Shown here piece after piece: positions 1 to 64,000 of a DNA stretch of 64,000 bases; the first letter of the stretch is position 1, and each line of letters opens with the position of its first letter. The stretch lies in NCBI GenBank assembly GCA_014084085.1, contig NPFB01000003.1:11576-75575 (forward strand), written 5' to 3'. This DNA is from Hondaea fermentalgiana (lineage: Eukaryota; Sar; Bigyra; Thraustochytrida; Thraustochytriidae). A program made the translations under genes and the position numbers. The notes below the pieces were generated by a model, which worked only from the letters and a program-made list of their open reading frames with translations, was not told the origin of the DNA and made no database searches.

Positions 1-66
1 GAGGAGGTCGGTGCCGAGACCGCCGAGGGCGAGGGCGAGGAGGCCGAGTACGGCGAGGAGTACTAA
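1..66 (+). CDS. Alpha-tubulin, C-terminal end (partial)
   Basis: The window opens inside a coding frame of 21 codons ending in TAA at 64-66. It reads EEVGAETAEGEGEEAEYGEEY, the acidic tail of alpha-tubulin with the terminal EEY that is the substrate of detyrosination. The tail lies on the microtubule surface and binds motors and MAPs. Only the tail is visible; the body of the gene lies to the left. The penultimate acidic residues and final Tyr suggest a standard detyrosinatable isotype. No intron interrupts the visible part. Confidence 0.93.
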   Translation, partial: EEVGAETAEGEGEEAEYGEEY

Positions 67-824
67 GCGAGCACAAATGCTCTGGGGCTTCAGCTCGCGA
101 GGATATGATGCCAATCTTGGCTTTTTTGGTATGCTGGTACACGGAATTGGCTGTGTCTACGTGGCCGTCTCCCAACATGAGACGTGTCTCGATAGACCGC
201 TTCCGGTTAGTATGGTTCGCCGAAGCCATGGGTCATTGTCCCTGTCGCTGCTGCTGCTACCCGACATTATCGCTTGTCCGCTCTTCTCCTCGAAATCTGA
301 ACGCGAAGAAGAAAAGGGAAATTTTAAAAAGGTCAAAATCATTTTTGCATTCTGCAACACGTTTGTTACATCCCATCGGTGGGGTCTTTTCGTAAATGTA
401 TCATGTCATGAACGGAACAAGCAAGTATGTTACATGCGACACTCTACGTACGTGAAGGAAAAGAGTCGTGTAGCTTAGTTGCCTTCACATCAGTCTTGTC
501 AAAGGACTTATTATAGATCCAACGTGTACGCATAAAACTAGGTGCTTACATTTGTGCTCGAGCAAGTGATCGACCTTGCGCTAACCTTTACGCAGATGTT
601 TAAGTTAAAAACGCCTGTGAAGATTTGCGGTGTCAAGGTGGGTGTTGGCCCGAAAACCCAACTACAAATTAGTAGTATGCAAGAGAAAATAATCGGAAAC
701 TCTCTTCTTCTTCTTCTTCTTCTTCTTCATCTTCTTCGTCGTCTTTTTCTTCTTCTTCATCTTCATCTTCATCGTCTTCTTCGTCTTTTTCTTCTTCTTC
801 GCTTACGTTTCCTTTGAAACAAAC
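67..824. other. Intergenic, convergent 3' ends; TTC-rich repeat
   Basis: This spacer lies between the 3' ends of alpha-tubulin and the MINDY-type gene. The only clear structure is an imperfect TTC/TCA/TCG tract at about 701-801, just beyond the stop of the minus-strand gene, where it would fall in the 3' UTR. I see no convincing gene; the short frames here have no protein-like composition. Confidence 0.7.
701..801. repeat. Imperfect (TTC)n microsatellite
   Basis: About 100 bp of TTC triplets interrupted by TCA, TCG and TTT, directly downstream (on the minus strand) of the MINDY-type stop codon. The polypyrimidine/polypurine asymmetry is complete, so the transcript of the minus gene would carry a GAA-rich 3' UTR segment. 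Confidence 0.85.
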
Positions 825-2363
825 TTATGCGCTTGGCATCTTGCCCTCATTGCACTCCACCGTGCAGTCTGGCCACTTTGTCTGGAGCAGCGACACGAGC
901 TTGGGGGCATGCCGTCTGTTCATCTTGCGCTGCCACTCAAGCGGAAGCTCGTCAAAATGAAGCCAGAGCGAGTACCCAGCATCTGCACGAGTTTGTCCAC
1001 AGGACTGACACACCGTCGTGCCAGCCTCGTTCTGCCCAAAGCACATGGTCTCAAAGCGCGTTCTGTAGCAGGAGGCACATCGCCACGGCTCACCGGTCGC
1101 AGGTTCATTCTCCGAGCTCAAGGTGAAAATAACCGGGGCAGGCATGCTGGCCGGCCGATCCGGGCCCTTGACAGAAGGATCGTCGACAGCAAGAACTGCT
1201 TCAAATCGCCACTCCTGCCATTCTTCCGGCTTGGCCGCCTTGTCATCAGGATGAGCCTGCACAATATCCTCAATTTCGCCAACAGCAGGCTTAAAGTAAG
1301 CCTCCTGATGCTGTTCCGGCGCAGGCTCGGCCTCCTTGTCTCCGCGAATCGTAATATGCGCCATGCGCGGGCCCGCAGGAGGAAGACCGTTGAACTGCCA
1401 CAACTCCAGAGGCGGCTTGTACGTGTCAAGAGGCGTCTCGCTGAAGAGCACCGTAAAGTGGTCTCCGCCGTGCAAAACCCAAACAGGATGCGCCGGTTTC
1501 TTGAGCTGGTCGTGCACAGGAATGCCGCTTTCCAGCTCGCTAAAGCTGAGTAGACCGACGCCCGACGGAACTTCGAGATCGACCTTGCCACCTCCAAGAG
1601 CATAGGCTCCAACGTTGCCAACGCAACGCCCGGCAAGCAAGAGCAAAAGGAGCTCGCTTGTACAAAGCTGATTCGGGCCTACAATGAGTGGAAGCTCGCC
1701 ACCGCCCATGAGAACCTCCTGTTGCGTTTGTTCCACGCCGTGCGAGAGCACGCAGCTGCAGAGGAGCACCTCCAGAAATCCTTTACTTGCGTAGTCTTCC
1801 ATGTGGTCATGGACAAATGTCTCGACCTGATCGAGCTTGACACTTTTCGTGTCCATGGACTCGTGTTTGGCGCCGGCACGCCACAAGCACATTGTGGCCT
1901 CGCTCTTTCCAGAAGATTCTGTGCAGCGAGCAATGACGGTTGACACGATGTGGGCGTACTCTTCGTCGCTCACGGGCTCTTTTGGATCGAGCACGGCGCT
2001 GCCGCGCTCAAGTCTGCTTGCCACGACTAGGGCTTCCAGGGCAGCGAGGACTCCGCATGGGCCGTTTTTTACTTGAGTAATGCCCACGCCGTTCTCGTAC
2101 CAGTCGAGCGCTTGTTGCGTCCATGCTTCTGCAGGCTTTTCCCCACCAAAAAGCACCTGGGTGAGCTCGAAATCGCGTAGATACTCCGGACCCGATGCGC
2201 CTCCACTCTGGCCCGCCGCACCTGCGCCTCCGCCGCCACCGCCGTCGCCCATCATCGAAAAGTATAGGTTCACGGCGCCCTCAACGTCGCCGCCGGCCAT
2301 GTCGAGGAACCCCTGTGCCTCCTCGGCCGACATGCCCGTCATACTCTGCAGTTGGTCCGCCAT
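825..2363 (-). CDS. MINDY-3/4-type deubiquitinase (FAM188 family) with N-terminal UBA-like domain
   Basis: A single-exon frame of 512 residues from the ATG at 2363; the open frame extends upstream only from a non-ATG codon. MINDY enzymes are cysteine proteases that trim polyubiquitin, with a K48 preference in studied members. The active-site block NGPCGVLAALEAL holds the nucleophile (Cys103). The block HGGDHFTVLFSE holds the catalytic His (about His302). Residues 1-45 (SMTGMSAEEAQGFLDMAGGDVEGAVNLYF) form a UBA-like helix bundle as seen in UBX/FAF proteins, presumably to bind ubiquitin. A CxxC...CxxC knuckle near residue 440 (WRCASC, then CQSC) is followed by the family's C-terminal segment (PKLVSLLQTKWPDCTV). 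It diverges from the NBR1-like gene. The assignment rests on motif recognition; MINDY-3 and MINDY-4 are not separated here. Confidence 0.82.
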   Translation of the reverse strand: MADQLQSMTGMSAEEAQGFLDMAGGDVEGAVNLYFSMMGDGGGGGGAGAAGQSGGASGPEYLRDFELTQVLFGGEKPAEAWTQQALDWYENGVGITQVKNGPCGVLAALEALVVASRLERGSAVLDPKEPVSDEEYAHIVSTVIARCTESSGKSEATMCLWRAGAKHESMDTKSVKLDQVETFVHDHMEDYASKGFLEVLLCSCVLSHGVEQTQQEVLMGGGELPLIVGPNQLCTSELLLLLLAGRCVGNVGAYALGGGKVDLEVPSGVGLLSFSELESGIPVHDQLKKPAHPVWVLHGGDHFTVLFSETPLDTYKPPLELWQFNGLPPAGPRMAHITIRGDKEAEPAPEQHQEAYFKPAVGEIEDIVQAHPDDKAAKPEEWQEWRFEAVLAVDDPSVKGPDRPASMPAPVIFTLSSENEPATGEPWRCASCYRTRFETMCFGQNEAGTTVCQSCGQTRADAGYSLWLHFDELPLEWQRKMNRRHAPKLVSLLQTKWPDCTVECNEGKMPSA

Positions 2364-3623
2364 CGTGCTTCCGGCTCCTTCCTTGCGCGTCTCCACGCAA
2401 GCACGTACGCAGTCGCTCTCTCCGCGTTCGTGGATCTACGAGGGTCGTTGTCGTTTGGCTGTCTGCGAGCGCTGCTCCAGCTACAACAAGAGCGGCGGCG
2501 GCTCGGAGCCTTCGTGACTTTCTCAGTTTCGGACACTCACGTCCGCGGTTTTAGACAGCGATCTTGTCCGAAACTCAAGAGCGCGCACAAACAAAAGAAC
2601 GATAAGAGAACGGCAGCCGCCAGAACTCGAAATTAGCAAGAGGCTGCGTTCTTCTGCTTGGACTTCATGAAATGACCCCTAGACCGAGTATCCACCTTTA
2701 AACTTTGTCTGCAGGCAAAAGTTCTCCGGGGTTTAGATAAGAACTCCTCTCTCCGATCCGGAAAGACACCAAAAACCCCGTTGCGGCTTTCTTTTTGCCC
2801 CAGTGGAAATTTGGCGTCAGGAGGGCGCGGAAAGTTCTTTGCTCGTAGTATTCCCTCCAGAAAAACGTGTCCCATAGGGAGAGGTGCCGATCAGCCCCCT
2901 CGCTCCACTGCACACTCTCTCAACCTAGATCTGCCCAGTGGTACACTGGCCTTCTTGGGAGACAAAACCCTGATCGATCCTCCGCCACTCTCCCACAGTA
3001 GAGTACCGCACCGGTTCCAGGGAGGTTCCTCGTCCGGCCGTGCGCGGAGAGGAGCACTTGCAGGCGCGCGATATGCCCTTTGCGCGGGGCAAAGGTTCAC
3101 TTCGGGGGCCGCGCGAGAGTGTCGCTACCTTCTACCCCGGGCAGCCTGGCTGGTCATCTCGAAGTAGTGAGCGCGACCGAGACGAGAACCTGCAAGCGAG
3201 GAGGCGGCAGGCGGAAAGGCGCAGCAGACCCGATCCGAGACTCGCCGCCGCCGCCCCAGCCCGCCCGGCCGCACGCGCAGGCGCGCCGCTCCCCCAGCCC
3301 GCCTCCGCCCCCGCGCGCAGACGCGCAGCCCGCAGACCCCGAGCAGCAGCTCCCACGCGCAAGGCGCGTCGGTGGAGCGCGGTCGAGGTCGCGAGCTCGT
3401 GCGTCTTGCGCGTCGAGGCGTCGAGGCGCTCTTCCTTGGCGCAGGCAGGAAGAGCAGGGCCCGAGGAGAGCGGCAGCTAGAGCAGCAGCAGCAGCAAGGC
3501 TTGGAGAGTGGCGCACGAGAAAAGAGAGAGACTTTGAAGAAGTAGACGAAGCCATCGACGGCGGCGACTTTGAGACGTTCTCCGCTCTTTTGTTCCAGGT
3601 GCATATCAATAAAGAGGAGGAAA
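2364..3623. promoter_or_regulatory. Divergent promoter region, MINDY-type / NBR1-like
   Basis: These 1.26 kb separate two divergently transcribed starts and must hold both promoters. The left part (to about 3000) is of mixed composition. The part from 3020 to 3480 is very GC- and CpG-rich and becomes AGC/GAG repetitive before the NBR1-like start. I recognise no TATA box or named element. Open frames here have the Ala/Arg/Pro-rich composition of chance frames in GC-rich DNA. Confidence 0.55.
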
Positions 3624-5349
3624 ATGATGGCGAGTTCCGCAGACGTCAAGAGCGAGGCCGGCGGCCAGGGCGAGGAGGACAACCGCTCGCGTGCGATGAG
3701 CTCGGCAGCGAGCACGGCGTCCGATGGCGACGACGGCTTCCTCATGGTCGAGTCCTATCCGGAGAGTGTCAATGATGCACAGGAGCAAGACGCCGCGAGC
3801 CAAGGAAATTTCGAGGCCGAAGCGATTGTCAAGAACAATACCATCGACGAGGGCGCCGAGGGTGAGTCTGAGTCTGAGTCTGCCTCTGCGTGCGAAGAGG
3901 AAGGCGAGAACAAGCTGCAAGACAACGAATGCAGTGCTGCGGTGCGCGAATCCGAGCAGGGTCGCGACGGGGAACAACCAGCTCAAGTGGAATCTGCCTC
4001 GGTAGAGGAAGCCGCTGCCCCGCTTCCAGTCGAGGAGGACTCGCTTTCCATCGCTTTCTCGGAGGAGTCGTACTCCCATCCCATCGACGCTGAAGCACTT
4101 GCCAGTCCCAGTGTCGACATCGACGCCAATGAGGCGAAGGATGCCTTCGCCGTGGACGCCGCCTCGGACATGGCCATCAAGAACGTTCTGGCGATGCTTG
4201 CTCGTCTTGCCGAGCTCACTGTCGACCCGTCCAGCGAGGTCGACGCGGGACTCATGAACGCTCTCATGGACCTTGCCTCGAAGCGTCACGTGGTTGAGGC
4301 AGTTCAATCGTTTCTGAGCCTTCCCGTCTTGTGCAACGCTATCACGGCCGGTGCCTCGGCCGGCTCGTTCGAGAAAGGCGTCGTTGACAATCTTGCTGAC
4401 CTTCTCATGGGCCTGGCAGACTTGACGTACCGCGCCCCTGAGCTTGCAGCGATCACACCGGCTGCGTTCGCCAAGCTCGTAAGCACTGTGCGTACGCGTG
4501 ACCAAAAGGTCGCTTCCGCTACCGTTGCCCCCGTTCTCGCAGCGCAGGATGACATCAAGGAGCCTGCTCCGCAGGCGGATGCTGCCGTACAGGCGCAGGA
4601 GAAGACCCCTCCCGTCGGGGTCTTTCACCGCCACATTGTGTGCGATGGCTGCAATACCCTCGAGAAGCAAAAGGCCTCGGCTGACAATGGACATCGCTCG
4701 AACGGTTGCATCGTTGGCATTCGCTGGAAGAGCGCCATTACTGAAGACTTTGATCTGTGCTCAACGTGCGAGGGCACCGGGGACTTTGAGGAGAAGCATG
4801 GCCCCTTTCTCAAGATCACTGAGCCCAAGAAGGCCCCTCGCGAGCTTGTTGTGGTTCTGCGCGAAGATGGCTCTTCCAGCGGCGGTGCCACGGGCGCGTC
4901 CAGTGCTCATCGTTGCCGTGGTCGTGGCCGCCGTCGCCACAACCATATGGGCGGCCTTTTCCGCCGCCTTCAGCAGCAGCAGCAGCAGCAGCAGCAGCAA
5001 AAGGAAAAGGAAGACAAGCAAGCCTCGGAGAACGAGGCCAAGCTTCTGTGCCCCTCTGGATCCCATCCGCTGCAGCGTTTCTGCGCTTCGATCGGGTACA
5101 CTTGCGACATTTGCGAGGAGTCGCCCGGCTTTGGGCAGCCCATGTATGGCTGTCGCCAGTGCAACTGGGACATTTGTCTCGTGTGCTCTGATCACCAGTA
5201 TGCGCAATCTCTTGCCATGGGCGGCGCTTCGTCGAAGAATGCTGCTGACGTACAGCAGGTTCAGCCGGAGCAAATGCCGCAGGAGGATGAGCCCAAGGTG
5301 GAAACGCAGCAAATGCCACAGCATGAACCCCAGGCGGAACAAGTACAAG

Positions 5350-5393
<44 letters not shown>

Positions 5394-5897
5394 GTTATCT
5401 CTCTTGCATACCCGCCTCCTTCGCCTCTGCCGTCTGCGGCTCGTCCCCTTGCCAAGTTTCTCGCCGATATGAGCGTTCCCGACGGCACGGTTTTGCCTGC
5501 GGGCAAACGCTTCGTCAAGACTTGGCGTATCGCGAACCCGTCCGCGGACCAGGCTTGGCCCGATGACGTGCGTCTCGTCTGCGTGGGGGGAAGCCGCATG
5601 GAGGGTCCCGACGAGGGCGTCCCCGTGGCGCAGCTTCGCGAGCAGTCCGCTGCCGATCTCAGCGTCGAGCTCGTGGCTCCCGCTGAAAGTGGTCGCTACG
5701 TTGGCTACTGGCGTCTCATGAGCGGCGGTCAGCGCTTTGGCCACCGTCTGTGGATCGACATCACCGTCGTGCGCAAGTGGGACGAACAGCTTCGCGCCTT
5801 GGCCGAGATGGGATTCCATGCGGACCAGGACCTCCTCGCGATCCTCGACGAAGAGGACGGCGATCTCGATGTCGTCATCCCCCGCCTCTGCTGCTAA
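3624..5897 (+). CDS. NBR1-like selective autophagy receptor: two ZZ zinc fingers, FW (NBR1) domain, UBA
   Basis: A single-exon frame of 757 residues. The chosen start is the ATGATG at 3624 (AAAATGATGGCG context); the upstream extension has no ATG. NBR1-type receptors bind ubiquitinated cargo through a UBA and ATG8 through a LIR motif. The visible order is: acidic low-complexity N-terminus; a possible LIR core FLMV at residues 39-42 after two Asp; a ZZ finger at about 332-400 (VCDGC...CSTC, HGPF); a Gln run; a second Cys-rich ZZ-like finger at about 473-530 (TCDIC...CRQCNWDICLVC); a second Gln run (5352-5393); the FW domain at about 610-716 (TWRIANPS, GYWRLMS); and a C-terminal UBA (LRALAEMGF). 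No PB1 domain is apparent at the N-terminus, unlike animal and plant NBR1. Confidence 0.85.
4971..5000 (+). repeat. CAG/CAA run encoding polyglutamine (first)
   Basis: About ten CAG/CAA codons between the two zinc fingers of the NBR1-like protein. It is a likely length-variable linker. A second run of about fourteen codons lies at 5352-5393 before the FW domain. Confidence 0.9.
5352..5393 (+). repeat. CAG run encoding polyglutamine (second)
   Basis: An almost pure CAG tract in frame in the NBR1-like gene, in a Gln/Glu-rich linker before the FW domain. Pure CAG tracts are prone to length change, so the protein length may differ between strains or haplotypes. Confidence 0.9.
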
Positions 5898-7837
<1,940 letters not shown>

Positions 7838-8145
7838 GTGGCTTGCAGTGGCAGTCGAGTCTACGGGCGAGCGAAACTCATCTTTTATCAAGAGTCGATC
7901 AGCCCGCCAGTCACCTGGGTAGCAGACCAAATCAGATTTATTTTGCGCTTCTTCGTCTCCGCCCCTTGTCTGATGTTTTTATGGCCCTTGGCTTATGCTT
8001 GCTTTTTTTTCTTACTTTAATCCTATCGAAGCAGGGCAAAACCCGCGCACATGTTTTGTTGTCAAGCTCTCAACACTGCGAACCAAAAAACGCCACAATA
8101 ATTCTGTTGTTCATGATATACATACCGCTCGAGCTGAGCTTACAC
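7838..8145. other. Short convergent intergenic region
   Basis: 3' UTRs of the sulfhydrylase (plus) and the unknown basic protein (minus). The sequence is relatively T-rich at 7930-8030. I see no gene or repeat. Confidence 0.6.
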
Positions 8146-8931
8146 TCACCATAGGCTCAGGTCAATACATGGCGTTGACGCTCGACTTGCACTATCCGAG
8201 TCAGACGCCGTGTGCAATTCGGAGCGCGAACTTGCCTCCCGCATTTCCCATTGCGAACTTGCCGCACTGCTTTCTCGAGTGCGTGGGACAGCAGGAAATT
8301 CCAAACACTCCGCGCTGCTGCCATTGCAATTGCTGCTGCTCACAGTAAGAACCGGGAGTGAGGGCTCCACAGTTTCATTTATTGAAGGCGGAGTAAGTCC
8401 TGACGATGCAGAATCAGGCTCTGCAGATGGCGGCATCTTCTGATGAGAGCGCTCGTGCATGTTTCTGCGAGTTGCTGCTTTCGCAACAGCAATTTTACCT
8501 TCAGAAACCAAACCCTCCTGATTCTTTTGCCGGGCCTGAAGACGGTCACGACCGCGCTGCGCCAGAATATCGCGTCGTCTTTGCCGCCGCAAAGCTGCCT
8601 CTTTATCCTCGCGCAGACGGCGCGCGTACGTAATAGATTTTTGCCGGCGAGCGATTCGGTGGGCACGTGAGTCTTCGACCCGTGCGCTCTCACGAGCAAA
8701 AGGCCCGCTGAGAGGAGGCAGCCGAGTCCTTCTTCGTGTTGGCGAGTCTTTTTGCGGCGATTTTGTGGCTAGAGTACTCTTCACATTGGCGAGGTTTCTA
8801 TAATGTGACTTGAGCATGTTGTCATGCTCCCAGGTTTGCTGCTTGGCGCTAATGAAGCCCGCCGCGTTACTTGCGTGCGCGTGTCCGCCTCGCCAGTGAC
8901 CTGCATCGCCTCGCGCTCTTAGCCCGCTCAT
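8146..8931 (-). CDS. Hypothetical basic protein with Arg/Lys-rich helical middle
   Basis: 261 residues from the ATG at 8931 (MSGLRARGDAG) to TGA. I do not recognise the family. An N-terminal segment (QQTWEHDNMLKSHYRNLANVKSTLATKSP) is followed by a strongly basic, probably coiled-coil stretch at about 95-160 (ARRLREDKEAALRRQRRRDILAQRGRDRL) and a Ser/Thr-rich, probably disordered C-terminal half. The W...H...L..VK..L.TK.P spacing faintly recalls the start of the Hemingway/CFAP97 ciliary domain, but the rest of that domain is not visible. It diverges from the TKL kinase gene. Coding status is supported by frame length and amino-acid variety rather than homology. Confidence 0.55.
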   Translation of the reverse strand: MSGLRARGDAGHWRGGHAHASNAAGFISAKQQTWEHDNMLKSHYRNLANVKSTLATKSPQKDSPTRRRTRLPPLSGPFARESARVEDSRAHRIARRQKSITYARRLREDKEAALRRQRRRDILAQRGRDRLQARQKNQEGLVSEGKIAVAKAATRRNMHERSHQKMPPSAEPDSASSGLTPPSINETVEPSLPVLTVSSSNCNGSSAECLEFPAVPRTRESSAASSQWEMREASSRSELHTASDSDSASRASTPCIDLSLW

Positions 8932-9610
8932 GAGCAACGTCGCAATGATCGGCGCATCGACGCCGGCGAGGGCTTGAGGCAGAGCTCTGTGGACAGAGCA
9001 CCACGGACGGAACAGAGTAATGGACGCTAGCTGCAGCCCCCTCGAATCTCATTGGCAAGCAGCGCATCGGCAGTCAATGAGTCGCTGATAGTATGGAAGA
9101 ATCTTTCAAATACATTCTTGGGACATTGCCAAAGTTTATTGCTCGCCGAAAGATCCGTTCCAACGGCTTTATGTAGTGCGATGCTGTCGAAGTGGTCAAA
9201 TTGCGCAGCTCGACACGAGCTGCCTCGTGATAGCATGCGGAGCACTGTTGGGGAAGGGGGGGGGGGGGGGGAGAGAGAGAGGGAGTGGGCGAGAAGAAAG
9301 GAAGGCAGGAAGGGAGGAATTTTTCCTGCCGAGTAGGTGCTTCGCCAGCCAAAGTGGCCGGCTGATCGAGCGGTGCGTTGCAGTGCAGTGCAGTTCAGAG
9401 CAGTACAGTGCAGATTAGTGCAAGGCGGTGCATTCGTGTACTGAGTTAGCCCTTGTGACGAGGGCCATTGCAAGCTCGCACGCAGTCAGTCAGTCGTCGT
9501 TCATGCGGATGTGAAAAGGGGAAAAGGAAGGTGAAAGAGGGAGAAAGAAGGCGCCGACAGCGCAGTGCCCGATTCGGGGCACGAGCTGGGTCGAGCGCAC
9601 CGTCGACAGG
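8932..9610. promoter_or_regulatory. Divergent promoter region with poly-G/GA tract and GTGCA-type repeats
   Basis: 679 bp between two divergent starts. It contains a run of 16 G followed by (GA)5 at 9256-9282, GAAGGAAGGCAGG purine repeats to about 9330, and a GTGCAGTGCAGT-type imperfect pentamer region at 9372-9432. No protein gene is supported. Confidence 0.6.
9256..9282. repeat. Poly-G (16) followed by (GA)n
   Basis: Sixteen consecutive G residues then GA dinucleotides in the divergent promoter. Such a tract can form G-quadruplex-like structure and is also error-prone in sequencing, so its length should be treated with caution. Confidence 0.9.
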
Positions 9611-10822
9611 ATGGCGTCCACCTCGCCACCGTCGGCAGCGGAGGTCGGCTGCGAAGAAAGCTCTTGCATGGTGGAGCAGTCGATCTTCGCGGCCACGGCA
9701 GCTGTTCTGGCGCTCAGCATTGCGCTTGGTCTTCTATTCATCGTCAAACAACGCCGCAGACTGAGGCTCGTGCGTGATCTGGACAAAGCGATGCTTCGGC
9801 AACAGGGTATAACAGATGCCATGAGCAGAAATAGCCTCGAGACAGCAGAGTCTCTCAAGAAGGGGGGCAATACCGCGTCTCTGAACGAGCCGCAGCGGCA
9901 GAAGCTACCCTGGGAAATTCGATTTCCCGAAATCAAACTTCAAGAAAGGGTTGCCTATGGAACATCCGGGGCCGTGTGGAAGGGCCAGTGGATGGACATG
10001 ACGGTCGCAGTAAAAATTCCTCACGAAGGCATTTCCGAGCTGCTGCGCCAAAGCTTTATCGACGAGGCCTTTATGATGTCCAAGCTCCACCACCCAAACA
10101 TTGTCATTTTCTATGGCGCGTGCCTCAGCAAAGACAATCTTGCACTTGTTCTCGAGTTTCTCGAACGAGGCAGCATGCACGACTTTTTGAAGAATGAGAG
10201 CGAAAAGGTCGATTTCTCCATGCTGCATCACTTTGCCACCGACATTGCTCGAGGAATGAAGTACCTTCACCAGCGGTGTTCCATCATTCAGCGCGACTTG
10301 AAGCCTCGTAATCTGCTCATTGATGAGGCGTACAATGTCAAAATTTGCGATTTTGGTCTCTCCAAACACATGAACGTCAAGGAGGAAGGGCTCACTGCAT
10401 GTGGAACGCCCTACTGGACTGCGCCAGAGGTGATTCTTGGGGAGGAGTACAATAATAAGGCTGACGTTTTCAGCTATGCCATCATTCTATGGGAGCTCAT
10501 CACTCGTGAGGAGCCGTACAGTGGACTACCTGGCCTCGAAGTGGCCATCAAGGTTGCGAACGAGGGTCTACGACCTCGAATTCCCAAATTTTGCCCAGAA
10601 CCCATTGCAGCTCTCATTGAAGAGTGCTGGCAGCATGATTCGGAGCTCCGGCCTTCATTTGGAGAGATCTTAGAAAGGCTTTTGGAAATCAAAAAGAGTG
10701 AGGCGGAACAGGGCTTGCTCAAGTCTTCAGCTTCGCCGGATCTGGACGCCTCGCGTGCGACGCTGGCGTCAAACGAAAGCAACAAGAGCGAAGCACAGGC
10801 TCGAGAGGCCGAGGCGCCGTAG
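9611..10822 (+). CDS. Membrane-anchored TKL-type Ser/Thr protein kinase
   Basis: 403 residues, single exon, ATG at 9611. Residues 23-45 (SIFAATAAVLALSIALGLLFIV) form one transmembrane segment followed by basic residues, giving a short N-terminal extracellular or lumenal tail and a cytosolic kinase. The kinase domain spans about 105-370: Gly loop AYGTSGAVWKG, ATP lysine Lys135 (AVKIP), catalytic loop IIQRDLKPRN with Asp229, DFG at Asp247, activation-segment end GTPYWTAPEV, and subdomain XI RPSFGEILERL. The overall look is that of the TKL/MAP3K-like kinases abundant in protists. The HRD histidine is Gln (QRD), which is uncommon but compatible with activity. The C-terminal 35 residues are Ser/Ala/Glu-rich. 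Ligand and substrate cannot be told. Confidence 0.9.
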   Translation: MASTSPPSAAEVGCEESSCMVEQSIFAATAAVLALSIALGLLFIVKQRRRLRLVRDLDKAMLRQQGITDAMSRNSLETAESLKKGGNTASLNEPQRQKLPWEIRFPEIKLQERVAYGTSGAVWKGQWMDMTVAVKIPHEGISELLRQSFIDEAFMMSKLHHPNIVIFYGACLSKDNLALVLEFLERGSMHDFLKNESEKVDFSMLHHFATDIARGMKYLHQRCSIIQRDLKPRNLLIDEAYNVKICDFGLSKHMNVKEEGLTACGTPYWTAPEVILGEEYNNKADVFSYAIILWELITREEPYSGLPGLEVAIKVANEGLRPRIPKFCPEPIAALIEECWQHDSELRPSFGEILERLLEIKKSEAEQGLLKSSASPDLDASRATLASNESNKSEAQAREAEAP

Positions 10823-11310
10823 ACTAAATTGACTTAGCTTGCTGGCGGGGACTACGAATTGACAACTTATACATGGTCCCTTGAGCAGGAAAGGGGACAG
10901 GAATTCCGTAATATAAAGTTTGGCAAAATGGGATTTTCAAAACGTCACTTGAAGCAGATTGCCACCCCTGAGTCCAACCTGAATCTCGGTCCCACGAGAA
11001 GGTTTTGTCACGATGGATGCACCAAAGCTTGGCGTCGAAAAGATGGATTTTGCTCTTCTCTTTTCGTTTTCACTGCAAGGAAGAAAGATGTATGACGCCG
11101 TGCGCTTCAGCTGTGGCTTGAGAAGGCGCAGAGAGATCGCGAGGTGATCGTGCGCGTAATTCGGCCACCGACTGCTTCAAGGTCACTTACTGCTCATACC
11201 TTTGCTGTTCATGAGTACATTGACGCCAGACATTCCTGCACTCGCATCGCTTTGTGTCCCATACTCTATCTTTCTTTGTGTCTTTTTTAGCTATCGAAAT
11301 ATTTCTTTTT
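10823..11310. other. Convergent intergenic region
   Basis: Shared 3' region of the TKL kinase (plus) and the polytopic membrane protein (minus). No repeats, RNA genes or coding frames with protein-like composition were seen. Confidence 0.6.
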
Positions 11311-12546
11311 TTAAAACTGAGGCTGGTGTTCCACGAGCTCGTTGCGGTGCAAATTGATGAGCACTGCTGAAACCAAGGCGATACATACAGCCGAATACGA
11401 ACTGTTGAGCACAATCGCCATTCCACAAGAGAGAAGGGCCGTGATCTTGATGTACATATCCCTCTTCTCGAGATTGTAATTGGCAAGAATCTTGGGGTTG
11501 ATCACGCAGACGAAGACCGCGGCAATGTAAAGGAAAAACACCATGGTCACGGTTGGATGAGCATCCACGTAGAGCGGCAAAAGGAAGAGCGTGGCCACCA
11601 AAAAGTGCAGCAGCTGTACGAGAAAGTGCATTTGAACCTCGGGCGCTTGCTGCGCCAAGAAAGCCTCCGGGTCAGGGACGATGCGAAGGGAAGTCGCGCC
11701 GAGCACAACGACCAAAGCGAGAATGCGAATCATCGCTGCGTGCGCAGCTGAGGTAGCGCGGAGCTTGCCGTCGACCTTGACAAAGAGGACCTCCGGGTGG
11801 GCAACGAGTGCGAGTGTCTCCAGCAAAGCGAAAAGGCCAAAGCTGTTCGGAACAAAGTTTGGCAAGCTCTTGAAGACATCCGTCACGGATCCAATTGTGC
11901 TCAGCGCTGGAGACGTCGCGCATCCGTACGCAGAAAGAGCAACACCGATCGCAGCAATGACGGCAAGGATCGTCTTGCTCGAGCCGGAGGCAGGCTCAGC
12001 GCAGACAATGGAAAGAGTCGTCTCCTTGCTCGGAACAGGCTCTTCGGCCTTCTCGTTCTTGGAATCTGCCTTCGACTTGGTCTTGGCCTTTTTGGCAACC
12101 TTCTTCTCCGTGGCGACGGTCTCCGATCGCACGCTGCTGCTCGAAAGGCTCGTAATCATCGCAAACACCTCGGCAACCACGAAGCTAAGATTCAAGATGA
12201 GCATGCACATGGAGAGCATGAGCTGAAAGCTTCCGGGCACGTTGTTGAGTACCAGCAGGCCCACCTGAAAAGGTTCCTTCGACGCTCGCGCCGGTGCGCG
12301 CTCGACGAGTTGGACGATCTCGCCCACAATCGGCGCTCCTGGGTACATGATACCTGCAATCTGAAGAAGACTGTTGAGAAGAGCAAACGCCAAGAAAACC
12401 CGGGGCAGGGGCGCATATGGGCTGTCGGCATCGGCCGTTGTGCGTGTCTTGACGTAGGTGACCAGGGACAGAAACGAGAATGCCCACATCCAGTCCGAGA
12501 GAAGCACCAGCGTCACAAAGTCCTCTTCACGAGCAAGGGACGCCAT
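11311..12546 (-). CDS. Polytopic membrane protein of unknown function
   Basis: 411 residues from the ATG at 12546 (MASLAREEDFVTLVLLSDWMW). Roughly nine to ten hydrophobic segments are visible: four in the first 140 residues, then a charged Lys/Glu loop at about 150-190 (KKVAKKAKTKSKADSKNEKAEE), then five or six more to the C-terminus. The last ends ALVSAVLINLHRNELVEHQPQF. The Lys-rich loop is probably cytosolic. I recognise no transporter signature, no PLP or metal motif and no signal for a specific organelle. It could be a transporter or an ER/plasma-membrane scaffold. Single exon; the downstream gene on the plus strand converges. Confidence 0.7.
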   Translation of the reverse strand: MASLAREEDFVTLVLLSDWMWAFSFLSLVTYVKTRTTADADSPYAPLPRVFLAFALLNSLLQIAGIMYPGAPIVGEIVQLVERAPARASKEPFQVGLLVLNNVPGSFQLMLSMCMLILNLSFVVAEVFAMITSLSSSSVRSETVATEKKVAKKAKTKSKADSKNEKAEEPVPSKETTLSIVCAEPASGSSKTILAVIAAIGVALSAYGCATSPALSTIGSVTDVFKSLPNFVPNSFGLFALLETLALVAHPEVLFVKVDGKLRATSAAHAAMIRILALVVVLGATSLRIVPDPEAFLAQQAPEVQMHFLVQLLHFLVATLFLLPLYVDAHPTVTMVFFLYIAAVFVCVINPKILANYNLEKRDMYIKITALLSCGMAIVLNSSYSAVCIALVSAVLINLHRNELVEHQPQF

Positions 12547-12924
12547 GGTCTTGGCGATCGGTGCTCGTCTCACAGTTAGCCGATCCGCAACGACAGCGAC
12601 CGAGACTTTGGTCGCAAGATAGAAGACTTTAAGGAACGCTGGTGCTCGCGACGAAGACTAAAACAGTCCGTGCTCTCGGTCTGGTGTCCAACACGCCGCG
12701 TCCCTCCAACGCGTCGCGGTCTCGCCGTACAATTGGGGTCTGTTCGTGTCTCGGCTGTTGTGCTGATCATCATTGCACGCTCCTTTCGCACACAATGCCA
12801 CGTCACCTCCAATGCGACCCCACCGGAAAAGGGGAAAAAAAGGAAGTTAGAAAGAAAGGAAGAAAGAAAGGAAGGAGCAGAGGGGGGTGAGGCAAAAAAA
12901 AAAAAAAAGGGGTTTATTTGGAAT
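12547..12924. other. Spacer between membrane-protein gene and tRNA, with purine repeats and Pol III stop
   Basis: Promoter side of the minus-strand membrane-protein gene. It holds a GAAAGAAAGGAAG purine repeat at 12833-12885 and a 15-A run (12894-12908). On the minus strand the A run is the T-stretch terminator of the tRNA gene. Confidence 0.65.
12894..12908 (-). terminator. RNA polymerase III T-run terminator of tRNA-Thr
   Basis: A run of 15 A on the plus strand, read as T15 on the minus strand, beginning 17 nt beyond the tRNA 3' end. Runs of four or more T in the coding strand end Pol III transcription; this one is unusually long. Confidence 0.8.
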
Positions 12925-12997
12925 TGCACCCGACGAGAATTGAACTCGTGACCTTCGCATTACAAGTGCGACGTAACTACCACTGTACTACGGGTGC
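12925..12997 (-). tRNA. tRNA-Thr (anticodon UGU)
   Basis: 73 nt, no intron and no encoded CCA, as in nuclear tRNA genes. The acceptor stem GCACCCG pairs with CGGGTGC, with discriminator A. The D arm reads GTAC-AGTGGTA-GTTAC. The anticodon stem TCGCA/TGCGA encloses CTTGTAA with anticodon TGT. The T arm ACGAG/CTCGT encloses TTCAATT. The T arm pairs with no mismatch. TGT reads threonine ACA/ACG codons. It sits alone between two minus-strand protein genes. Confidence 0.95.
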
Positions 12998-13036
12998 AGC
13001 CTCACGAAGACGCACACAACCTAGCCTATACCTTGT

Positions 13037-14119
13037 TTATAAGGATTTTGCATCAAGTTGATTCACGAAGCGTGTTGCGAACGCAATGCGCGCACGCAAG
13101 AGTTTCGCTGCAGGCCCAGAGGCGTTTCTCGGAAGTCGTTTCGTAAGACGAGCGATATTGAGCAGAGCAATGTCGCGCCAGAACGCCTGCACGCGTAAAA
13201 CAGTGCCGTCGCTGTATCCAACATCCCCATAGATTGCCTCAAGACTTTCTCGATCCAGCGCAGGTGCTCCGATTTCTTTGCAAAAAGTCAGAAATTTAGC
13301 GCGAGAAAGTGTCGCTGTTTCGTTGCAAAGTGTTTGCGCGCCCTCGCGCTCGAGAGCGGACCAGAACGGCACGGCAAGGCGCCGCAACGAGAGGGCCACG
13401 AGTTGTCTCTCACGAGGTTTCTTGCTTCGAACAGCCTTGGCTACAAAGTCCTCAAAGGCAATTCTCCCGTGCGCATCGCCTCGTGAAAGCTCATCGACGA
13501 GAGATCGAAGCGAGATCCAGGGCATGCGAAGTCCAAGCACTTGCGAAAGTCCCTCGGCGAATCTCAGGCGTGACAATCGAGCAAAGTCGCCGTCCCCCAG
13601 CGGCTCTCCAACGTGACGAGGCCGGCAAGCCTGGCACGTTTCGCGGTGGGACCGTTTCCATGCCATGTAATGCGGTTCCTCTGCGCAGCTTGCCGTTAAA
13701 GAGCAATAGCCAAAGCCCGAGTTGTCCAAATCAACCTCATGGAATCGGGCCCACACGAGGGCCCCGATTTGTTCTTCGAGATCGTAGTTTGGATCAGTCC
13801 TTTCCTCGAGCTGAGCAAATTCTGCAAACTCCCAAATAAAGTCTCGAAGTTTGCTAAGCATCTGTGGCACGGACAAGCTTGGCTCGATCGTGCGTTTGTC
13901 GCAGCACGGGCATCCGGAGTCAAGCGCGGGTGTCCACCAGTCAAAGGCAGCTTCTTCAAGCTGCCTTGCGCATTCGACAAGTTCTTCGACAGACTTGGCG
14001 CGCTGGGTCTGTGCTATAAAGCTTTCCCGCTGTGGCCAAGATGGATGACCCTGGCGCTCAAGTGCACCTGCCTCGGCAAGGATGTGGACGCGTAGATCGT
14101 CCTTCTCACGTTTGGGCAT
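13037..14119 (-). CDS. Hypothetical protein with Cys pairs and a degenerate EF-hand-like loop
   Basis: 360 residues from the ATG at 14119 (MPKREKDDLRVHIL); the upstream extension has no ATG closer to a leader. I do not recognise the family. Visible features are CPCCDK near residue 75, ACxxxxP... CQACRP near residue 160, an acidic loop VDLDNSGFGY near 130 resembling an EF-hand calcium loop, and alternating helical segments rich in Leu/Arg/Ala in the C-terminal half. The segment SVEELVECARQLEEAAFDWW recalls helical motifs in WHIM/DDT chromatin proteins, but this is weak. It lies between the tRNA gene and, divergently, the acyl-CoA dehydrogenase. Confidence 0.6.
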   Translation of the reverse strand: MPKREKDDLRVHILAEAGALERQGHPSWPQRESFIAQTQRAKSVEELVECARQLEEAAFDWWTPALDSGCPCCDKRTIEPSLSVPQMLSKLRDFIWEFAEFAQLEERTDPNYDLEEQIGALVWARFHEVDLDNSGFGYCSLTASCAEEPHYMAWKRSHRETCQACRPRHVGEPLGDGDFARLSRLRFAEGLSQVLGLRMPWISLRSLVDELSRGDAHGRIAFEDFVAKAVRSKKPRERQLVALSLRRLAVPFWSALEREGAQTLCNETATLSRAKFLTFCKEIGAPALDRESLEAIYGDVGYSDGTVLRVQAFWRDIALLNIARLTKRLPRNASGPAAKLLRARIAFATRFVNQLDAKSL

Positions 14120-14790
14120 TTCTGGAAAGTGGCTGCTGCGGCAGCAAACCAAGAAAAAGTTTAGAGATGTATGAATACTGGCTCAATTTCTTTACCTTCG
14201 AACTCGAACGAAGCTCTAGCTTGCGGGCGCTCTCTGGTGCCTGTCCAGTGTCAAACATGGCATCCTTGCATCATGGATCAAAGCTCCCTGAGGTCACGTC
14301 CCGAAAAACAGTCGCCGGGCTGTCACGGAAGCGAAAACGGATAAAAAATAAAGGGGGGGGAAATGAGCCCAGCCCATCCATCATACAGCGACGGCAGATG
14401 CGGATGCAAGCCTTTGGCGCCGCGACGCAGAGTTCGAGCGCGCCTGCCCGCGCGCAAGGCGGTTTAAGCTGTTGTTGTTGTTGTTTCTGCCGAAAATCAC
14501 CATTATAATGTTTCTTTCAAGCACGTAGTAGTAGGACTATGAAGGACCTTTGTCCGCCGCTACGGCAAAAGATAGGAAAAACGAAACGGAGCCCACTGGC
14601 GACAACGCGGGGAAGAGGTTGCGGCAGCGGGCGTCAATAGTCGGCAGAACTTGAATCCGAAAGCAAGCTTGTCGTGCGCAAACAAGAGCTTGCAAGCGCT
14701 CAAAGGACAAGACAGGACAGGACAGGGCAGGAGAGGAGAGGAGAGGAGAGGCGAGGAGAGGACAGAACTTTGGAGTGGACGACCACGACG
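14120..14790. promoter_or_regulatory. Divergent promoter region with GAGAG/GGACAG leader repeat
   Basis: 671 bp between divergent starts. Just before the acyl-CoA dehydrogenase ATG, 14706-14763 is an imperfect GGACA/GGAGA pentamer repeat, which would lie in the 5' UTR. Short G- and GTT-rich tracts occur at 14348-14362 and 14470-14485. No gene supported. Confidence 0.55.
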
Positions 14791-16086
14791 ATGCTTCAAC
14801 TCCGACAACTGCGGTCAGCCCTGCAGCGGGCTGCACCAAGATCGCCTCGCACGTACCGAGCCTTGAGTTCGAGCGCGAGCTCTGACAACGGTGTGGCGTC
14901 CAAGCTAGAAGTACGCGCCCGCGAAAGCAAGAATGCGCTCCATGAAGATTTGCGCGAGTCTGTTCGCGCTCTTTGCGCACGTTTTCCAGGCTCTTATTGG
15001 CGCGAATGTGACCGTGAACGTGCGTACCCCACCGCGTTCGTCGAAGAATTGACAAGTAGCGGCTACCTCTCACTGCTCATTCCCGAGGAGTACGGCGGCA
15101 GCGGTCTGGGTCTCGAGGAAGCCTGCATTGTCATGGAGGAGATCCATCGGAGCGGTTGCAATGGAGGCGCCGCCCATGCCCAAATGTACACCATGGGCAC
15201 CGTACTACGCCATGGGTCCGAGGATCAAAAGCGCGAGTACCTGCCAAAGATTGCGACGGGAGAGCTTCGCTTGCAAACCTTTGGCGTCTCCGAGCCAAAC
15301 TCGGGAACCGATACACTTAGTCTTCAGACAACAGCGCGCCGCCAAGATGATGGTTCGTACCTTGTCAATGGCACAAAGCTCTGGCAGAGTCGAGCTGAGC
15401 ACAGCGACTTGATGCTTTTGTTGGCTCGGACGGGTTCACCTTCCGACGGAACACCGCGCCGCGACTGCCTCAGCACCTTTTTGGTCGACATGCACCGCGC
15501 CAAGGCAGACGGCGGTCTTGAGATTCAGCCGATCGAGACCATGATCAATCACAACACCACGCAAATTTTCTTTGATAACGTCAGGATTCCTGCCGACAGT
15601 CTTGTCGGAGAAGAAGGCCAAGGGTTTCGTTATATTCTATCATCAATGAACGCGGAGCGTATCCTTATTGCCTCGGAGTGTCTCGGAGATGGTCGCTTTT
15701 TCCTCGATCGTGCCACGACCTATGCCAACGAGCGTTCGGTCTTTGGTCGCAAGATTGGTGAAAATCAAGGCATTCAGTTTCCGCTCGCTCAGGCTTACGC
15801 CAGCCTCGAGGCAGCCTCGCTCATGGTCAAGGCCGCTTCTGCACTCTATGTCGCGGGTGAGCCGTGCGGGCCTCAAGCCAACATGGCCAAGTACCTCGCC
15901 TCGGAGGCTGCCTGGGCTGCGGGCGAAGCCTGCATGCAGGTGTACGGAGGCTTTGCCTTTGCGTCCGAGTACGACATTGAGCGAAAGTGGCGCGAGTCGC
16001 GTCTCTATCGCACCGCGCCCATCAGCTCCAACCTCATCCTCACTAACCTTGCGGAGAAGGTCCTTGGTTTGCCGCGTTCTTTTTGA
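14791..16086 (+). CDS. Acyl-CoA dehydrogenase family protein, probably mitochondrial
   Basis: 431 residues from the ATG at 14791. The first 30 residues (MLQLRQLRSALQRAAPRSPRTYRALSSSAS) are Arg/Ser/Leu-rich without acids, as in a mitochondrial presequence. The family oxidises acyl-CoA at C2-C3 with FAD and passes electrons to ETF. Blocks seen: N-terminal helical domain to about 160 with LIPEEYGGSGLGLEEACIVMEEI, the middle beta-domain FGVSEPNSGTDTLSLQTTA and NGTKLW, and the C-terminal helical domain (ANERSVFGRKIGENQGIQFPLA, ACMQVYGGFAFASEYDIER). At the place of the usual catalytic Glu (YEGTSQ in MCAD-like enzymes) it reads LYRTAPISSNLI, so the base must lie elsewhere or the substrate class differs. 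The ending VLGLPRSF is shared with a bacterial-type subfamily. Confidence 0.9.
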   Translation: MLQLRQLRSALQRAAPRSPRTYRALSSSASSDNGVASKLEVRARESKNALHEDLRESVRALCARFPGSYWRECDRERAYPTAFVEELTSSGYLSLLIPEEYGGSGLGLEEACIVMEEIHRSGCNGGAAHAQMYTMGTVLRHGSEDQKREYLPKIATGELRLQTFGVSEPNSGTDTLSLQTTARRQDDGSYLVNGTKLWQSRAEHSDLMLLLARTGSPSDGTPRRDCLSTFLVDMHRAKADGGLEIQPIETMINHNTTQIFFDNVRIPADSLVGEEGQGFRYILSSMNAERILIASECLGDGRFFLDRATTYANERSVFGRKIGENQGIQFPLAQAYASLEAASLMVKAASALYVAGEPCGPQANMAKYLASEAAWAAGEACMQVYGGFAFASEYDIERKWRESRLYRTAPISSNLILTNLAEKVLGLPRSF

Positions 16087-16439
16087 GTATGCGCAAGTCA
16101 GAGGGGGCGGGTGATGATAGATTCCCTGCCTGTTCGCAATCTGACCTCTTTGCCCGCAATCCCATATCGCATGGAGATTGCTTCCGCATTTCAGAGGTCA
16201 TTCTCTCTCTCTCTCTCTCTCTTACGATTTGGGCTTTTCAAAAGACACTTTGAAGCGCCCCCCATCCTCTTACGATCTCACCTGATTTAGTCGCAAGCCG
16301 TGAATTGCTACTCTTTAAAATGCTCAAGGGGCTTCGTATTCATAGTTGGCCTAACTTACACTTTTCTTTATAAATAGAAAATTCATGCATACATCCTTTG
16401 CTCTTGAATACCACACTGCTAAAATGTCATGGCTTAGGC
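16087..16439. other. Convergent intergenic region with (CT)n
   Basis: 3' ends of the acyl-CoA dehydrogenase and the unknown minus-strand protein meet here. A (CT)n tract lies at 16202-16222. The right part (16290-16390) is AT-richer. No gene is supported. Confidence 0.65.
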
Positions 16440-17252
16440 CTAGTCTGTCTCATCAGTCGACTCATTATCTTCATCACGACAGCAATAGCCCAAGCACGGA
16501 TACAATTGCGCACAGTCCTTGTGAGGCTCGAGAGCGTAGCGCGCCCCGTTCTCCCCATAAAGCCAGGTGGCCTCTGACAAATCAATAACGCGTCCATCGT
16601 TGAGTTTGGTCAACAGGATACCCTGACGAACTTGATCAAGGTCTTCAACTTCTGAAGTTGAAAATAGCCGCGTACCTTCACACACGGTCTGGGACGGGTC
16701 CGTCCCCGACGTTGATGGTCTAGCTTTGCTTGACTCTTCCAAGGTTGCCAGCGCTGGAAATTTGGTCAGAAAAGCTGATTCCCATTGCGCTACCTCTTCG
16801 CCAGGAAGCTGCTGAGAGATGTCGCGGCCGAGCAGCGACTGTAGAGGCATCTTGGTCGAGGAGACATCAAAAACGAAGTCTCCCACTCCAAGCAGCGATG
16901 TGCGTGCAGGGTTTTTCCCATCGTAAAAGTTGAGTTCTTCCGCAGCAATCTTCTCGAGGTGTTGGTGGAGATTTTCTCTTTGTACATGGTGCTCCTTTGG
17001 CAGCGCTTCGAGATCGAGGGCCTGCAAGAGAAGGCTGCGGACATCAACTGCGCTTTTCTTCGCCTTCGAACTACTACCAACACCAACCACTGGGCAGGCC
17101 TCAAAGCTGCCGTAGCCAGCGTGACCTGGGCCGTGAGCGTGCCCGTGGACGCGTGCTATGCTCCATACCAGGAAGGCCTCGAAACTCTCCCAAAACACCG
17201 CCGACAGCATGCCGGCGCAGGCGAGCACCAAGACAACGCGCCGCGCCGCCAT
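16440..17252 (-). CDS. Hypothetical secreted or single-pass membrane protein
   Basis: 270 residues from the ATG at 17252 (MAARRVVLVLACAGMLSAVFW). The hydrophobic N-terminus is a signal peptide or membrane anchor. It is followed by a His/Gly segment (ARVHGHAHGPGHAGYG). The middle (LNFYDGKNPARTSLLGVGDFVFDVSSTKMPLQ) and the block GILLTKLNDGRVIDLSEATWLYGENGARYAL look like folded protein. The C-terminus is Cys-rich and acidic (DCAQLYPCLGYCCRDEDNESTDETD). I do not recognise a family. It diverges from the giant HECT ligase gene. Confidence 0.6.
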   Translation of the reverse strand: MAARRVVLVLACAGMLSAVFWESFEAFLVWSIARVHGHAHGPGHAGYGSFEACPVVGVGSSSKAKKSAVDVRSLLLQALDLEALPKEHHVQRENLHQHLEKIAAEELNFYDGKNPARTSLLGVGDFVFDVSSTKMPLQSLLGRDISQQLPGEEVAQWESAFLTKFPALATLEESSKARPSTSGTDPSQTVCEGTRLFSTSEVEDLDQVRQGILLTKLNDGRVIDLSEATWLYGENGARYALEPHKDCAQLYPCLGYCCRDEDNESTDETD

Positions 17253-18584
17253 CTTTCTTTCAGTTGCGCGCAACAATCTCCGCTGAGGGCGCTCGTTGGC
17301 TTTGTCGCGGCTCGTATCGGTGTGGAAAGACGATTCTGAGCCAGCTCTCTCGGCCTCGTAGGCTGAGCCCTACAGACGGATTCTGCACGATGATCGTCAT
17401 CGATCTGAGACAATAGTATACATCATCTCGCTTTCGGGAGCGTAACTACCCGTTACGAAACGGTCGGTTTCGGATACGAATGTTCGACGGGCCATGATGT
17501 AGTAGGGAGGCCTAAAGCGAAGGGAAAAAGCGAAGGATGGGGAAGGGAAGGAAAGGTGAGCAGCGGTGGCGGCAGACACGGCAGGCAGGCAGGCAGGCAG
17601 GTAGCTCCAGGCAGGCAGACGGAGCAGAAAAAGGATTCTTCGGAGAAGGAGGAGAAGTAGAAGCAGCCAGGGTAAAACTCGAGGAAAAGAAGAAAGAAAC
17701 AACGAGACGACGAAACAACGAAACAACGAAACGCAAGAAAGAACGAAAGAAAAAGGAAACACAGTCGTAACTAACAGGCCAAAAACAAAGAAGAAGAAGA
17801 AACAGAGAAACAAAGAAGCGCCAGCCAGAAGAAAAGAGGAGAAGCAGCGCCTTCACTCACTGTCAAGGCGCAGAGAGAGCTGCGCCGCGAGCGAGCTTGC
17901 GCGGCTCCCGCTGACGCGGCCCGCGGTGCGCGCGAGGGAGCGAGGCTGGGCAGAGGGGCATCCTTCTGCCGGGCGGCAGGCAGCGAGGCAGCAGGCGGCG
18001 GGCAGCCCCGGCGGGAGGCGCGGCGCGGCGCGGGGCGGGAGGCGCGGCGGGCCGGCGCAACGTCCCGGGCGAGGCACTCGCGGCGCGTGAGATCGATCGG
18101 CCCAGGCGAGGAGAGGAAAGGAAAGCGAGAGCCCCGGCGAGAGGCGCAAACGGCAAGACGCGCGACGCGAGACCGGCGGGGCCCCGCGCAGCCCGCGCGC
18201 CGGCGCTGGCAGGCAGGCAGGCGGGGAGGCCGAGGCAGGGCGCCGGGCTCGCGCGCAGAGAGGCGTCGCGCGCGCTGGTTCGCCGCGCGAGAGAGCTCCC
18301 GAGCGAGACAGACGCTCGAGGAGAAGCAGGCAGGCAGATATTCTTGCGCCCCTGGCGCTCGAACTGCCCGCCGCCCCTGGACAGCAAAGGTGATAAGGAC
18401 AACAGGCTTTGCATTGCCTGCGCAGTCGAAGATCATCTGTCACCTCACCTGGAGGCACCTCGCGGTCGGTCGGTCTTCAATCTACGCCCATCGAGATTGA
18501 GAACAGCGGGGAGGTCGGCCACAAGCGAGTGTCAGGTGGCTCTCTCCGTCCGCAACAAATTGTATCTTTGGATTCCGAACGAAA
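17253..18584. promoter_or_regulatory. Divergent promoter and long GC-rich leader of the HECT gene
   Basis: 1.33 kb between divergent starts. It contains (GGCA)n at about 17578-17602, AAC/GAAA purine tracts at 17640-17830, and a CpG-rich block at 17870-18330 with several GCAGGCAGGCAG runs. Open frames across it are Arg/Ala/Ser-rich chance frames. It probably holds both promoters plus a long 5' UTR for the HECT mRNA. Confidence 0.55.
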
Positions 18585-21500
18585 ATGCTCTCTCGCGAAA
18601 CGAAGCGGACCAAGCGCGCACAAAGCCTTAATGAGCTATGTGCAGACAAGCTCAACAACCTCACGCGCGATGACCTTGTCTATATGATCAGCGCGGATAT
18701 TTGGAGAGAGACAGGCGAGCGTCGCTCACTTGTTGACACCCTACTCGAGCTCGTCCACTACCCAAAGCCTAGGGCTCCGCTTCAGAGCGAGGTAGCGCTT
18801 GAGAACCGGCTCGAGCGCGAGTTCGACAAGCTCAAGAGAAATCATCGAAGGAAGAAGCGACGAGGCACCAAGTCTGGCGCCGATGACGATGCCAGCGAGG
18901 ATATCGATCCTGGCAATGATGCAACCGCGGCTGCAGCTGCTGCCGCAGCTGCCGCGGTCGAGAAAGATCCTCGCCTTGCTCACCAAGACGCACGCGTCTT
19001 TCACCGGCTCTTGACCGAATGCAACCAAGATGTCCTCCTACAAAGCGCACTGATGAACCACGACTTTCTGCTTGGACATCCTATTGCTGAGGAGCCAGCA
19101 GCAAACAGTAGTAGCCGCATGTCATCAGAGGCGGATGTTGGCGAGGCCTCCAAGGCTGCAAGTCAAGATACGACGGTCAGCTCCAGCGGCTCCGGGGCTG
19201 ATGCCTCAAGCACCAGTGCCAGCGTAGACGCGGACGAAAACACAAAATCCAAGTCTGATGACGCGAAACAATGGAAGTCGAACCGCGTTGCGGCGCTTCT
19301 CTCCCTTGTATCTCCTAATGGACACTCTGCTGACGCAGCTGAACCTTTGAGCGGTGATGACGTTCGTACACTCGTTGATCGTGCCACACTCGATTTGCAG
19401 CCGATTCAGTCTGTGCTCATTGTCGCGCTTGTGCTCTTCGCCGAGAAGTCTGGCGGTGCACGCGTCGACACTCTCGACGTTTGCGGCCTTGTGGCACACG
19501 ATGTTGACACCTCGATGGCCGCATCCCTGCTCTTGGAACATTTTGGCCTCCTTGCGCAGGACTTCATCGCTTCAAAGGGAAGACAAGGGAAGCGAAGCAT
19601 TCACGCGCACCCTCTTACCTTTCTTCTCGTCCATGCGCTTCTTTGCAGACTTAATGCTGGCACCTCTTCTGGCTTTCTAAAACAGCCAGCGAAAGCTATC
19701 GTCCAGCGCCGTTGTCTCGCCATTTTAACGGCCAACTTTTACCACCTTGGACTTAAGCGCATCGCTCCAGCATCCGTCGGTCTAGGTCACGTTGTCAACG
19801 CGACGTCGCAAGGCACGACGTCCGACTTTGTATCTAGGCTTCGCGACGTCGTTGTACAGGTCGCACAAGCGTCATGGTCGCCAAGCTCGTCAAGCTCGCC
19901 CGCTCACGAAGGAGCACCAGCAGCATCAACTGCCGTTGCTGCCGCCGTCAATCAAGCAACCCTTTGCTGGGCTTTTGCTGTTACCTTTTTTTATCCTACG
20001 CAGAGTTCTCGACGCCAAGTGCTTTTCGAACTGTTGGAATCACCGCCGTCGGAAAATCCCTTACTGCTTGAGTGCCTCTGTGCGCAGCTGGCACAGCCAT
20101 CGCTTGCAGTGGTTGACATGGACATCGTGCGTGCCTTATTAAGCTCTGTCGCAGACAGCGATCGTGCCGAAATTGCGTTTCCGAGCTACCCTTCCGACTC
20201 GGAGACTACAATTGGAAAACTCGCATCTCTAGACAAATCAGGGTCCGAGTCCGCGATCACTTCTGGCGCCCATGATGATGACACACGAGAGGTGGAGGCG
20301 CAGGCAGAAATGGAAGAAAACATGTTTGCAGACCTCGATGACGAGGAGGCCATGCTGCAGCAAGCTCTGGCCATGTCTCTTTCAGCGGAGCCGGCAACAC
20401 CCCCGACGCCACCTTCTCCGGAACCCCGTACCATCCACTTCGCTGCAGGTCGCTTTCAAAAGGAGCTCTTGCGCATGATGCAGGACCATCTCTATCAGCT
20501 TTATGGGGATATTGGGGGTGCAGGCGATGGCCCCAGTGCCCGTGTCGAAGTCAAGCTTGCTTTGCAAGAGGCACGCTGTGCCGAGTCAATTGAACTGAGC
20601 AACAACGATCGCACCGCGACACAAAAGGCCGACAAGGATTGGGGAACGGCGCTTGCGCAACATCCACTAACTAAAGAGCGTCGCATCCATCAGTGGAGCG
20701 TTTCCTTGGACCGCTGCGAGAAAGGTCACGTTTTCATTGGCGTTGCAACGCAGAGTGCAAACACGAGCACGTACCTCGGCGGTGATCGAAATGGGTGGGG
20801 TCTCATTGGCACAAAGGTTCTCTGGCACAATCGATCCAAGTATCGCTCCTATGGAACTGGTTTTCGCACAGGCGATGTCATCACTCTGACTCTCGACACA
20901 GAAGAAGGTACCCTGTCATATCAATGCAGCGGGAAATCCGATTGGGGCGTGGCTTTTCGCGGTCTTGCTGATTTTTGCAATGAAGGTCTTTATCCAGCCG
21001 TTGCGCTGTATCAGCGTGGAGACGCTGTCACCTTGGTGGAAAACGCGACACAGCAGACGGACGCCTCTGGAACTGCGGATCTTATTCGCGACGTTAGCGT
21101 TGGTGAGCATTTCGGAATGATGCTTCCTCTGCCGTCAGTGGCTGCTCGGATGAATCGTGTAAATGATCGTCTATTGAGAGACGAGCTCGCGCTCCCGTCC
21201 ACCGAGTATATGCGTGAGCTGGTGAGGCAACCATCTCACGTTCGATGCGGTCTTCTCGAGCCACTCATTGCTACGCTTATTCTCTGGCCTCAGCATGGAA
21301 TCTCCATTCCTGTTGCCCTCGAGATTATCAAAATCGGTCTCTCTCTCCTCGCGGACCAGTCTAGCGCACCCGCGCCACCTCGTCATCCAAGGGCAGACGG
21401 GAAGTGGTCATTTTGCATGCATGAGCCTCTGAGCAAGACGTTGGAGGTGACTTTCAAGGAAGATCCTCAGTCAGGTGCTCTTTCGGCTGCTGACCCGTCA

Positions 21501-22837
21501 GGTCCGACCATTTCAGGGTACCGCACGGGTCGTCGCATCGATTTCACCCATCATCACGAGTCATCATCATCATCGTCGACTTCTGCATCGAGCAAGTCCT
21601 ACTCCGCAGGCGCGGTTTCTTCTACCTATTTGATGCGCGTCATGCCAGGAGGGCGCGCGATGGTCGGCCATTATGCTGAGAAACGCAATCCTGCAATCTC
21701 AGGCATTTGTTTCGCATATCTGACCAAGAGCGATGGTTCTTCCGCGTCTCCCCAGAATTTGCAATCGGTTCCCGCGCTCGATCCAAGTGTCTGGCAGCAG
21801 ATTCTTGGATTGCTCCTTGGCAAAATGGCGTCAATTGTGCTCCGCGGACGTTCTTTTGATGCTCTCGGCGCAAGCGACTCTGCAGGCGTAAGCGCACTTC
21901 GCAGTGCTGCCGGAACACCAACGCCAGCTGCAGATGATGTTCTGGGAAATCACGATGACGAAGATGACGATGACGACGAGGAGGAAATGGACGAGGATGC
22001 CGGAGATACGGACGACGCTGACGCGCAGGACCACGGGAGTGTTCCTCACAATCGCTCTGGAGATGAAAGTGACGACAATGCGACTGTAGGCGCCGGTGCA
22101 AGCGCGTCCCGTTCGTCCCCATCCGCTGCGAGTGAGAAGGAGATCCATCGTCTTCTGCGGTCTCGTCTTCTCGAGGGTGGTTTCTCCTCGCTCGCACTTG
22201 ACGACTTCCTCCGTCAGCAAAGCACTCGTGTCGAGGAGGGACCTGCACTACTCATGCTTTCTGGCCATAGGAATGTAGGAAGTGTGGAAGAGTTGACTTC
22301 CCCAAAGAGCGGAGATCCAGAGTCACCTGCGTCTGGTGCCCAAATAGAGTGTGGCTGGGGTCTCGACGATGAGAAAGACATTGCCTTTTTGCAAGCTTTT
22401 CTTCTTCATCAAGATGAGACGAGCTCTGAACAGGGCCAGGAGTATGCAATTGACCGGCTTGATCAATGGATGCTTCGCTTCGCAGGCAAAAGTGCCTTCA
22501 TAAGCGTTGGTGGGCATGCTATGCGGGCCGCACGCATTGCCACGGTTGCCGCTATGCTCATGCACACCGGTGTTCTTCAGGAGGCTCGTTTACTCTATGC
22601 ATGGATGCAGCAAACAGACAACTGGACTCAAGACAAGGATGTCGATGGAGTTCAACCCTCTCGGATGCTGACTGGCGTCTGGCGTGCCGCGCAACGCATC
22701 GTTGAATGGGCCATTCGCTCGAAACAGCAGAGCGGTTCAACGTATGGCGTCCTTGCAGAGGGGATTATGACGAAGGCTCGCTTTCTTCTCTCAGTGCGTC
22801 CCAGTGCCGTGCCCTTTCTTGACTTTCCTGTAGGAAT

Positions 22838-22869
<32 letters not shown>

Positions 22870-25800
22870 TGCAGCAACAGCAAGCGAAGCCGGTAGACGC
22901 CGAGCAATTGGGCAGCTCGAGCCCGCTTGGTGTTGAAACAGATTCAGGTGCAGCAGACGCCACCAAGCACATTTCTTTGTCAAGCTTGATCACTTCTTCG
23001 TTTGTCGATCAGATTGTGGCCGAGCAACCTGCTTCTGTCTCGCTAATTGACATTTTGGACCAGTGGAAACGGGTCGCCAAGTTCGTTACACGCAAGTCAG
23101 CATCCTTCCGAAGTCATCCCCAGGCGCTGGATGCCGTCATCAACTTTATCAAAGGCGGGTTCTCTGTCTCTCGTTTGCACGAGTCTATGCTGACTGCGTC
23201 ATGGCGCGCCACCCAGCGAGCCGCCGGGCTCAATTTGTTTTCGTTGTTCTTTTCCAAGCATCGGACCAAGACAATCAGCTTTCGGCATGTCTTTGGTGCG
23301 TCCGAGATTACCGTGCCACCTGCGACACGGCAGGGTGTCCTCGAGTGGATTGGGTCAGCCATGCAGGATGGAAAGACTCCCGCCATATTGGCGTCGTCCT
23401 CCTCGATGATTAGTGGTGCCACGCGCGGGACAATTCATCTCTCCGCCGCGACAAGATCAGGCGTAGGTTCGGGAACAAGCTCGCCAGCGGGCGCATCTCC
23501 GATCAACGCCGGGTCTACCTCGGATCAAGTGCGCGCTCCAGAAATGTCACCTCTTGATTTTGCAGACAGTTCTACAAACCCATTGTCAACAGGGGGTACA
23601 ACTTCCATCGCAACCGGAGCGACCGGCGAGTCAGAACTTCGCCAGAACAACTCTTCCGCCCCTCCGTCCACCGCAGAAGGCATGCAATTCACAGACACCC
23701 GTGGGTGTGGAAAGGAGCTCCAAAACACAGTCCGAGCTTCCTTTGAACATCTGTATTCTACACTTGCCGCCGACCTTGAACGCGCTGCAATGGGCGAGGA
23801 TGCTGCGCTGCAGCTCGGTATCATCAACGCTTGGAACCTGGTCCTCTCGTTTCATGATCATCAGTTTCTTTCCCGAATTGGAATCTTTCGCATCTTCCAT
23901 CAGGTCCTTACCTCTGCGCGGGCAGCCATCTCAGCCTTGGACGACGAAGCGGTCGAAGGCGAGCCGAACTCGCTGCGCCTGCAAGCGCAACATCGAATCA
24001 TCAAGGCCACGCTTATCATTGTCCATCGCCTGGCCTCGCAGATCGTCTCGTCCCGGGGAGGCGTTTATGCTGATGATGACTCGACGAGTTTCAGCCTTCG
24101 CAGCCCCACTGCATCTCTGCTCAATAACCTGAAAACGCACACTCGGCCCGTGGGCGCGGACACGCTGGGGAAGTCCGTCTTCGAGATGCTTTTTACAGAG
24201 CTCGAGACCGCGCTTGAGTCGACTGCCGAGGAGGAGTACGCGTACCAGGTCATCATGCTCCTCTTTACGATCACGGTGAATGGAATTAGGACCTGCATTC
24301 CTTTTCTCTCTTCCGCAGACCGCGTCGACATCCTTTTGCAAGCCTCGCGCTCTCCTTCACCTCGGGTTCAGCATCGCACGATTCGTTTGCTCGCGCGTCT
24401 TCTCCCAACCATTCGCCAGACTTCGCTCGTTAAAGAGCTTGTCGCCAACGTTGATCCTATCAGTCGCCTTATGGCTCTGGTCCAAGCTGCCCACCCAGAA
24501 ACTTTGTGCTGTGAACCTGATGCGGAGGCAAAAAGCGAAGCTCTTTTAGGAAGTGATGCCGTTTCTTCGTATGCGATGCGGGTGGGGCGTGCGTCGGACA
24601 CAGTCTCTCTTTTGCGGACGCTCATTAATGACAAAACCTCGCCTTGGGTGAATCATGTGCAAGACACTCTCGTTAGCATGCTGGGCAAAAGTTCACCATC
24701 TCGCGAACGCTGGGCTGCTGTGTGCGTTCTTGGTGGTCTGTTCGACCCCTTGCGTGTTTGTGGCAAAGTACAGTTCTCCCCTGCATGGCTCACGCGCGTA
24801 GATGAAAACAATTATGAGGAGATCAAGGCTCTCAGTCAGAAAGCTGCTGTTCTTGCGGCTCTCAAAGGTCCCAGACACGAAACGGCGCAGATTCTACTTC
24901 ACGAACCAGCTGCTGCTGCCGCAGCCGTCGCAGCAGCTGCGGCAACGGTGAATCAGGGAGCTGAGGCCTACACTGCGCCGCGGCTCGAAACAGGGGTCCA
25001 TGCAGGCCAAGTGAAGGACACGATCCGTCTCATGTCGGCAAGTCTGGACACGGAGCTCTTGGTCCCCGTTGCAGAGGTGCAAGTCTCCACGGAGCTGTCC
25101 GCCCCGTTGCTGAGCGTCTACAAGTCTGCACTTCAGGAATTGACTGCCGAAGAGCCCGCGAATCTTCCCTCGAGACATTCGTCGCCGGCTTCAATCAAAG
25201 GCGAGTCCGAGGAGGGCGTAACAATAAAGGGAACAGAGGCCGGAGCATCGGACTCAAAGGACGAGAACGAAGACGATGGCGATCAAGCTGCTTCGCTCGA
25301 TGTCGTATCACAGTCGAACTATGAGCGGTCCAATGACGCGGTCCAGCATGCCATGCTGCGCGCTTCCGTCTTTAAGAGCCTCGTTGCGCTTGGAGCTGAT
25401 CAGGTTGCCTCCAGCGAGCTTTTGGAAAAACTTCTCGAGGTTGCCACGGAGTTCACGCCAACTTCTGGCATTCGCGATTTGGCCAAGGTCGAGTCGTGGT
25501 GGCGCCATGCCTTGTTGCGGTTCAACGAAATTCGAGAAGATCATGCGCTTCTGCAGAAGACTGCGGAGAGCGACGCAGGCGCAGACGAAGCGAAAGGTCC
25601 GGATGCGGGTGGCGACAAGGCGAGTCACTCGGAGTCTGATGACGAGGAGGAGATAAGTCCAGAGCTTCGTACAATGATGGAGCTTGGAATGGGTTTTCCC
25701 AAGGAAGTGTGTCAAATTGCGCTTGAGCGCTGCAGTAACGACGTCGAAGCTGCCATCGACTTTTGCATTGAACACAATAGTGACATAGATGTTCTCGTTG

Positions 25801-28800
25801 AAGCTGCGGAGCGTCAGCGGCGTCGGAATCTAGAGGTCGCTGGAGCATCGTCCGCCAGGGGCTCTGGCGGGGGTCGCGAGGCTGCTGGAAATCAGGCTGC
25901 CTCGACGCGGCGGGCTGTCATTGTCGAGAAACTTATAGAGATGGGCTTTCCCGAACGCTACTGTGTGCGCGCAATCGATGCAGTTGGCGAGAACTTTGAC
26001 AATGCGCTCACCTGGATTCTTGGCCATGGTGATGAGCTCACCATGCAGGACGAAGACGAGCAAGAGCAGTCTGGAGGCAACGAAGGCGAGTCCAATGCCG
26101 ACGAGTCCAAGGACGCTACAGAGTCCCCTCGTGGGGATGATGCGCAAAAGGATGATCAGCAAGAGCACGCAGAGCCGCTGATTTCTTTACCCCCTGGCAC
26201 GGGAGGGCTCTCCGCCACAAGTGGCATGGACGTGGTCGCCATCTCCCCAGATCTTACCGTCGAAGTCAAGACGAGCGCAAACGGTTTCCCCAGCGTTTGT
26301 GCGCGCGATGTGCTGTTGCGCAAAGGTCTGTGGTACTATGAGGTGACCATCTTTACGGACAATTGCATGCAGATTGGTTGGGCGGACGCAGGATTCACGG
26401 GCAACGCCGGCGATGGCGACGGCGTTGGTGACGACGGGCACTCATGGTCTTTTGATGGATACAGGCAATTCGCATGGCATGCCAAGAGCAAACCATGGGG
26501 CCGCGCGTGGGCCAAGAATCAAGTTGTTTGCGTGGCCGTGGACCTCGACAAGGGTGACATGTGGTTCGGTCTCGATGGAGACTACGAGAACGGTATGGGT
26601 CTCATGGTGAGCGGGCTTTCCGAGGGAAGAGACTACTTGAGAGGCTTAACCCCGGCTGTCTCACTGAACCGGACCGAAAAACTCCAGTTCAACTTTGGAC
26701 AAAAGCCCTTTAAGTTTGGGCCTCCCGAGGAGAGCTTTCCTGAAGGCTCGTGGCGTCCAGTTGCAGCTGCAGTGCTCGATCGCGAATGCAACGCACGATA
26801 CTATCTCTGGCACGAAGACGCGCACGCGCCTGAAGTGGCCAAGCATTTCCACGACCATCTTGTCGAGGACTGTCTCGAGGAGGAAGTGCCCGCCTTCAAT
26901 GCGCGGGTCATCAAGGAGCGTTATTTTGCATCAGAGTCATCAGGGGCAAGCGTGAATGCCGCGGGATCTCAATCGAGCCATAGTGGCTCGGGGCGCTCCC
27001 ACTACCGTGTGCACGGTCTCGGCTCTCGGCACGGACGAGCGCGTACGCGAATGAATTTGCCAGACGCGAGCCGGGCCTCTCGCGAAAACACTGGAGCCAA
27101 GCGCGCTGGGCAGTCGTCGGGTACACCGGGGAAGTTGGACGAGGATCTCACGGAGGCCACCGACCTCGAGGCACTTTCGGCCGCTCCCTTGCACGAGGTG
27201 GTCGCAGACACGCCCAAGGCCCTGGCCAAGCTTCACGACGCCCCCTTGCAAACGGTGATGGCAACAATTTTGGTGGCCAGCAGATCTCTTGTCTGCTTGT
27301 ATGCGCGCCATTCCATCGTGATGCTCCTCGAGCGTTGGTCTTGCTTTGGGGCAGACCTGCAGGAGCAATTTGCTGCATCTCTTGCGTCGGGTCCGAGGAG
27401 ATCAGGCCTCTTTACGCAGCTTCTCAAGCTTGTCGCAAGCGATGTTCTCCCGCTCTCCCAGGCCGGTTTGGTCATGCAAACCGGAGCCATTCTCTCCTCC
27501 TTTCAAGTTGCTCTGAAGACGATTGTTGCTACAACAAGCATCGTAGATTCATTGATTGACGCCGTTGGGGCTGAGTTGGGCAGGGCGTCGATGCGAGCGT
27601 TTGGGTCGGTCCAATGGGATGACAATATGGCCCTTTCGCGAGTCTTTGCAGAAGCGAAACGCTTCGACCTTCCTGGCCTCCTGCGCAATGCTGCCCGCGT
27701 TTGTGCGGCGAGGGCTGGTGGGGCCGAACGAATTGTTCGAGGACCTAATGCAGAAGACATGCGGCTCAGCGACGTTGTGATTGCAGAGCTTCCGTCGGTA
27801 AAGCTGGCTCTCTGGTACACTGACTTTTTGCTCGGGGCAACCTCGCGGGACTCACGTATCGTGCGTAGTTTGTTCGCTGCTTGGACACTGTCGCTGCGCT
27901 CTCCAGGCGTCTCGCTTAAACGTCTGGCGGTGGACAAGCTATGCCAAATGCTCAGTGAAGTGGGGGGCGTCGAAGCTGCCGAACTGGTGTCGATCGTCCC
28001 CTTTGATCGCCTGCGCGAGCTCTCGCGTCGATTCTTGGACCGCGACGGCGTGACTTCCCCCGTGCACAGTCGTCTGGTGCAGTCGTTTGTGGAACTATGT
28101 ACGCTCGATGACGCAATCGAGCTTGCCGCTGAGGATATTGCGAGTTACGCCATTCGAGATGCCGATGATCTCATTGGTCCACGTCCTGACTCGTTCTCGG
28201 GGTCCCTGTTGCAGTATCCGATCAAGTTTGCCAGCTCAGAAGTTGGCGGAAATGAACGCAGCAAAGCGAGTTCCGGAGACCTTGGCGCAGACTTGCTAGC
28301 TTTGGCGCTTCGGAGCATTCATATCGGGGATCTTGTCGTGAGAGGTCCGGCGTGGGAGGGCGGTGACGAAGATGGGGGTGTTGGGTCAATTGGTTTCGTG
28401 GTTGGGCTCGAAGACAACCGGATCGTGGTTCGTTGGCGTCCGTCTGTCGTGGCAAAAGATGCAAAGACGAAACCATCTGCAACCACAACTGTGGAGGACG
28501 TTACCGACGAGAATGTCGGAGAAGCCGAGGCGGAAGGCGGATTGGCTGCGGCAGACTCTGCAGGTGATGCGTCGGACCATAACACGCAAAGAGATAGTGG
28601 TGCTCAGAACTCTTCCGAAGTATCGCTCGAGGGTGGAGAGAACGTAGACGGCGATGTTCACGAGAACGACAAAGTTGGTGATGACGATCACCATGACGAG
28701 GATGAAGAAGACGACAACGACGAAGACGACGACGACGAAGAAGAAGAAGATGATGATGACAAAGACGAAGGAGAAGACGAAGACGAAGACGAAGACGAAG

Positions 28801-31800
28801 ACGATGATCGAGAGGGTGACGATGCGGACGGCGGCAGCCTCATGGACGACAGCCTTCTGAAGCGCTATGAGCCCGTCGACCTGGTCAGTGGCGAATGGAG
28901 GGTAGTTCCTCTTCGGTTCGATTCGGACGAGAACAAATTTGCAAGGCTTGATCTGAATGCGCTGCAAGAAGCTGAGGATAAAGCGGAGGCGGAAGCGTCG
29001 CGTAAGAAGCGTGCTTTTCACGTCGTACACTCATCGCGAAGCATTCACGATAATCAAGCTACTTTGGGCGAACGGCTTCGTCTAGGGGCGCAATTGTGGC
29101 TGATGGAGGATCAGAACGCTGGAACATTGCTCTTGCCGGTCTTCCATGCAGCCGTGCATGTGGAAGTGAGCCGGCCAGAAAAGGAGGTTCTGCGCCTTGT
29201 CGAAACGAAGCTACTTCGTGGGTCGCCATGCAGAGGCTGGGAGTCCCGTTTTGGGTCCGCAGCGTGGCGCCCAGGCACGGAGTATGTTTTGCGAGAAGAC
29301 GAAGCATCGCGACGTTTGACCGGGACATTCTCGGTACGTATCCCTGAGATGATGGTACCGCCGGAAGTAAACGATCTGGAGGCGCGTAAGAGAGATTGCG
29401 AAGAACTCGAGCAGATTGAAAAGGACGCTCGGTCCTCCTCGCCGTCCTCAAGCTCGGAGAGCTCGCGAAGTGGTCGTGGCCACGGGGGCTTGGGTGGTGA
29501 AGGTGGGGCCGGAGGTGCAAGCGGCGTCCAGCGGGTCTTTATTCAACGGGGCGAAGCGGAGCAGGCGATTGCTGTTGATATTTCTTCTCTTGAGGATCTC
29601 GGCGACTCGGACTTGCTTGAAGCCCTGTTGCGGCCTCTAATGGGTGGCGGCGGAGGAGCGGACAGCGCTGACATTCGCCGTCTCGGCCGACGTGCTGCGC
29701 AGGCGTTTGGGCGTCAGCATGAAGCCTCGACGACATCATCCTCGCAGCAGTCAGGCCGAGCTTCGGGGGATGGAGCTCGCCACGAGCACCGAGCATCGAG
29801 CGCCATCAGCTCAACGAGTTATAGTCAAGATAGCGAATATATGGATGAGGCCAACACTGCACTCGAGGCCGAGTACCTTCAACCAATTGAGGTTATTCTT
29901 GGCGGCAAAGTCAGTGCGACGGTCCAAGCCACGCGGCTCTGGACGGTGCATGAGGTGCTCAAGTCCGCGGGAGTCTCTGAAGGCGTGCGAGGATTTGTCG
30001 TCCGGGCCCGCCAAGAACAAGGAAAAGAAGTCGAGGACGATCTTGCGAAGAGCGCACCGACCAGCGCGCTTGTGTCCGAGTTCTGCTCTTCCAAGGAGCA
30101 GGCATCGGTAGAGCTCCATGTGGACGAGTCGACTTCCGTGCTCAGTGGCGACCGCAAAGACTCAAAAGAGACCGGGGCTGAAGAGGGATTGCTCGAATCT
30201 AGCGAAAGCTCCAAAGCGTCTGAATTGGAGCCTCTTGTCGTGCACGGCACGATCGAGGTCGCCGCGCACGAATTATTTCATCTGGATGCGGATGTCAAGG
30301 GGTCTTCGATGCTTTTGAGCGAGAATGACGAGCTGGTGACGCTGAGCTCGTTTGATATGGAGTCTCGGGGCCTTGTCCTTGGAACGGTCGGTTTCAGCGG
30401 CGGTGTGCACTATTGGGAGGTTAAAATCGAGCAAGCCTCGCACGAATATGGCTCAGTGTTTGTGGGCGTGTCTGAGCGGCCCCCGGGCGTGTATCCAGCG
30501 GGCACGCAGATGGCGTTTCTTCGACGCTGGGATCGCTCACCGGCTGCGTACGGCTATGTGAATTTCCGCGCCACGTTGGAAACGCATGCATCTCAGCCTC
30601 AAGGCAACGAACAAATCTATGGAGAGTTCTATGGCGCCGGTGACACGGTTGGTGTATGTCTGGACATGGACCAAGGGCAACTGTCATTTTTCATGGACGG
30701 GATCAAGTATGGTCAGCACACGATGAAGGACCTAGGCATTGCGTTTGGGGCGTCTCAAATTGAGGGCAAGGCGGACGCGCGTGCAGATCGCGCGTCTGCA
30801 TTGACTCTATACCCGGTCATCGGGCTCAGGCGCTCCCGTGGGAACAAGGTTCGCATCTTGCACAAGCACTTCACCGTTCCGCGGCGATGTCCTGACCAAG
30901 TATTGCGCGACATACAGACTGTGTCCGCGCTACTTCGTGATTTTTGGCAGGCTGGAGACGGCGCCGAAACTTCGCTCCTCCCTGGTGGGATGGTGGACCG
31001 CGCGTGGGCTCATTACCAACGCTGGTCACAGCACCGGCTCCGTCGGTACCAGTGTCGCGCAAAGGGGCAGTTCGTGGAGGTGGACATTTCTGCTGCGGCG
31101 TGCGAGCGTGCAAGCGGGGATCACGTACAACTCGAGAACGGGCGGCGTGGCCTTCGTGCGGGAGACCGGGTCCGTGTACTGCAAAGCTGCGGCCGGGACC
31201 TCGAGGCCTCAGAGGAAGCATGCGTTCTGGGAGTGTACAACGGTCGCATATGGTATCGCGTAGAGTCGCAGTCTGGTGGTGGTCACGAAGGTATGGAGGA
31301 AGGTGCTTCTCACGCATGGTATTGGGACCCCGAAGAGCTGGGTCTTCTCGAAATCCTGCACCAAGTTCCGGACGAGGAGGCCCCAGAAGCTGTGGCAGCG
31401 CGCCACAGTGATGCTTTACCTGTCATTGACACTGCTGAGGCCTTTGCTGCGCATCTCGCGGGTTGGACCACTCAGGAAGATGGCCTGCTTGTGCAACAAG
31501 TGAATGAGCGGTGCAATGTGTTGGGTGTGGACCCCTTAAATGCTGAGCCCTGGGACTTTAGTGGAGTTCTTCCTCATCGAACATCGGTATCAGTAATTGC
31601 AAGAATTGCCTTGCTCCGGCTGTGGAATTGCATGGCGAAGCGCGTGCTCCCGCAGGTGGACCTGGACGGTCCGCTGGGTGCGTCGCTGCGGCGACACAGG
31701 CAATTGCTCTTTACGTGGACCAAAAAGACCTTTTTTGACCAAGTGCTAGCGGCAACAACGACGCCAACGCCGCTCGCTTCAGACGAATACGATGATCCCC

Positions 31801-33062
31801 CGCAGATTCGCAATGTGAATGTAAATCGGATTCGTGCCGCGCCGCCCAAGCTCGTGACAATCGACAGCGCCGACAAACGATTGCAAGCGTCGGTCTTTGG
31901 ACAACTCTTTGTAGAAGTCGCAAAGTGGTCTTCGCACAGCTTACGACGCGCCTATGTTGGCAAGGGCCATGGTGGGCAACGACGGGCTTTCAAGGTGAAA
32001 TTTTTGGGAGAAGGCGTGAAGGACTATGGCGGCCCGTACCGCGCGGTCTTTGAACAAGCCGTGGACGAGCTGCAAAACGACACGGAGTGGGCAGACGCGC
32101 GTAATGCTTGTCTCCTGCCCCTTTTGGTGCCGAGCCCCAACCGCGCGACAAATAGCGGTGACCTTGGTCGAGACAAGTACTGCTTCTCCCCTTCGGAGAA
32201 GAATCTGAAGCGGTTTGTGTTTTTGGGCAAGCTTGTGGGCATGGCCGCTCGGCATGGCCTGCAAATGGGCCTCGACTTGCCGTCGGCGTATTGGCGTCGT
32301 CTCGCTCAGCTCGACGTGGGATTTGGGGCGCTCGAGGAAGTGGATAAGGTCTTTACGAACTCGATGCGCATGATCAGCAAGCTGGCCGCGGATGGCCCAC
32401 CCGATGATGCGACGTCGCTCTCTGACGTGCTTGGTGTTGAACGATTTCTCGAGGTGTCGTTGTCGGACGGCTCAATTGTGCCCGTTGTTCCGGGCGGCTC
32501 GAAGACTCCTCTGACGTTTGAAAATGCAAGTCGTTACGTGGAACTAGCTCAAGAGACGCGTCTGCACGAGGCGCGCGAGCAGCTCGAAGCATTTCGCGCT
32601 GGACTGAGCGCGGTGGTTCCAGTGGAGATCTTTGCGCTCTTTACCGAGAGCGAGCTGGAGACTCTTCTTTGCGGGCGCAAGGAGCTTGACGTGGGCCAGC
32701 TGAAGACGTGCACAGAGTACGAGGGCGTCTCGCCATCGGATGAGCACGTCAAATGGTTTTGGGAGGTCCTCGAAGAGATGTCAAGCGAGGAGCGCACGGA
32801 GTTTTTGCGATTCTCGTGGGCTCGTTCGCGCATGCCTGCATCGACAGCGGACATGCAGAGCTCTTTCAAAATCACTGCGCCTAGCGGAAAGGCCGCGGAA
32901 GAGCCTGACAAGTTTCTGCCGACGAGTCAGACTTGCTTTTGGCAAATGTCACTGCCCAAGTATTCGGACAAGGAAACACTTCGGAAGAAGCTCCTCTTGG
33001 CCTTTGAGTGCTCGCTCATGGATGGCGATTTCCTCCAGCGCTCGGCGGAGGGATGGCTTTAA
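18585..33062 (+). CDS. Giant HECT E3 ubiquitin ligase with UIM, UBA, MIB/HERC2 and three SPRY domains
   Basis: 4825 residues in one uninterrupted exon of 14.5 kb; ATG at 18585 in AAAATG context. HECT ligases take ubiquitin onto a Cys before passing it to substrate. Domains in order: a UIM-like helix at about 585-603 (MLQQALAMSLSAE); SPRY 1 at about 700-815 (HVFIGVATQSAN...GWGLIGTKVLWHN); a Gln run near 1418-1435; two UBA domains at about 2359-2400 (MMELGMGFPKEVCQIAL) and 2441-2486 (LIEMGFPERYCVRAI); SPRY 2 at about 2547-2700 (GLWYYEVTIFTDNCMQIGWA); a MIB/HERC2-type domain at about 3247-3290 (GDLVVRGPAWEGGDEDGG); an acidic tract at about 3352-3416; SPRY 3 at about 3912-4055; and HECT at about 4441-4825. 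The catalytic Cys is Cys4784 in SQTCFWQMSLPKYS, 41 residues from the end. Architecture is closest in spirit to HERC1/HERC2/HECTD1, but no RCC1 or ankyrin repeats were seen. Confidence 0.93.
22838..22882 (+). repeat. CAG/CAA run encoding polyglutamine in HECT gene
   Basis: About fifteen Gln codons, interrupted once by ATG, in a linker of the HECT ligase near residue 1420. It is one of several CAG tracts in coding sequence of this window. Confidence 0.88.
28640..28830 (+). repeat. GAC/GAA/GAT-rich tract encoding a long acidic stretch
   Basis: Roughly 60 almost purely Asp/Glu codons of the HECT ligase between the MIB/HERC2-type domain and the following folded region. Acidic tracts of this kind often contact basic partners such as histones or ribosomal proteins; no partner can be inferred here. 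Confidence 0.85.
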
Positions 33063-33466
33063 AATTCGGTTTGGGCGCGTGACCTTGAATCTGGTTGGCA
33101 ATTGTAGAAAATCATCGAAACAAATGAGAGATTAAATCATGAAGCGAATCATGCTGCTTTTACTATTTGGATGCTCTCAATTCAATTTCTTCTTATAATA
33201 TTTAGATGAACGGCGAAAGAGGGAGACGAGAAGGCAGCACACACCCGCTTCATTACATTACACGCTGCTTTTTGCCGATTTCTTCCCTCTTTACTTGCGT
33301 GAGTGTGTGGTCCCTTTCTTTGTGTGTGTGTGTGTGTGTGTTCGTGCACGCGTGCAATACTCACGATTCTTCGTGCCGTTCGCAAAGGTGCTGTCGCTTG
33401 GTGCCGCTTGTGGTGGTGGTGAGCGTGCAAGAGATCATTGGGTCAGACTCGACCCTGGCTGTCTGT
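33063..33466. other. Convergent intergenic region with (GT)n
   Basis: The 3' regions of the HECT gene and the cNBD-kinase-PP2C gene meet here. A (GT)10 run lies at 33321-33340. The segment 33063-33210 is AT-richer than the flanking coding sequence. No gene is supported. Confidence 0.65.
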
Positions 33467-36400
33467 CTAGTCAAAAGACACCAGGACAACGGAGATATTG
33501 TCCACAGAGTGGACGAGAGCATGCTTTACGAGTGCATCGGCGGCGACCTGGATATCGTTCTTTTCTGAGAGCGAGTGAGAAACAATCTTTACAGCCTCTT
33601 CATTCGACACAGTGTCCCAGAGACCGTCTGTCGCAAGGATGAGGAAGCGATCGGTCGCAACAATGGGCTCCGAAATGATATCAGGCTTGGCAATGACGAT
33701 TCCCTTCGAGAGGAGCTCATCGTCCTCTGGGGAAGGACCTGTGGGTGTCATGTCGGCCAGGCGTTCAATTTCATGGCCCTTGTGCATGATGTCGCCAAAC
33801 GCTCGAGACACCGCGAGCGAGCCGTCGACTTGGCCTTTACGATTGACGGTACCTCCTGCCGCGCGAATGCGAGCCTTTTCGTCTTCGCGCGACGCCTTGT
33901 GGTCATCGGAGAGCTGCACGGCCTTACCGTCGCGGCAGAGCACAGCGCGCGTATCACCGATCCATGCGACGGTGAGCAACCGCTCCGCTGTGGCCTTGTC
34001 ATGCGACACGAAGGCCAAAAGTGCGGTGGATCCGGTTTTACGATACTCGTCAACAGCTGACGAAGCGTCGGCGCGATCACCCTTTGTGCGGAGGAGCGAC
34101 TGACGCGCTTCGCCGTTGCTGATCTTTAGACGTTGCGCGACGATCGCCGACGCGGCCTTGTGCAACATGGCGCGATCGAATTCGAGACAGCCCGTCAGGA
34201 TGGCAGAATCGAGGTTCTCCGGGAAGCCAGGTTGATTCGCAATGGTCCGGTGCAGCGACTCCTTGAGTAGCTCCGAGACGAGCACGCCGCCATGGCCGTC
34301 AAAAACCGCAGCGTAAAACAAAGCTTCGTGCTTGGACGAAGACGAGGAGAACCAGGAGTCGCCACCCGACTTGCTGAGCTTGGAGCAGATGGAGATGCAA
34401 TCTTCCATGCGGGCACGATTATTTTGTTCCTTGCTTGAAGAGTAACGCACGTTTGCCCACGCGACCTTTTTCCCGCCGCGGATGGCATCGGGGAGCGGCG
34501 CAGAAAAGAGCGGGATACCCAAAGGCGGGCCGTCCTCATCTTCCTCGTTGGCTTCGCCCTTGGCTTCGGCGGTGGACGAAGATTTATCTCCATCGTTGCG
34601 CTTGTCATTCATGCGGCCAATGTCGTACTTGTTGGTCTGCTGAGAGTACTCGCTTTCATCGTCAGAGTTGAGGTCAATGTCGCCGTCCACCATCAAATCG
34701 ACATCCTGCTTGAGCAAAGCATCGAGGTCGACGTCCCCCCTTGGGGCAATGTCCGTTTCGTCGGGATCCATGATATCGCTGCGTGGCGCGGACATGCTCG
34801 AGCTCGGGGAGAAATTGTGGAGTGCAAAGCTGCTGCTGCCGCGAGACTGAAGGCGGTCGATGGCTGCTTCCCGTTCCTCTTGGGAGGTGGAAGGTCCGGC
34901 GCCGCCGTCGAAGCTTGCGAGAAAGTTGCTGGGCCGGCCTGAATTGTCGTCGCCCTCTGCTCCCTCCGCCTCGGCGAGGAGCTCCCGGGCGAGAGGCAAG
35001 AGCATCTCAGAGCCTTCTTCTGTGACCCACTCGTGGTCCATGACCTCCTCGAGGTTGGGGCGCGTAAGAGGGTCCTTTGAAAGGAGGCGCTGAATCAGGT
35101 TCTTGAGATGAGGCGAGTAGTTGCGCTGGTTCCAGTCGCTCGGGAAGTGGAGTTCGTCGTTTTTCACCTTTTTCGCAAGTTTGATCTCGTCGTCGGACAT
35201 CCAGGGGGGCACGCCGGTGACCATCATGAAGAGCGTTGCGCCGCACGACCACAGATCGACGGCTGGGCCATCGTACTCGTCGTGGTCCTCCACGAGGAGC
35301 TCGGGGGCCATGAAGGCGGGCGTACCAGTGACACCAGAGATCCACTTTGTGCCACCAGTGATCATGCGAGCGGCGCCAAAATCAGCGATCTTGACAATGT
35401 TGTCCTTTGTGAGAAGAAGGTTTGCTGGTTTGATGTCCCGATGAATGACGCCTTGGGCGTGCAGGTAGTGGAGACCGAGGAGAAGGTCTCGGAATCGCTC
35501 GCGCGCGACATTTTCCTTGAGTGGTTCGTTGTTGTCGAGGCCGTCCATGAGCGCGCCGTTCTCGCAGTATTCGGTCACAATGTAGAGATGATCATCAGCG
35601 GGGTCGTCAATGACGGCGACCAGGTTGACAATGTTGGGGTGGCGGAGGCGCTTCATGATGGCGACCTCTTGACGCATTTCGTCGAGCCCAGGCGTGTGAA
35701 CGCTGACGTTGTCTTTGATTTTGGACTTGTCGATGATCTTGATGGCGTATTCCTCGCCTGTCTTTTGGTGGATGCAGAGGCGCACGCGGCCAAAGGTGCC
35801 GCGCCCAATCTCGCGGCGCAGCACGAATCCGTTAATGACACGGTGTCCGCCCTTGCGGCTCGAGTTGACGACGCTGGTTTCGTCGATGAGCTTGCTGGAG
35901 GACATGATGTGACCGAGGGAGCGATTGCCGCTCTCAAAGGAGAGGCGGCGGGAGTTACCTGAGTCTACCGAGGGATTGCGCGTCTTGTTTCGCGCCGCGC
36001 CGCGCTTCGATCGACGACGACGGATGACCTTGGTGTCGGTCTGCAAAAGCTGACTGAACTCCGAGTCCTCCTCCATGAGAGCCTGGAAGTCTTTGGCCTT
36101 GAGCTCAAAACAGATGAGCTGTTCGGATGCGCGCACGCTGGCGAGACGCGGAGCGCCGCTCATGAGGGCCATTTGGCCAAAGTTGTGGCCCTCGTATAGA
36201 TGCGTCGTGACCTCGCCGTTTTCGACGACTTCGGCGGATCCCTTTGCGATCATGTAAAAGGCGTCGCCGACCTCTCCCTGCGTGACGACGAAGTCGCCCT
36301 TTTCAAAGGGGAGTGGCGTGAGGCGGGCTACGATCTTGCGTTGCATGTCAGGGCGCAGTCTTGCGAGGAGCGGGATTTTCTGCACGACCATGAAAACGCG

Positions 36401-36979
36401 GATGTTTTCGTACTTGTCGAAGGCATCCTTGGAGAGGTACATGACGGTGGTTTTGCCGACGGCGGAGACGTTGGAGTTACGCACCTGGCTGAAGATGAGT
36501 GCCTGCTCGCCAAAGAAGTCGTGCGTGTAGAGATGGGTAATTTCGCCGACGTCGTCGCGCCACACGACGGCTTCTCCGTCGACGATGATGTACATGCGAT
36601 CGCCCATTTCGCCCTGGGTCACGATACGGTCATCGTCCTCGTAGTGCTCGACGCGAAGCTCCTCAAAGAGCTGGCGCTGATGCTCTTCGGGGAAGCGCGC
36701 GAAGAATGGCACTGCGCACAGGACCTCGAAGTTGGTCCGGACGATCTCTTTGCGCTCTGCCTCGAGCTGGGCGGAGGTCAACTGGCCGTCCTTGGTTGCG
36801 CTCGCAAAGAACTCCTCGTCCTCGTCAATGTCTACGAGGTCATCGTCGTCCTCGTCGCTGCTCTCCCCCGTGCCGCGGCCGCTGCTGCTCACCTCCTCGA
36901 GGTCGCTCTCTTCGTCGCTGCCGTCGTCCGACTCGTAGTCGTCCGCCTTGCCGAGCCGCATCTTGCCTCGTTCCTGTTC

Positions 36980-37017
<38 letters not shown>

Positions 37018-37219
37018 GCTTCTTGCGCTTGCGGCGGTCCTCCTCGTCCCGGCGCTCGTCGCGGTCGAGGTCGTCGTCGAGGTCTTCGTAGTCCTCCTCC
37101 TCGCGCGGCTGCTGCTGCTGCTGCTGCTGTCGGCGAGGCCAGCGTCCCGCGCTCGCGCCCGTCGGCGACGCCTTGTCGCGCTTGGGCCCGCGCGCGCCGA
37201 AGAGCCGCAATGGGTTCAT
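33467..37219 (-). CDS. Cyclic-nucleotide-regulated protein kinase fused to a PP2C phosphatase
   Basis: 1250 residues, one exon, ATG at 37219. The N-terminus is basic with Gln runs, then acidic (to about 150). cNBD-A spans about 162-274 (DFFGEQALIFSQVRNSNV) and cNBD-B about 277-384 (NFGQMALMSGAPRLASV). The kinase spans about 460-731: GRGTFGRVRL, Lys494 (AIKIIDK), HRDIKPAN with Asp595, DFG, GTPAFMAPELL. Activation-loop and APE features look CAMKK/CAMK-like rather than AGC. An acidic linker follows, then PP2C at about 917-1250 with RMEDC, AVFDGHGG, GSTALLAFV, AWIGDTRAVLCRDGKAVQLSDDH, VSRAFGD and ATDGLWD. cNBDs bind cAMP or cGMP and relieve kinase inhibition in PKA/PKG; PP2C is a metal-dependent Ser/Thr phosphatase. 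One chain would therefore both add and remove phosphate under nucleotide control. cNBD-B has Gln where FGE is usual, so its nucleotide affinity is uncertain. Confidence 0.93.
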
Positions 37220-37611
37220 GCCTCGCCTGCGCCTGCGCCTGCGCCTGTCTCGCCGCGCCGCGCCTGGCCTCGCCGCGCCGCGCCCGCCGGGATCCTCCGC
37301 GCCGCGCCGAGGGCCTGGTCGCGCGCGCTTGGACCTCCGCGAGTGGACTGTTTGCTGCTCTGCTCTGCTCTGCTCTGCTCGCTCTGGCTGCTTGATTCTG
37401 GTTTCCTCGTCTGTTTGTCTGTAGTAGTACTATGCTGGCTGCCTGCGAGGGAGACAGAGGGATCAATCAATCAATCAATCCACCGCAGGCAGCCAGGTAG
37501 TACTCGTACTACAGGCAATCGAATCAAGCCATCCGGCACACGATCCGTCCACCGAATCAACCTCAAACTTCACATCAATCCATCCATCCACCATGGCCGT
37601 CGGCGGGACCT

Positions 37612-37652
37612 GCGTGCGTGCGCGCGTGCGTGCGTGCGTGCGTGCGTGCGTG
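37612..37652. repeat. (GCGT)n microsatellite
   Basis: About ten GCGT units, one interrupted by CGC, upstream of the cNBD-kinase-PP2C gene start on the minus strand. Confidence 0.88.
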
Positions 37653-38270
37653 CTTTTGGCGCGTGTGCACGTGTGCTGCAGCTGGCAGTGGCTGTGGCTA
37701 CTGCAGGTAGACGGAAAAAGGGGGACTCCGAGGGGGGTGTGCGCGGCGCGGCACCTGCCTCGGCAGCAGCCAGCTAGATACTACTAGTAGTCACGCTAGT
37801 AGTTGAGCTCAGCAGGGCCAGAATGGACACGTGCAGGCGGGCAAAGAACACTGCGGGGCCCACCTTCTGTATAGATAGTTTGATTGTCGCGGCGCCGCGG
37901 CTGCGACGGCGGGGCTCTGACCGGAGAAGTGCTTTGGCGGCTCACGAGGCGCAGCAGGAGACAGCTGTAGCCAGCAGTGGCCTCGGTGGAGCGCAGCTTT
38001 GTCTCTGGCTTCAAGATGTGTGAACGCGGAGGAATTGGATACGAGCTGCGGGCACTGCAAGACATTACAAGCCAAAGCAAAGCAAAGCAAAGCAAAGCAA
38101 GCAAGAGTACAGGTTGCGCGCTGCCGTCAACTACAGCGGTGGCGGGTGATCAGAAAGAATCACGCAAGATCAATCGAATTGTTTCTCATGGAGATCGATC
38201 GGCCCGACAGTAAGGGGCAAGGATGAAGCTTATTTGACGCTTCCAAGAGCGCGGGAGCGTCACTGTCATC

Positions 38271-38277
38271 GCATCAT

Positions 38278-38309
<32 letters not shown>

Positions 38310-38325
38310 TCAGCAGTAGCAGCAG
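38271..38325. repeat. CAT/CAG compound triplet repeat
   Basis: ATC/CAT triplets pass into CAG triplets with a few changes. It lies downstream of the GRWD1-type stop codon and in no supported frame. Confidence 0.85.
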
Positions 38326-38680
38326 GGCTGCAGGATTATAGATCCAGCGGTAGCCATGGTGAATGGATTTGTTTGGCTGTTTTTTTGAAATTTTTTAGTG
38401 GATAAGCAGATGGATGTGCAAGTGTATTTGACTGTTCGACTCATCACAGGCGAAATTGACAGTGGCGGGAAACAGTCAAGCTAAAGGCCTCATGGAGGGA
38501 TGGCAAGTGCATGTGTATGGACCGATCAACTCACCGAGTACAGCCAGCACATCAGCGCAGTTGGACTGGGTTGCTGGCTCGTTGCGGCTCCGACCCACGT
38601 TTATTGGGGTCTGACGAAGCTCGCTGCGCTGCGTGCTTGATCGATCGATCGAAGATAGGCTCAGAAAAAGATAAAATCAA

Positions 38681-40330
38681 TCATGCCTTGGTCTTGGCAG
38701 AGTCGTCGACAAGGTACTTGTTGAAGATGCCCTTGGGATCGAGCGGCTCGCAAATAAAGGCATGAAATCCATCGTACGCTGTGGATCCAATGAGACCAGG
38801 GATTTGCGGATGAAAGTGCACTTCCTTGGGATCTGTCTGGCCCTGGTGCAGGAAGAGAAGCTGTGGCGGAATGTCGAGCTTGGAACCGTCAGCCGCGAGG
38901 ACCTCGCCCTGGAGCTTGGCGGCGCTGCTGGCCTGCTCAGGATCCTCCTCGAGACTAAAGTCCCACACAGAGACTTGATTATCTGCGCCTGCGGCCGCAA
39001 TAACAGTCTCGTCGTGCGGGTGCCACTCGAGCGAGGTGATGGGCGCCTTGTGCCACTGAAAGAAGCCGACTGGCTCGGGCTTGGACCCTGCGCCACCAGC
39101 GCCGCTGGGCTTGAGCATGCGGAGATCCCAGACCTTGAAAGAGCCATCGTCCGATCCGGAGGCAAGCAAGTACGGCACACGTTTGTTCCAGGAGAGCACA
39201 TTGATGTCCTGGGTGTGAGCCTCTGCGAGGGAAATCATGGCGCGCTTGCGCTCGCGAATATCCCAAATGCGCACGCTTAAGTCAACGGACCCAGAGGCGA
39301 GCACCGTTGGTTCGACAGGGCTCCACTGCAGGTCCTCTACGGAGCCCGTGTGACCCGGAAGAGGCGTCGAATCGACGACACAGCTTCCGTCGGCTTGGAC
39401 CTGCCAGAGAAAAATGTCTCGGTAGCAGTCGCCGCTTGCCATGCGGCCCTCGTGTGCGAGCGACCAATCGAGCGCATAACCCTCGTCCTTGTGACCCTTG
39501 AAGGCAAAGATTGCGCCGTGGGCAGTGGGAGGTGCGTTCGCCTTGGCCAGACCAGCGTTTTTGTCCATGCCGGGCACGGTCGTGCGCATGGCCCGAAGCT
39601 CGGGGGCAAGGTCCCACATATACACGCGGCCGGCATCGGACCAGGTTGCCACGATATTAGGATGCTGGGGCATCGAGCGAACGCGGTTCACCGCGCCTGG
39701 GTGCTTGATAAAACGAGAGTTGATGACGGGGTCGTCGTCGAGGTCGTCGTCATCGTCATCGTCGTCATCGTCATCGTCGTCCGCGTCGCCGTCAGCGCGG
39801 TCCTTGCGGGTGCGGTGCATATCGCTAAGTTTCATGAGCACCAGACGGTTGTTTCGGGTTTCGTCGGCCTGAGTTCCGGCCACCATGAGCATGGAGGCAG
39901 GGAGTTTGATACGATCAGCGCCGAGACCATCCTTGAGAAAGTCAAAGCTCAGACAGGGCCACTCCATGTTGAGCTTGTGCAGCAAAATGTATGCGGAGTT
40001 GTCGTGCTCGAGCTCTTCGTCTTCACCCAGATCGTCGACGTCAGAGCGGAAGAGACGTTGTTGCTGTTGCTTTTGCTGCTTATTTTGGGCCGCTGCGCCG
40101 GCCTGGTCCTCGTCCTCCATGTCATCGGCGTCCCCAGCGTCCTCGTTTTCGAGCTCCTCGTCCTCTTCCTCGACCTCGTCCTCGAAGTCATCCTCGAAGA
40201 CGAGATCTCCTTCGGCGTCGCTACGCAGCGCGCCAGGCGCCTGGTTGCTGTTGCTGTCCCGCGTCGCCTTGCTTTGCTCCTCGCCCTCGCGATCGGGGCC
40301 GCCGCGTCGCTTGTTGGCTCGTGAGCTCAT
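38681..40330 (-). CDS. GRWD1/Rrb1-type glutamate-rich WD40 protein
   Basis: 549 residues from the ATG at 40330 (MSSRANKRRGGPD); the 104-codon upstream extension lacks an ATG in good context and is Ser/Gln leader. GRWD1/Rrb1 is a nuclear chaperone for ribosomal protein L3 and a histone-binding factor. Evidence: an acidic N-terminus (FEDDFEDEVEEEDEELENED), the CAF1C/H4-binding motif YILLHKLNMEWPCLSFDFL, an Asp run near 175, and a beta-propeller with repeats ending in VYMWDL, IFLWQV, VRIWDIR, FKVWDLR and VSVWDF. The final strand (HFHPQIPGLIGSTAYDGFHAFICEPL) matches the family. Length is close to the human protein (446) plus longer acidic parts. Confidence 0.93.
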   Translation of the reverse strand: MSSRANKRRGGPDREGEEQSKATRDSNSNQAPGALRSDAEGDLVFEDDFEDEVEEEDEELENEDAGDADDMEDEDQAGAAAQNKQQKQQQQRLFRSDVDDLGEDEELEHDNSAYILLHKLNMEWPCLSFDFLKDGLGADRIKLPASMLMVAGTQADETRNNRLVLMKLSDMHRTRKDRADGDADDDDDDDDDDDDDLDDDPVINSRFIKHPGAVNRVRSMPQHPNIVATWSDAGRVYMWDLAPELRAMRTTVPGMDKNAGLAKANAPPTAHGAIFAFKGHKDEGYALDWSLAHEGRMASGDCYRDIFLWQVQADGSCVVDSTPLPGHTGSVEDLQWSPVEPTVLASGSVDLSVRIWDIRERKRAMISLAEAHTQDINVLSWNKRVPYLLASGSDDGSFKVWDLRMLKPSGAGGAGSKPEPVGFFQWHKAPITSLEWHPHDETVIAAAGADNQVSVWDFSLEEDPEQASSAAKLQGEVLAADGSKLDIPPQLLFLHQGQTDPKEVHFHPQIPGLIGSTAYDGFHAFICEPLDPKGIFNKYLVDDSAKTKA

Positions 40331-41559
40331 GCTTGCTTGTGTGTTGTTTTTCGACGTCGAGGAGGACGGCGACGACGATGACGAGCGCGTCGCGTCAGCC
40401 CACGAGAAGCTCTCGTGCAGGAGCGATAGGGAAACACGTGCGCCTCTCTGTGTCTCTTTGGCGATGCGTCTGCCGCTTCCGAGCGGGAGCGGCGCGTCGG
40501 GTTCACTCGAGTTTGGCTTGAGTCGAGAGACCTGCTGCTGGTGCTGCGCCCTTTGACTGGCGGCTTGGCTGGCTAGGAGCACCGCCTCGGCGATTCCCCA
40601 CTTGGGCCAACGAACGCTCCACTTTTGTTTGGGCGATTGCAAGTGAGACCGCGCGCCTTCAAGTGGAGAATCCGCTGGCCCTCGCGGCCTGCCCCTCCTC
40701 GTTGGTCCCTCGATATGGAGATTGGGGGTTATATCTGAGGTATTGCCCCAGTATTGGCATCAGTAGCGGTCACGGAGCGAAAGAGAACCCCGGACCAAAT
40801 CAAACTATGCGGAGGCATTCCGACACAAGCAGATCAAAACGATTTGGGGCCATACATTTCATCGCGAAACTATGCGTATGCATTCCGAAACAAGAAAATT
40901 AAAATGATTTGGGGCCATACATTTCATCGCGAAGTCGCGGGTTCGAAATTTGGGTTTTCGGAGAATATCAAGCCAGAAAACTTTGACGAGTTTTTAATCC
41001 TCGCACGGCACGGGAGCGCGGGGCGAGTGTCAGCCTTGTAGATGCTGCGCCAGTCTCACCTCGGTACTACCTGAAGTGCATAATATTTTTCTGAAAATGC
41101 AGCCTCGTGGTCAAGGGATCTCAAATTGGAGATCGAAGTGCTGGGCACGATCGTTAAACAGAGCCTTCAGAAGCTCGAACTTGACCGTGAACCACTCCAG
41201 AGTACACTTACACGATGGAAAAGCCTACGCAGGAAGCAATTGATGAGGACGGGCTCATGGACTGGCATTGGATTGGAAAAAAGAAAAAGAAAAAGAAAAA
41301 GGAGACATGTTCGTCTGCACAGCTTTTCCTCTGTTTTCTTGGATGCACGAGCCGACTGAATTGAACGTGCAGCATTACGTCGAAACGCGGGACCTATAAC
41401 GAAAAGAATCTCAAATTTGTATCGAGCTCACGTTGCTCTCAGCACTGGCGATCCACAAAGCTTCATTTTTTGTATTTCCCCGTCCCATAACACATAAAGC
41501 AAACGAAACGATTCCGACGAGCGCTTCTTGGTCGAGGCACGCTGCTGTGGTGAAGGTGA
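40331..41559. other. Intergenic region upstream of GRWD1-type gene, with a 65-bp tandem duplication
   Basis: The promoter of the minus-strand GRWD1-type gene lies at the left. It holds a 65-bp direct tandem repeat (40805-40934) and an A/G-rich AAAAAG run at 41276-41305. A short ATG frame at 41216 ends within 50 codons and is not convincing alone. Confidence 0.5.
40805..40934 (+). repeat. 65-bp tandem direct duplication
   Basis: Two head-to-tail copies, 40805-40869 and 40870-40934. Both begin CTATGCG and end with the shared block GATTTGGGGCCATACATTTC followed by ATCGCGAA. The right half is nearly identical; the left half has several substitutions. Confidence 0.85.
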
Positions 41560-41851
41560 AGTTGCACAAGTTCATTCCGGAGAATCCTGGAACTGAACAT
41601 CCGGCGAGCACGGTCACGACGCTCATTCGCATGTTCCTCGGCGCTCGCGACGCCGCTTTCAAGGTTGACCAGGCAACTGCTTTTGCATTTGCGAGTCAGG
41701 TACGACAAGGTTGTCAAGTCTCCGTGAGGCAGATATTGCCGCGGTCACGACAACGACCACGTGAGAAACTTGGTGTTTGTTGTTTTATGTGCGATAATGA
41801 TTTGATTGATACAATGTGTACAGGCAGAGCGACAACGCGACAGAAGTGTAG
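41560..41851 (+). CDS. Possible 3' part of a small spliced gene (tentative)
   Basis: Low confidence. Frames at 41560-41700 (VKVKLHKFIPENPG...TVTTLIRMFLGARDAAFKV) and 41700-41760 (LSSLREADIAAVTTTT) have G/C-ending codons like real genes here, but are not in one frame. A good intron candidate lies at 41761-41823 (GTGAGA...TACAG, 63 nt, T-rich). Splicing it joins AC+G and gives a short ending TQSDNATEV with TAG at 41849. It would converge on the minus-strand hypothetical gene 77 bp away. No start or upstream splice could be fixed, so the gene model is incomplete and may be wrong. Confidence 0.25.
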
Positions 41852-41927
41852 CGTTGTGTCTGGGCAAAGGAGTCGCCAGAAAAAAGGAAAGCGACCGCTG
41901 CGCTGGAACGCGAGGGTGGGTGGGTCT

Positions 41928-43124
41928 TCAGATTATATACATGAGCGCGCGACTGGCAAGCGTCGAACGGCCGACGACCACGCCAAAGGTGAGGACGCAA
42001 ACATGGGACACGAAGAGAGGCGCAGAAAGGAACTCGAGAACGCGCGAGAGGGAGAGCCACCCGATCCAAATGGCAGACTCGGGCACGACCTCGCCAAGCT
42101 TGGCGCGGCATTCTCTGCGCTGCCTCCTTCGTTCGCCTCTGTCGGACTTTTCGCCGCGTTGAAAGTGGGGCGAGGACACGATACTAGAAGATTCGCAGCG
42201 AAAGTCAAAGCACCTTCGCGAGCCCGAGGAAGATAGGGTTTCATCGTCAGAACCACGCGAGCGAACATATCTGCGGTTCGTGTGCGATTGGGTCTGCACC
42301 CAGCATGCGGAGTGAGCACCTCGAGGCGAGTGGGTCGAGGTACAGGCTGCAGCAGACCCTGAGCGTGGCCCGGACGGTGCAGCAGACGGCTGGACGGTGT
42401 CGGCCCCTCGCGGCGAGAGAGGCATCATGGACTCTGGGACGGTGACGCCCAAAAAGGGTGGTGGGTGCTCGGCAAATCCGAGACTGCGTGAGACGGCCGC
42501 TGCTGCAGCAGCAGCGTTGAGTTCGTCCTCACGAGAGACAGAAACGTCGGTGGCAACAGAGCACGGCGAACCGAAACGACCAAGAGCACGCTCGCGGTGC
42601 AATGCCATGCCGAGCGAAGCCTCCGCTTGGGCGAGGGAATCGAAATAGGCGGCAGCATCTTGCTGATCAAAGTGGCGGGCGGCGGTGGCGGCGTCTGGCG
42701 TGCGACGGATGGGCAACATTTCGTGCGCATATCCCTCGGAGAAGTCACTGAGTTCGTGCTCGCTGGCTCGAGAGGAGGCTCGCGAGTAAGGTCCTCCTGT
42801 TTCGTCGAGGACGATCCATGAATCAGTTGTACGTGCGCCCATGCTTGCCCGACTGTGATCGCGCGGGATGGGACCACCAAAATCTCCAAAGCTCTGAGCG
42901 TGAATAATGTCGTGGATCTGCGCGGGGGTGAGCGACCTCTGGGCAAAATTGTCGTCCACGTCGGTGTCGGCTTCGGCTTCGGCGTCGGCCGCGGTTTGCC
43001 AGGTTTCAGCACCTGAATTCGCCCTCGCTGCCGCCGCTGCTGCTGCTGCTGCGGCCGCGGCTACCGCAACGAGGCCCACGTCGAGGTCGTCCTCGTGCTG
43101 GGACATCTTTGTTTGCTTGCTCAT
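41928..43124 (-). CDS. Hypothetical Ala/Ser-rich low-complexity protein
   Basis: 398 residues from the ATG at 43124 (MSKQTKMSQHEDDLDVG; A at -3). A run of about 12 Ala (residues 23-34) is followed by an acidic stretch. A Ser/Ala-rich region with conserved-looking segments comes next (LTPAQIHDIIHAQSFGDFG, TTDSWIVLDETGG, AYFDSLAQAEASLGMAL). The last 100 residues have odd composition (Arg-rich then hydrophobic), so the true 3' end may involve an unseen intron. No family recognised; confidence rests on the start context and the first 290 residues. Confidence 0.45.
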   Translation of the reverse strand: MSKQTKMSQHEDDLDVGLVAVAAAAAAAAAAAARANSGAETWQTAADAEAEADTDVDDNFAQRSLTPAQIHDIIHAQSFGDFGGPIPRDHSRASMGARTTDSWIVLDETGGPYSRASSRASEHELSDFSEGYAHEMLPIRRTPDAATAARHFDQQDAAAYFDSLAQAEASLGMALHRERALGRFGSPCSVATDVSVSREDELNAAAAAAAVSRSLGFAEHPPPFLGVTVPESMMPLSPRGADTVQPSAAPSGPRSGSAAACTSTHSPRGAHSACWVQTQSHTNRRYVRSRGSDDETLSSSGSRRCFDFRCESSSIVSSPHFQRGEKSDRGERRRQRRECRAKLGEVVPESAIWIGWLSLSRVLEFLSAPLFVSHVCVLTFGVVVGRSTLASRALMYII

Positions 43125-43803
43125 GGTTTTCGTTCGATTGCCGTTGGGTGCACAGGGCGTGACGCTCCTCCCGTCTATCTTTCTACTCCTCCCCTTCTTT
43201 CTCTCTTATCCGCCTTGACGGAACCGCGAACCGGGCGAGGAGGGCTGACCGAAGCCGAAGCCGGAGCCGGAGCCGCAACCGTCCCGCGGGCCTCGCTCGA
43301 CGCGCGCGCGAGTCGACGGTGAGTTCCGGCCGCCGGGCCGCTGGGGCCTCGCTCGCCCGAGCGCGCGAGCCGGCTGGCCGGCTGCTGAGAGCAGGCAGAC
43401 CTGTTCCGGTTCCTGGTTCTCTCTCCGCGGCCGCTTCCTCGCGACGCGAAGGCGACGCGAAGGCGGGGCGGGGCGAGGCGAGCGAGGCGAAGAAGCGAGC
43501 GTCCGTCTTCCTCTCCAAGCGGGGGTTGCTTGCTTGCTTGCTCTGCTTGCTGGTTTAACCGACTGCCCTGCTGTGCTCTTCACGCGAGAGCGCGCACCAG
43601 CGACAGCGACCGACAGACGGGCGGCCGGGCTGACCGACAGGCAACTGTCAGTCCCCGCGCGACGGGCGAGCGAGGCGAGGCCAGGCGAGGCGAGGTGTGG
43701 TGCCAGTCTGTAGGTCTGCCTGTTTCTCTGTCTGTCTGTCTGTCTGTCTGTCGCGCGCGGGCCGGTCTTGGTCTTGGTCTGCCTGTGAGGAGGGCGGGGA
43801 GAA

Positions 43804-43844
43804 GGCAGGCAGGCAGGCAGGCAGGCAGGCGGGCAGGCAGGCAG
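43804..43844. repeat. (GGCA)n microsatellite
   Basis: About ten GGCA units with one change to GGCG. The same unit or its (AAGC)/(GCAG) relatives recurs near 17580, 18200 and 49900 in this window. Confidence 0.88.
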
Positions 43845-43984
43845 AGCGAGAGCGAGAAAGACAGACACACAGGCAGACAGACAGACAGGCGCCGGAGGCT
43901 TGGCTTGTGTAGGAACGAGACGCTCGCTGTCACTGCCCAACGAGGACTGCGCGCTGCCGCGGTCGCACGCGAGACGAAGGCGGC

Positions 43985-44086
43985 TGACGCAGGCGCAGGC
44001 GCAGGCGCAAGCGCAAGCGCGGGCTCAGGCGCAAGCGCGAGCGCAGGCACAGGCACAGGCGCGGGCGCGGGCACGGGCGAGCCCAG
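43985..44086. repeat. GCAGGC hexamer minisatellite
   Basis: Around 17 imperfect hexamers of the type GCAGGC, GCAAGC, GCGGGC. In one frame it reads Ala-Gly/Ala-Gln and in the opposite strand Ala-Pro, which explains the long open frames here. Confidence 0.85.
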
Positions 44087-44499
44087 CGAGAGCGCAGAAG
44101 AGGCGGGGGAACGGTCCTGGCAGGAGCAGAGACCGGATCAGTCAGATCAGTTCTGCTGACCACGCGCGGCGAAACTTCTTCGGTCACGCGCTCCTAATGG
44201 GGGTCTTTCTGCCTAGCTGGCGAGCGAGAATCCTGCGCGGCGGGGCGCGCGTCCGCGACCGTGGGGCGGGCCGCGCGGAAAACACGCAGCAGAAGGCCAG
44301 GCGGGCAGAAGGCGCGCGAAGGAGGACGCGGCGGGGCGGAGACGGCCCGCGTCGCCGATTTGAATTTGGTTTTTTTTTCTTCCTTCCTTCTGCAGTGCCG
44401 GCGAGACTGCTAGTAGCTAGCCGGTAGGTCGCCTTACTGCTACCACCTTGCTAGCCCGAACTGCTAGAAGTCGGCCAGAGAGTGAGTGATGTTGGATGC

Positions 44500-44560
44500 G
44501 ATTGATTGATTGATTGATTGATTGATCGATCGATTGATTGATTGATTGATTGATTTGATT
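44500..44560. repeat. (GATT)n microsatellite
   Basis: About fifteen GATT units with a GATCGATC interruption in the middle. Confidence 0.88.
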
Positions 44561-45615
44561 GGCCGATTGGCTGGTGTGATTGATGGAGCGGCCAATCACC
44601 TCGCTGCACTTGCGCTCAGAAATCGGCCGTCGGGCTTCCTCGCCAGCTTCTCCGGTCTACGATGCAAGGCAGAGCAGCCAGTTGAGCGCTGCTCCTGGAG
44701 GAAAGTAACAGTCACAGTCGGGAAGTCTAACGGCGGCCAGCTGCAGCCAGCAGCCAGGGGAAATGTCTCCGTCGTCAGCCACAGCCCCAGGCAAGTCGCA
44801 CTCGCGCCGCGGAGCCTCGGCTCAAAGCAGCTGCAGCGCTCGACCGAGACCCGCCACTGGCCGCTGCCGAGGCAGGGGTGCCACGCAGCCCAGCCCAGCA
44901 AAGCCCAGCCAGCCCAGCAAGTGCAAGTGCTGGATGCTGCACAGCACGGCTCTCTCTCTGCACAGCGCCCACACGCGACGCTTTGCGCGCGACGCTGAGC
45001 TCGCAGTCACACATAGACGGCGGCCGGCGTGGAATGCGCCCGAGTTGAGCAGAGCACAGCAGCGGTGGCGGGTGGCAGAGCACAGCAGGCTCCGCAGCCT
45101 CGGTTCGATCACGTCGCGGCTCCTCGCGGCTGTTCGCGTCGCGTCGCGTCGCGTCGCGTTGCGTCGCGTGCCGTGCCGTCCCGTACCGCCCGTTGGGCCG
45201 CGACGAGACGTGCCAGTGCGCAGAGAGGATGAGAGACAGAGAGAGGGAGAGGGAGAGGGGGCTCGGATCCGAGTCGTCGTGGTCGACGATCTATTTCTAT
45301 ATCTAATCTTGCCGTCGGCAGGATCGCACGTAGCCTCGCCGCAGCCGCACCGCGCGACGTCAGAGACTTGCTGCCAGCGGCACGGCAGCTGGCTGCAGCA
45401 GCATTGCAGGTCGGGGGCCACTTGCAGTGCAGGCTGCCGCATCGCGTGATACAGGCGAGGGACCATGCCAGACAGACAGAAGAGGCCGTCGGGACGGTGA
45501 CTGGGCGGTGGCTTGCTTTGGAGCTGACGTCGAGACGATCGAGCGGTGCAGCCGCCGGCCCGAGTGACCGGGTCTACGCGTGACGGACGCCAGTACAAGA
45601 TGCGTTGCGTGCTGT

Positions 45616-45665
45616 GCATGCTTGGCATACTCGGCATGCTTGGCATGCTCGGCATGCTTGGCAAG
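45616..45665. repeat. GGCATGCTT/C nonamer tandem repeat
   Basis: Five to six copies of a 9-bp unit carrying the palindrome GCATGC, alternating GGCATGCTT and GGCATGCTC (one copy GGCATACTC). Confidence 0.85.
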
Positions 45666-46550
45666 GTGGCCGTGCCTTGGCGGTCCGGTCTGGCATTGAT
45701 TGCCTCAGAATCTGCAGAGGTGATTCTTCTACGTTTTCGTGATGAAGATGGCATAGTAGTACTGCGCGGACTTCGCGCACGGTGAACAACTTTCAAGTTG
45801 TTTGGGTCGCATTCTTCCCTGGTCCCAGACCCGAAGTGGTCGTAAGCAGCGTCAGAGCGGCCAGCAGGCGTCTTCTCGTTGCGATTGTTTGTGATGAGGC
45901 TGCGCTGATGGATAGATATAGATCGACCGGGGTTGGGACGCCCGCAGCTGCAGCGGCCCGGGGCTTTGGATTGTTTGCTTGTGTTGTGGTCGCTGGCACA
46001 AGATACTACGGCTTTCTTCTTTCTCTCAACTGCAATCGCCTGCGCCTGGCACTGTCCGAATGATTCCATTTGGCTACAGACAGTGCAGACTGATAGACCG
46101 ATCGATCGACCGATCGATCTACAGATCGACAGATCGACTGACAGACCGACCGATCGACCGACTGACATAGGGATCGATCTCGATCGATCTGCAGCTGCTG
46201 CTACCAGTCGCGTCCTCCTCGCCCGCCCTCATTTTCACCGTGGCTGCTGCCACTATCAGGCAGCGGCCGCTGGCGCCTGCCAATCCAACGGGATTTGCAC
46301 CGGTGCCTCCACAGTCTCTGCGAGCTGTGGGAGGTGTGTGCGTCCGCCCCTCGCCCCCGCGCGACGTCGACGTCGACGGGCTCCTTGTCGAGTGCTATCT
46401 ATCTGTATCTATCCATCTTCAGGTTGGCCTCCCTCTCTGCCAGTCGAAGGCCACCCGGCGAGCCAGCCCTCGCTCCAGCCGCCCAGCCAGCCAGCTGCAG
46501 CCAGGTGCAGCCAGCCAGCCAGCCCAGCCGCTGCTCAACAAACCGACGCC

Positions 46551-47291
46551 ATGCCGCCGCCAGCGCGCGTTCTCGTCACGCATGCCACCGAGTTTCTTGG
46601 CAAGGCCACCACGAGCGCCTTGCTGCAGAGCCTGCCGGCAAGCAAGCTCTTCTGCCAGGATGCCAGGTTCGCCGACGAGGGCGAGCGCAGCGCCTTTGTG
46701 GACGGCCTCGACGTAAGCGAAGACAGACTTGAGTTCATCTCGCACCAGGACGTTGGCAAGATTGCAGAGGCTGTTCAATTCGACGTGGACATCCTCGTAA
46801 ACAACACCGCGTACCCCGCCGTACGACGCAAATTTCACGATATCCCGCGCGAGGAGTTTGTTCAGACCCTCGACGCGCTCACCGTCTTTCCCTTTGAACT
46901 CACCGCCAAGCTGCTCCCCGCCATGCGCGAACGTAAGCGCGGCAAAGTCATCTTCGTCACGAGTGCCACCGCCTTTCATGGACTGCCCAACTACGCATCG
47001 TATGCCATTGCCCGCGGCGCTACCAACGCCATGGCTCTTACTCTCGCAAAGGAAGTTGGACCTGACAATATTTGCGTCAACGCGGTTTGCCCCAACTTTG
47101 TCGAAAGCGAAACGTACTTTCCCAAACGGCTCCGAGACGATCCGAAGATTCTTGCAAAGATCACAAAACCAATCCCGCTTGGGCGGCTTGCCAAGCCGCA
47201 CGAGCCTGCCGACCTTATCGCCTTTTTAGCTTCATCCAAGGCGGACTACATCACGGGCCAAATTATGCCTTTTGCGGGCGGATGGGCTTGA
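46551..47291 (+). CDS. SDR-superfamily protein with halohydrin dehalogenase signatures
   Basis: 246 residues from the ATG at 46551 (MPPPARVLVTHATEFLGKAT). The fold is short-chain dehydrogenase/reductase, but the cofactor-binding TGxxxGxG is replaced by T10-x4-F15-x-G17. The catalytic triad is Ser138-x12-Tyr151-x3-Arg155 with Arg instead of the usual Lys. These two patterns (T-x4-F/Y-x-G and S-x12-Y-x3-R) are the published hallmarks of halohydrin dehalogenases, which release halide from vicinal haloalcohols to give epoxides without NAD(P)H. The region after the triad (VNAVCPNFVESETYF) and the end (FLASSKADYITGQIMPFAGGW) are also family-like, and the length fits (about 230-255). Function in the cell is unknown. 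A diverged NAD-dependent SDR remains possible. Confidence 0.8.
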   Translation: MPPPARVLVTHATEFLGKATTSALLQSLPASKLFCQDARFADEGERSAFVDGLDVSEDRLEFISHQDVGKIAEAVQFDVDILVNNTAYPAVRRKFHDIPREEFVQTLDALTVFPFELTAKLLPAMRERKRGKVIFVTSATAFHGLPNYASYAIARGATNAMALTLAKEVGPDNICVNAVCPNFVESETYFPKRLRDDPKILAKITKPIPLGRLAKPHEPADLIAFLASSKADYITGQIMPFAGGWA

Positions 47292-47812
47292 TTCGTCCAT
47301 CGAATTCCGCACAAGAATCGTGTCACTTCTTGGAGTGCAGACAACGGGACCGACCAAGAAGCGTCTAATTCGTTCGAAAGTCACTGGTCTTTTCTTTGCT
47401 GCTCGTCATTGTTATTGTTGATGTTGATACCGTTGGGCGGGTGCAACGCTAGAAGATGGAGCGAAAGAATTGTCGTTTTTCAGAGACTCTCCTTGTCGAA
47501 ATTGCGTCTCGCTGATTTCCCCCCTTTTCTTTATATAGACACAGATTTGACTTCAATTTTCAATCTTTCTATGATTCGCGATTTTATGGCAGAGTCTGCA
47601 TGTACATTAGCGATACCGACACTAGGAACGAGTGGAAACAAAAAGGCAACCAACAATGCAAAGCGTCAATATTCCGCACCTTTTCGGAGCAATCTGCAGC
47701 AGATGAGTACTGTAAGAAAGGTAACCTGTGATGTGAGTGAGGAAAAAGAACTTCTAAGTAGCATGCGCCAACGTCGGTTCCGAACGTGTGCAGGGAGCGA
47801 AGCTCAGGAAAC
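47292..47812. other. Convergent intergenic region
   Basis: 3' regions of the SDR gene (plus) and the transporter gene (minus). Composition is more balanced than in the promoters and has no tandem repeat. No gene supported. Confidence 0.6.
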
Positions 47813-49429
47813 TTAGACTGCAAAAGCCCTCGAGGCTCGGATATGCGCTCTCTTCTCCTGCTCCGATAGAGCACTCGAGTCCAATGGCGCAGAATGCAAC
47901 GTCTTCTTGCTTCTTGCTCGAACCTTCGCTTGCGCCTCATCGTGCAATAGACGGAGCTGCAGGCAACATGCAGAGACTGTGATGAGTGCAAGCGCCGCTC
48001 CATGGGCCGACGTGAACGGTTTCGGGAAAACAAGCACGCTTATTGCAAACGTAATGCACTTGCGCACCGTGACGACAATTGTGGCACTCGTTGATCCAAA
48101 CGTCTGGGCCATGCGCAGTACGCAGCGTTGGCCCACCGATGTGATCAAAAGAATAAAGACCTCTTCCAAGAGCAGACGTCGCGGTGCATGTGCAAAAAAG
48201 GTCAACCCCTTGCGTAGATCGCCACTCGCAATGACCCCAATTCCCAAAATTCCAAGCGTTATACCATTGGTGAAGATAATGAGCTCGTCGCGCGCGCGAA
48301 GGGCAGCATCTTCCGCACCATGCTCCCGGCTTCGCTCTTGCGGCAGCAAGGAAGCCGCACTTGTCTCGTGGACGCGCATTGGACAGCGCAAGACTTTCAG
48401 AACCGTCTCGCCAAGTCCTCTTAAAAGCTTGCGCACATGCACGCCTCCAGGACTATTCAACGTCTTGCCCTGCAGAACAGCCTCTTGCACGATGGCGTGC
48501 GCCCCAATGCATACCATTGCAACGAACATAACAGAAAACCCCCAGAGCCTTCCTGCGACGGATCCTGGTTTCCCCAAAGCGCGCGCCTTTGATGGCAAGG
48601 TTTCCGGAAGTGCAGCGACAACGCCCCCACCACTGGCAACGTCTTTCATTAATATTGCGCTGCTGCCGCTGCTTTCATCGCTAGCGTTGTGGCGGAGGTC
48701 CGCCTGAGACAATATGTACAGGCCCACGACGAGCAACATGCAATAAATGACCGCGCGCAGCGAGTACCTGCGACGGAGTAACAACGTGCTACCTGCCATG
48801 ACAAAGGCGATTTTCGAAGCCTTGAAGAGCTGGACTGTGTTAAAGGCGACATAAAATGTTGCATGATTGTTGCACACCTGGAAGAGCACCGCGGTCAGGC
48901 TGCACGCAAAGTACTCCCAGCGGTATCGCTGCAACAGCCTTGCGCCTCGAAACGCGCCTTTTGATCTTGGCTCGGCGGCGTGCGCGCCAGATCGCTGTTG
49001 CTGCTGCTGCGAAAGCGAGATGCTCGCCAGCAAAAGCTGGCTGCCCGTATTGAGCAGGCTCATGAACCAGCTCACGTTCACGTTCGCGCTGTTCATAGTC
49101 AGGCTAATGTCTTCTGCGAAGATGGCCTGCAGCAAGTAGAGCCCGACGATTTGCGTGGCAAGCACCCAGAAGGCCCATTTTTGCCCCGCCGCATCCGCTT
49201 TGACATCTGGCCGTCCATGCCCTGGGCTCTGCTTTTGCTGTGCTTGCTGCCTGGTCTCCGCGTGCCGTTCGAGACCGCCGCCGCCGCTGCCACCGCGGCC
49301 CCCGGCTTTCGAAAGGCCGAGGTGCCCGTTGCCTTGGTCCCAGCTCGGCGCGGCAGGAGCCGCCGTCCCGCGCCCCGTCGCGTCCCAGCGCCTCGCCGCC
49401 GCGCGCAGCGAGGCCGCAACGGCCCGCAT
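47813..49429 (-). CDS. SLC35B-like nucleotide-sugar/PAPS transporter family protein
   Basis: 538 residues from the ATG at 49429 (MRAVAASLRAAARRWDATG). The frame stays open to the assembly gap, but the part beyond 49429 is repeat-derived. About 105 residues of low-complexity N-terminus precede ten-odd hydrophobic segments. The first is WAFWVLATQIVGLYLLQAIFAED and the last is HGAALALITVSACCLQL. The block TIVVTVRKCITFAISVLVFPKPFT matches the UAA/SLC35B transporter signature. Such proteins exchange nucleotide sugars or PAPS for nucleotides across Golgi/ER membranes. A long loop holds EERSREHGAED-like charged sequence. Substrate cannot be told from sequence alone. It diverges from ERCC1 across the gap. 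Confidence 0.78.
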   Translation of the reverse strand: MRAVAASLRAAARRWDATGRGTAAPAAPSWDQGNGHLGLSKAGGRGGSGGGGLERHAETRQQAQQKQSPGHGRPDVKADAAGQKWAFWVLATQIVGLYLLQAIFAEDISLTMNSANVNVSWFMSLLNTGSQLLLASISLSQQQQQRSGAHAAEPRSKGAFRGARLLQRYRWEYFACSLTAVLFQVCNNHATFYVAFNTVQLFKASKIAFVMAGSTLLLRRRYSLRAVIYCMLLVVGLYILSQADLRHNASDESSGSSAILMKDVASGGGVVAALPETLPSKARALGKPGSVAGRLWGFSVMFVAMVCIGAHAIVQEAVLQGKTLNSPGGVHVRKLLRGLGETVLKVLRCPMRVHETSAASLLPQERSREHGAEDAALRARDELIIFTNGITLGILGIGVIASGDLRKGLTFFAHAPRRLLLEEVFILLITSVGQRCVLRMAQTFGSTSATIVVTVRKCITFAISVLVFPKPFTSAHGAALALITVSACCLQLRLLHDEAQAKVRARSKKTLHSAPLDSSALSEQEKRAHIRASRAFAV

Positions 49430-49895
49430 GCCGCCGGCGTCGCGCCTCGGCCCGCGCGCGCGAGCGCGCCCTCCCACGCGCCCTTTCGGGGACTGCCTCC
49501 TCCTGCGCTGGCGCGGCGCGGCGCGGCTGGCCTCCCTCCCTATCTCGCCCTCGCTCCGCGTGGACCAGACCAGGCAGCCAGAAGAGACGCCGCGAGGAGA
49601 CCAGCAGAGCAGACCGACAGCGACTCTCTGGAGCGAGTCGAGGCCAGCGAGACGTGGCGCCGAGCAAGACTCTCTTTCCGCAGCCGAGCCACTCTTCAGC
49701 CAGCTCCTCCTGGCCTTCTCCGCGAGGCCGGGCGACGGCCAGGCTGAGATTCGCTGGCGGGGCAGAGAGACAAGCCCAGCCTGGGCCGGTCTCAGCCCCT
49801 GCCGGCCAGCCTGCAGCGCTGCAGGGCAGGCACCTCGTTCCCCTTTACTTGCGCCCGCGGCCGTGCGAGAGCGAGCGGGAGAGCGAGCGAGCGAG

Positions 49896-49898
49896 CAG

Positions 49899-49951
<53 letters not shown>

Positions 49952-50051
49952 NNNNNNNNNNNNNNNNNNNNNNNNNNNNNNNNNNNNNNNNNNNNNNNNN
50001 NNNNNNNNNNNNNNNNNNNNNNNNNNNNNNNNNNNNNNNNNNNNNNNNNNN

Positions 50052-50104
<53 letters not shown>
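49896..50104. repeat. (AAGC)n microsatellite flanking an assembly gap
   Basis: Perfect AAGC units at 49898-49951 and 50052-50104 with 100 N between (49952-50051). The unit register continues on both sides, so the gap is probably an unresolved stretch of the same repeat. The round number 100 suggests a placeholder for unknown length. Confidence 0.95.
49952..50051. other. Assembly gap (100 N)
   Basis: Exactly 100 N characters inside the AAGC repeat. Any translation running through it is meaningless. Confidence 0.99.
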
Positions 50105-50770
50105 ATGGCGGCCTCCACGAGCTCTGCAGCCGCTGGGGCGTCAGCAGCTGGGACCGCTTCGACCTCGGGCGCGGCCTCGGCATCCATCCTGGTGGGGCTG
50201 CGACAAAAGAAGAATCCGGTGCTGGATCTGGTTGAAAACGTGCCGTGGAAGTTTGTCGACATGGCTCCAGACTTTATCCTGGGAGAGTCCACGTGCGCCT
50301 TGTACCTGAGCATGCGATACCATCTGTTGCATCCTGACTACTTGTATTCACGCATCTCTGAGCTCAAGCGCGACTTCAAGTTGCGCCTTGTCTTTTGCGT
50401 GGTCGACATTCAGAATTGCCAGACCCCTTTGATGATGCTGACCTCGCTGGCGTCTGCAAACGAGTTCACTGTTATTCTCTGCTGGAGCCAGCAAGAATGT
50501 GCGCGCTACCTCGAGACCTTTAAGCTCTACGAGCGCAAAGCGCCCAAAGCCATCCAAGAGAGAGTCGAATCTGGCTACATGCCTAAACTCGAGGATGCCC
50601 TTACTGTCATTCGCTCCGTCAACCGCACCGACGTCAAGGTGCTCTCCACGAACTTTGGATCCTTGCGCAACATTATGAGCGCATCCATGGAGGAGATGTC
50701 CCTCTGTCAAGGCATCGGCGACAAAAAGTTACGAAGACTCTACGCCACATTTAACGAGCCCTTTTTGTGA
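50105..50770 (+). CDS. ERCC1: ERCC1/Rad10-type subunit of the XPF-ERCC1 nuclease
   Basis: 221 residues, single exon, ATG at 50105. ERCC1 is the non-catalytic partner of XPF; the pair cuts 5' of lesions in nucleotide-excision repair and takes part in crosslink repair and recombination in the nucleus. After an Ala/Ser-rich start, the central nuclease-like domain begins (NPVLDLVENVPWKFVDMAPDFILGESTCALYLSMRYHLLHPDYL) and carries the family pattern with VFCVVDIQNCQTPLMMLTSLA and CWSQQECARYLETFKLYE. The C-terminal helix-hairpin-helix pair (LSTNFGSLRNIMSASMEEMSLCQGIGDKKLRRLYATFNEPF) is the XPF-binding part. It is shorter than human ERCC1 (297) but close to yeast Rad10. The mRNA 5' end must run through or start inside an AAGC microsatellite that abuts the start codon. 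Confidence 0.94.
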   Translation: MAASTSSAAAGASAAGTASTSGAASASILVGLRQKKNPVLDLVENVPWKFVDMAPDFILGESTCALYLSMRYHLLHPDYLYSRISELKRDFKLRLVFCVVDIQNCQTPLMMLTSLASANEFTVILCWSQQECARYLETFKLYERKAPKAIQERVESGYMPKLEDALTVIRSVNRTDVKVLSTNFGSLRNIMSASMEEMSLCQGIGDKKLRRLYATFNEPFL

Positions 50771-50981
50771 ACCCTTGTATTTTCTTACCTATTTCTTGTT
50801 TTCAGCGAGTCAACCTGTTTCACTCTTTCTCCTCACGCGCCAACTGCTTTACAAACTCTGAGATGATAAAATTGGAGAAATGATTCTTCTGAAAATAAGA
50901 GTCCTTGGCCAAAAGATGCATGCATGCATATGAGTGAGCGATAGACACCCTCAAGCAAGGAACATGGACACTTGTCACATT

Positions 50982-53900
50982 TTACTGGGACTGCTCTGCC
51001 AGAAGCTCCTCGAGACCAGCCCTGAAGCGCGTCACCGCCTTGTCGATCTCGCTCTGTGCTGCTGCGTATGAAAAACGAACTCCATAGGCAGCGCCAAAGG
51101 CATCACCCGGAGGCAGAGCGAGGCCATGGTCTTGGATAAGGTAGCTGCACAAGTCTGTGGCAGACGAGATGGCACGACCGCTCTTGGACTTGAAGCCCTT
51201 GGACAGGTAGTAAGACACGTCCGGGAAAACATAGAAAGCACCACGCGGAACGGGGCAGACGACATGCGGGATGTCACGGAGCGCCGAGACGATGCTATCG
51301 CGCTTAACACGAAGCTGATCATACAGAGGCACAAGCATCTCATCAGGTACTTGAGTGAGTGCAGCAATGCCCGCAAATTGAGAAATTGACGACGCGCAGG
51401 AGTTAAGCTGTGACTGCAGCTTGAGCGCAGCCGACATGATGCGCTCGTCTGGGGATGCCAGGTACGCCAGACGAAAGCCAGTCATGGCATAGCCCTTGGA
51501 AAAACCATTGACGATCATGGTGCGCTCGAACATGCCGGGGATCGAGGCAAACGATTTGTGCTCCAGACCGTCGTATGTGAGCCGTTCGTAAATCTCATCG
51601 CTGAGCACGAGCACGTGGCGAAATTGGGGCTCGCGAAGAACGGCGGCAAGACCTTCGAGCTCCGCTTCCGTGTACGTGCACCCCGTTGGGTTGCACGGGT
51701 TGCAGAGAATGAGGATGCGCGTCCGCGGTGAGAGAGCCGCCCGAAGATCCTCGGGCGATAGAATGTAGTCCTTGGACGGCTGACGATCAACAATGATGGG
51801 CTTGGCCCCGCTAAGACGGACAATCTCGGGGTACGACACCCAGTAAGGCGCAGGCACAACCACCTCGTCGCCAGCGTCACAAAGACCCATGATGGCACAA
51901 AAAAGAGCCTGCTTGCCGCCATGCGTAATAAGCACGTGCTTGCCTGCTTCGTATTGCACGCCCTTGCGTCGAGCATAGTCGTTGCAGATGGCCTCCTTGA
52001 GCTCATACCAGCCCCCAACGGGAGTGTAGCGCGTTTTGCCCGTCTTTGCGGCCTCAACAACGGCGTCGAGGACGGGCTGCGGCGGGTCAAAGTCGGGCTC
52101 GCCCACGGTAAGCGTCGTGACGATGTCGCGCCCCTGACGCTGAAGCTCGAGTGCCAATGCGTGCGTCTCCGAGGTCTTGGATGGCTGAATGCGCCCCACA
52201 AAGCGGCTGAGACGCGTTTTCGCAGCGGCACCAGAAGCATCCTCCGTCGTGGGCTGGTTGCGGAGTTGGTCCATGATGTGGTGCATTGCGTTCTCCAGTC
52301 CCTCGAGCTGCGCCGAAGAGTTCGGATTGCACTTGTACAGCGCGCTGAACAAATCAAATGAGTCCTTGCAAGTGTTGTTCACCAAGGAGAGCAGGGTCTC
52401 AAAACCCTTGGTATTGATCGGCGTCGATCGGAGCTGCAACTCTGCCAGCATACGACCTGTAAAATGAGTGACGAATTGGCTTCCTGCAGCAGCCTCGTCG
52501 TGCATCTCGCATGACATGTCGACCATCCGGCACCCGGCGCGGCGAAAGATGTCCAGGAAAATCTCACACCGGCGATCCGCCTGCACCAGGCCACGAGAGG
52601 TGCTGCCGTTTACGCGCACCTTTTCGTACACGAGAGGCAAGCCGCGCCACGAGTACTTGCCCGATTCGGGGCCGAACATCGGGTGCGTGCACAGGATATC
52701 AGCGTCCTCGGGAAGCAAGACCTGCAAGACGTTTTTGGGCAGGGTTTTGACCGACAGCACATCCACAACGAGGACGCCCTTGAGTAGGTGGCTCGGGATG
52801 AGACGCACAACTTTTTCAAAGGAAAGGATTGAGACGGAAATGACCAAGCAGTCAAGACCTTGCGCGGCGCGGAACATGTCTTCTACCGAAGTACAGTACG
52901 TGGCGCCAATCTCCTTGGCCTCGGCAGAGTAGTCGGCGCGCGAGCATCCGAATACAGAGTGATGACGCGCAAAGGTTTTGGCGAGGAACTGGCCAAAATT
53001 GCCAAATCCAAGAATACCAATCTTGAGTCGCTTGTTGGCACTCGACATTGAGGCGCTCGCGTTCGAGACAACGGAAGAGCTCGAAGATCCGACCGCTGCC
53101 TCACGGAGAGGAGGCGTCGCGCTCCGGTGCGCAGTCATGGTCGTGCCGGCAGGGACGCCCACAGCCTCTGCAACGTAGTCGGTCAGCACGGCGTCCTTGG
53201 GGTACGAACCTAGCACGCGAAGGTAGCGCGCCAGCTCAGAGACGTGGCGAATCGCGTTCTGAACCTTGGCATCCGACAGCGACCCAATGCAGTCGACATA
53301 AAAGATGAATTGAAACTTTCCATCTCCCTCGACTGCGCCACCCAGACCTTGGACATCAGTCGCTCCGGATCCGCTAGCATGAACATCCGCAGGCCCGGTC
53401 ACATCAGCTCCAGCGGATCGGAGACGCTCCAGGAGCTCACGGTCCTCGGAAGGAATGAGTTGTTCGTCAGCCTTGCCCTCGACGACGACTTCGAGTCCCT
53501 GCAGACGGAGCTTGTCCGGGCGTGACTCAAGCTTGGTCAAACTGATATCGCGAAAGCTGAACGCGGAGAGCGCACGCACCAACACCCCCGGGTAGTTGAC
53601 GAGCGAGAACACGAGGGAGGTTTTCCAAGGGTACGATGGGGCGGAGTGCATTGGGCGCGGAGGCAGCGGAAGCCAACGCTTGGATAAGAGCAGAAAACGG
53701 GTGTAGTTGTCCTCATCGTCCTCGATGCCAGAGTCCAGCAGCTCCAAGCCGTAGCGATCTGCAGCAAGCGTCGACGCGATCGCCGCGCAGTCGTGGAGGT
53801 TCTCGGTGGCAATGATCTTGGCGCTACCCGCCGTGTCATAGCTCGACTCGCCCTTGAGCCCGTGACTGCGCAGAAAGCCATCGCACTGTGCAAGTGCCTG

Positions 53901-54221
53901 GGGGTGGCTCATGACCTTGCGGATCTGGTCCATTGTCACTCCCGGAAGCACCATGAGTGAATGTCTCACACGAAAGTTGTGCTCTGCTACCGAGAAGAAC
54001 TTGTTCCGAAGCTGCAAGTCATAGTTGGCATGGATACTGCCGCCGAGCGAGTTCTCGATGGGCACCACGGCAAAGTCTGCATCTCCCTTTGAGACGGCTT
54101 CGAAGACGGCGTCAAAGGACGTCAGACCTTGCGTCTGGATTGACGATCCAAGCAGCTCCAAGGCCGCCTGCTCGCTGTACGCGCCAGGCTCCCCTTGGTA
54201 CGCCACGCGCGGCCCGCTCAT
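50982..54221 (-). CDS. Trifunctional Phe/Tyr enzyme: prephenate/arogenate dehydratase (ACT) - arogenate dehydrogenase - aminotransferase
   Basis: 1079 residues in one exon, ATG at 54221 (MSGPRVAYQGEPGAYSEQAAL). Part 1 (about 1-345) is a PheA-type dehydratase with the TRF motif near 172 and an ACT domain carrying the LESRP phenylalanine-site motif and FIFYVDCIGS. Part 2 (about 397-655) is TyrA-like: NAD(P)-loop IGILGFGNFGQFLAK and LCTHPMFGPESGKYSW, most like plant arogenate dehydrogenase. Part 3 (about 670-1079) is a complete class-I aminotransferase: VGEPDFDPP, YTPVGG, NPCNPTG, SDEIYERL, PLP lysine Lys909 in NGFSKGYAMTGFR. Together they could convert prephenate to arogenate and on to Phe or Tyr. 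No transit peptide is visible, so the cytosol is likely. The ACT domain suggests feedback by Phe. Whether the substrates are prephenate or arogenate is inferred. Confidence 0.93.
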   Translation of the reverse strand: MSGPRVAYQGEPGAYSEQAALELLGSSIQTQGLTSFDAVFEAVSKGDADFAVVPIENSLGGSIHANYDLQLRNKFFSVAEHNFRVRHSLMVLPGVTMDQIRKVMSHPQALAQCDGFLRSHGLKGESSYDTAGSAKIIATENLHDCAAIASTLAADRYGLELLDSGIEDDEDNYTRFLLLSKRWLPLPPRPMHSAPSYPWKTSLVFSLVNYPGVLVRALSAFSFRDISLTKLESRPDKLRLQGLEVVVEGKADEQLIPSEDRELLERLRSAGADVTGPADVHASGSGATDVQGLGGAVEGDGKFQFIFYVDCIGSLSDAKVQNAIRHVSELARYLRVLGSYPKDAVLTDYVAEAVGVPAGTTMTAHRSATPPLREAAVGSSSSSVVSNASASMSSANKRLKIGILGFGNFGQFLAKTFARHHSVFGCSRADYSAEAKEIGATYCTSVEDMFRAAQGLDCLVISVSILSFEKVVRLIPSHLLKGVLVVDVLSVKTLPKNVLQVLLPEDADILCTHPMFGPESGKYSWRGLPLVYEKVRVNGSTSRGLVQADRRCEIFLDIFRRAGCRMVDMSCEMHDEAAAGSQFVTHFTGRMLAELQLRSTPINTKGFETLLSLVNNTCKDSFDLFSALYKCNPNSSAQLEGLENAMHHIMDQLRNQPTTEDASGAAAKTRLSRFVGRIQPSKTSETHALALELQRQGRDIVTTLTVGEPDFDPPQPVLDAVVEAAKTGKTRYTPVGGWYELKEAICNDYARRKGVQYEAGKHVLITHGGKQALFCAIMGLCDAGDEVVVPAPYWVSYPEIVRLSGAKPIIVDRQPSKDYILSPEDLRAALSPRTRILILCNPCNPTGCTYTEAELEGLAAVLREPQFRHVLVLSDEIYERLTYDGLEHKSFASIPGMFERTMIVNGFSKGYAMTGFRLAYLASPDERIMSAALKLQSQLNSCASSISQFAGIAALTQVPDEMLVPLYDQLRVKRDSIVSALRDIPHVVCPVPRGAFYVFPDVSYYLSKGFKSKSGRAISSATDLCSYLIQDHGLALPPGDAFGAAYGVRFSYAAAQSEIDKAVTRFRAGLEELLAEQSQ

Positions 54222-54440
54222 GGCTGCGACCACAGACGACGACGGCTGGGCTGCCTTTTCTTTCTTCTCGACGAGCTGTGTGCGTGCGTGGACACACGCG
54301 GACGACCGTGCGTGCTCGTGTGCCGTGTGCTCGTGTGCTCGTGTGCTTGCCTGTCTGCCTGCCTAGGCAGCCTGCCTGTACGTGCGCTTGCTTGCTTGCT
54401 TGCGTGCGTGCAAAGGTTGCCTTTGCAAGACTGCTTGCTG

Positions 54441-54486
<46 letters not shown>

Positions 54487-54501
54487 CTGCATGAGAGATC
54501 T

Positions 54502-54537
<36 letters not shown>

Positions 54538-57383
54538 GAGGGATAGCCGCACATTCTCCGAACGAAGACGACGACAACATGGGAGTGGGGGTGCCCGGTT
54601 CTCGCGCGCTTTGCTGTCATTGCTATCCGTGTGCGGCGGCCGTACCACTTACTGCACGAATGCGAATTACAAGCGAGCGGGACGGGCGGCGCGTCCGAAC
54701 CGAGCAAGCGGAGTGGATTGACTGGACTGACTGACTGACTGATTGACGTCTATGTAGTGAGTGAACCTGCGAGCAAGAATGAACCTGCGCGCAAAAAAGT
54801 CGCTAAAGCAGGCCAGAAGATGGCGGGTGGCACGCACGCACGCACGCACGGCCAGTATCTGACGATTATTTGAAATTGATTTTCACGAAATCTTAACTAT
54901 GGTTGGCTTCTTCGTTATCTGCATGCACATGTTCATCTGCAAGAGACACTAAAGGAGAAAGAGAGAGAGGTTACTATAGTTCAATTCAAATCATTAGGAA
55001 GAGGAAACGTAAAAGGGTCTTGCTGATTGAAGCAAAATAAATAAATTGCAAAGGATAAATGAATGAATCTCTTGTAGGAAGGAGCTTTGCAGGGGCTTCC
55101 TGTCACGACTGATTAGTGTGATGATAGTGTTAGCGCTCACAATAAAATGGGCTAGTCGGTGACACAGATGCACTTTTTCCTCTTTGCAGTCCCAAACAAA
55201 GCTGATTGATTGTTGATGACGAAAGTGGATAAGATAAGATAAATAAAGTTCACCGGATCGAATCAGATATCCCAACCCTGGCTCGGGTCTACAAAATTAT
55301 TGATGGAAGCCTTTGCTTTCCTTCCTATATTATGCCCCATTTGCTTTTATATTCTTCTATTCATTTGGTTATTGTAGTAGATAGCATGACTTCTTTTCAA
55401 AATGCGCTCCAAAATCTAAGTCGTGTTCTAACAGACTGAAATACAATTTTAATAAATACCGGCCATATAATTAAAAAATTATTTATTTTTGCCAAAATAC
55501 TACATTAAATTTGTAAGTAATAGAGCACAAAAGACATATAATATAAAATTTGGCTATATTTTAGACATTTTGTATATTTTGTAGTCTACTTATTGAATTT
55601 TTGATAGTTACTTTCATGTTCCTCTCCAAATGTGGAAAAGAACACAAAGCGCAATTTAAAATTACAAAAGTTCACAGAATATGCAGCATAGATGCGCGCA
55701 TGAATAGAAAAGGAATGTACCAACATCCATGCGCGAGGATAATTATTCTACACCTGGACACATTTTGATCCGTATATCCTTTATACCTAGTGTGCGCGAG
55801 TCTTCGGCTCACGTGTGCGTGCGATAAAAACCCGGCCTATCCAACCACGTATCGATTGCCTGGTGCGCACACCCCGACAAGGAAAAATCCATCAATAGGC
55901 TGATATTATGATCAGTTAATTCTTTGAAAATTTATGATAAATCAAGCTCGAAATTACATTCACGAAGCTGACAGGTATGAATTATGATAGCCATGAAGAA
56001 TCCCACCCGGGTCATCATTCATTCAGTCCGGCAATATAATATCTCCCTTCCCCTCGCTCTTTCTCATTCCCCGTCGCATTGGTAGTTTGCTGTTGTACGT
56101 CTTCTTTCATGAAGCTCACGAGATTTTTCTTTCTATGGCTCGATAGCAAGGATCGTGAGCGGACAAACATTCAAGCTCAATTTGCTGGTATGGACGTCTT
56201 TTTCATTTGCAGACATGTGATACATACTGCAGGTGAAATGAAATGGGAGTACTTGTCGAGTCGAGTTTCTTTTTCCACTTTTTTTCAAAGCCATGGCCGG
56301 ATCGGATTCAAGATCCACCGATTGTACTAACATATTCTCTTCTTTCCTTGCTTTGTCTTCCGAAAATGAACGGTGCTTTTTTTCTGGCTTCTTCTAAGTG
56401 CATACAATCCGGCATCTTGACTTCGCTAATTTGGCGTGGTCAAATACACGTTTTTTACTTCAGTCTATTGCACGCACGTGTAGAGAGAGACAAATGACCG
56501 ACAGATGAATCGATGACTGAATCGGCCTCAGGGGCAACTCTTTCTGTGCGCGAGTCGAAAGTGACGGCAGACGAATCTGATTCAATCAAGTCATCTCATC
56601 TTTAATCAACAATATGTCTCCGGCTAAAGTGCTTTTTGTGCGTCATATCAGACAGATGAGGTGGAGAGCGAGCTTGCGCTCGCTATCATGAAAAAAGGAA
56701 GCCAATCAACGAGCCAGGGACTTCAAGAAATCGTCCGTTCATCGACCGCAGCAAAGAATGACGCGTCGTGGCTCCGCAATGCCTGTGGCCACTGCTGATA
56801 TATACAGAATGAGATGACCTTCACAAGGGCTGGAAAAAAGATTTCTTTCTGACAGTGAATGCATGTAAGATGTTGATCGATAAACGAATTAATTGTGACT
56901 AGTGGACATGACTGGCAAGGTTGACGAGATGCTGCGAGTCTGCAAAGAGGGCTGGCTGGCTGGTTGACTGTGAGCCGTCAAGCACGTCCAGGAGATGCGG
57001 TAGGCGACGAGCAAGGCGTAGGTAGGTAGATCTATCTAGTGGCCAAATACGTCTTTATTCTGGCAAAGACAGAACAAAGACAGATCGAACGAATGCAATG
57101 AATGCTGTATCACAGACATACAACAGTCCGTCTTGGTAGGATGGAAAGGACGCTCGCTCTGCCTTGTCTCGCGAAACAATGCTAAAGCGGTGAGGAGATA
57201 TCTCGGGAGACGCATAGATCCGAACGTACGCAAGAGCGCGCGTCACGAACGTATGAACATGGGCATTTATGGCCTCACCGGAGTCTTTCTGGAAAACATC
57301 GCGATGGTCTTTGAATCAAGACATGCGTGCGGTGCGCGTGGCGTCTTTGACCTTGCCGGTGCAAAGATGGCCAGACATTCCAT

Positions 57384-57417
<34 letters not shown>
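54222..57417. other. 3.2-kb gene-free spacer with an AT-rich core
   Basis: Upstream side of the trifunctional gene, then a long spacer to the AC40 gene 3' end. The left 600 bp hold (CTG)n (54442-54485), (GA)n (54505-54533) and CACG repeats (54830-54850). From about 54860 the composition turns AT-rich; I counted 36 G+C in 55441-55620 (20%). 55620-57000 is intermediate. No gene, tRNA or recognised transposon ends were found. Confidence 0.65.
54442..54485. repeat. (CTG)n microsatellite in 5' leader
   Basis: About fifteen CTG/GCT units some 220 bp upstream of the trifunctional gene start, followed by (GA)14 at 54505-54533. Both would lie in the leader or promoter of that gene. Confidence 0.88.

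Positions 57418-57419
<2 letters not shown>
57388..57419. repeat. (CT)n microsatellite abutting the AC40 stop codon
   Basis: Sixteen CT units whose last bases form the TGA stop (minus strand, 57418-57420) of the AC40 gene. The mRNA would carry (AG)n immediately after its stop. Confidence 0.9.
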
Positions 57420-57422
<3 letters not shown>

Positions 57423-58365
57423 AGGTTGCCTGGAGGCTATGAAGATGGCGCTTCCAGGCGACAGCCTTGGCCTTGAGGACAAGGATGGCGCGACGAACAA
57501 TCTCGAGAGGAGGCAAGGAGCCGACGCTTTCTACGGAAAAGATAAAGTGGTCCGAGACGCGGTAAAGCTCCACGCAGCCCTTGAACTCGTCGAGGCGCAC
57601 GCATTCGCGACACATGGTGCATCGGCGTGGGTCCGTCGCGACGAGCGCACCCGAGTCCTCAATGTCAAAAACGTCGCGAGGGCAAGCCTGCTTGATTGCC
57701 TGAGCGAGCTCGCCGTTTGCGCGGGCCGTGTTTACGTCCACCTTGGGCATAATACGATACGTAGCGGTGGCGACGGGGGACCACTTTGCATGGTCCTGCC
57801 CCTTGCCGACAGTGCAGACTGCACGCAAATGAATTTGCTGGCCGGGCAGCAATTTGGCGAGCAAGATGTCGCTGTGCACGGGCCGCGGGTTGAACTTGGA
57901 CCAGTATTCCTTTTGGTCCGGGAATGCTGCAGTTTGGCTCTCGTCGGGCTGGAAGAGAAGATCCCGCGAGTAGACATTTTGCGGCTTGCCCTTGCAGGTG
58001 ATGGTGAGCTCAAAAAACAGAGCTTCGCCCTTGCGAACGTGACGCGGGTCGACGGCTAACGGTACCATGGCCACACGGTGCACAAGGACCTCATCGGGAA
58101 TGATCGACGTATTTTGCATCATACCGATTTGGTCCACGGCCACCGTCTCAACCTCGGCAATCATGATGCGTCGCAGGGCATTGGCGATGGCCGGGTCAGT
58201 GTTGCGGAGTTCGAAGCGGACACGCAATTTCTTTTCCTCCTCCGCTACGAGTTCGTCTTCATCAAAGGGCGGCACGAAGTCCACGCGCACCTCGTCGAGA
58301 CCCTTGAACTCTTGCTCGTGGCGTCCGAACAGCCGATGCGGCGCATCGTCGTCCACGCGAAACAT
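57418..58365 (-). CDS. POLR1C: RNA polymerase I/III subunit AC40 (RPAC1)
   Basis: 315 residues, one exon, ATG at 58365. AC40 is the alpha-like subunit shared by RNA polymerases I and III and pairs with AC19 in the assembly platform. The alpha-motif NTDPAIANALRRIMIAEVETVAVD is at about 53-76. It is followed by QNTSIIPDEVLVHRVAMVPL, which identifies AC40 rather than RPB3. CTMCREC near 250 is a Cys cluster in the insertion domain, and the C-terminal dimerisation helix (SLPPLEIVRRAILVLKAKA) is present. Length is slightly below the animal and yeast proteins (about 335-346). The N-terminal part (HEQEFKGLDEVRVDFVPPFDEDEL) is lineage-specific. Confidence 0.94.
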
Positions 58366-59133
58366 GCTGTTGATCTAGCTTCTGCTCCTGCTCCTGCTGC
58401 TGCTACTCGACCCGACTGCACGTAGCAGCGAAGTCTCGGACCTTGCTTGCCTCTGCCCTTGCCACTGCCACTGCCGCCGCCGCCGCTGCTGCAGGTGGTG
58501 CTGCGCGTCCCCCCGCTCGCCACTCGCCGCTCGCCTTGCGTCCGTGCCGGCCCGATCGAGCTCTGTGAGTGACTGGCTGGCCTGGCTGGCTGGCTGGCCC
58601 TTGCCTTGGCTGGCCTTTGCTTTGCTTTGGCCGTGGCTTGGCTTGGCTGACCTGCTCTTGCTTGCCTGCCTGTCTGCGGCTGATTGACTGGCTGGCTGGT
58701 TGGCCCAGTCAGTCAGTCAGTCAGTCAATCATTCGTTCACTGTGTGGCCGCCATGAAGATGACGAGGGGTCTGTCTGCCACAGTCTGATTCTTGCTTGAC
58801 AACGGTGATGACAGGCCTACAAGGAGCGCACGCGGCGGGTGCAGCTCCTGAAAAAAGTCAAAGCGCGCGTCATGGCTGGTCATCAGGCAGACAACGTATG
58901 ATTTACCATCGTCGGCGTTATCATCATTCATCAACCAAGATCACTGGCACCCGGCAAGCAACAACGAAAAATCGTTCCTTGAAGTTCGTTTGTTTGTAAA
59001 AGTCTCATATTTCTTTCTTGGCATTCGTTCTCATGCGTGCAGTGCTGTGGATGTGCAACGTTTTACTTTGCTGGCGTCACTGAAGACAACATAGAATCTG
59101 CACGGCAATGCCCTCATGTCAACCCATGCATTC
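58366..59133. promoter_or_regulatory. AC40 promoter region with CTGG/TTGGC repeats
   Basis: 768 bp between the AC40 start and the next minus-strand stop. It contains CTGGCTGG and CTTTGC-type imperfect repeats at 58566-58705 and a GTCA run at 58708-58726. No gene is supported. Confidence 0.6.
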
Positions 59134-59988
59134 TCAAAAGAGAAAGAGGGAAAGAAGCGCGACCACAGCGGCGAGCGACGGCAAGGCGAGCGATGCGCTG
59201 CTCGGTGGGCGCGTCACGGTATTGGGTGCAACTTCGTCGCACTTGTCGGCGATCGCGAAAAACTCTTCGAGCTCAGCACTCACCATATCTTCCTCTGTAA
59301 GCCCCGTGCTGTCGTCTGCACTGGACTTCTCGTCAGACTCTCCGTCGTACAAGTCTTCATCCTCTCCGTCCTCGCCAGTTTCCTGAAGAAAGCGACGAGT
59401 ACTGCTGCCCATACTCTCGTCTTGCATGCTTTGCTCCGCACACGCTTCCGTCATATTGAGCCCAGACTCTCCATCCATAGAGGCAGCCATAAACTCGGCA
59501 AGATCGCTGCACTCGTCGACACCCGAAAAGTTGGCCTGAAGGCCAAGTCCAAAGGCCTGCAAGGTCTCCGTGCTAAGGTAGAAGACGCACTGGAGGGCGT
59601 CGTAGCCAACAAAAGCCTCGGTGCACGTGTCGACGGTCATGTCACTGACATTGTAGTGTTCAGTAATATTCTCCATACGCACTGCGCCCATATCCGGAGC
59701 AAGGCTGGCATCGTTCTCGGACAACAGCTCCATGTAAGCGGTGTAGTTTTCTGGAATGCGTTGGAGCTCACAAATTACGTATTCATTGAGTCCATAGGCC
59801 TCAAGGCAGCGACCGAGAAAACTCTGTTCGTAGAGGGAGATGATCTGCTCGGTTGTCAGTTCGATGTTGACGCTAGCTCCAAGGTGTCTTTGGAGATATT
59901 GCACATTCACGGTGGGAACATTGAGACTCGTGCGCGCTGAGACGGTGGTGGCCGAAATGGCCAGAAGAACAAGACCAAAAACCTTCAT
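59134..59988 (-). CDS. Putative GPI-anchored, N-glycosylated secreted protein, function unknown
   Basis: 284 residues from the ATG at 59988. Residues 1-19 (MKVFGLVLLAISATTVSA) form a clean signal peptide. The last 22 residues (SSASLALPSLAAVVALLSLFLF) form a hydrophobic tail without a basic cytosolic end, typical of GPI attachment. Between them are at least five N-glycosylation sequons (NYT, NIT, NVS, NFS, NMT) and about eight Cys, likely disulfide-bonded. A long acidic linker follows (ETGEDGEDEDLYDGESDEKSS). This fits a cell-surface or cell-wall protein. I do not recognise the folded part. Single exon; diverges from the LRR gene. Confidence 0.75.
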   Translation of the reverse strand: MKVFGLVLLAISATTVSARTSLNVPTVNVQYLQRHLGASVNIELTTEQIISLYEQSFLGRCLEAYGLNEYVICELQRIPENYTAYMELLSENDASLAPDMGAVRMENITEHYNVSDMTVDTCTEAFVGYDALQCVFYLSTETLQAFGLGLQANFSGVDECSDLAEFMAASMDGESGLNMTEACAEQSMQDESMGSSTRRFLQETGEDGEDEDLYDGESDEKSSADDSTGLTEEDMVSAELEEFFAIADKCDEVAPNTVTRPPSSASLALPSLAAVVALLSLFLF

Positions 59989-61310
59989 GTTTGCTTTCTT
60001 CTTTTCTTGCTTGCTTCTTTGCTGTCTCCTCCAACTCGTCGAATCGTTCAGACTTTGCCACGTGCTGAGTCTTATCTTGATCTTCGTTTCGGAACTGCTT
60101 CATCTTTGTTCTTTGCCATGATTTCTTGTCCTTAGACTCTGTCGTAAACACAACGGGTCCAGGACAAAACAAAATTGGGAAAAAAAAGAGATTAGACTTT
60201 TAGAGTGCAGCACATTGCAGCGCAGTACAGCTTGGCGCGGCGCAGTGCAACGCGGTGCAATGGGGGCGTTGCTGAAGCCGTCAGGAATGTCCTTCAACGG
60301 ACTCTTGCGTTTCTCAAGATCACCAGACGAACAACCGTCCGCATCTCTGCCAGAACTACGGTCCTGCTCGATGTTCTTTACTGTTCGATACATCAGGCGC
60401 AAAGTTAGCTTGCCTGGCTGCAGCTGCGGGATCGGCGGCCCGGACGCTGCTCGCGGCGCCGCCTTAACGGAACATCGGAACTTCTTTTTTTCTTTCTTTT
60501 TTTCCATGGTGTATGACTTATCCTGTCCCTCAACCCACCCCGTCCCACCAGCCGGCAGGTCCACTGAGCGCTGTGTTCCACAAGTAAAAGTGACTCCCTA
60601 AGTTCTAGGTGGGAGGGAACTGGACCCAGGTATGGAACTCCAAGGCAGATTGCAAGAAATGCATGCAGCACTTCTTCACGCGCTCCGTGAGCATGTCTTG
60701 ACGAAAGACAGACCACGCGCATAAAGACCGTGTGACTCACATGTCGATTGATGAAGACATGCTTTGAAAGAATGATGCTAGGCCTATGTGACTCAGCTGC
60801 TAAAGACGTGCTTTGGGAGGATTTACAGGGAAGTGCTAACGCGAAAGCGAGACAAATCGCCAACTAACAGTCGGGTCTCAAAATTCCCGCCGCGGTCTGC
60901 ACAACGCATTTCAATTGTCGTTTCAAAGTTCGAACAATCATTGCGAACAATCGACGGAAATACGATTGAATGCAAAGCCGTGGAAGGGCTGCAAGTGCTG
61001 CTGGAGTTTCCAACTTGCCTGTCTCGCTGCCCGCACGCTGCGCCAGATCGGCTGCGAGGCCGTAGTTTGCGCCGTACACGTACACGTGACACACCTGACC
61101 TCACGACTTCGAGACAGAACTGACTGCTTGGCGTCGTGGCCGATCGCGACCACGCCGAGGTACTTCAAGCCCCTTTGTACCTCTGGGTGACTACCAAGGT
61201 CGCGGGGCAAGCCAAAAGATTGTCAGCGCGTCAGACTAATCCTTCATCGCTACTTCACGCCTCACGCCACGTTATTTCTCTGCGCAAGGCCGAACGAAGC
61301 GATCGAGACA
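59989..61310. promoter_or_regulatory. Divergent promoter region, GPI protein / LRR gene
   Basis: 1.3 kb between divergent starts. A GTGCAGC/GCGCAGTGCAACG-type imperfect pentamer stretch lies at 60203-60262, resembling one at 9372-9432. Otherwise nothing recognised; ORFs lack protein-like composition. Confidence 0.5.
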
Positions 61311-64000
61311 ATGTCTGCGGCCGGGATTGAGGATGCGATCACATTACTGTCCGAGGGTACCAAGCATTTGAGGTATGTCAACAGCAGCAAGTGGTCGAGA
61401 GATGTGATCTGGGCTGACCGATAAATGAATGCTCTACACGGCCCGATTGGCGCTATCTTTGGTGACTTTCCACAACCCCTTAACTTTTTTACCTCATTAT
61501 CCATGATGCACAAGCGCAGTCTTCGGGGTAGAAAAATCGGCGACGATGGCGCAAAGGCGCTGGCAGATGTGCTTGCGGAGAACTCGTCGCTGCAGACGCT
61601 AAAGTAAGTATTGTCAAGGGTAAAAGGCCTGTGCGCAGAAAGCAAGAACGACTGACCAGACACCACAATTTTGTCTCATCGCACCAAACGAATGCGCAAC
61701 GCTGCTGTCAATCGCTGTCATTCTGCGCTACGCATGTTTGCTTCGCCGTCTCTACCACGATGCACGAGCGCAGTCTTTGGGAAAACAACATTGGCTCTGA
61801 TGGCACAAAACCACTGGCAGCTGCGCTCACGAAGAATTCGTCGCTGCTGACGCTTGAGTAAGTATCAGTGAGGAAAGAAGGACTGCACGAAAGGATCAAA
61901 CCATGCTGACCAGCAGCTACGCTGTAATGAGCAACTGACTTGTCGCACCAACCGTATGTACATCCCCGTCAATGATTCTTACATCACGATATGCACGTTT
62001 TGATTCGCAAATTTGTCCATTATCCGCAAACCCAGGCTTAATTACAATGAAATCAACGATGATGGCGCAAAGTCGCTAGCAGATGTTCTCGCAGAGAATA
62101 CGTCGCTGTTGACGCTAGAGTAAGTGGTGATGAGGAATGAGGGGCTGTGCGCAAGGGGCAAAACGACTAATCAACAAGAACGGTACAATGAACATATTAC
62201 ACTATACGGATGCAACATGCTGCCGTCAATGATCCTCACATGACGCTATTCCCGTCTACCTCACCACATTGTCCATGATACAAAAGCTCAGTCTTGAGGA
62301 AAATGGAATCGGTAATGGTGCCGCAAAGGCGCTAGCTGGTGCCCTTGCAAAGACTTCATCGCTGCAGACGCTCAAGTAAGTGACAGGGAGCAACGAGGAA
62401 CTCACCACGTGTCAAGATCAAGAACGACTGACCAGCAAGAATTTCGGAATGAATCTATCGCACCAAACAGATCCGCATCGCTGCCGTCAATCGTTCTTGT
62501 TTTCATTAAAATCATGTTGCTATTCACGTGTGTTTCATGACGTCGTCCCATGATTCATGAGCGTAGGCTTCACCGGAACAAGATCAGCTATGAAGGCGCA
62601 AAGGCGCTGGCAGATGCGCTCGTGAAGAAATCGTCGCTGCAGACGCTAAAGTAAGTAGCAGTGAGGAGAGAAAAAATGTGCACAAGGAGCAAGAACGACT
62701 GACCAGCAAGCACGTTTCGTCTTATTCTATAAACTTGTCGCACAAAACAAACGATCAACGCTGCCTTCAATCGCTTTCACACTGCACTGTGCACGTTTGT
62801 TTTCGCTGCTTTGTCCATGATGCACAAGCGCAGGCTTCACCGAAACTTTATCGGCGATGATGGCGCAAGTGTACTTGCAGATGCGCTTGTGATGAACTCA
62901 TCGCTGCAGGCGCTAGAGTAAGTAGCAGTGAGCAGTGAGAAGTGAGAAAAGAAGGCTTGTCCGCAATGACCAAGATCGACTGACCAAAAAGCATGTTGCA
63001 AATGAAAATTGTCACACCAAACGTATGCAAACGCTGCCGTCAATCGTTATTACACTCTGCCATCAACGTCGTCTTTATCACATTGTCCGTGCTGCACGAA
63101 CGTAGTCTCGGGGTTAACAACATTGGCGATGGTGGCGCAAATGCACTAGCAGATGCGCTTGTGAAGAATTCGTCGCTGCAGATTTTAGAGTAAGTTACAG
63201 CAAGGAATACAGCAATAAAAGTAAGGGGCATCCACAAGGAAACAAGAATAACTGATCAGCGAACACATTGCAATTCAACTGTCGCACCAAACGTTTGCAA
63301 ACGCTACCGAAAATCGCTTTTACACTGCGCTATGCATGTCTGCTTCACTACATTGTCCATAATGCACATGCCCAGTCTCGGGGACAACAAAATTGGCCCG
63401 GGTGGCGCAAAGGTGCTTGCAGATGCGCTCACTATGAACTCGTCTCTGCAAGTACTGGAGTAAGTAACAGAGAGAAAAGAAGGATCGTGCGCAAGAAAAA
63501 AGAACGACTTACCAGCGAGCACGTTACAATTTGAACTGTCGCACCCAATGTCTGTGCAACACCGCCATCGATCATTCTAACACTGTGCTATGCGCGTTCG
63601 CTTCACTGCATCGTCCATAATTCACAAGTACAGGCTTCAGAATAACCATATCGGTGCCGAAGGCGCGAAGGCGCTGGCGGATGCGCTTATGGAGAATAAG
63701 TCACTGGTGGTGCTAGTGTAAGTAACAGTGGAGAACAAAGAAGAAGGATCGTGCGCATCGTGCAAGAACGACTGACCAGCAAGCACGTTGCTGCTTCACA
63801 ACACTGTCCATGTTACGCAAACGCGCAGGCTTTGGCGGAATGGGATTGGTGATGATGGCGCCAAGGTGCTAGCAGATGCGCTTGCGAAGAACCGGTGGCT
63901 ACAGACGCTGGAGTAGGTGCAAATGGAAAACAAGGATTGTACGCAGCGGCAACAATGACTAACCAGCAACCACGTTGCAATGCTCATCTTGCATCCGAAT
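61311..64000 (+). CDS. Ribonuclease-inhibitor-type LRR protein, one repeat per exon (5' part, continues beyond window)
   Basis: Spliced model: exon 0 61311-61372, then ten 84-bp exons 61520-61603, 61774-61857, 62036-62119, 62292-62375, 62567-62650, 62834-62917, 63106-63189, 63376-63459, 63634-63717 and 63829-63912. The next intron runs off the end. Exon 0 encodes MSAAGIEDAITLLSEGTKHL plus two bases. All introns are GT-AG and phase 2 (mostly GTAAGT; GTATGT first, GTAGGT last), 111-191 nt. Each exon encodes one 28-residue LRR of the type LxxNxIGxxGAKALADALxxNSSLQTL, like NLR/RNI proteins. No exon contains an in-frame stop. RNI-type LRRs form curved protein-binding surfaces; ligand and the rest of the protein are unknown. 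The start is the only ATG in good context (GACAATG) before exon 0's donor. Confidence 0.85.
61520..63912 (+). repeat. Tandem exon-plus-intron units (about 255-275 bp) of the LRR gene
   Basis: Exon starts are spaced 254, 262, 256, 275, 267, 272, 270, 258 and 195 bp. Introns share blocks in the same order: GACTGACCAGC soon after the donor, TCGCACCAAACG, CGCTGCCGTCAATCG, and CATTGTCCATGATGCAC just before the acceptor. The last complete intron (63718-63828) lacks the middle blocks. The similarity shows that whole exon-intron units were duplicated in tandem. Confidence 0.88.

Follow-up and report, generated by a model that had tools for sequence, protein, structure and literature searches.

The plant PP2C-cNBD-cNBD-kinase proteins, which include rice PKG and Arabidopsis PP2C19, combine an AGC-type kinase with two cNMP-binding domains (cNBDs) and a phosphatase. 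In these proteins the PP2C is N-terminal and the kinase C-terminal (PMC11775391); cGMP is described in PMC11638329 as promoting the kinase and inhibiting the phosphatase of rice PKG, and for Arabidopsis PP2C19 the PP2C alone sufficed for the tested function, kinase and cNMP mutants having rescued (PMC11775391). Oomycete proteins with a kinase, cNBD and PP2C are also in print (PMC3019232 and PMC10925823); the STKc-CAP-PPM proteins of P. sojae (Ps354449, Ps544740, Ps568223, Ps313333 and Ps480075) each unite a kinase with cNBDs and a PP2C, a likeness in module content. Apicomplexan and animal PKG have cNBDs N-terminal to an AGC kinase in one chain. Kinases of CAMKK type, among them CaMKK1/CaMKK2 and the related GRIK and TOS3-like kinases, usually phosphorylate CaMKI-like and SNF1/AMPK-like kinases in the activation loop.

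The window analyzed here, a stretch of 64,000 nucleotides from the thraustochytrid Hondaea fermentalgiana, encodes at 33467..37219 of the minus strand a protein with the same four modules as rice PKG and Arabidopsis PP2C19, with the order of the two enzymes reversed. The gene is a single open frame of 1250 codons from ATG; the frame extends up to 37429. The start Met at 37219 is backed by P0001, the closest relative, whose first residues are MNRLRLFG where this protein reads MNPLRLFG. Pfam places cNBD, cNBD, protein kinase and PP2C in one chain, with two cNMP_binding stretches (7.1e-32 for the whole protein, best at residues 304-385), Pkinase at 467-732 (8e-72) and PP2C at 925-1236 of 1250 (4e-57). 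An earlier note on this DNA had claimed two cNBDs, a kinase with complete catalytic motifs and a full-looking, C-terminal PP2C in one 1250-residue frame, and an FGQ in the second cNBD; the frame, the Pfam matches and a residue-by-residue motif check agree with it on each of these points. Among the best candidates scored, the genome contains one full-length match to the gene.

All features lie on the minus strand. The N-terminal region (residues 1-160; 36740..37219) is Q-rich and acidic. cNBD-A (residues 164-279; 36383..36730) contains the phosphate-binding cassette FGEQALIFSQVRNSNVSA, in which FGE (Glu 238) and Arg 247 are retained; cNBD-B (residues 281-400; 36020..36379) has the cassette FGQMALMSGAPRLASVRA, with FGQ at residues 347-349 placing Gln 349 where Glu would stand, and Arg 358 is kept. 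Linker 1 (residues 401-460; 35840..36019) features a basic RRRRSKR stretch and is modeled as a helix followed by a low-confidence segment. The CAMKK-type kinase domain (residues 461-737; 35009..35839) has the glycine loop at 472, K494, E518, HRD at 593, DFG at 613 and GTPAFMAPE. Linker 2 (residues 738-921; 34457..35008) is modeled for the most part at low confidence; the region is coding, with a GC3 of 0.68-0.72 across codons 771-950, and its halves align to P0001 with 52% and 59% identity. By eye, Ser, Asp and Glu are abundant in this linker. The PP2C (PPM) domain (residues 922-1247; 33479..34456) has full metal- and phosphate-binding motifs, as RxxxED, DGHxG, DGxxD and DN are all there (RARMED at 935, DGHGG from 974, DGLWD from 1198 and DN from 1241). 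The structure model has a pTM of 0.41, without reliable packing of domains.

Of 58 relatives found in databases, 31 share the order cNBD-cNBD-kinase-PP2C, among them 14 named oomycetes and one chrysophyte; a Cafeteria protein has the same order with one cNBD detected. Every module groups with its counterparts in this family, which was defined in the present analysis, and support is modest: 87/70 for the kinase clade (four other short proteins fall inside), 85/87 for the tandem cNBDs and 93/95 for the PP2C, where L032 falls inside and the bootstrap is not settled. On sequence evidence, the protein is a thraustochytrid member of a conserved stramenopile cNBD-cNBD-CAMKK-PP2C family. P. infestans PInf_014449 (P0021) has the same order and catalytic residues; the oomycete-type rows P0014-P0030 are mostly longer than the Hondaea protein (1,220-1,900 aa, most >1,600) through longer linkers. 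Given this family and its prior listing in oomycete kinome and phosphatome papers, the fusion is less singular than the first reading implied; the CAMKK identity and stramenopile-wide spread are not evident in the literature searched, in which no biochemistry of family members was found. A literature search on Hondaea returned nothing on point, and the terms phosphatase, cGMP and cyclic nucleotide were not found in the main text of an Aurantiochytrium proteome paper (PMC12221091). A tblastn search against phages gave 48 records, none with 80% coverage; the five listed match the kinase stretch.

The kinase is of CAMKK type by sequence, fold and tree, which bears out the earlier note's view of it as CAMKK/CAMK-like and not AGC. 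Its closest solved-structure relatives are CAMKK2 (1.2e-65) and CAMKK1 (1.9e-61), the next family being MARK (5e-48); Foldseek matches it to CAMKK2/1 with a TMt of up to 0.94 and 40-42% identity, and the kinase tree places it on the side of CAMKK, GRIK and TOS3-like kinases. Two further kinases of this genome, L028 and L036, also lie on that side. Joining it with AGC and plant-order kinases was rejected by the AU test (p 0.000639, outlier row P0048 excluded, with plant-order rows from this genome and databases standing in for true plant sequences). An AGC or PKG identity is rejected, although PKG structures top the whole-model Foldseek list by E-value, which in our opinion is due to the combination of cNBD and kinase; the PKG-like genes of this genome read YRDLKPEN and GTPDY or GTPEY and, unlike the window gene, have no PP2C.

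The protein differs from CaMKK in having cNBDs ahead of the kinase and a PP2C after it, and in the region past the kinase. Under a simple rule, no CaM-binding-like basic/hydrophobic stretch was detected in residues 741-921 or in the 110 residues past the kinase; the rule is crude, as 7/27 CAMKK-type rows fail it as well. Such a stretch is found past the kinase in 20/27 CAMKK-type rows, against a mean of 6.7 and a maximum of 12 in shuffles, in 6/34 family rows (shuffled mean 5.2) and in 6/20 other kinases (shuffled mean 4.1). A post-kinase acidic motif considered as common to the family and CAMKKs fits 26/34 family rows but only 4/22 CAMKK-type rows; owing to this poor fit, and to the pattern having been devised once the sequences had been viewed, it carries no weight.

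With rice PKG as precedent, it is reasonable to infer that the fusion may be a writer/eraser switch, and a probability of about 0.5 is given to the family working as a cNMP-gated kinase/phosphatase switch in the following manner. The cNBDs would take the place that Ca2+/calmodulin has in controlling ordinary CAMKKs. When no nucleotide is bound, they would restrain the kinase, and the PP2C, tethered to it through the long flexible linker, would prevail. Binding of cyclic nucleotide would release the kinase and move the balance from phosphatase to kinase, the two enzymes acting oppositely on a common target set; likely targets would be CaMKI-like and SNF1/AMPK-like kinases, at their activation loops, or the protein itself. 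The Glu of the cNBD cassette binds ribose, and in the thraustochytrid lineage nucleotide would be bound mainly at site A because site B has Gln in that position. The genome encodes cNMP machinery (a cyclase family and PDEase_I) and candidate targets, namely two of its own kinase frames, L034 and L030, with loops HTACGTPGYVAPE and GTACGSPCYAAPE that by resemblance are CaMKI-like and SNF1-like, respectively, and an AMPK beta subunit; since L028 and L036 are also on the CAMKK side, the duty of AMPK/CaMK kinase need not be that of the window protein.

It is possible, though we would not favor it, that the PP2C chiefly dephosphorylates its own kinase, linkers or N-terminus, making the protein a self-resetting kinase and not an eraser of outside targets. 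The tethering of the enzymes by a long flexible linker, rich by eye in the three residues named above, is consistent with such regulation in cis; against it, the loop is of the CAMKK type (GVTGTPAFMAPE), and such loops are not known to require phosphorylation.

A sensor for something other than cAMP or cGMP, in which altered cassettes take another nucleotide or nucleoside, or none with the cNBDs structural, is considered doubtful. Nucleosides are the ligands of kinetoplastid PKA-type sensors whose cassettes are altered, and both cassettes of the window protein are altered: where the oomycete PRTA has RT, site A reads RN and site B, which also has the FGQ, reads RL. The FGQ is no stray change, being common to the second cNBDs of this protein and P0001-P0008 only. 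However, site A has FGE and the Arg, and all 17 oomycete-type rows have FGE in both cNBDs, with RT or RS in 15/17 at site A (His replaces Arg in two Albugo rows) and 17/17 at site B.

A reading suggested for plant-order proteins, in which the output comes from the phosphatase and the kinase domain is chiefly a docking or scaffold element, is improbable for this family. The PP2C of Arabidopsis PP2C19 is necessary and sufficient (PMC11775391), and both plant-order genes found in this genome lack kinase catalytic residues; in the family, however, 35/35 longer rows retain the HxD Asp as well as the Asp at the DFG position, and the catalytic residues of both enzymes are kept throughout.

The switch reading would apply to a fusion assembled apart from the plant type, as the earlier note had proposed. 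Its PP2C and tandem cNBDs separate from most plant-order rows in the trees, and joining its PP2C with four plant-order PP2Cs was rejected by the AU test (p 0.0043, P0045 and P0048 excluded). The genome has both types, the window gene and two plant-order genes whose kinase is without the catalytic Asp; together with the CAMKK kinase and the AU rejections, these observations support an independent fusion, probably distinct from the plant PP2C-cNBD-kinase. The kinase tree, for which the earlier note had asked whether the protein would fall into the plant PP2C-PKG group, puts it outside with the stand-in rows used. A stramenopile form of plant PKG with its PP2C relocated from the N-terminus would explain the four modules being identical in kind, but is highly improbable given the split from most plant-order rows in all three trees (which include no true plant rows), both AU p values and the coexistence of the two types in one genome. 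Equally implausible is a reading as two neighboring genes or a misassembly taken for one gene; it is rejected on the coding linker and the conserved order, found also in P0031, which is named as an MMETSP transcript, and P. sojae kinase-PPM genes are reported as single transcripts (PMC10925823, Fig. S2 legend).

A broader scenario, rather unlikely as a whole, is that an early stramenopile CaMKK-type kinase lost calmodulin control and gained a tandem cNMP sensor and a PP2C, becoming a bidirectional switch on AMPK/SNF1-like and CaMKI-like loops; it would be a second, convergent analogue of the plant PKG switch on another kinase cascade, predating the split of Bigyra, oomycetes and chrysophytes, with the ligand shifted in thraustochytrids. 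Opposing enzymes under one sensor in a single chain are unusual, and two eukaryote lineages apparently assembled such a fusion from the same parts in reversed order, which opens the convergence to bench test. With both catalytic centers conserved, the stramenopile version offers a cleaner test case than this genome's plant-order genes with their degenerate kinases; if its kinase acts on AMPK/SNF1, there would be a direct link between cyclic nucleotides and the control of energy in a group to which lipid-producing thraustochytrids belong. UniRef entries of this kind from oomycetes are named 'cGMP-dependent protein kinase'.

The fusion gene occupies 33467-37219 on the minus strand as an uninterrupted reading frame of 1250 codons; Pfam places two cNMP_binding domains N-terminal to a Pkinase domain (residues 467-732) and a PP2C domain (residues 925-1236), all far above cut-off, which confirms the cNBD-cNBD-kinase-PP2C architecture in one frame described in the earlier note. 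Both catalytic motif sets are complete within the frame, with K494, E518, HRD 593 and DFG 613 in the kinase and RARMED 935, DGHGG 974, DGLWD 1198 and DN 1241 in the phosphatase (positions from alignment); linker codons 771-950 have a GC3 of 0.68-0.72. Chance is ruled out as the source of the frame and its domains. An AlphaFold2 model from 34 sequences features four well-folded domains and a low-confidence second linker (mean pLDDT 76, pTM 0.41); the model has no reliable domain packing and no contact is drawn from it. Hondaea is a thraustochytrid (Labyrinthulomycetes, Bigyra); the Hondaea fermentalgiana kinase P0120 is matched in this genome with 99% identity across 347 residues. Its 36.0 Mb assembly of 238 contigs contains one full-length match to the fusion protein among the best 37 of 316 candidates scored. 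An antisense open frame at 36200-37777 (+), in which a long run of leucines faces the Q-rich N-terminal part of the fusion, looks like a by-product.

A protein search with residues 140-1250 returned 58 relatives at E <= 1e-30 among 7988 scored candidates, namely those sharing most words; all 58 and the window's protein were scanned with profiles built on the domains of the latter. The same domain order is found in 31 of the 58 (P0001-P0012, P0014-P0031, P0037), and oomycete kinase-PP2C proteins are already in print; the architecture is therefore not unique. Three relatives have a single detected cNBD before kinase-PP2C (P0032, P0033, P0036), four start within the kinase with PP2C behind (P0013, P0034, P0035, P0039), two are kinase-PP2C (P0038, P0043), four are PP2C-first (P0042, P0045 and P0050 with cNBDs between, P0048 without) and 14 lack PP2C. 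Oomycete names (Saprolegnia, Aphanomyces, Phytophthora, Peronospora, Nothophytophthora, Pythium, Albugo) are carried by 14 of the 17 rows P0014-P0030; P0036 is from Cafeteria roenbergensis and P0037 from a chrysophyte. In UniRef, nine rows of the search go by "cGMP-dependent protein kinase", and the Saprolegnia row is labelled CAMKK/CAMKK-META by NCBI. P0013, which carries the name Batrachochytrium salamandrivorans BASA81_005648 and lies on a contig of 241 kb, pairs with family member P0009 in the PP2C tree (100/99); either stramenopile DNA contaminates that assembly or the gene was transferred.

Among the 35 longer family rows (the window, P0001-P0012, P0014-P0033, P0036, P0037), every kinase retains the Lys, the Glu and the Asp residues of HxD and of the DFG position; two Albugo rows read HFD and the chrysophyte DLG. 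The RxxxED, DGHxG, DGxxD and DN residues are kept in 34/35, the exception being P0008, in which Lys replaces the Arg of RxxxED and the last two PP2C motif groups are gaps; P0007 and P0008 have an FGG ending versus FGD in other family rows, and the GST column is empty in P0021. The fusion protein is real and conserved, and its signalling role is predicted.

The kinase is CAMKK-like rather than AGC, as first proposed: CAMKK2 and CAMKK1 are the closest solved structures, with E-values about 13 orders of magnitude better than that of MARK, and Foldseek pairs the modelled kinase with CAMKK2/1 at TMt values reaching 0.94, its list by E-value being headed by PKG entries. A 62-row tree combined 17 of these 35 family members with named kinases, kinases of the own genome and plant-order rows (PP2C-cNBD-cNBD-kinase, as in rice PKG). 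In it, the family falls on the CAMKK, GRIK and TOS3-like side (43 rows, 91/100, open fork), which also includes a CDC15-like group with plant-order row P0048. SIK3, CIPK, Kin4 and CHK2 rows form a separate group (8 rows, 91/78), and PKG-like rows with the remaining five plant-order rows form a third (8 rows, 92/81). The family kinase clade has modest support (87/70), and four other proteins (P0062, P0063, P0065, P0129) lie within it. P0062, a cNBD-kinase protein labelled as an archaeon MAG, adjoins the chrysophyte row and is probably a mis-binned protist contig.

The alternative that the fusion shares its origin with the plant type is disfavoured for each part, plant-order rows of the own genome and databases taking the place of true plant proteins in all three trees. 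Uniting the 17 family kinases with three PKG-like and five plant-order rows (P0048 omitted) is rejected (AU p 0.000639), as is uniting the family PP2Cs with P0042, P0050, L023 and L024 (AU p 0.0043; P0045, P0048 omitted), and the tandem cNBDs separate likewise by branching in their own tree (22 rows; family 85/87, PKG-like plus four plant-order rows 86/83). The profile search and kinase tree proposed in the earlier note thus found the domains present and rejected grouping with plant-order kinases, and an independent fusion is supported. In the PP2C tree (56 rows, 20 from the family; bootstrap not settled), the family falls in a 21-row clade (93/95) with P0038 outside; P0042, P0050, L023 and L024 form a 100/99 clade elsewhere with P0045 near them, and P0048 falls on the family side of a split with weak support (33/18). 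Within the family clade, the own-genome PP2C L032 (G000:C25:98000-101000), which stands alone, has a long branch; it is perhaps a released copy, or its position is perhaps due to long-branch attraction. That Bigyra, oomycetes and a chrysophyte all have the family suggests a single fusion predating the split of these lineages; given the weak support of the deep forks, transfer or parallel assembly may instead account for this spread.

Plant-order frames are also encoded in the own genome at L023 (G000:C206:307300-312500) and L024 (G000:C221:167300-172500); with SRG and ARS at the HRD position, both have lost the catalytic Asp, in agreement with the P. infestans kinases PITG_08304 and PITG_09375, which are reported as inactive (PMC3019232). 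PP2C is listed for four P. infestans kinases (AGC, CAMK, OTHER types), and cNMP domains for eight of AGC and CAMK type. Five P. sojae PPMs with kinase and CAP domains are reported as single transcripts and termed bifunctional by their authors, a designation given without a kinase assay in the sections examined (PMC10925823). No description of the cNBD-cNBD-CAMKK-PP2C family as such, or of its stramenopile-wide spread, was found by title and abstract start among the papers listed, subscription papers lying mostly outside this search.

FGE is present at both cNBD cassettes in all 17 of P0014-P0030, with Thr or Ser after the cassette Arg except in two Albugo rows (His for Arg at site A, the first cassette); RS replaces RT at site A of P0025 and site B of P0027. 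Thr after Arg in the PKG cassette favours cGMP. The window reads FGE...RN at site A and FGQ...RL at site B; within the family, FGQ at the second cNBD is confined to the window and P0001-P0008, the chrysophyte having FGQ at site A. FGQ at site B is read as a single change, its direction inferred, that became fixed in the lineage of the window, and this reading suggests that nucleotide binding there is altered or lost. The genome has cyclase-family matches at 21 places and PDEase_I matches at 12, so both synthesis and removal of cyclic nucleotides are probable.

While the domain parts, their conservation and the intact active-site residues are observed, the mechanism is proposed: the cNBDs would control the kinase in cis, by analogy with PKG, and the tethered PP2C would act on the same or overlapping targets, which may resemble those of CAMKKs. 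In rice PKG, the kinase is promoted and the phosphatase inhibited by cGMP (PMC11638329). Own-genome kinases with fitting activation loops are L034 (HTACGTPGYVAPE), which groups with L035 near DAPK, and L030 (GTACGSPCYAAPE), in the SIK3/CIPK/Kin4 group; an AMPK beta subunit is also encoded. The target is only a guess, because the own-genome kinases L028 and L036 are also on the CAMKK side. By a crude charge/hydrophobicity rule with 200 rounds of shuffling, a CaM-binding-like stretch follows the kinase in 20/27 CAMKK-type rows (shuffled mean 6.7, maximum 12), 6/34 family rows (mean 5.2) and 6/20 other kinases (mean 4.1), and was not found by this rule after the window kinase; on these counts the family looks like background, whereas CAMKKs are above it.

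Elsewhere in the window, the 1126-aa frame at 50982-54362 (-) is a three-step aromatic amino acid fusion of prephenate dehydratase, prephenate dehydrogenase (N) and class I/II aminotransferase domains. The 4853-aa open frame at 18501-33062 (+) is a giant ubiquitin ligase without interruption, ending in a HECT domain and also containing UBA-like domains and three SPRY stretches. An NBR1-like protein with ZZ and N_BRCA1_IG (3546-5897, +) shares the window with a MINDY-3/4-type deubiquitinase with UBA_4 (825-2435, -).
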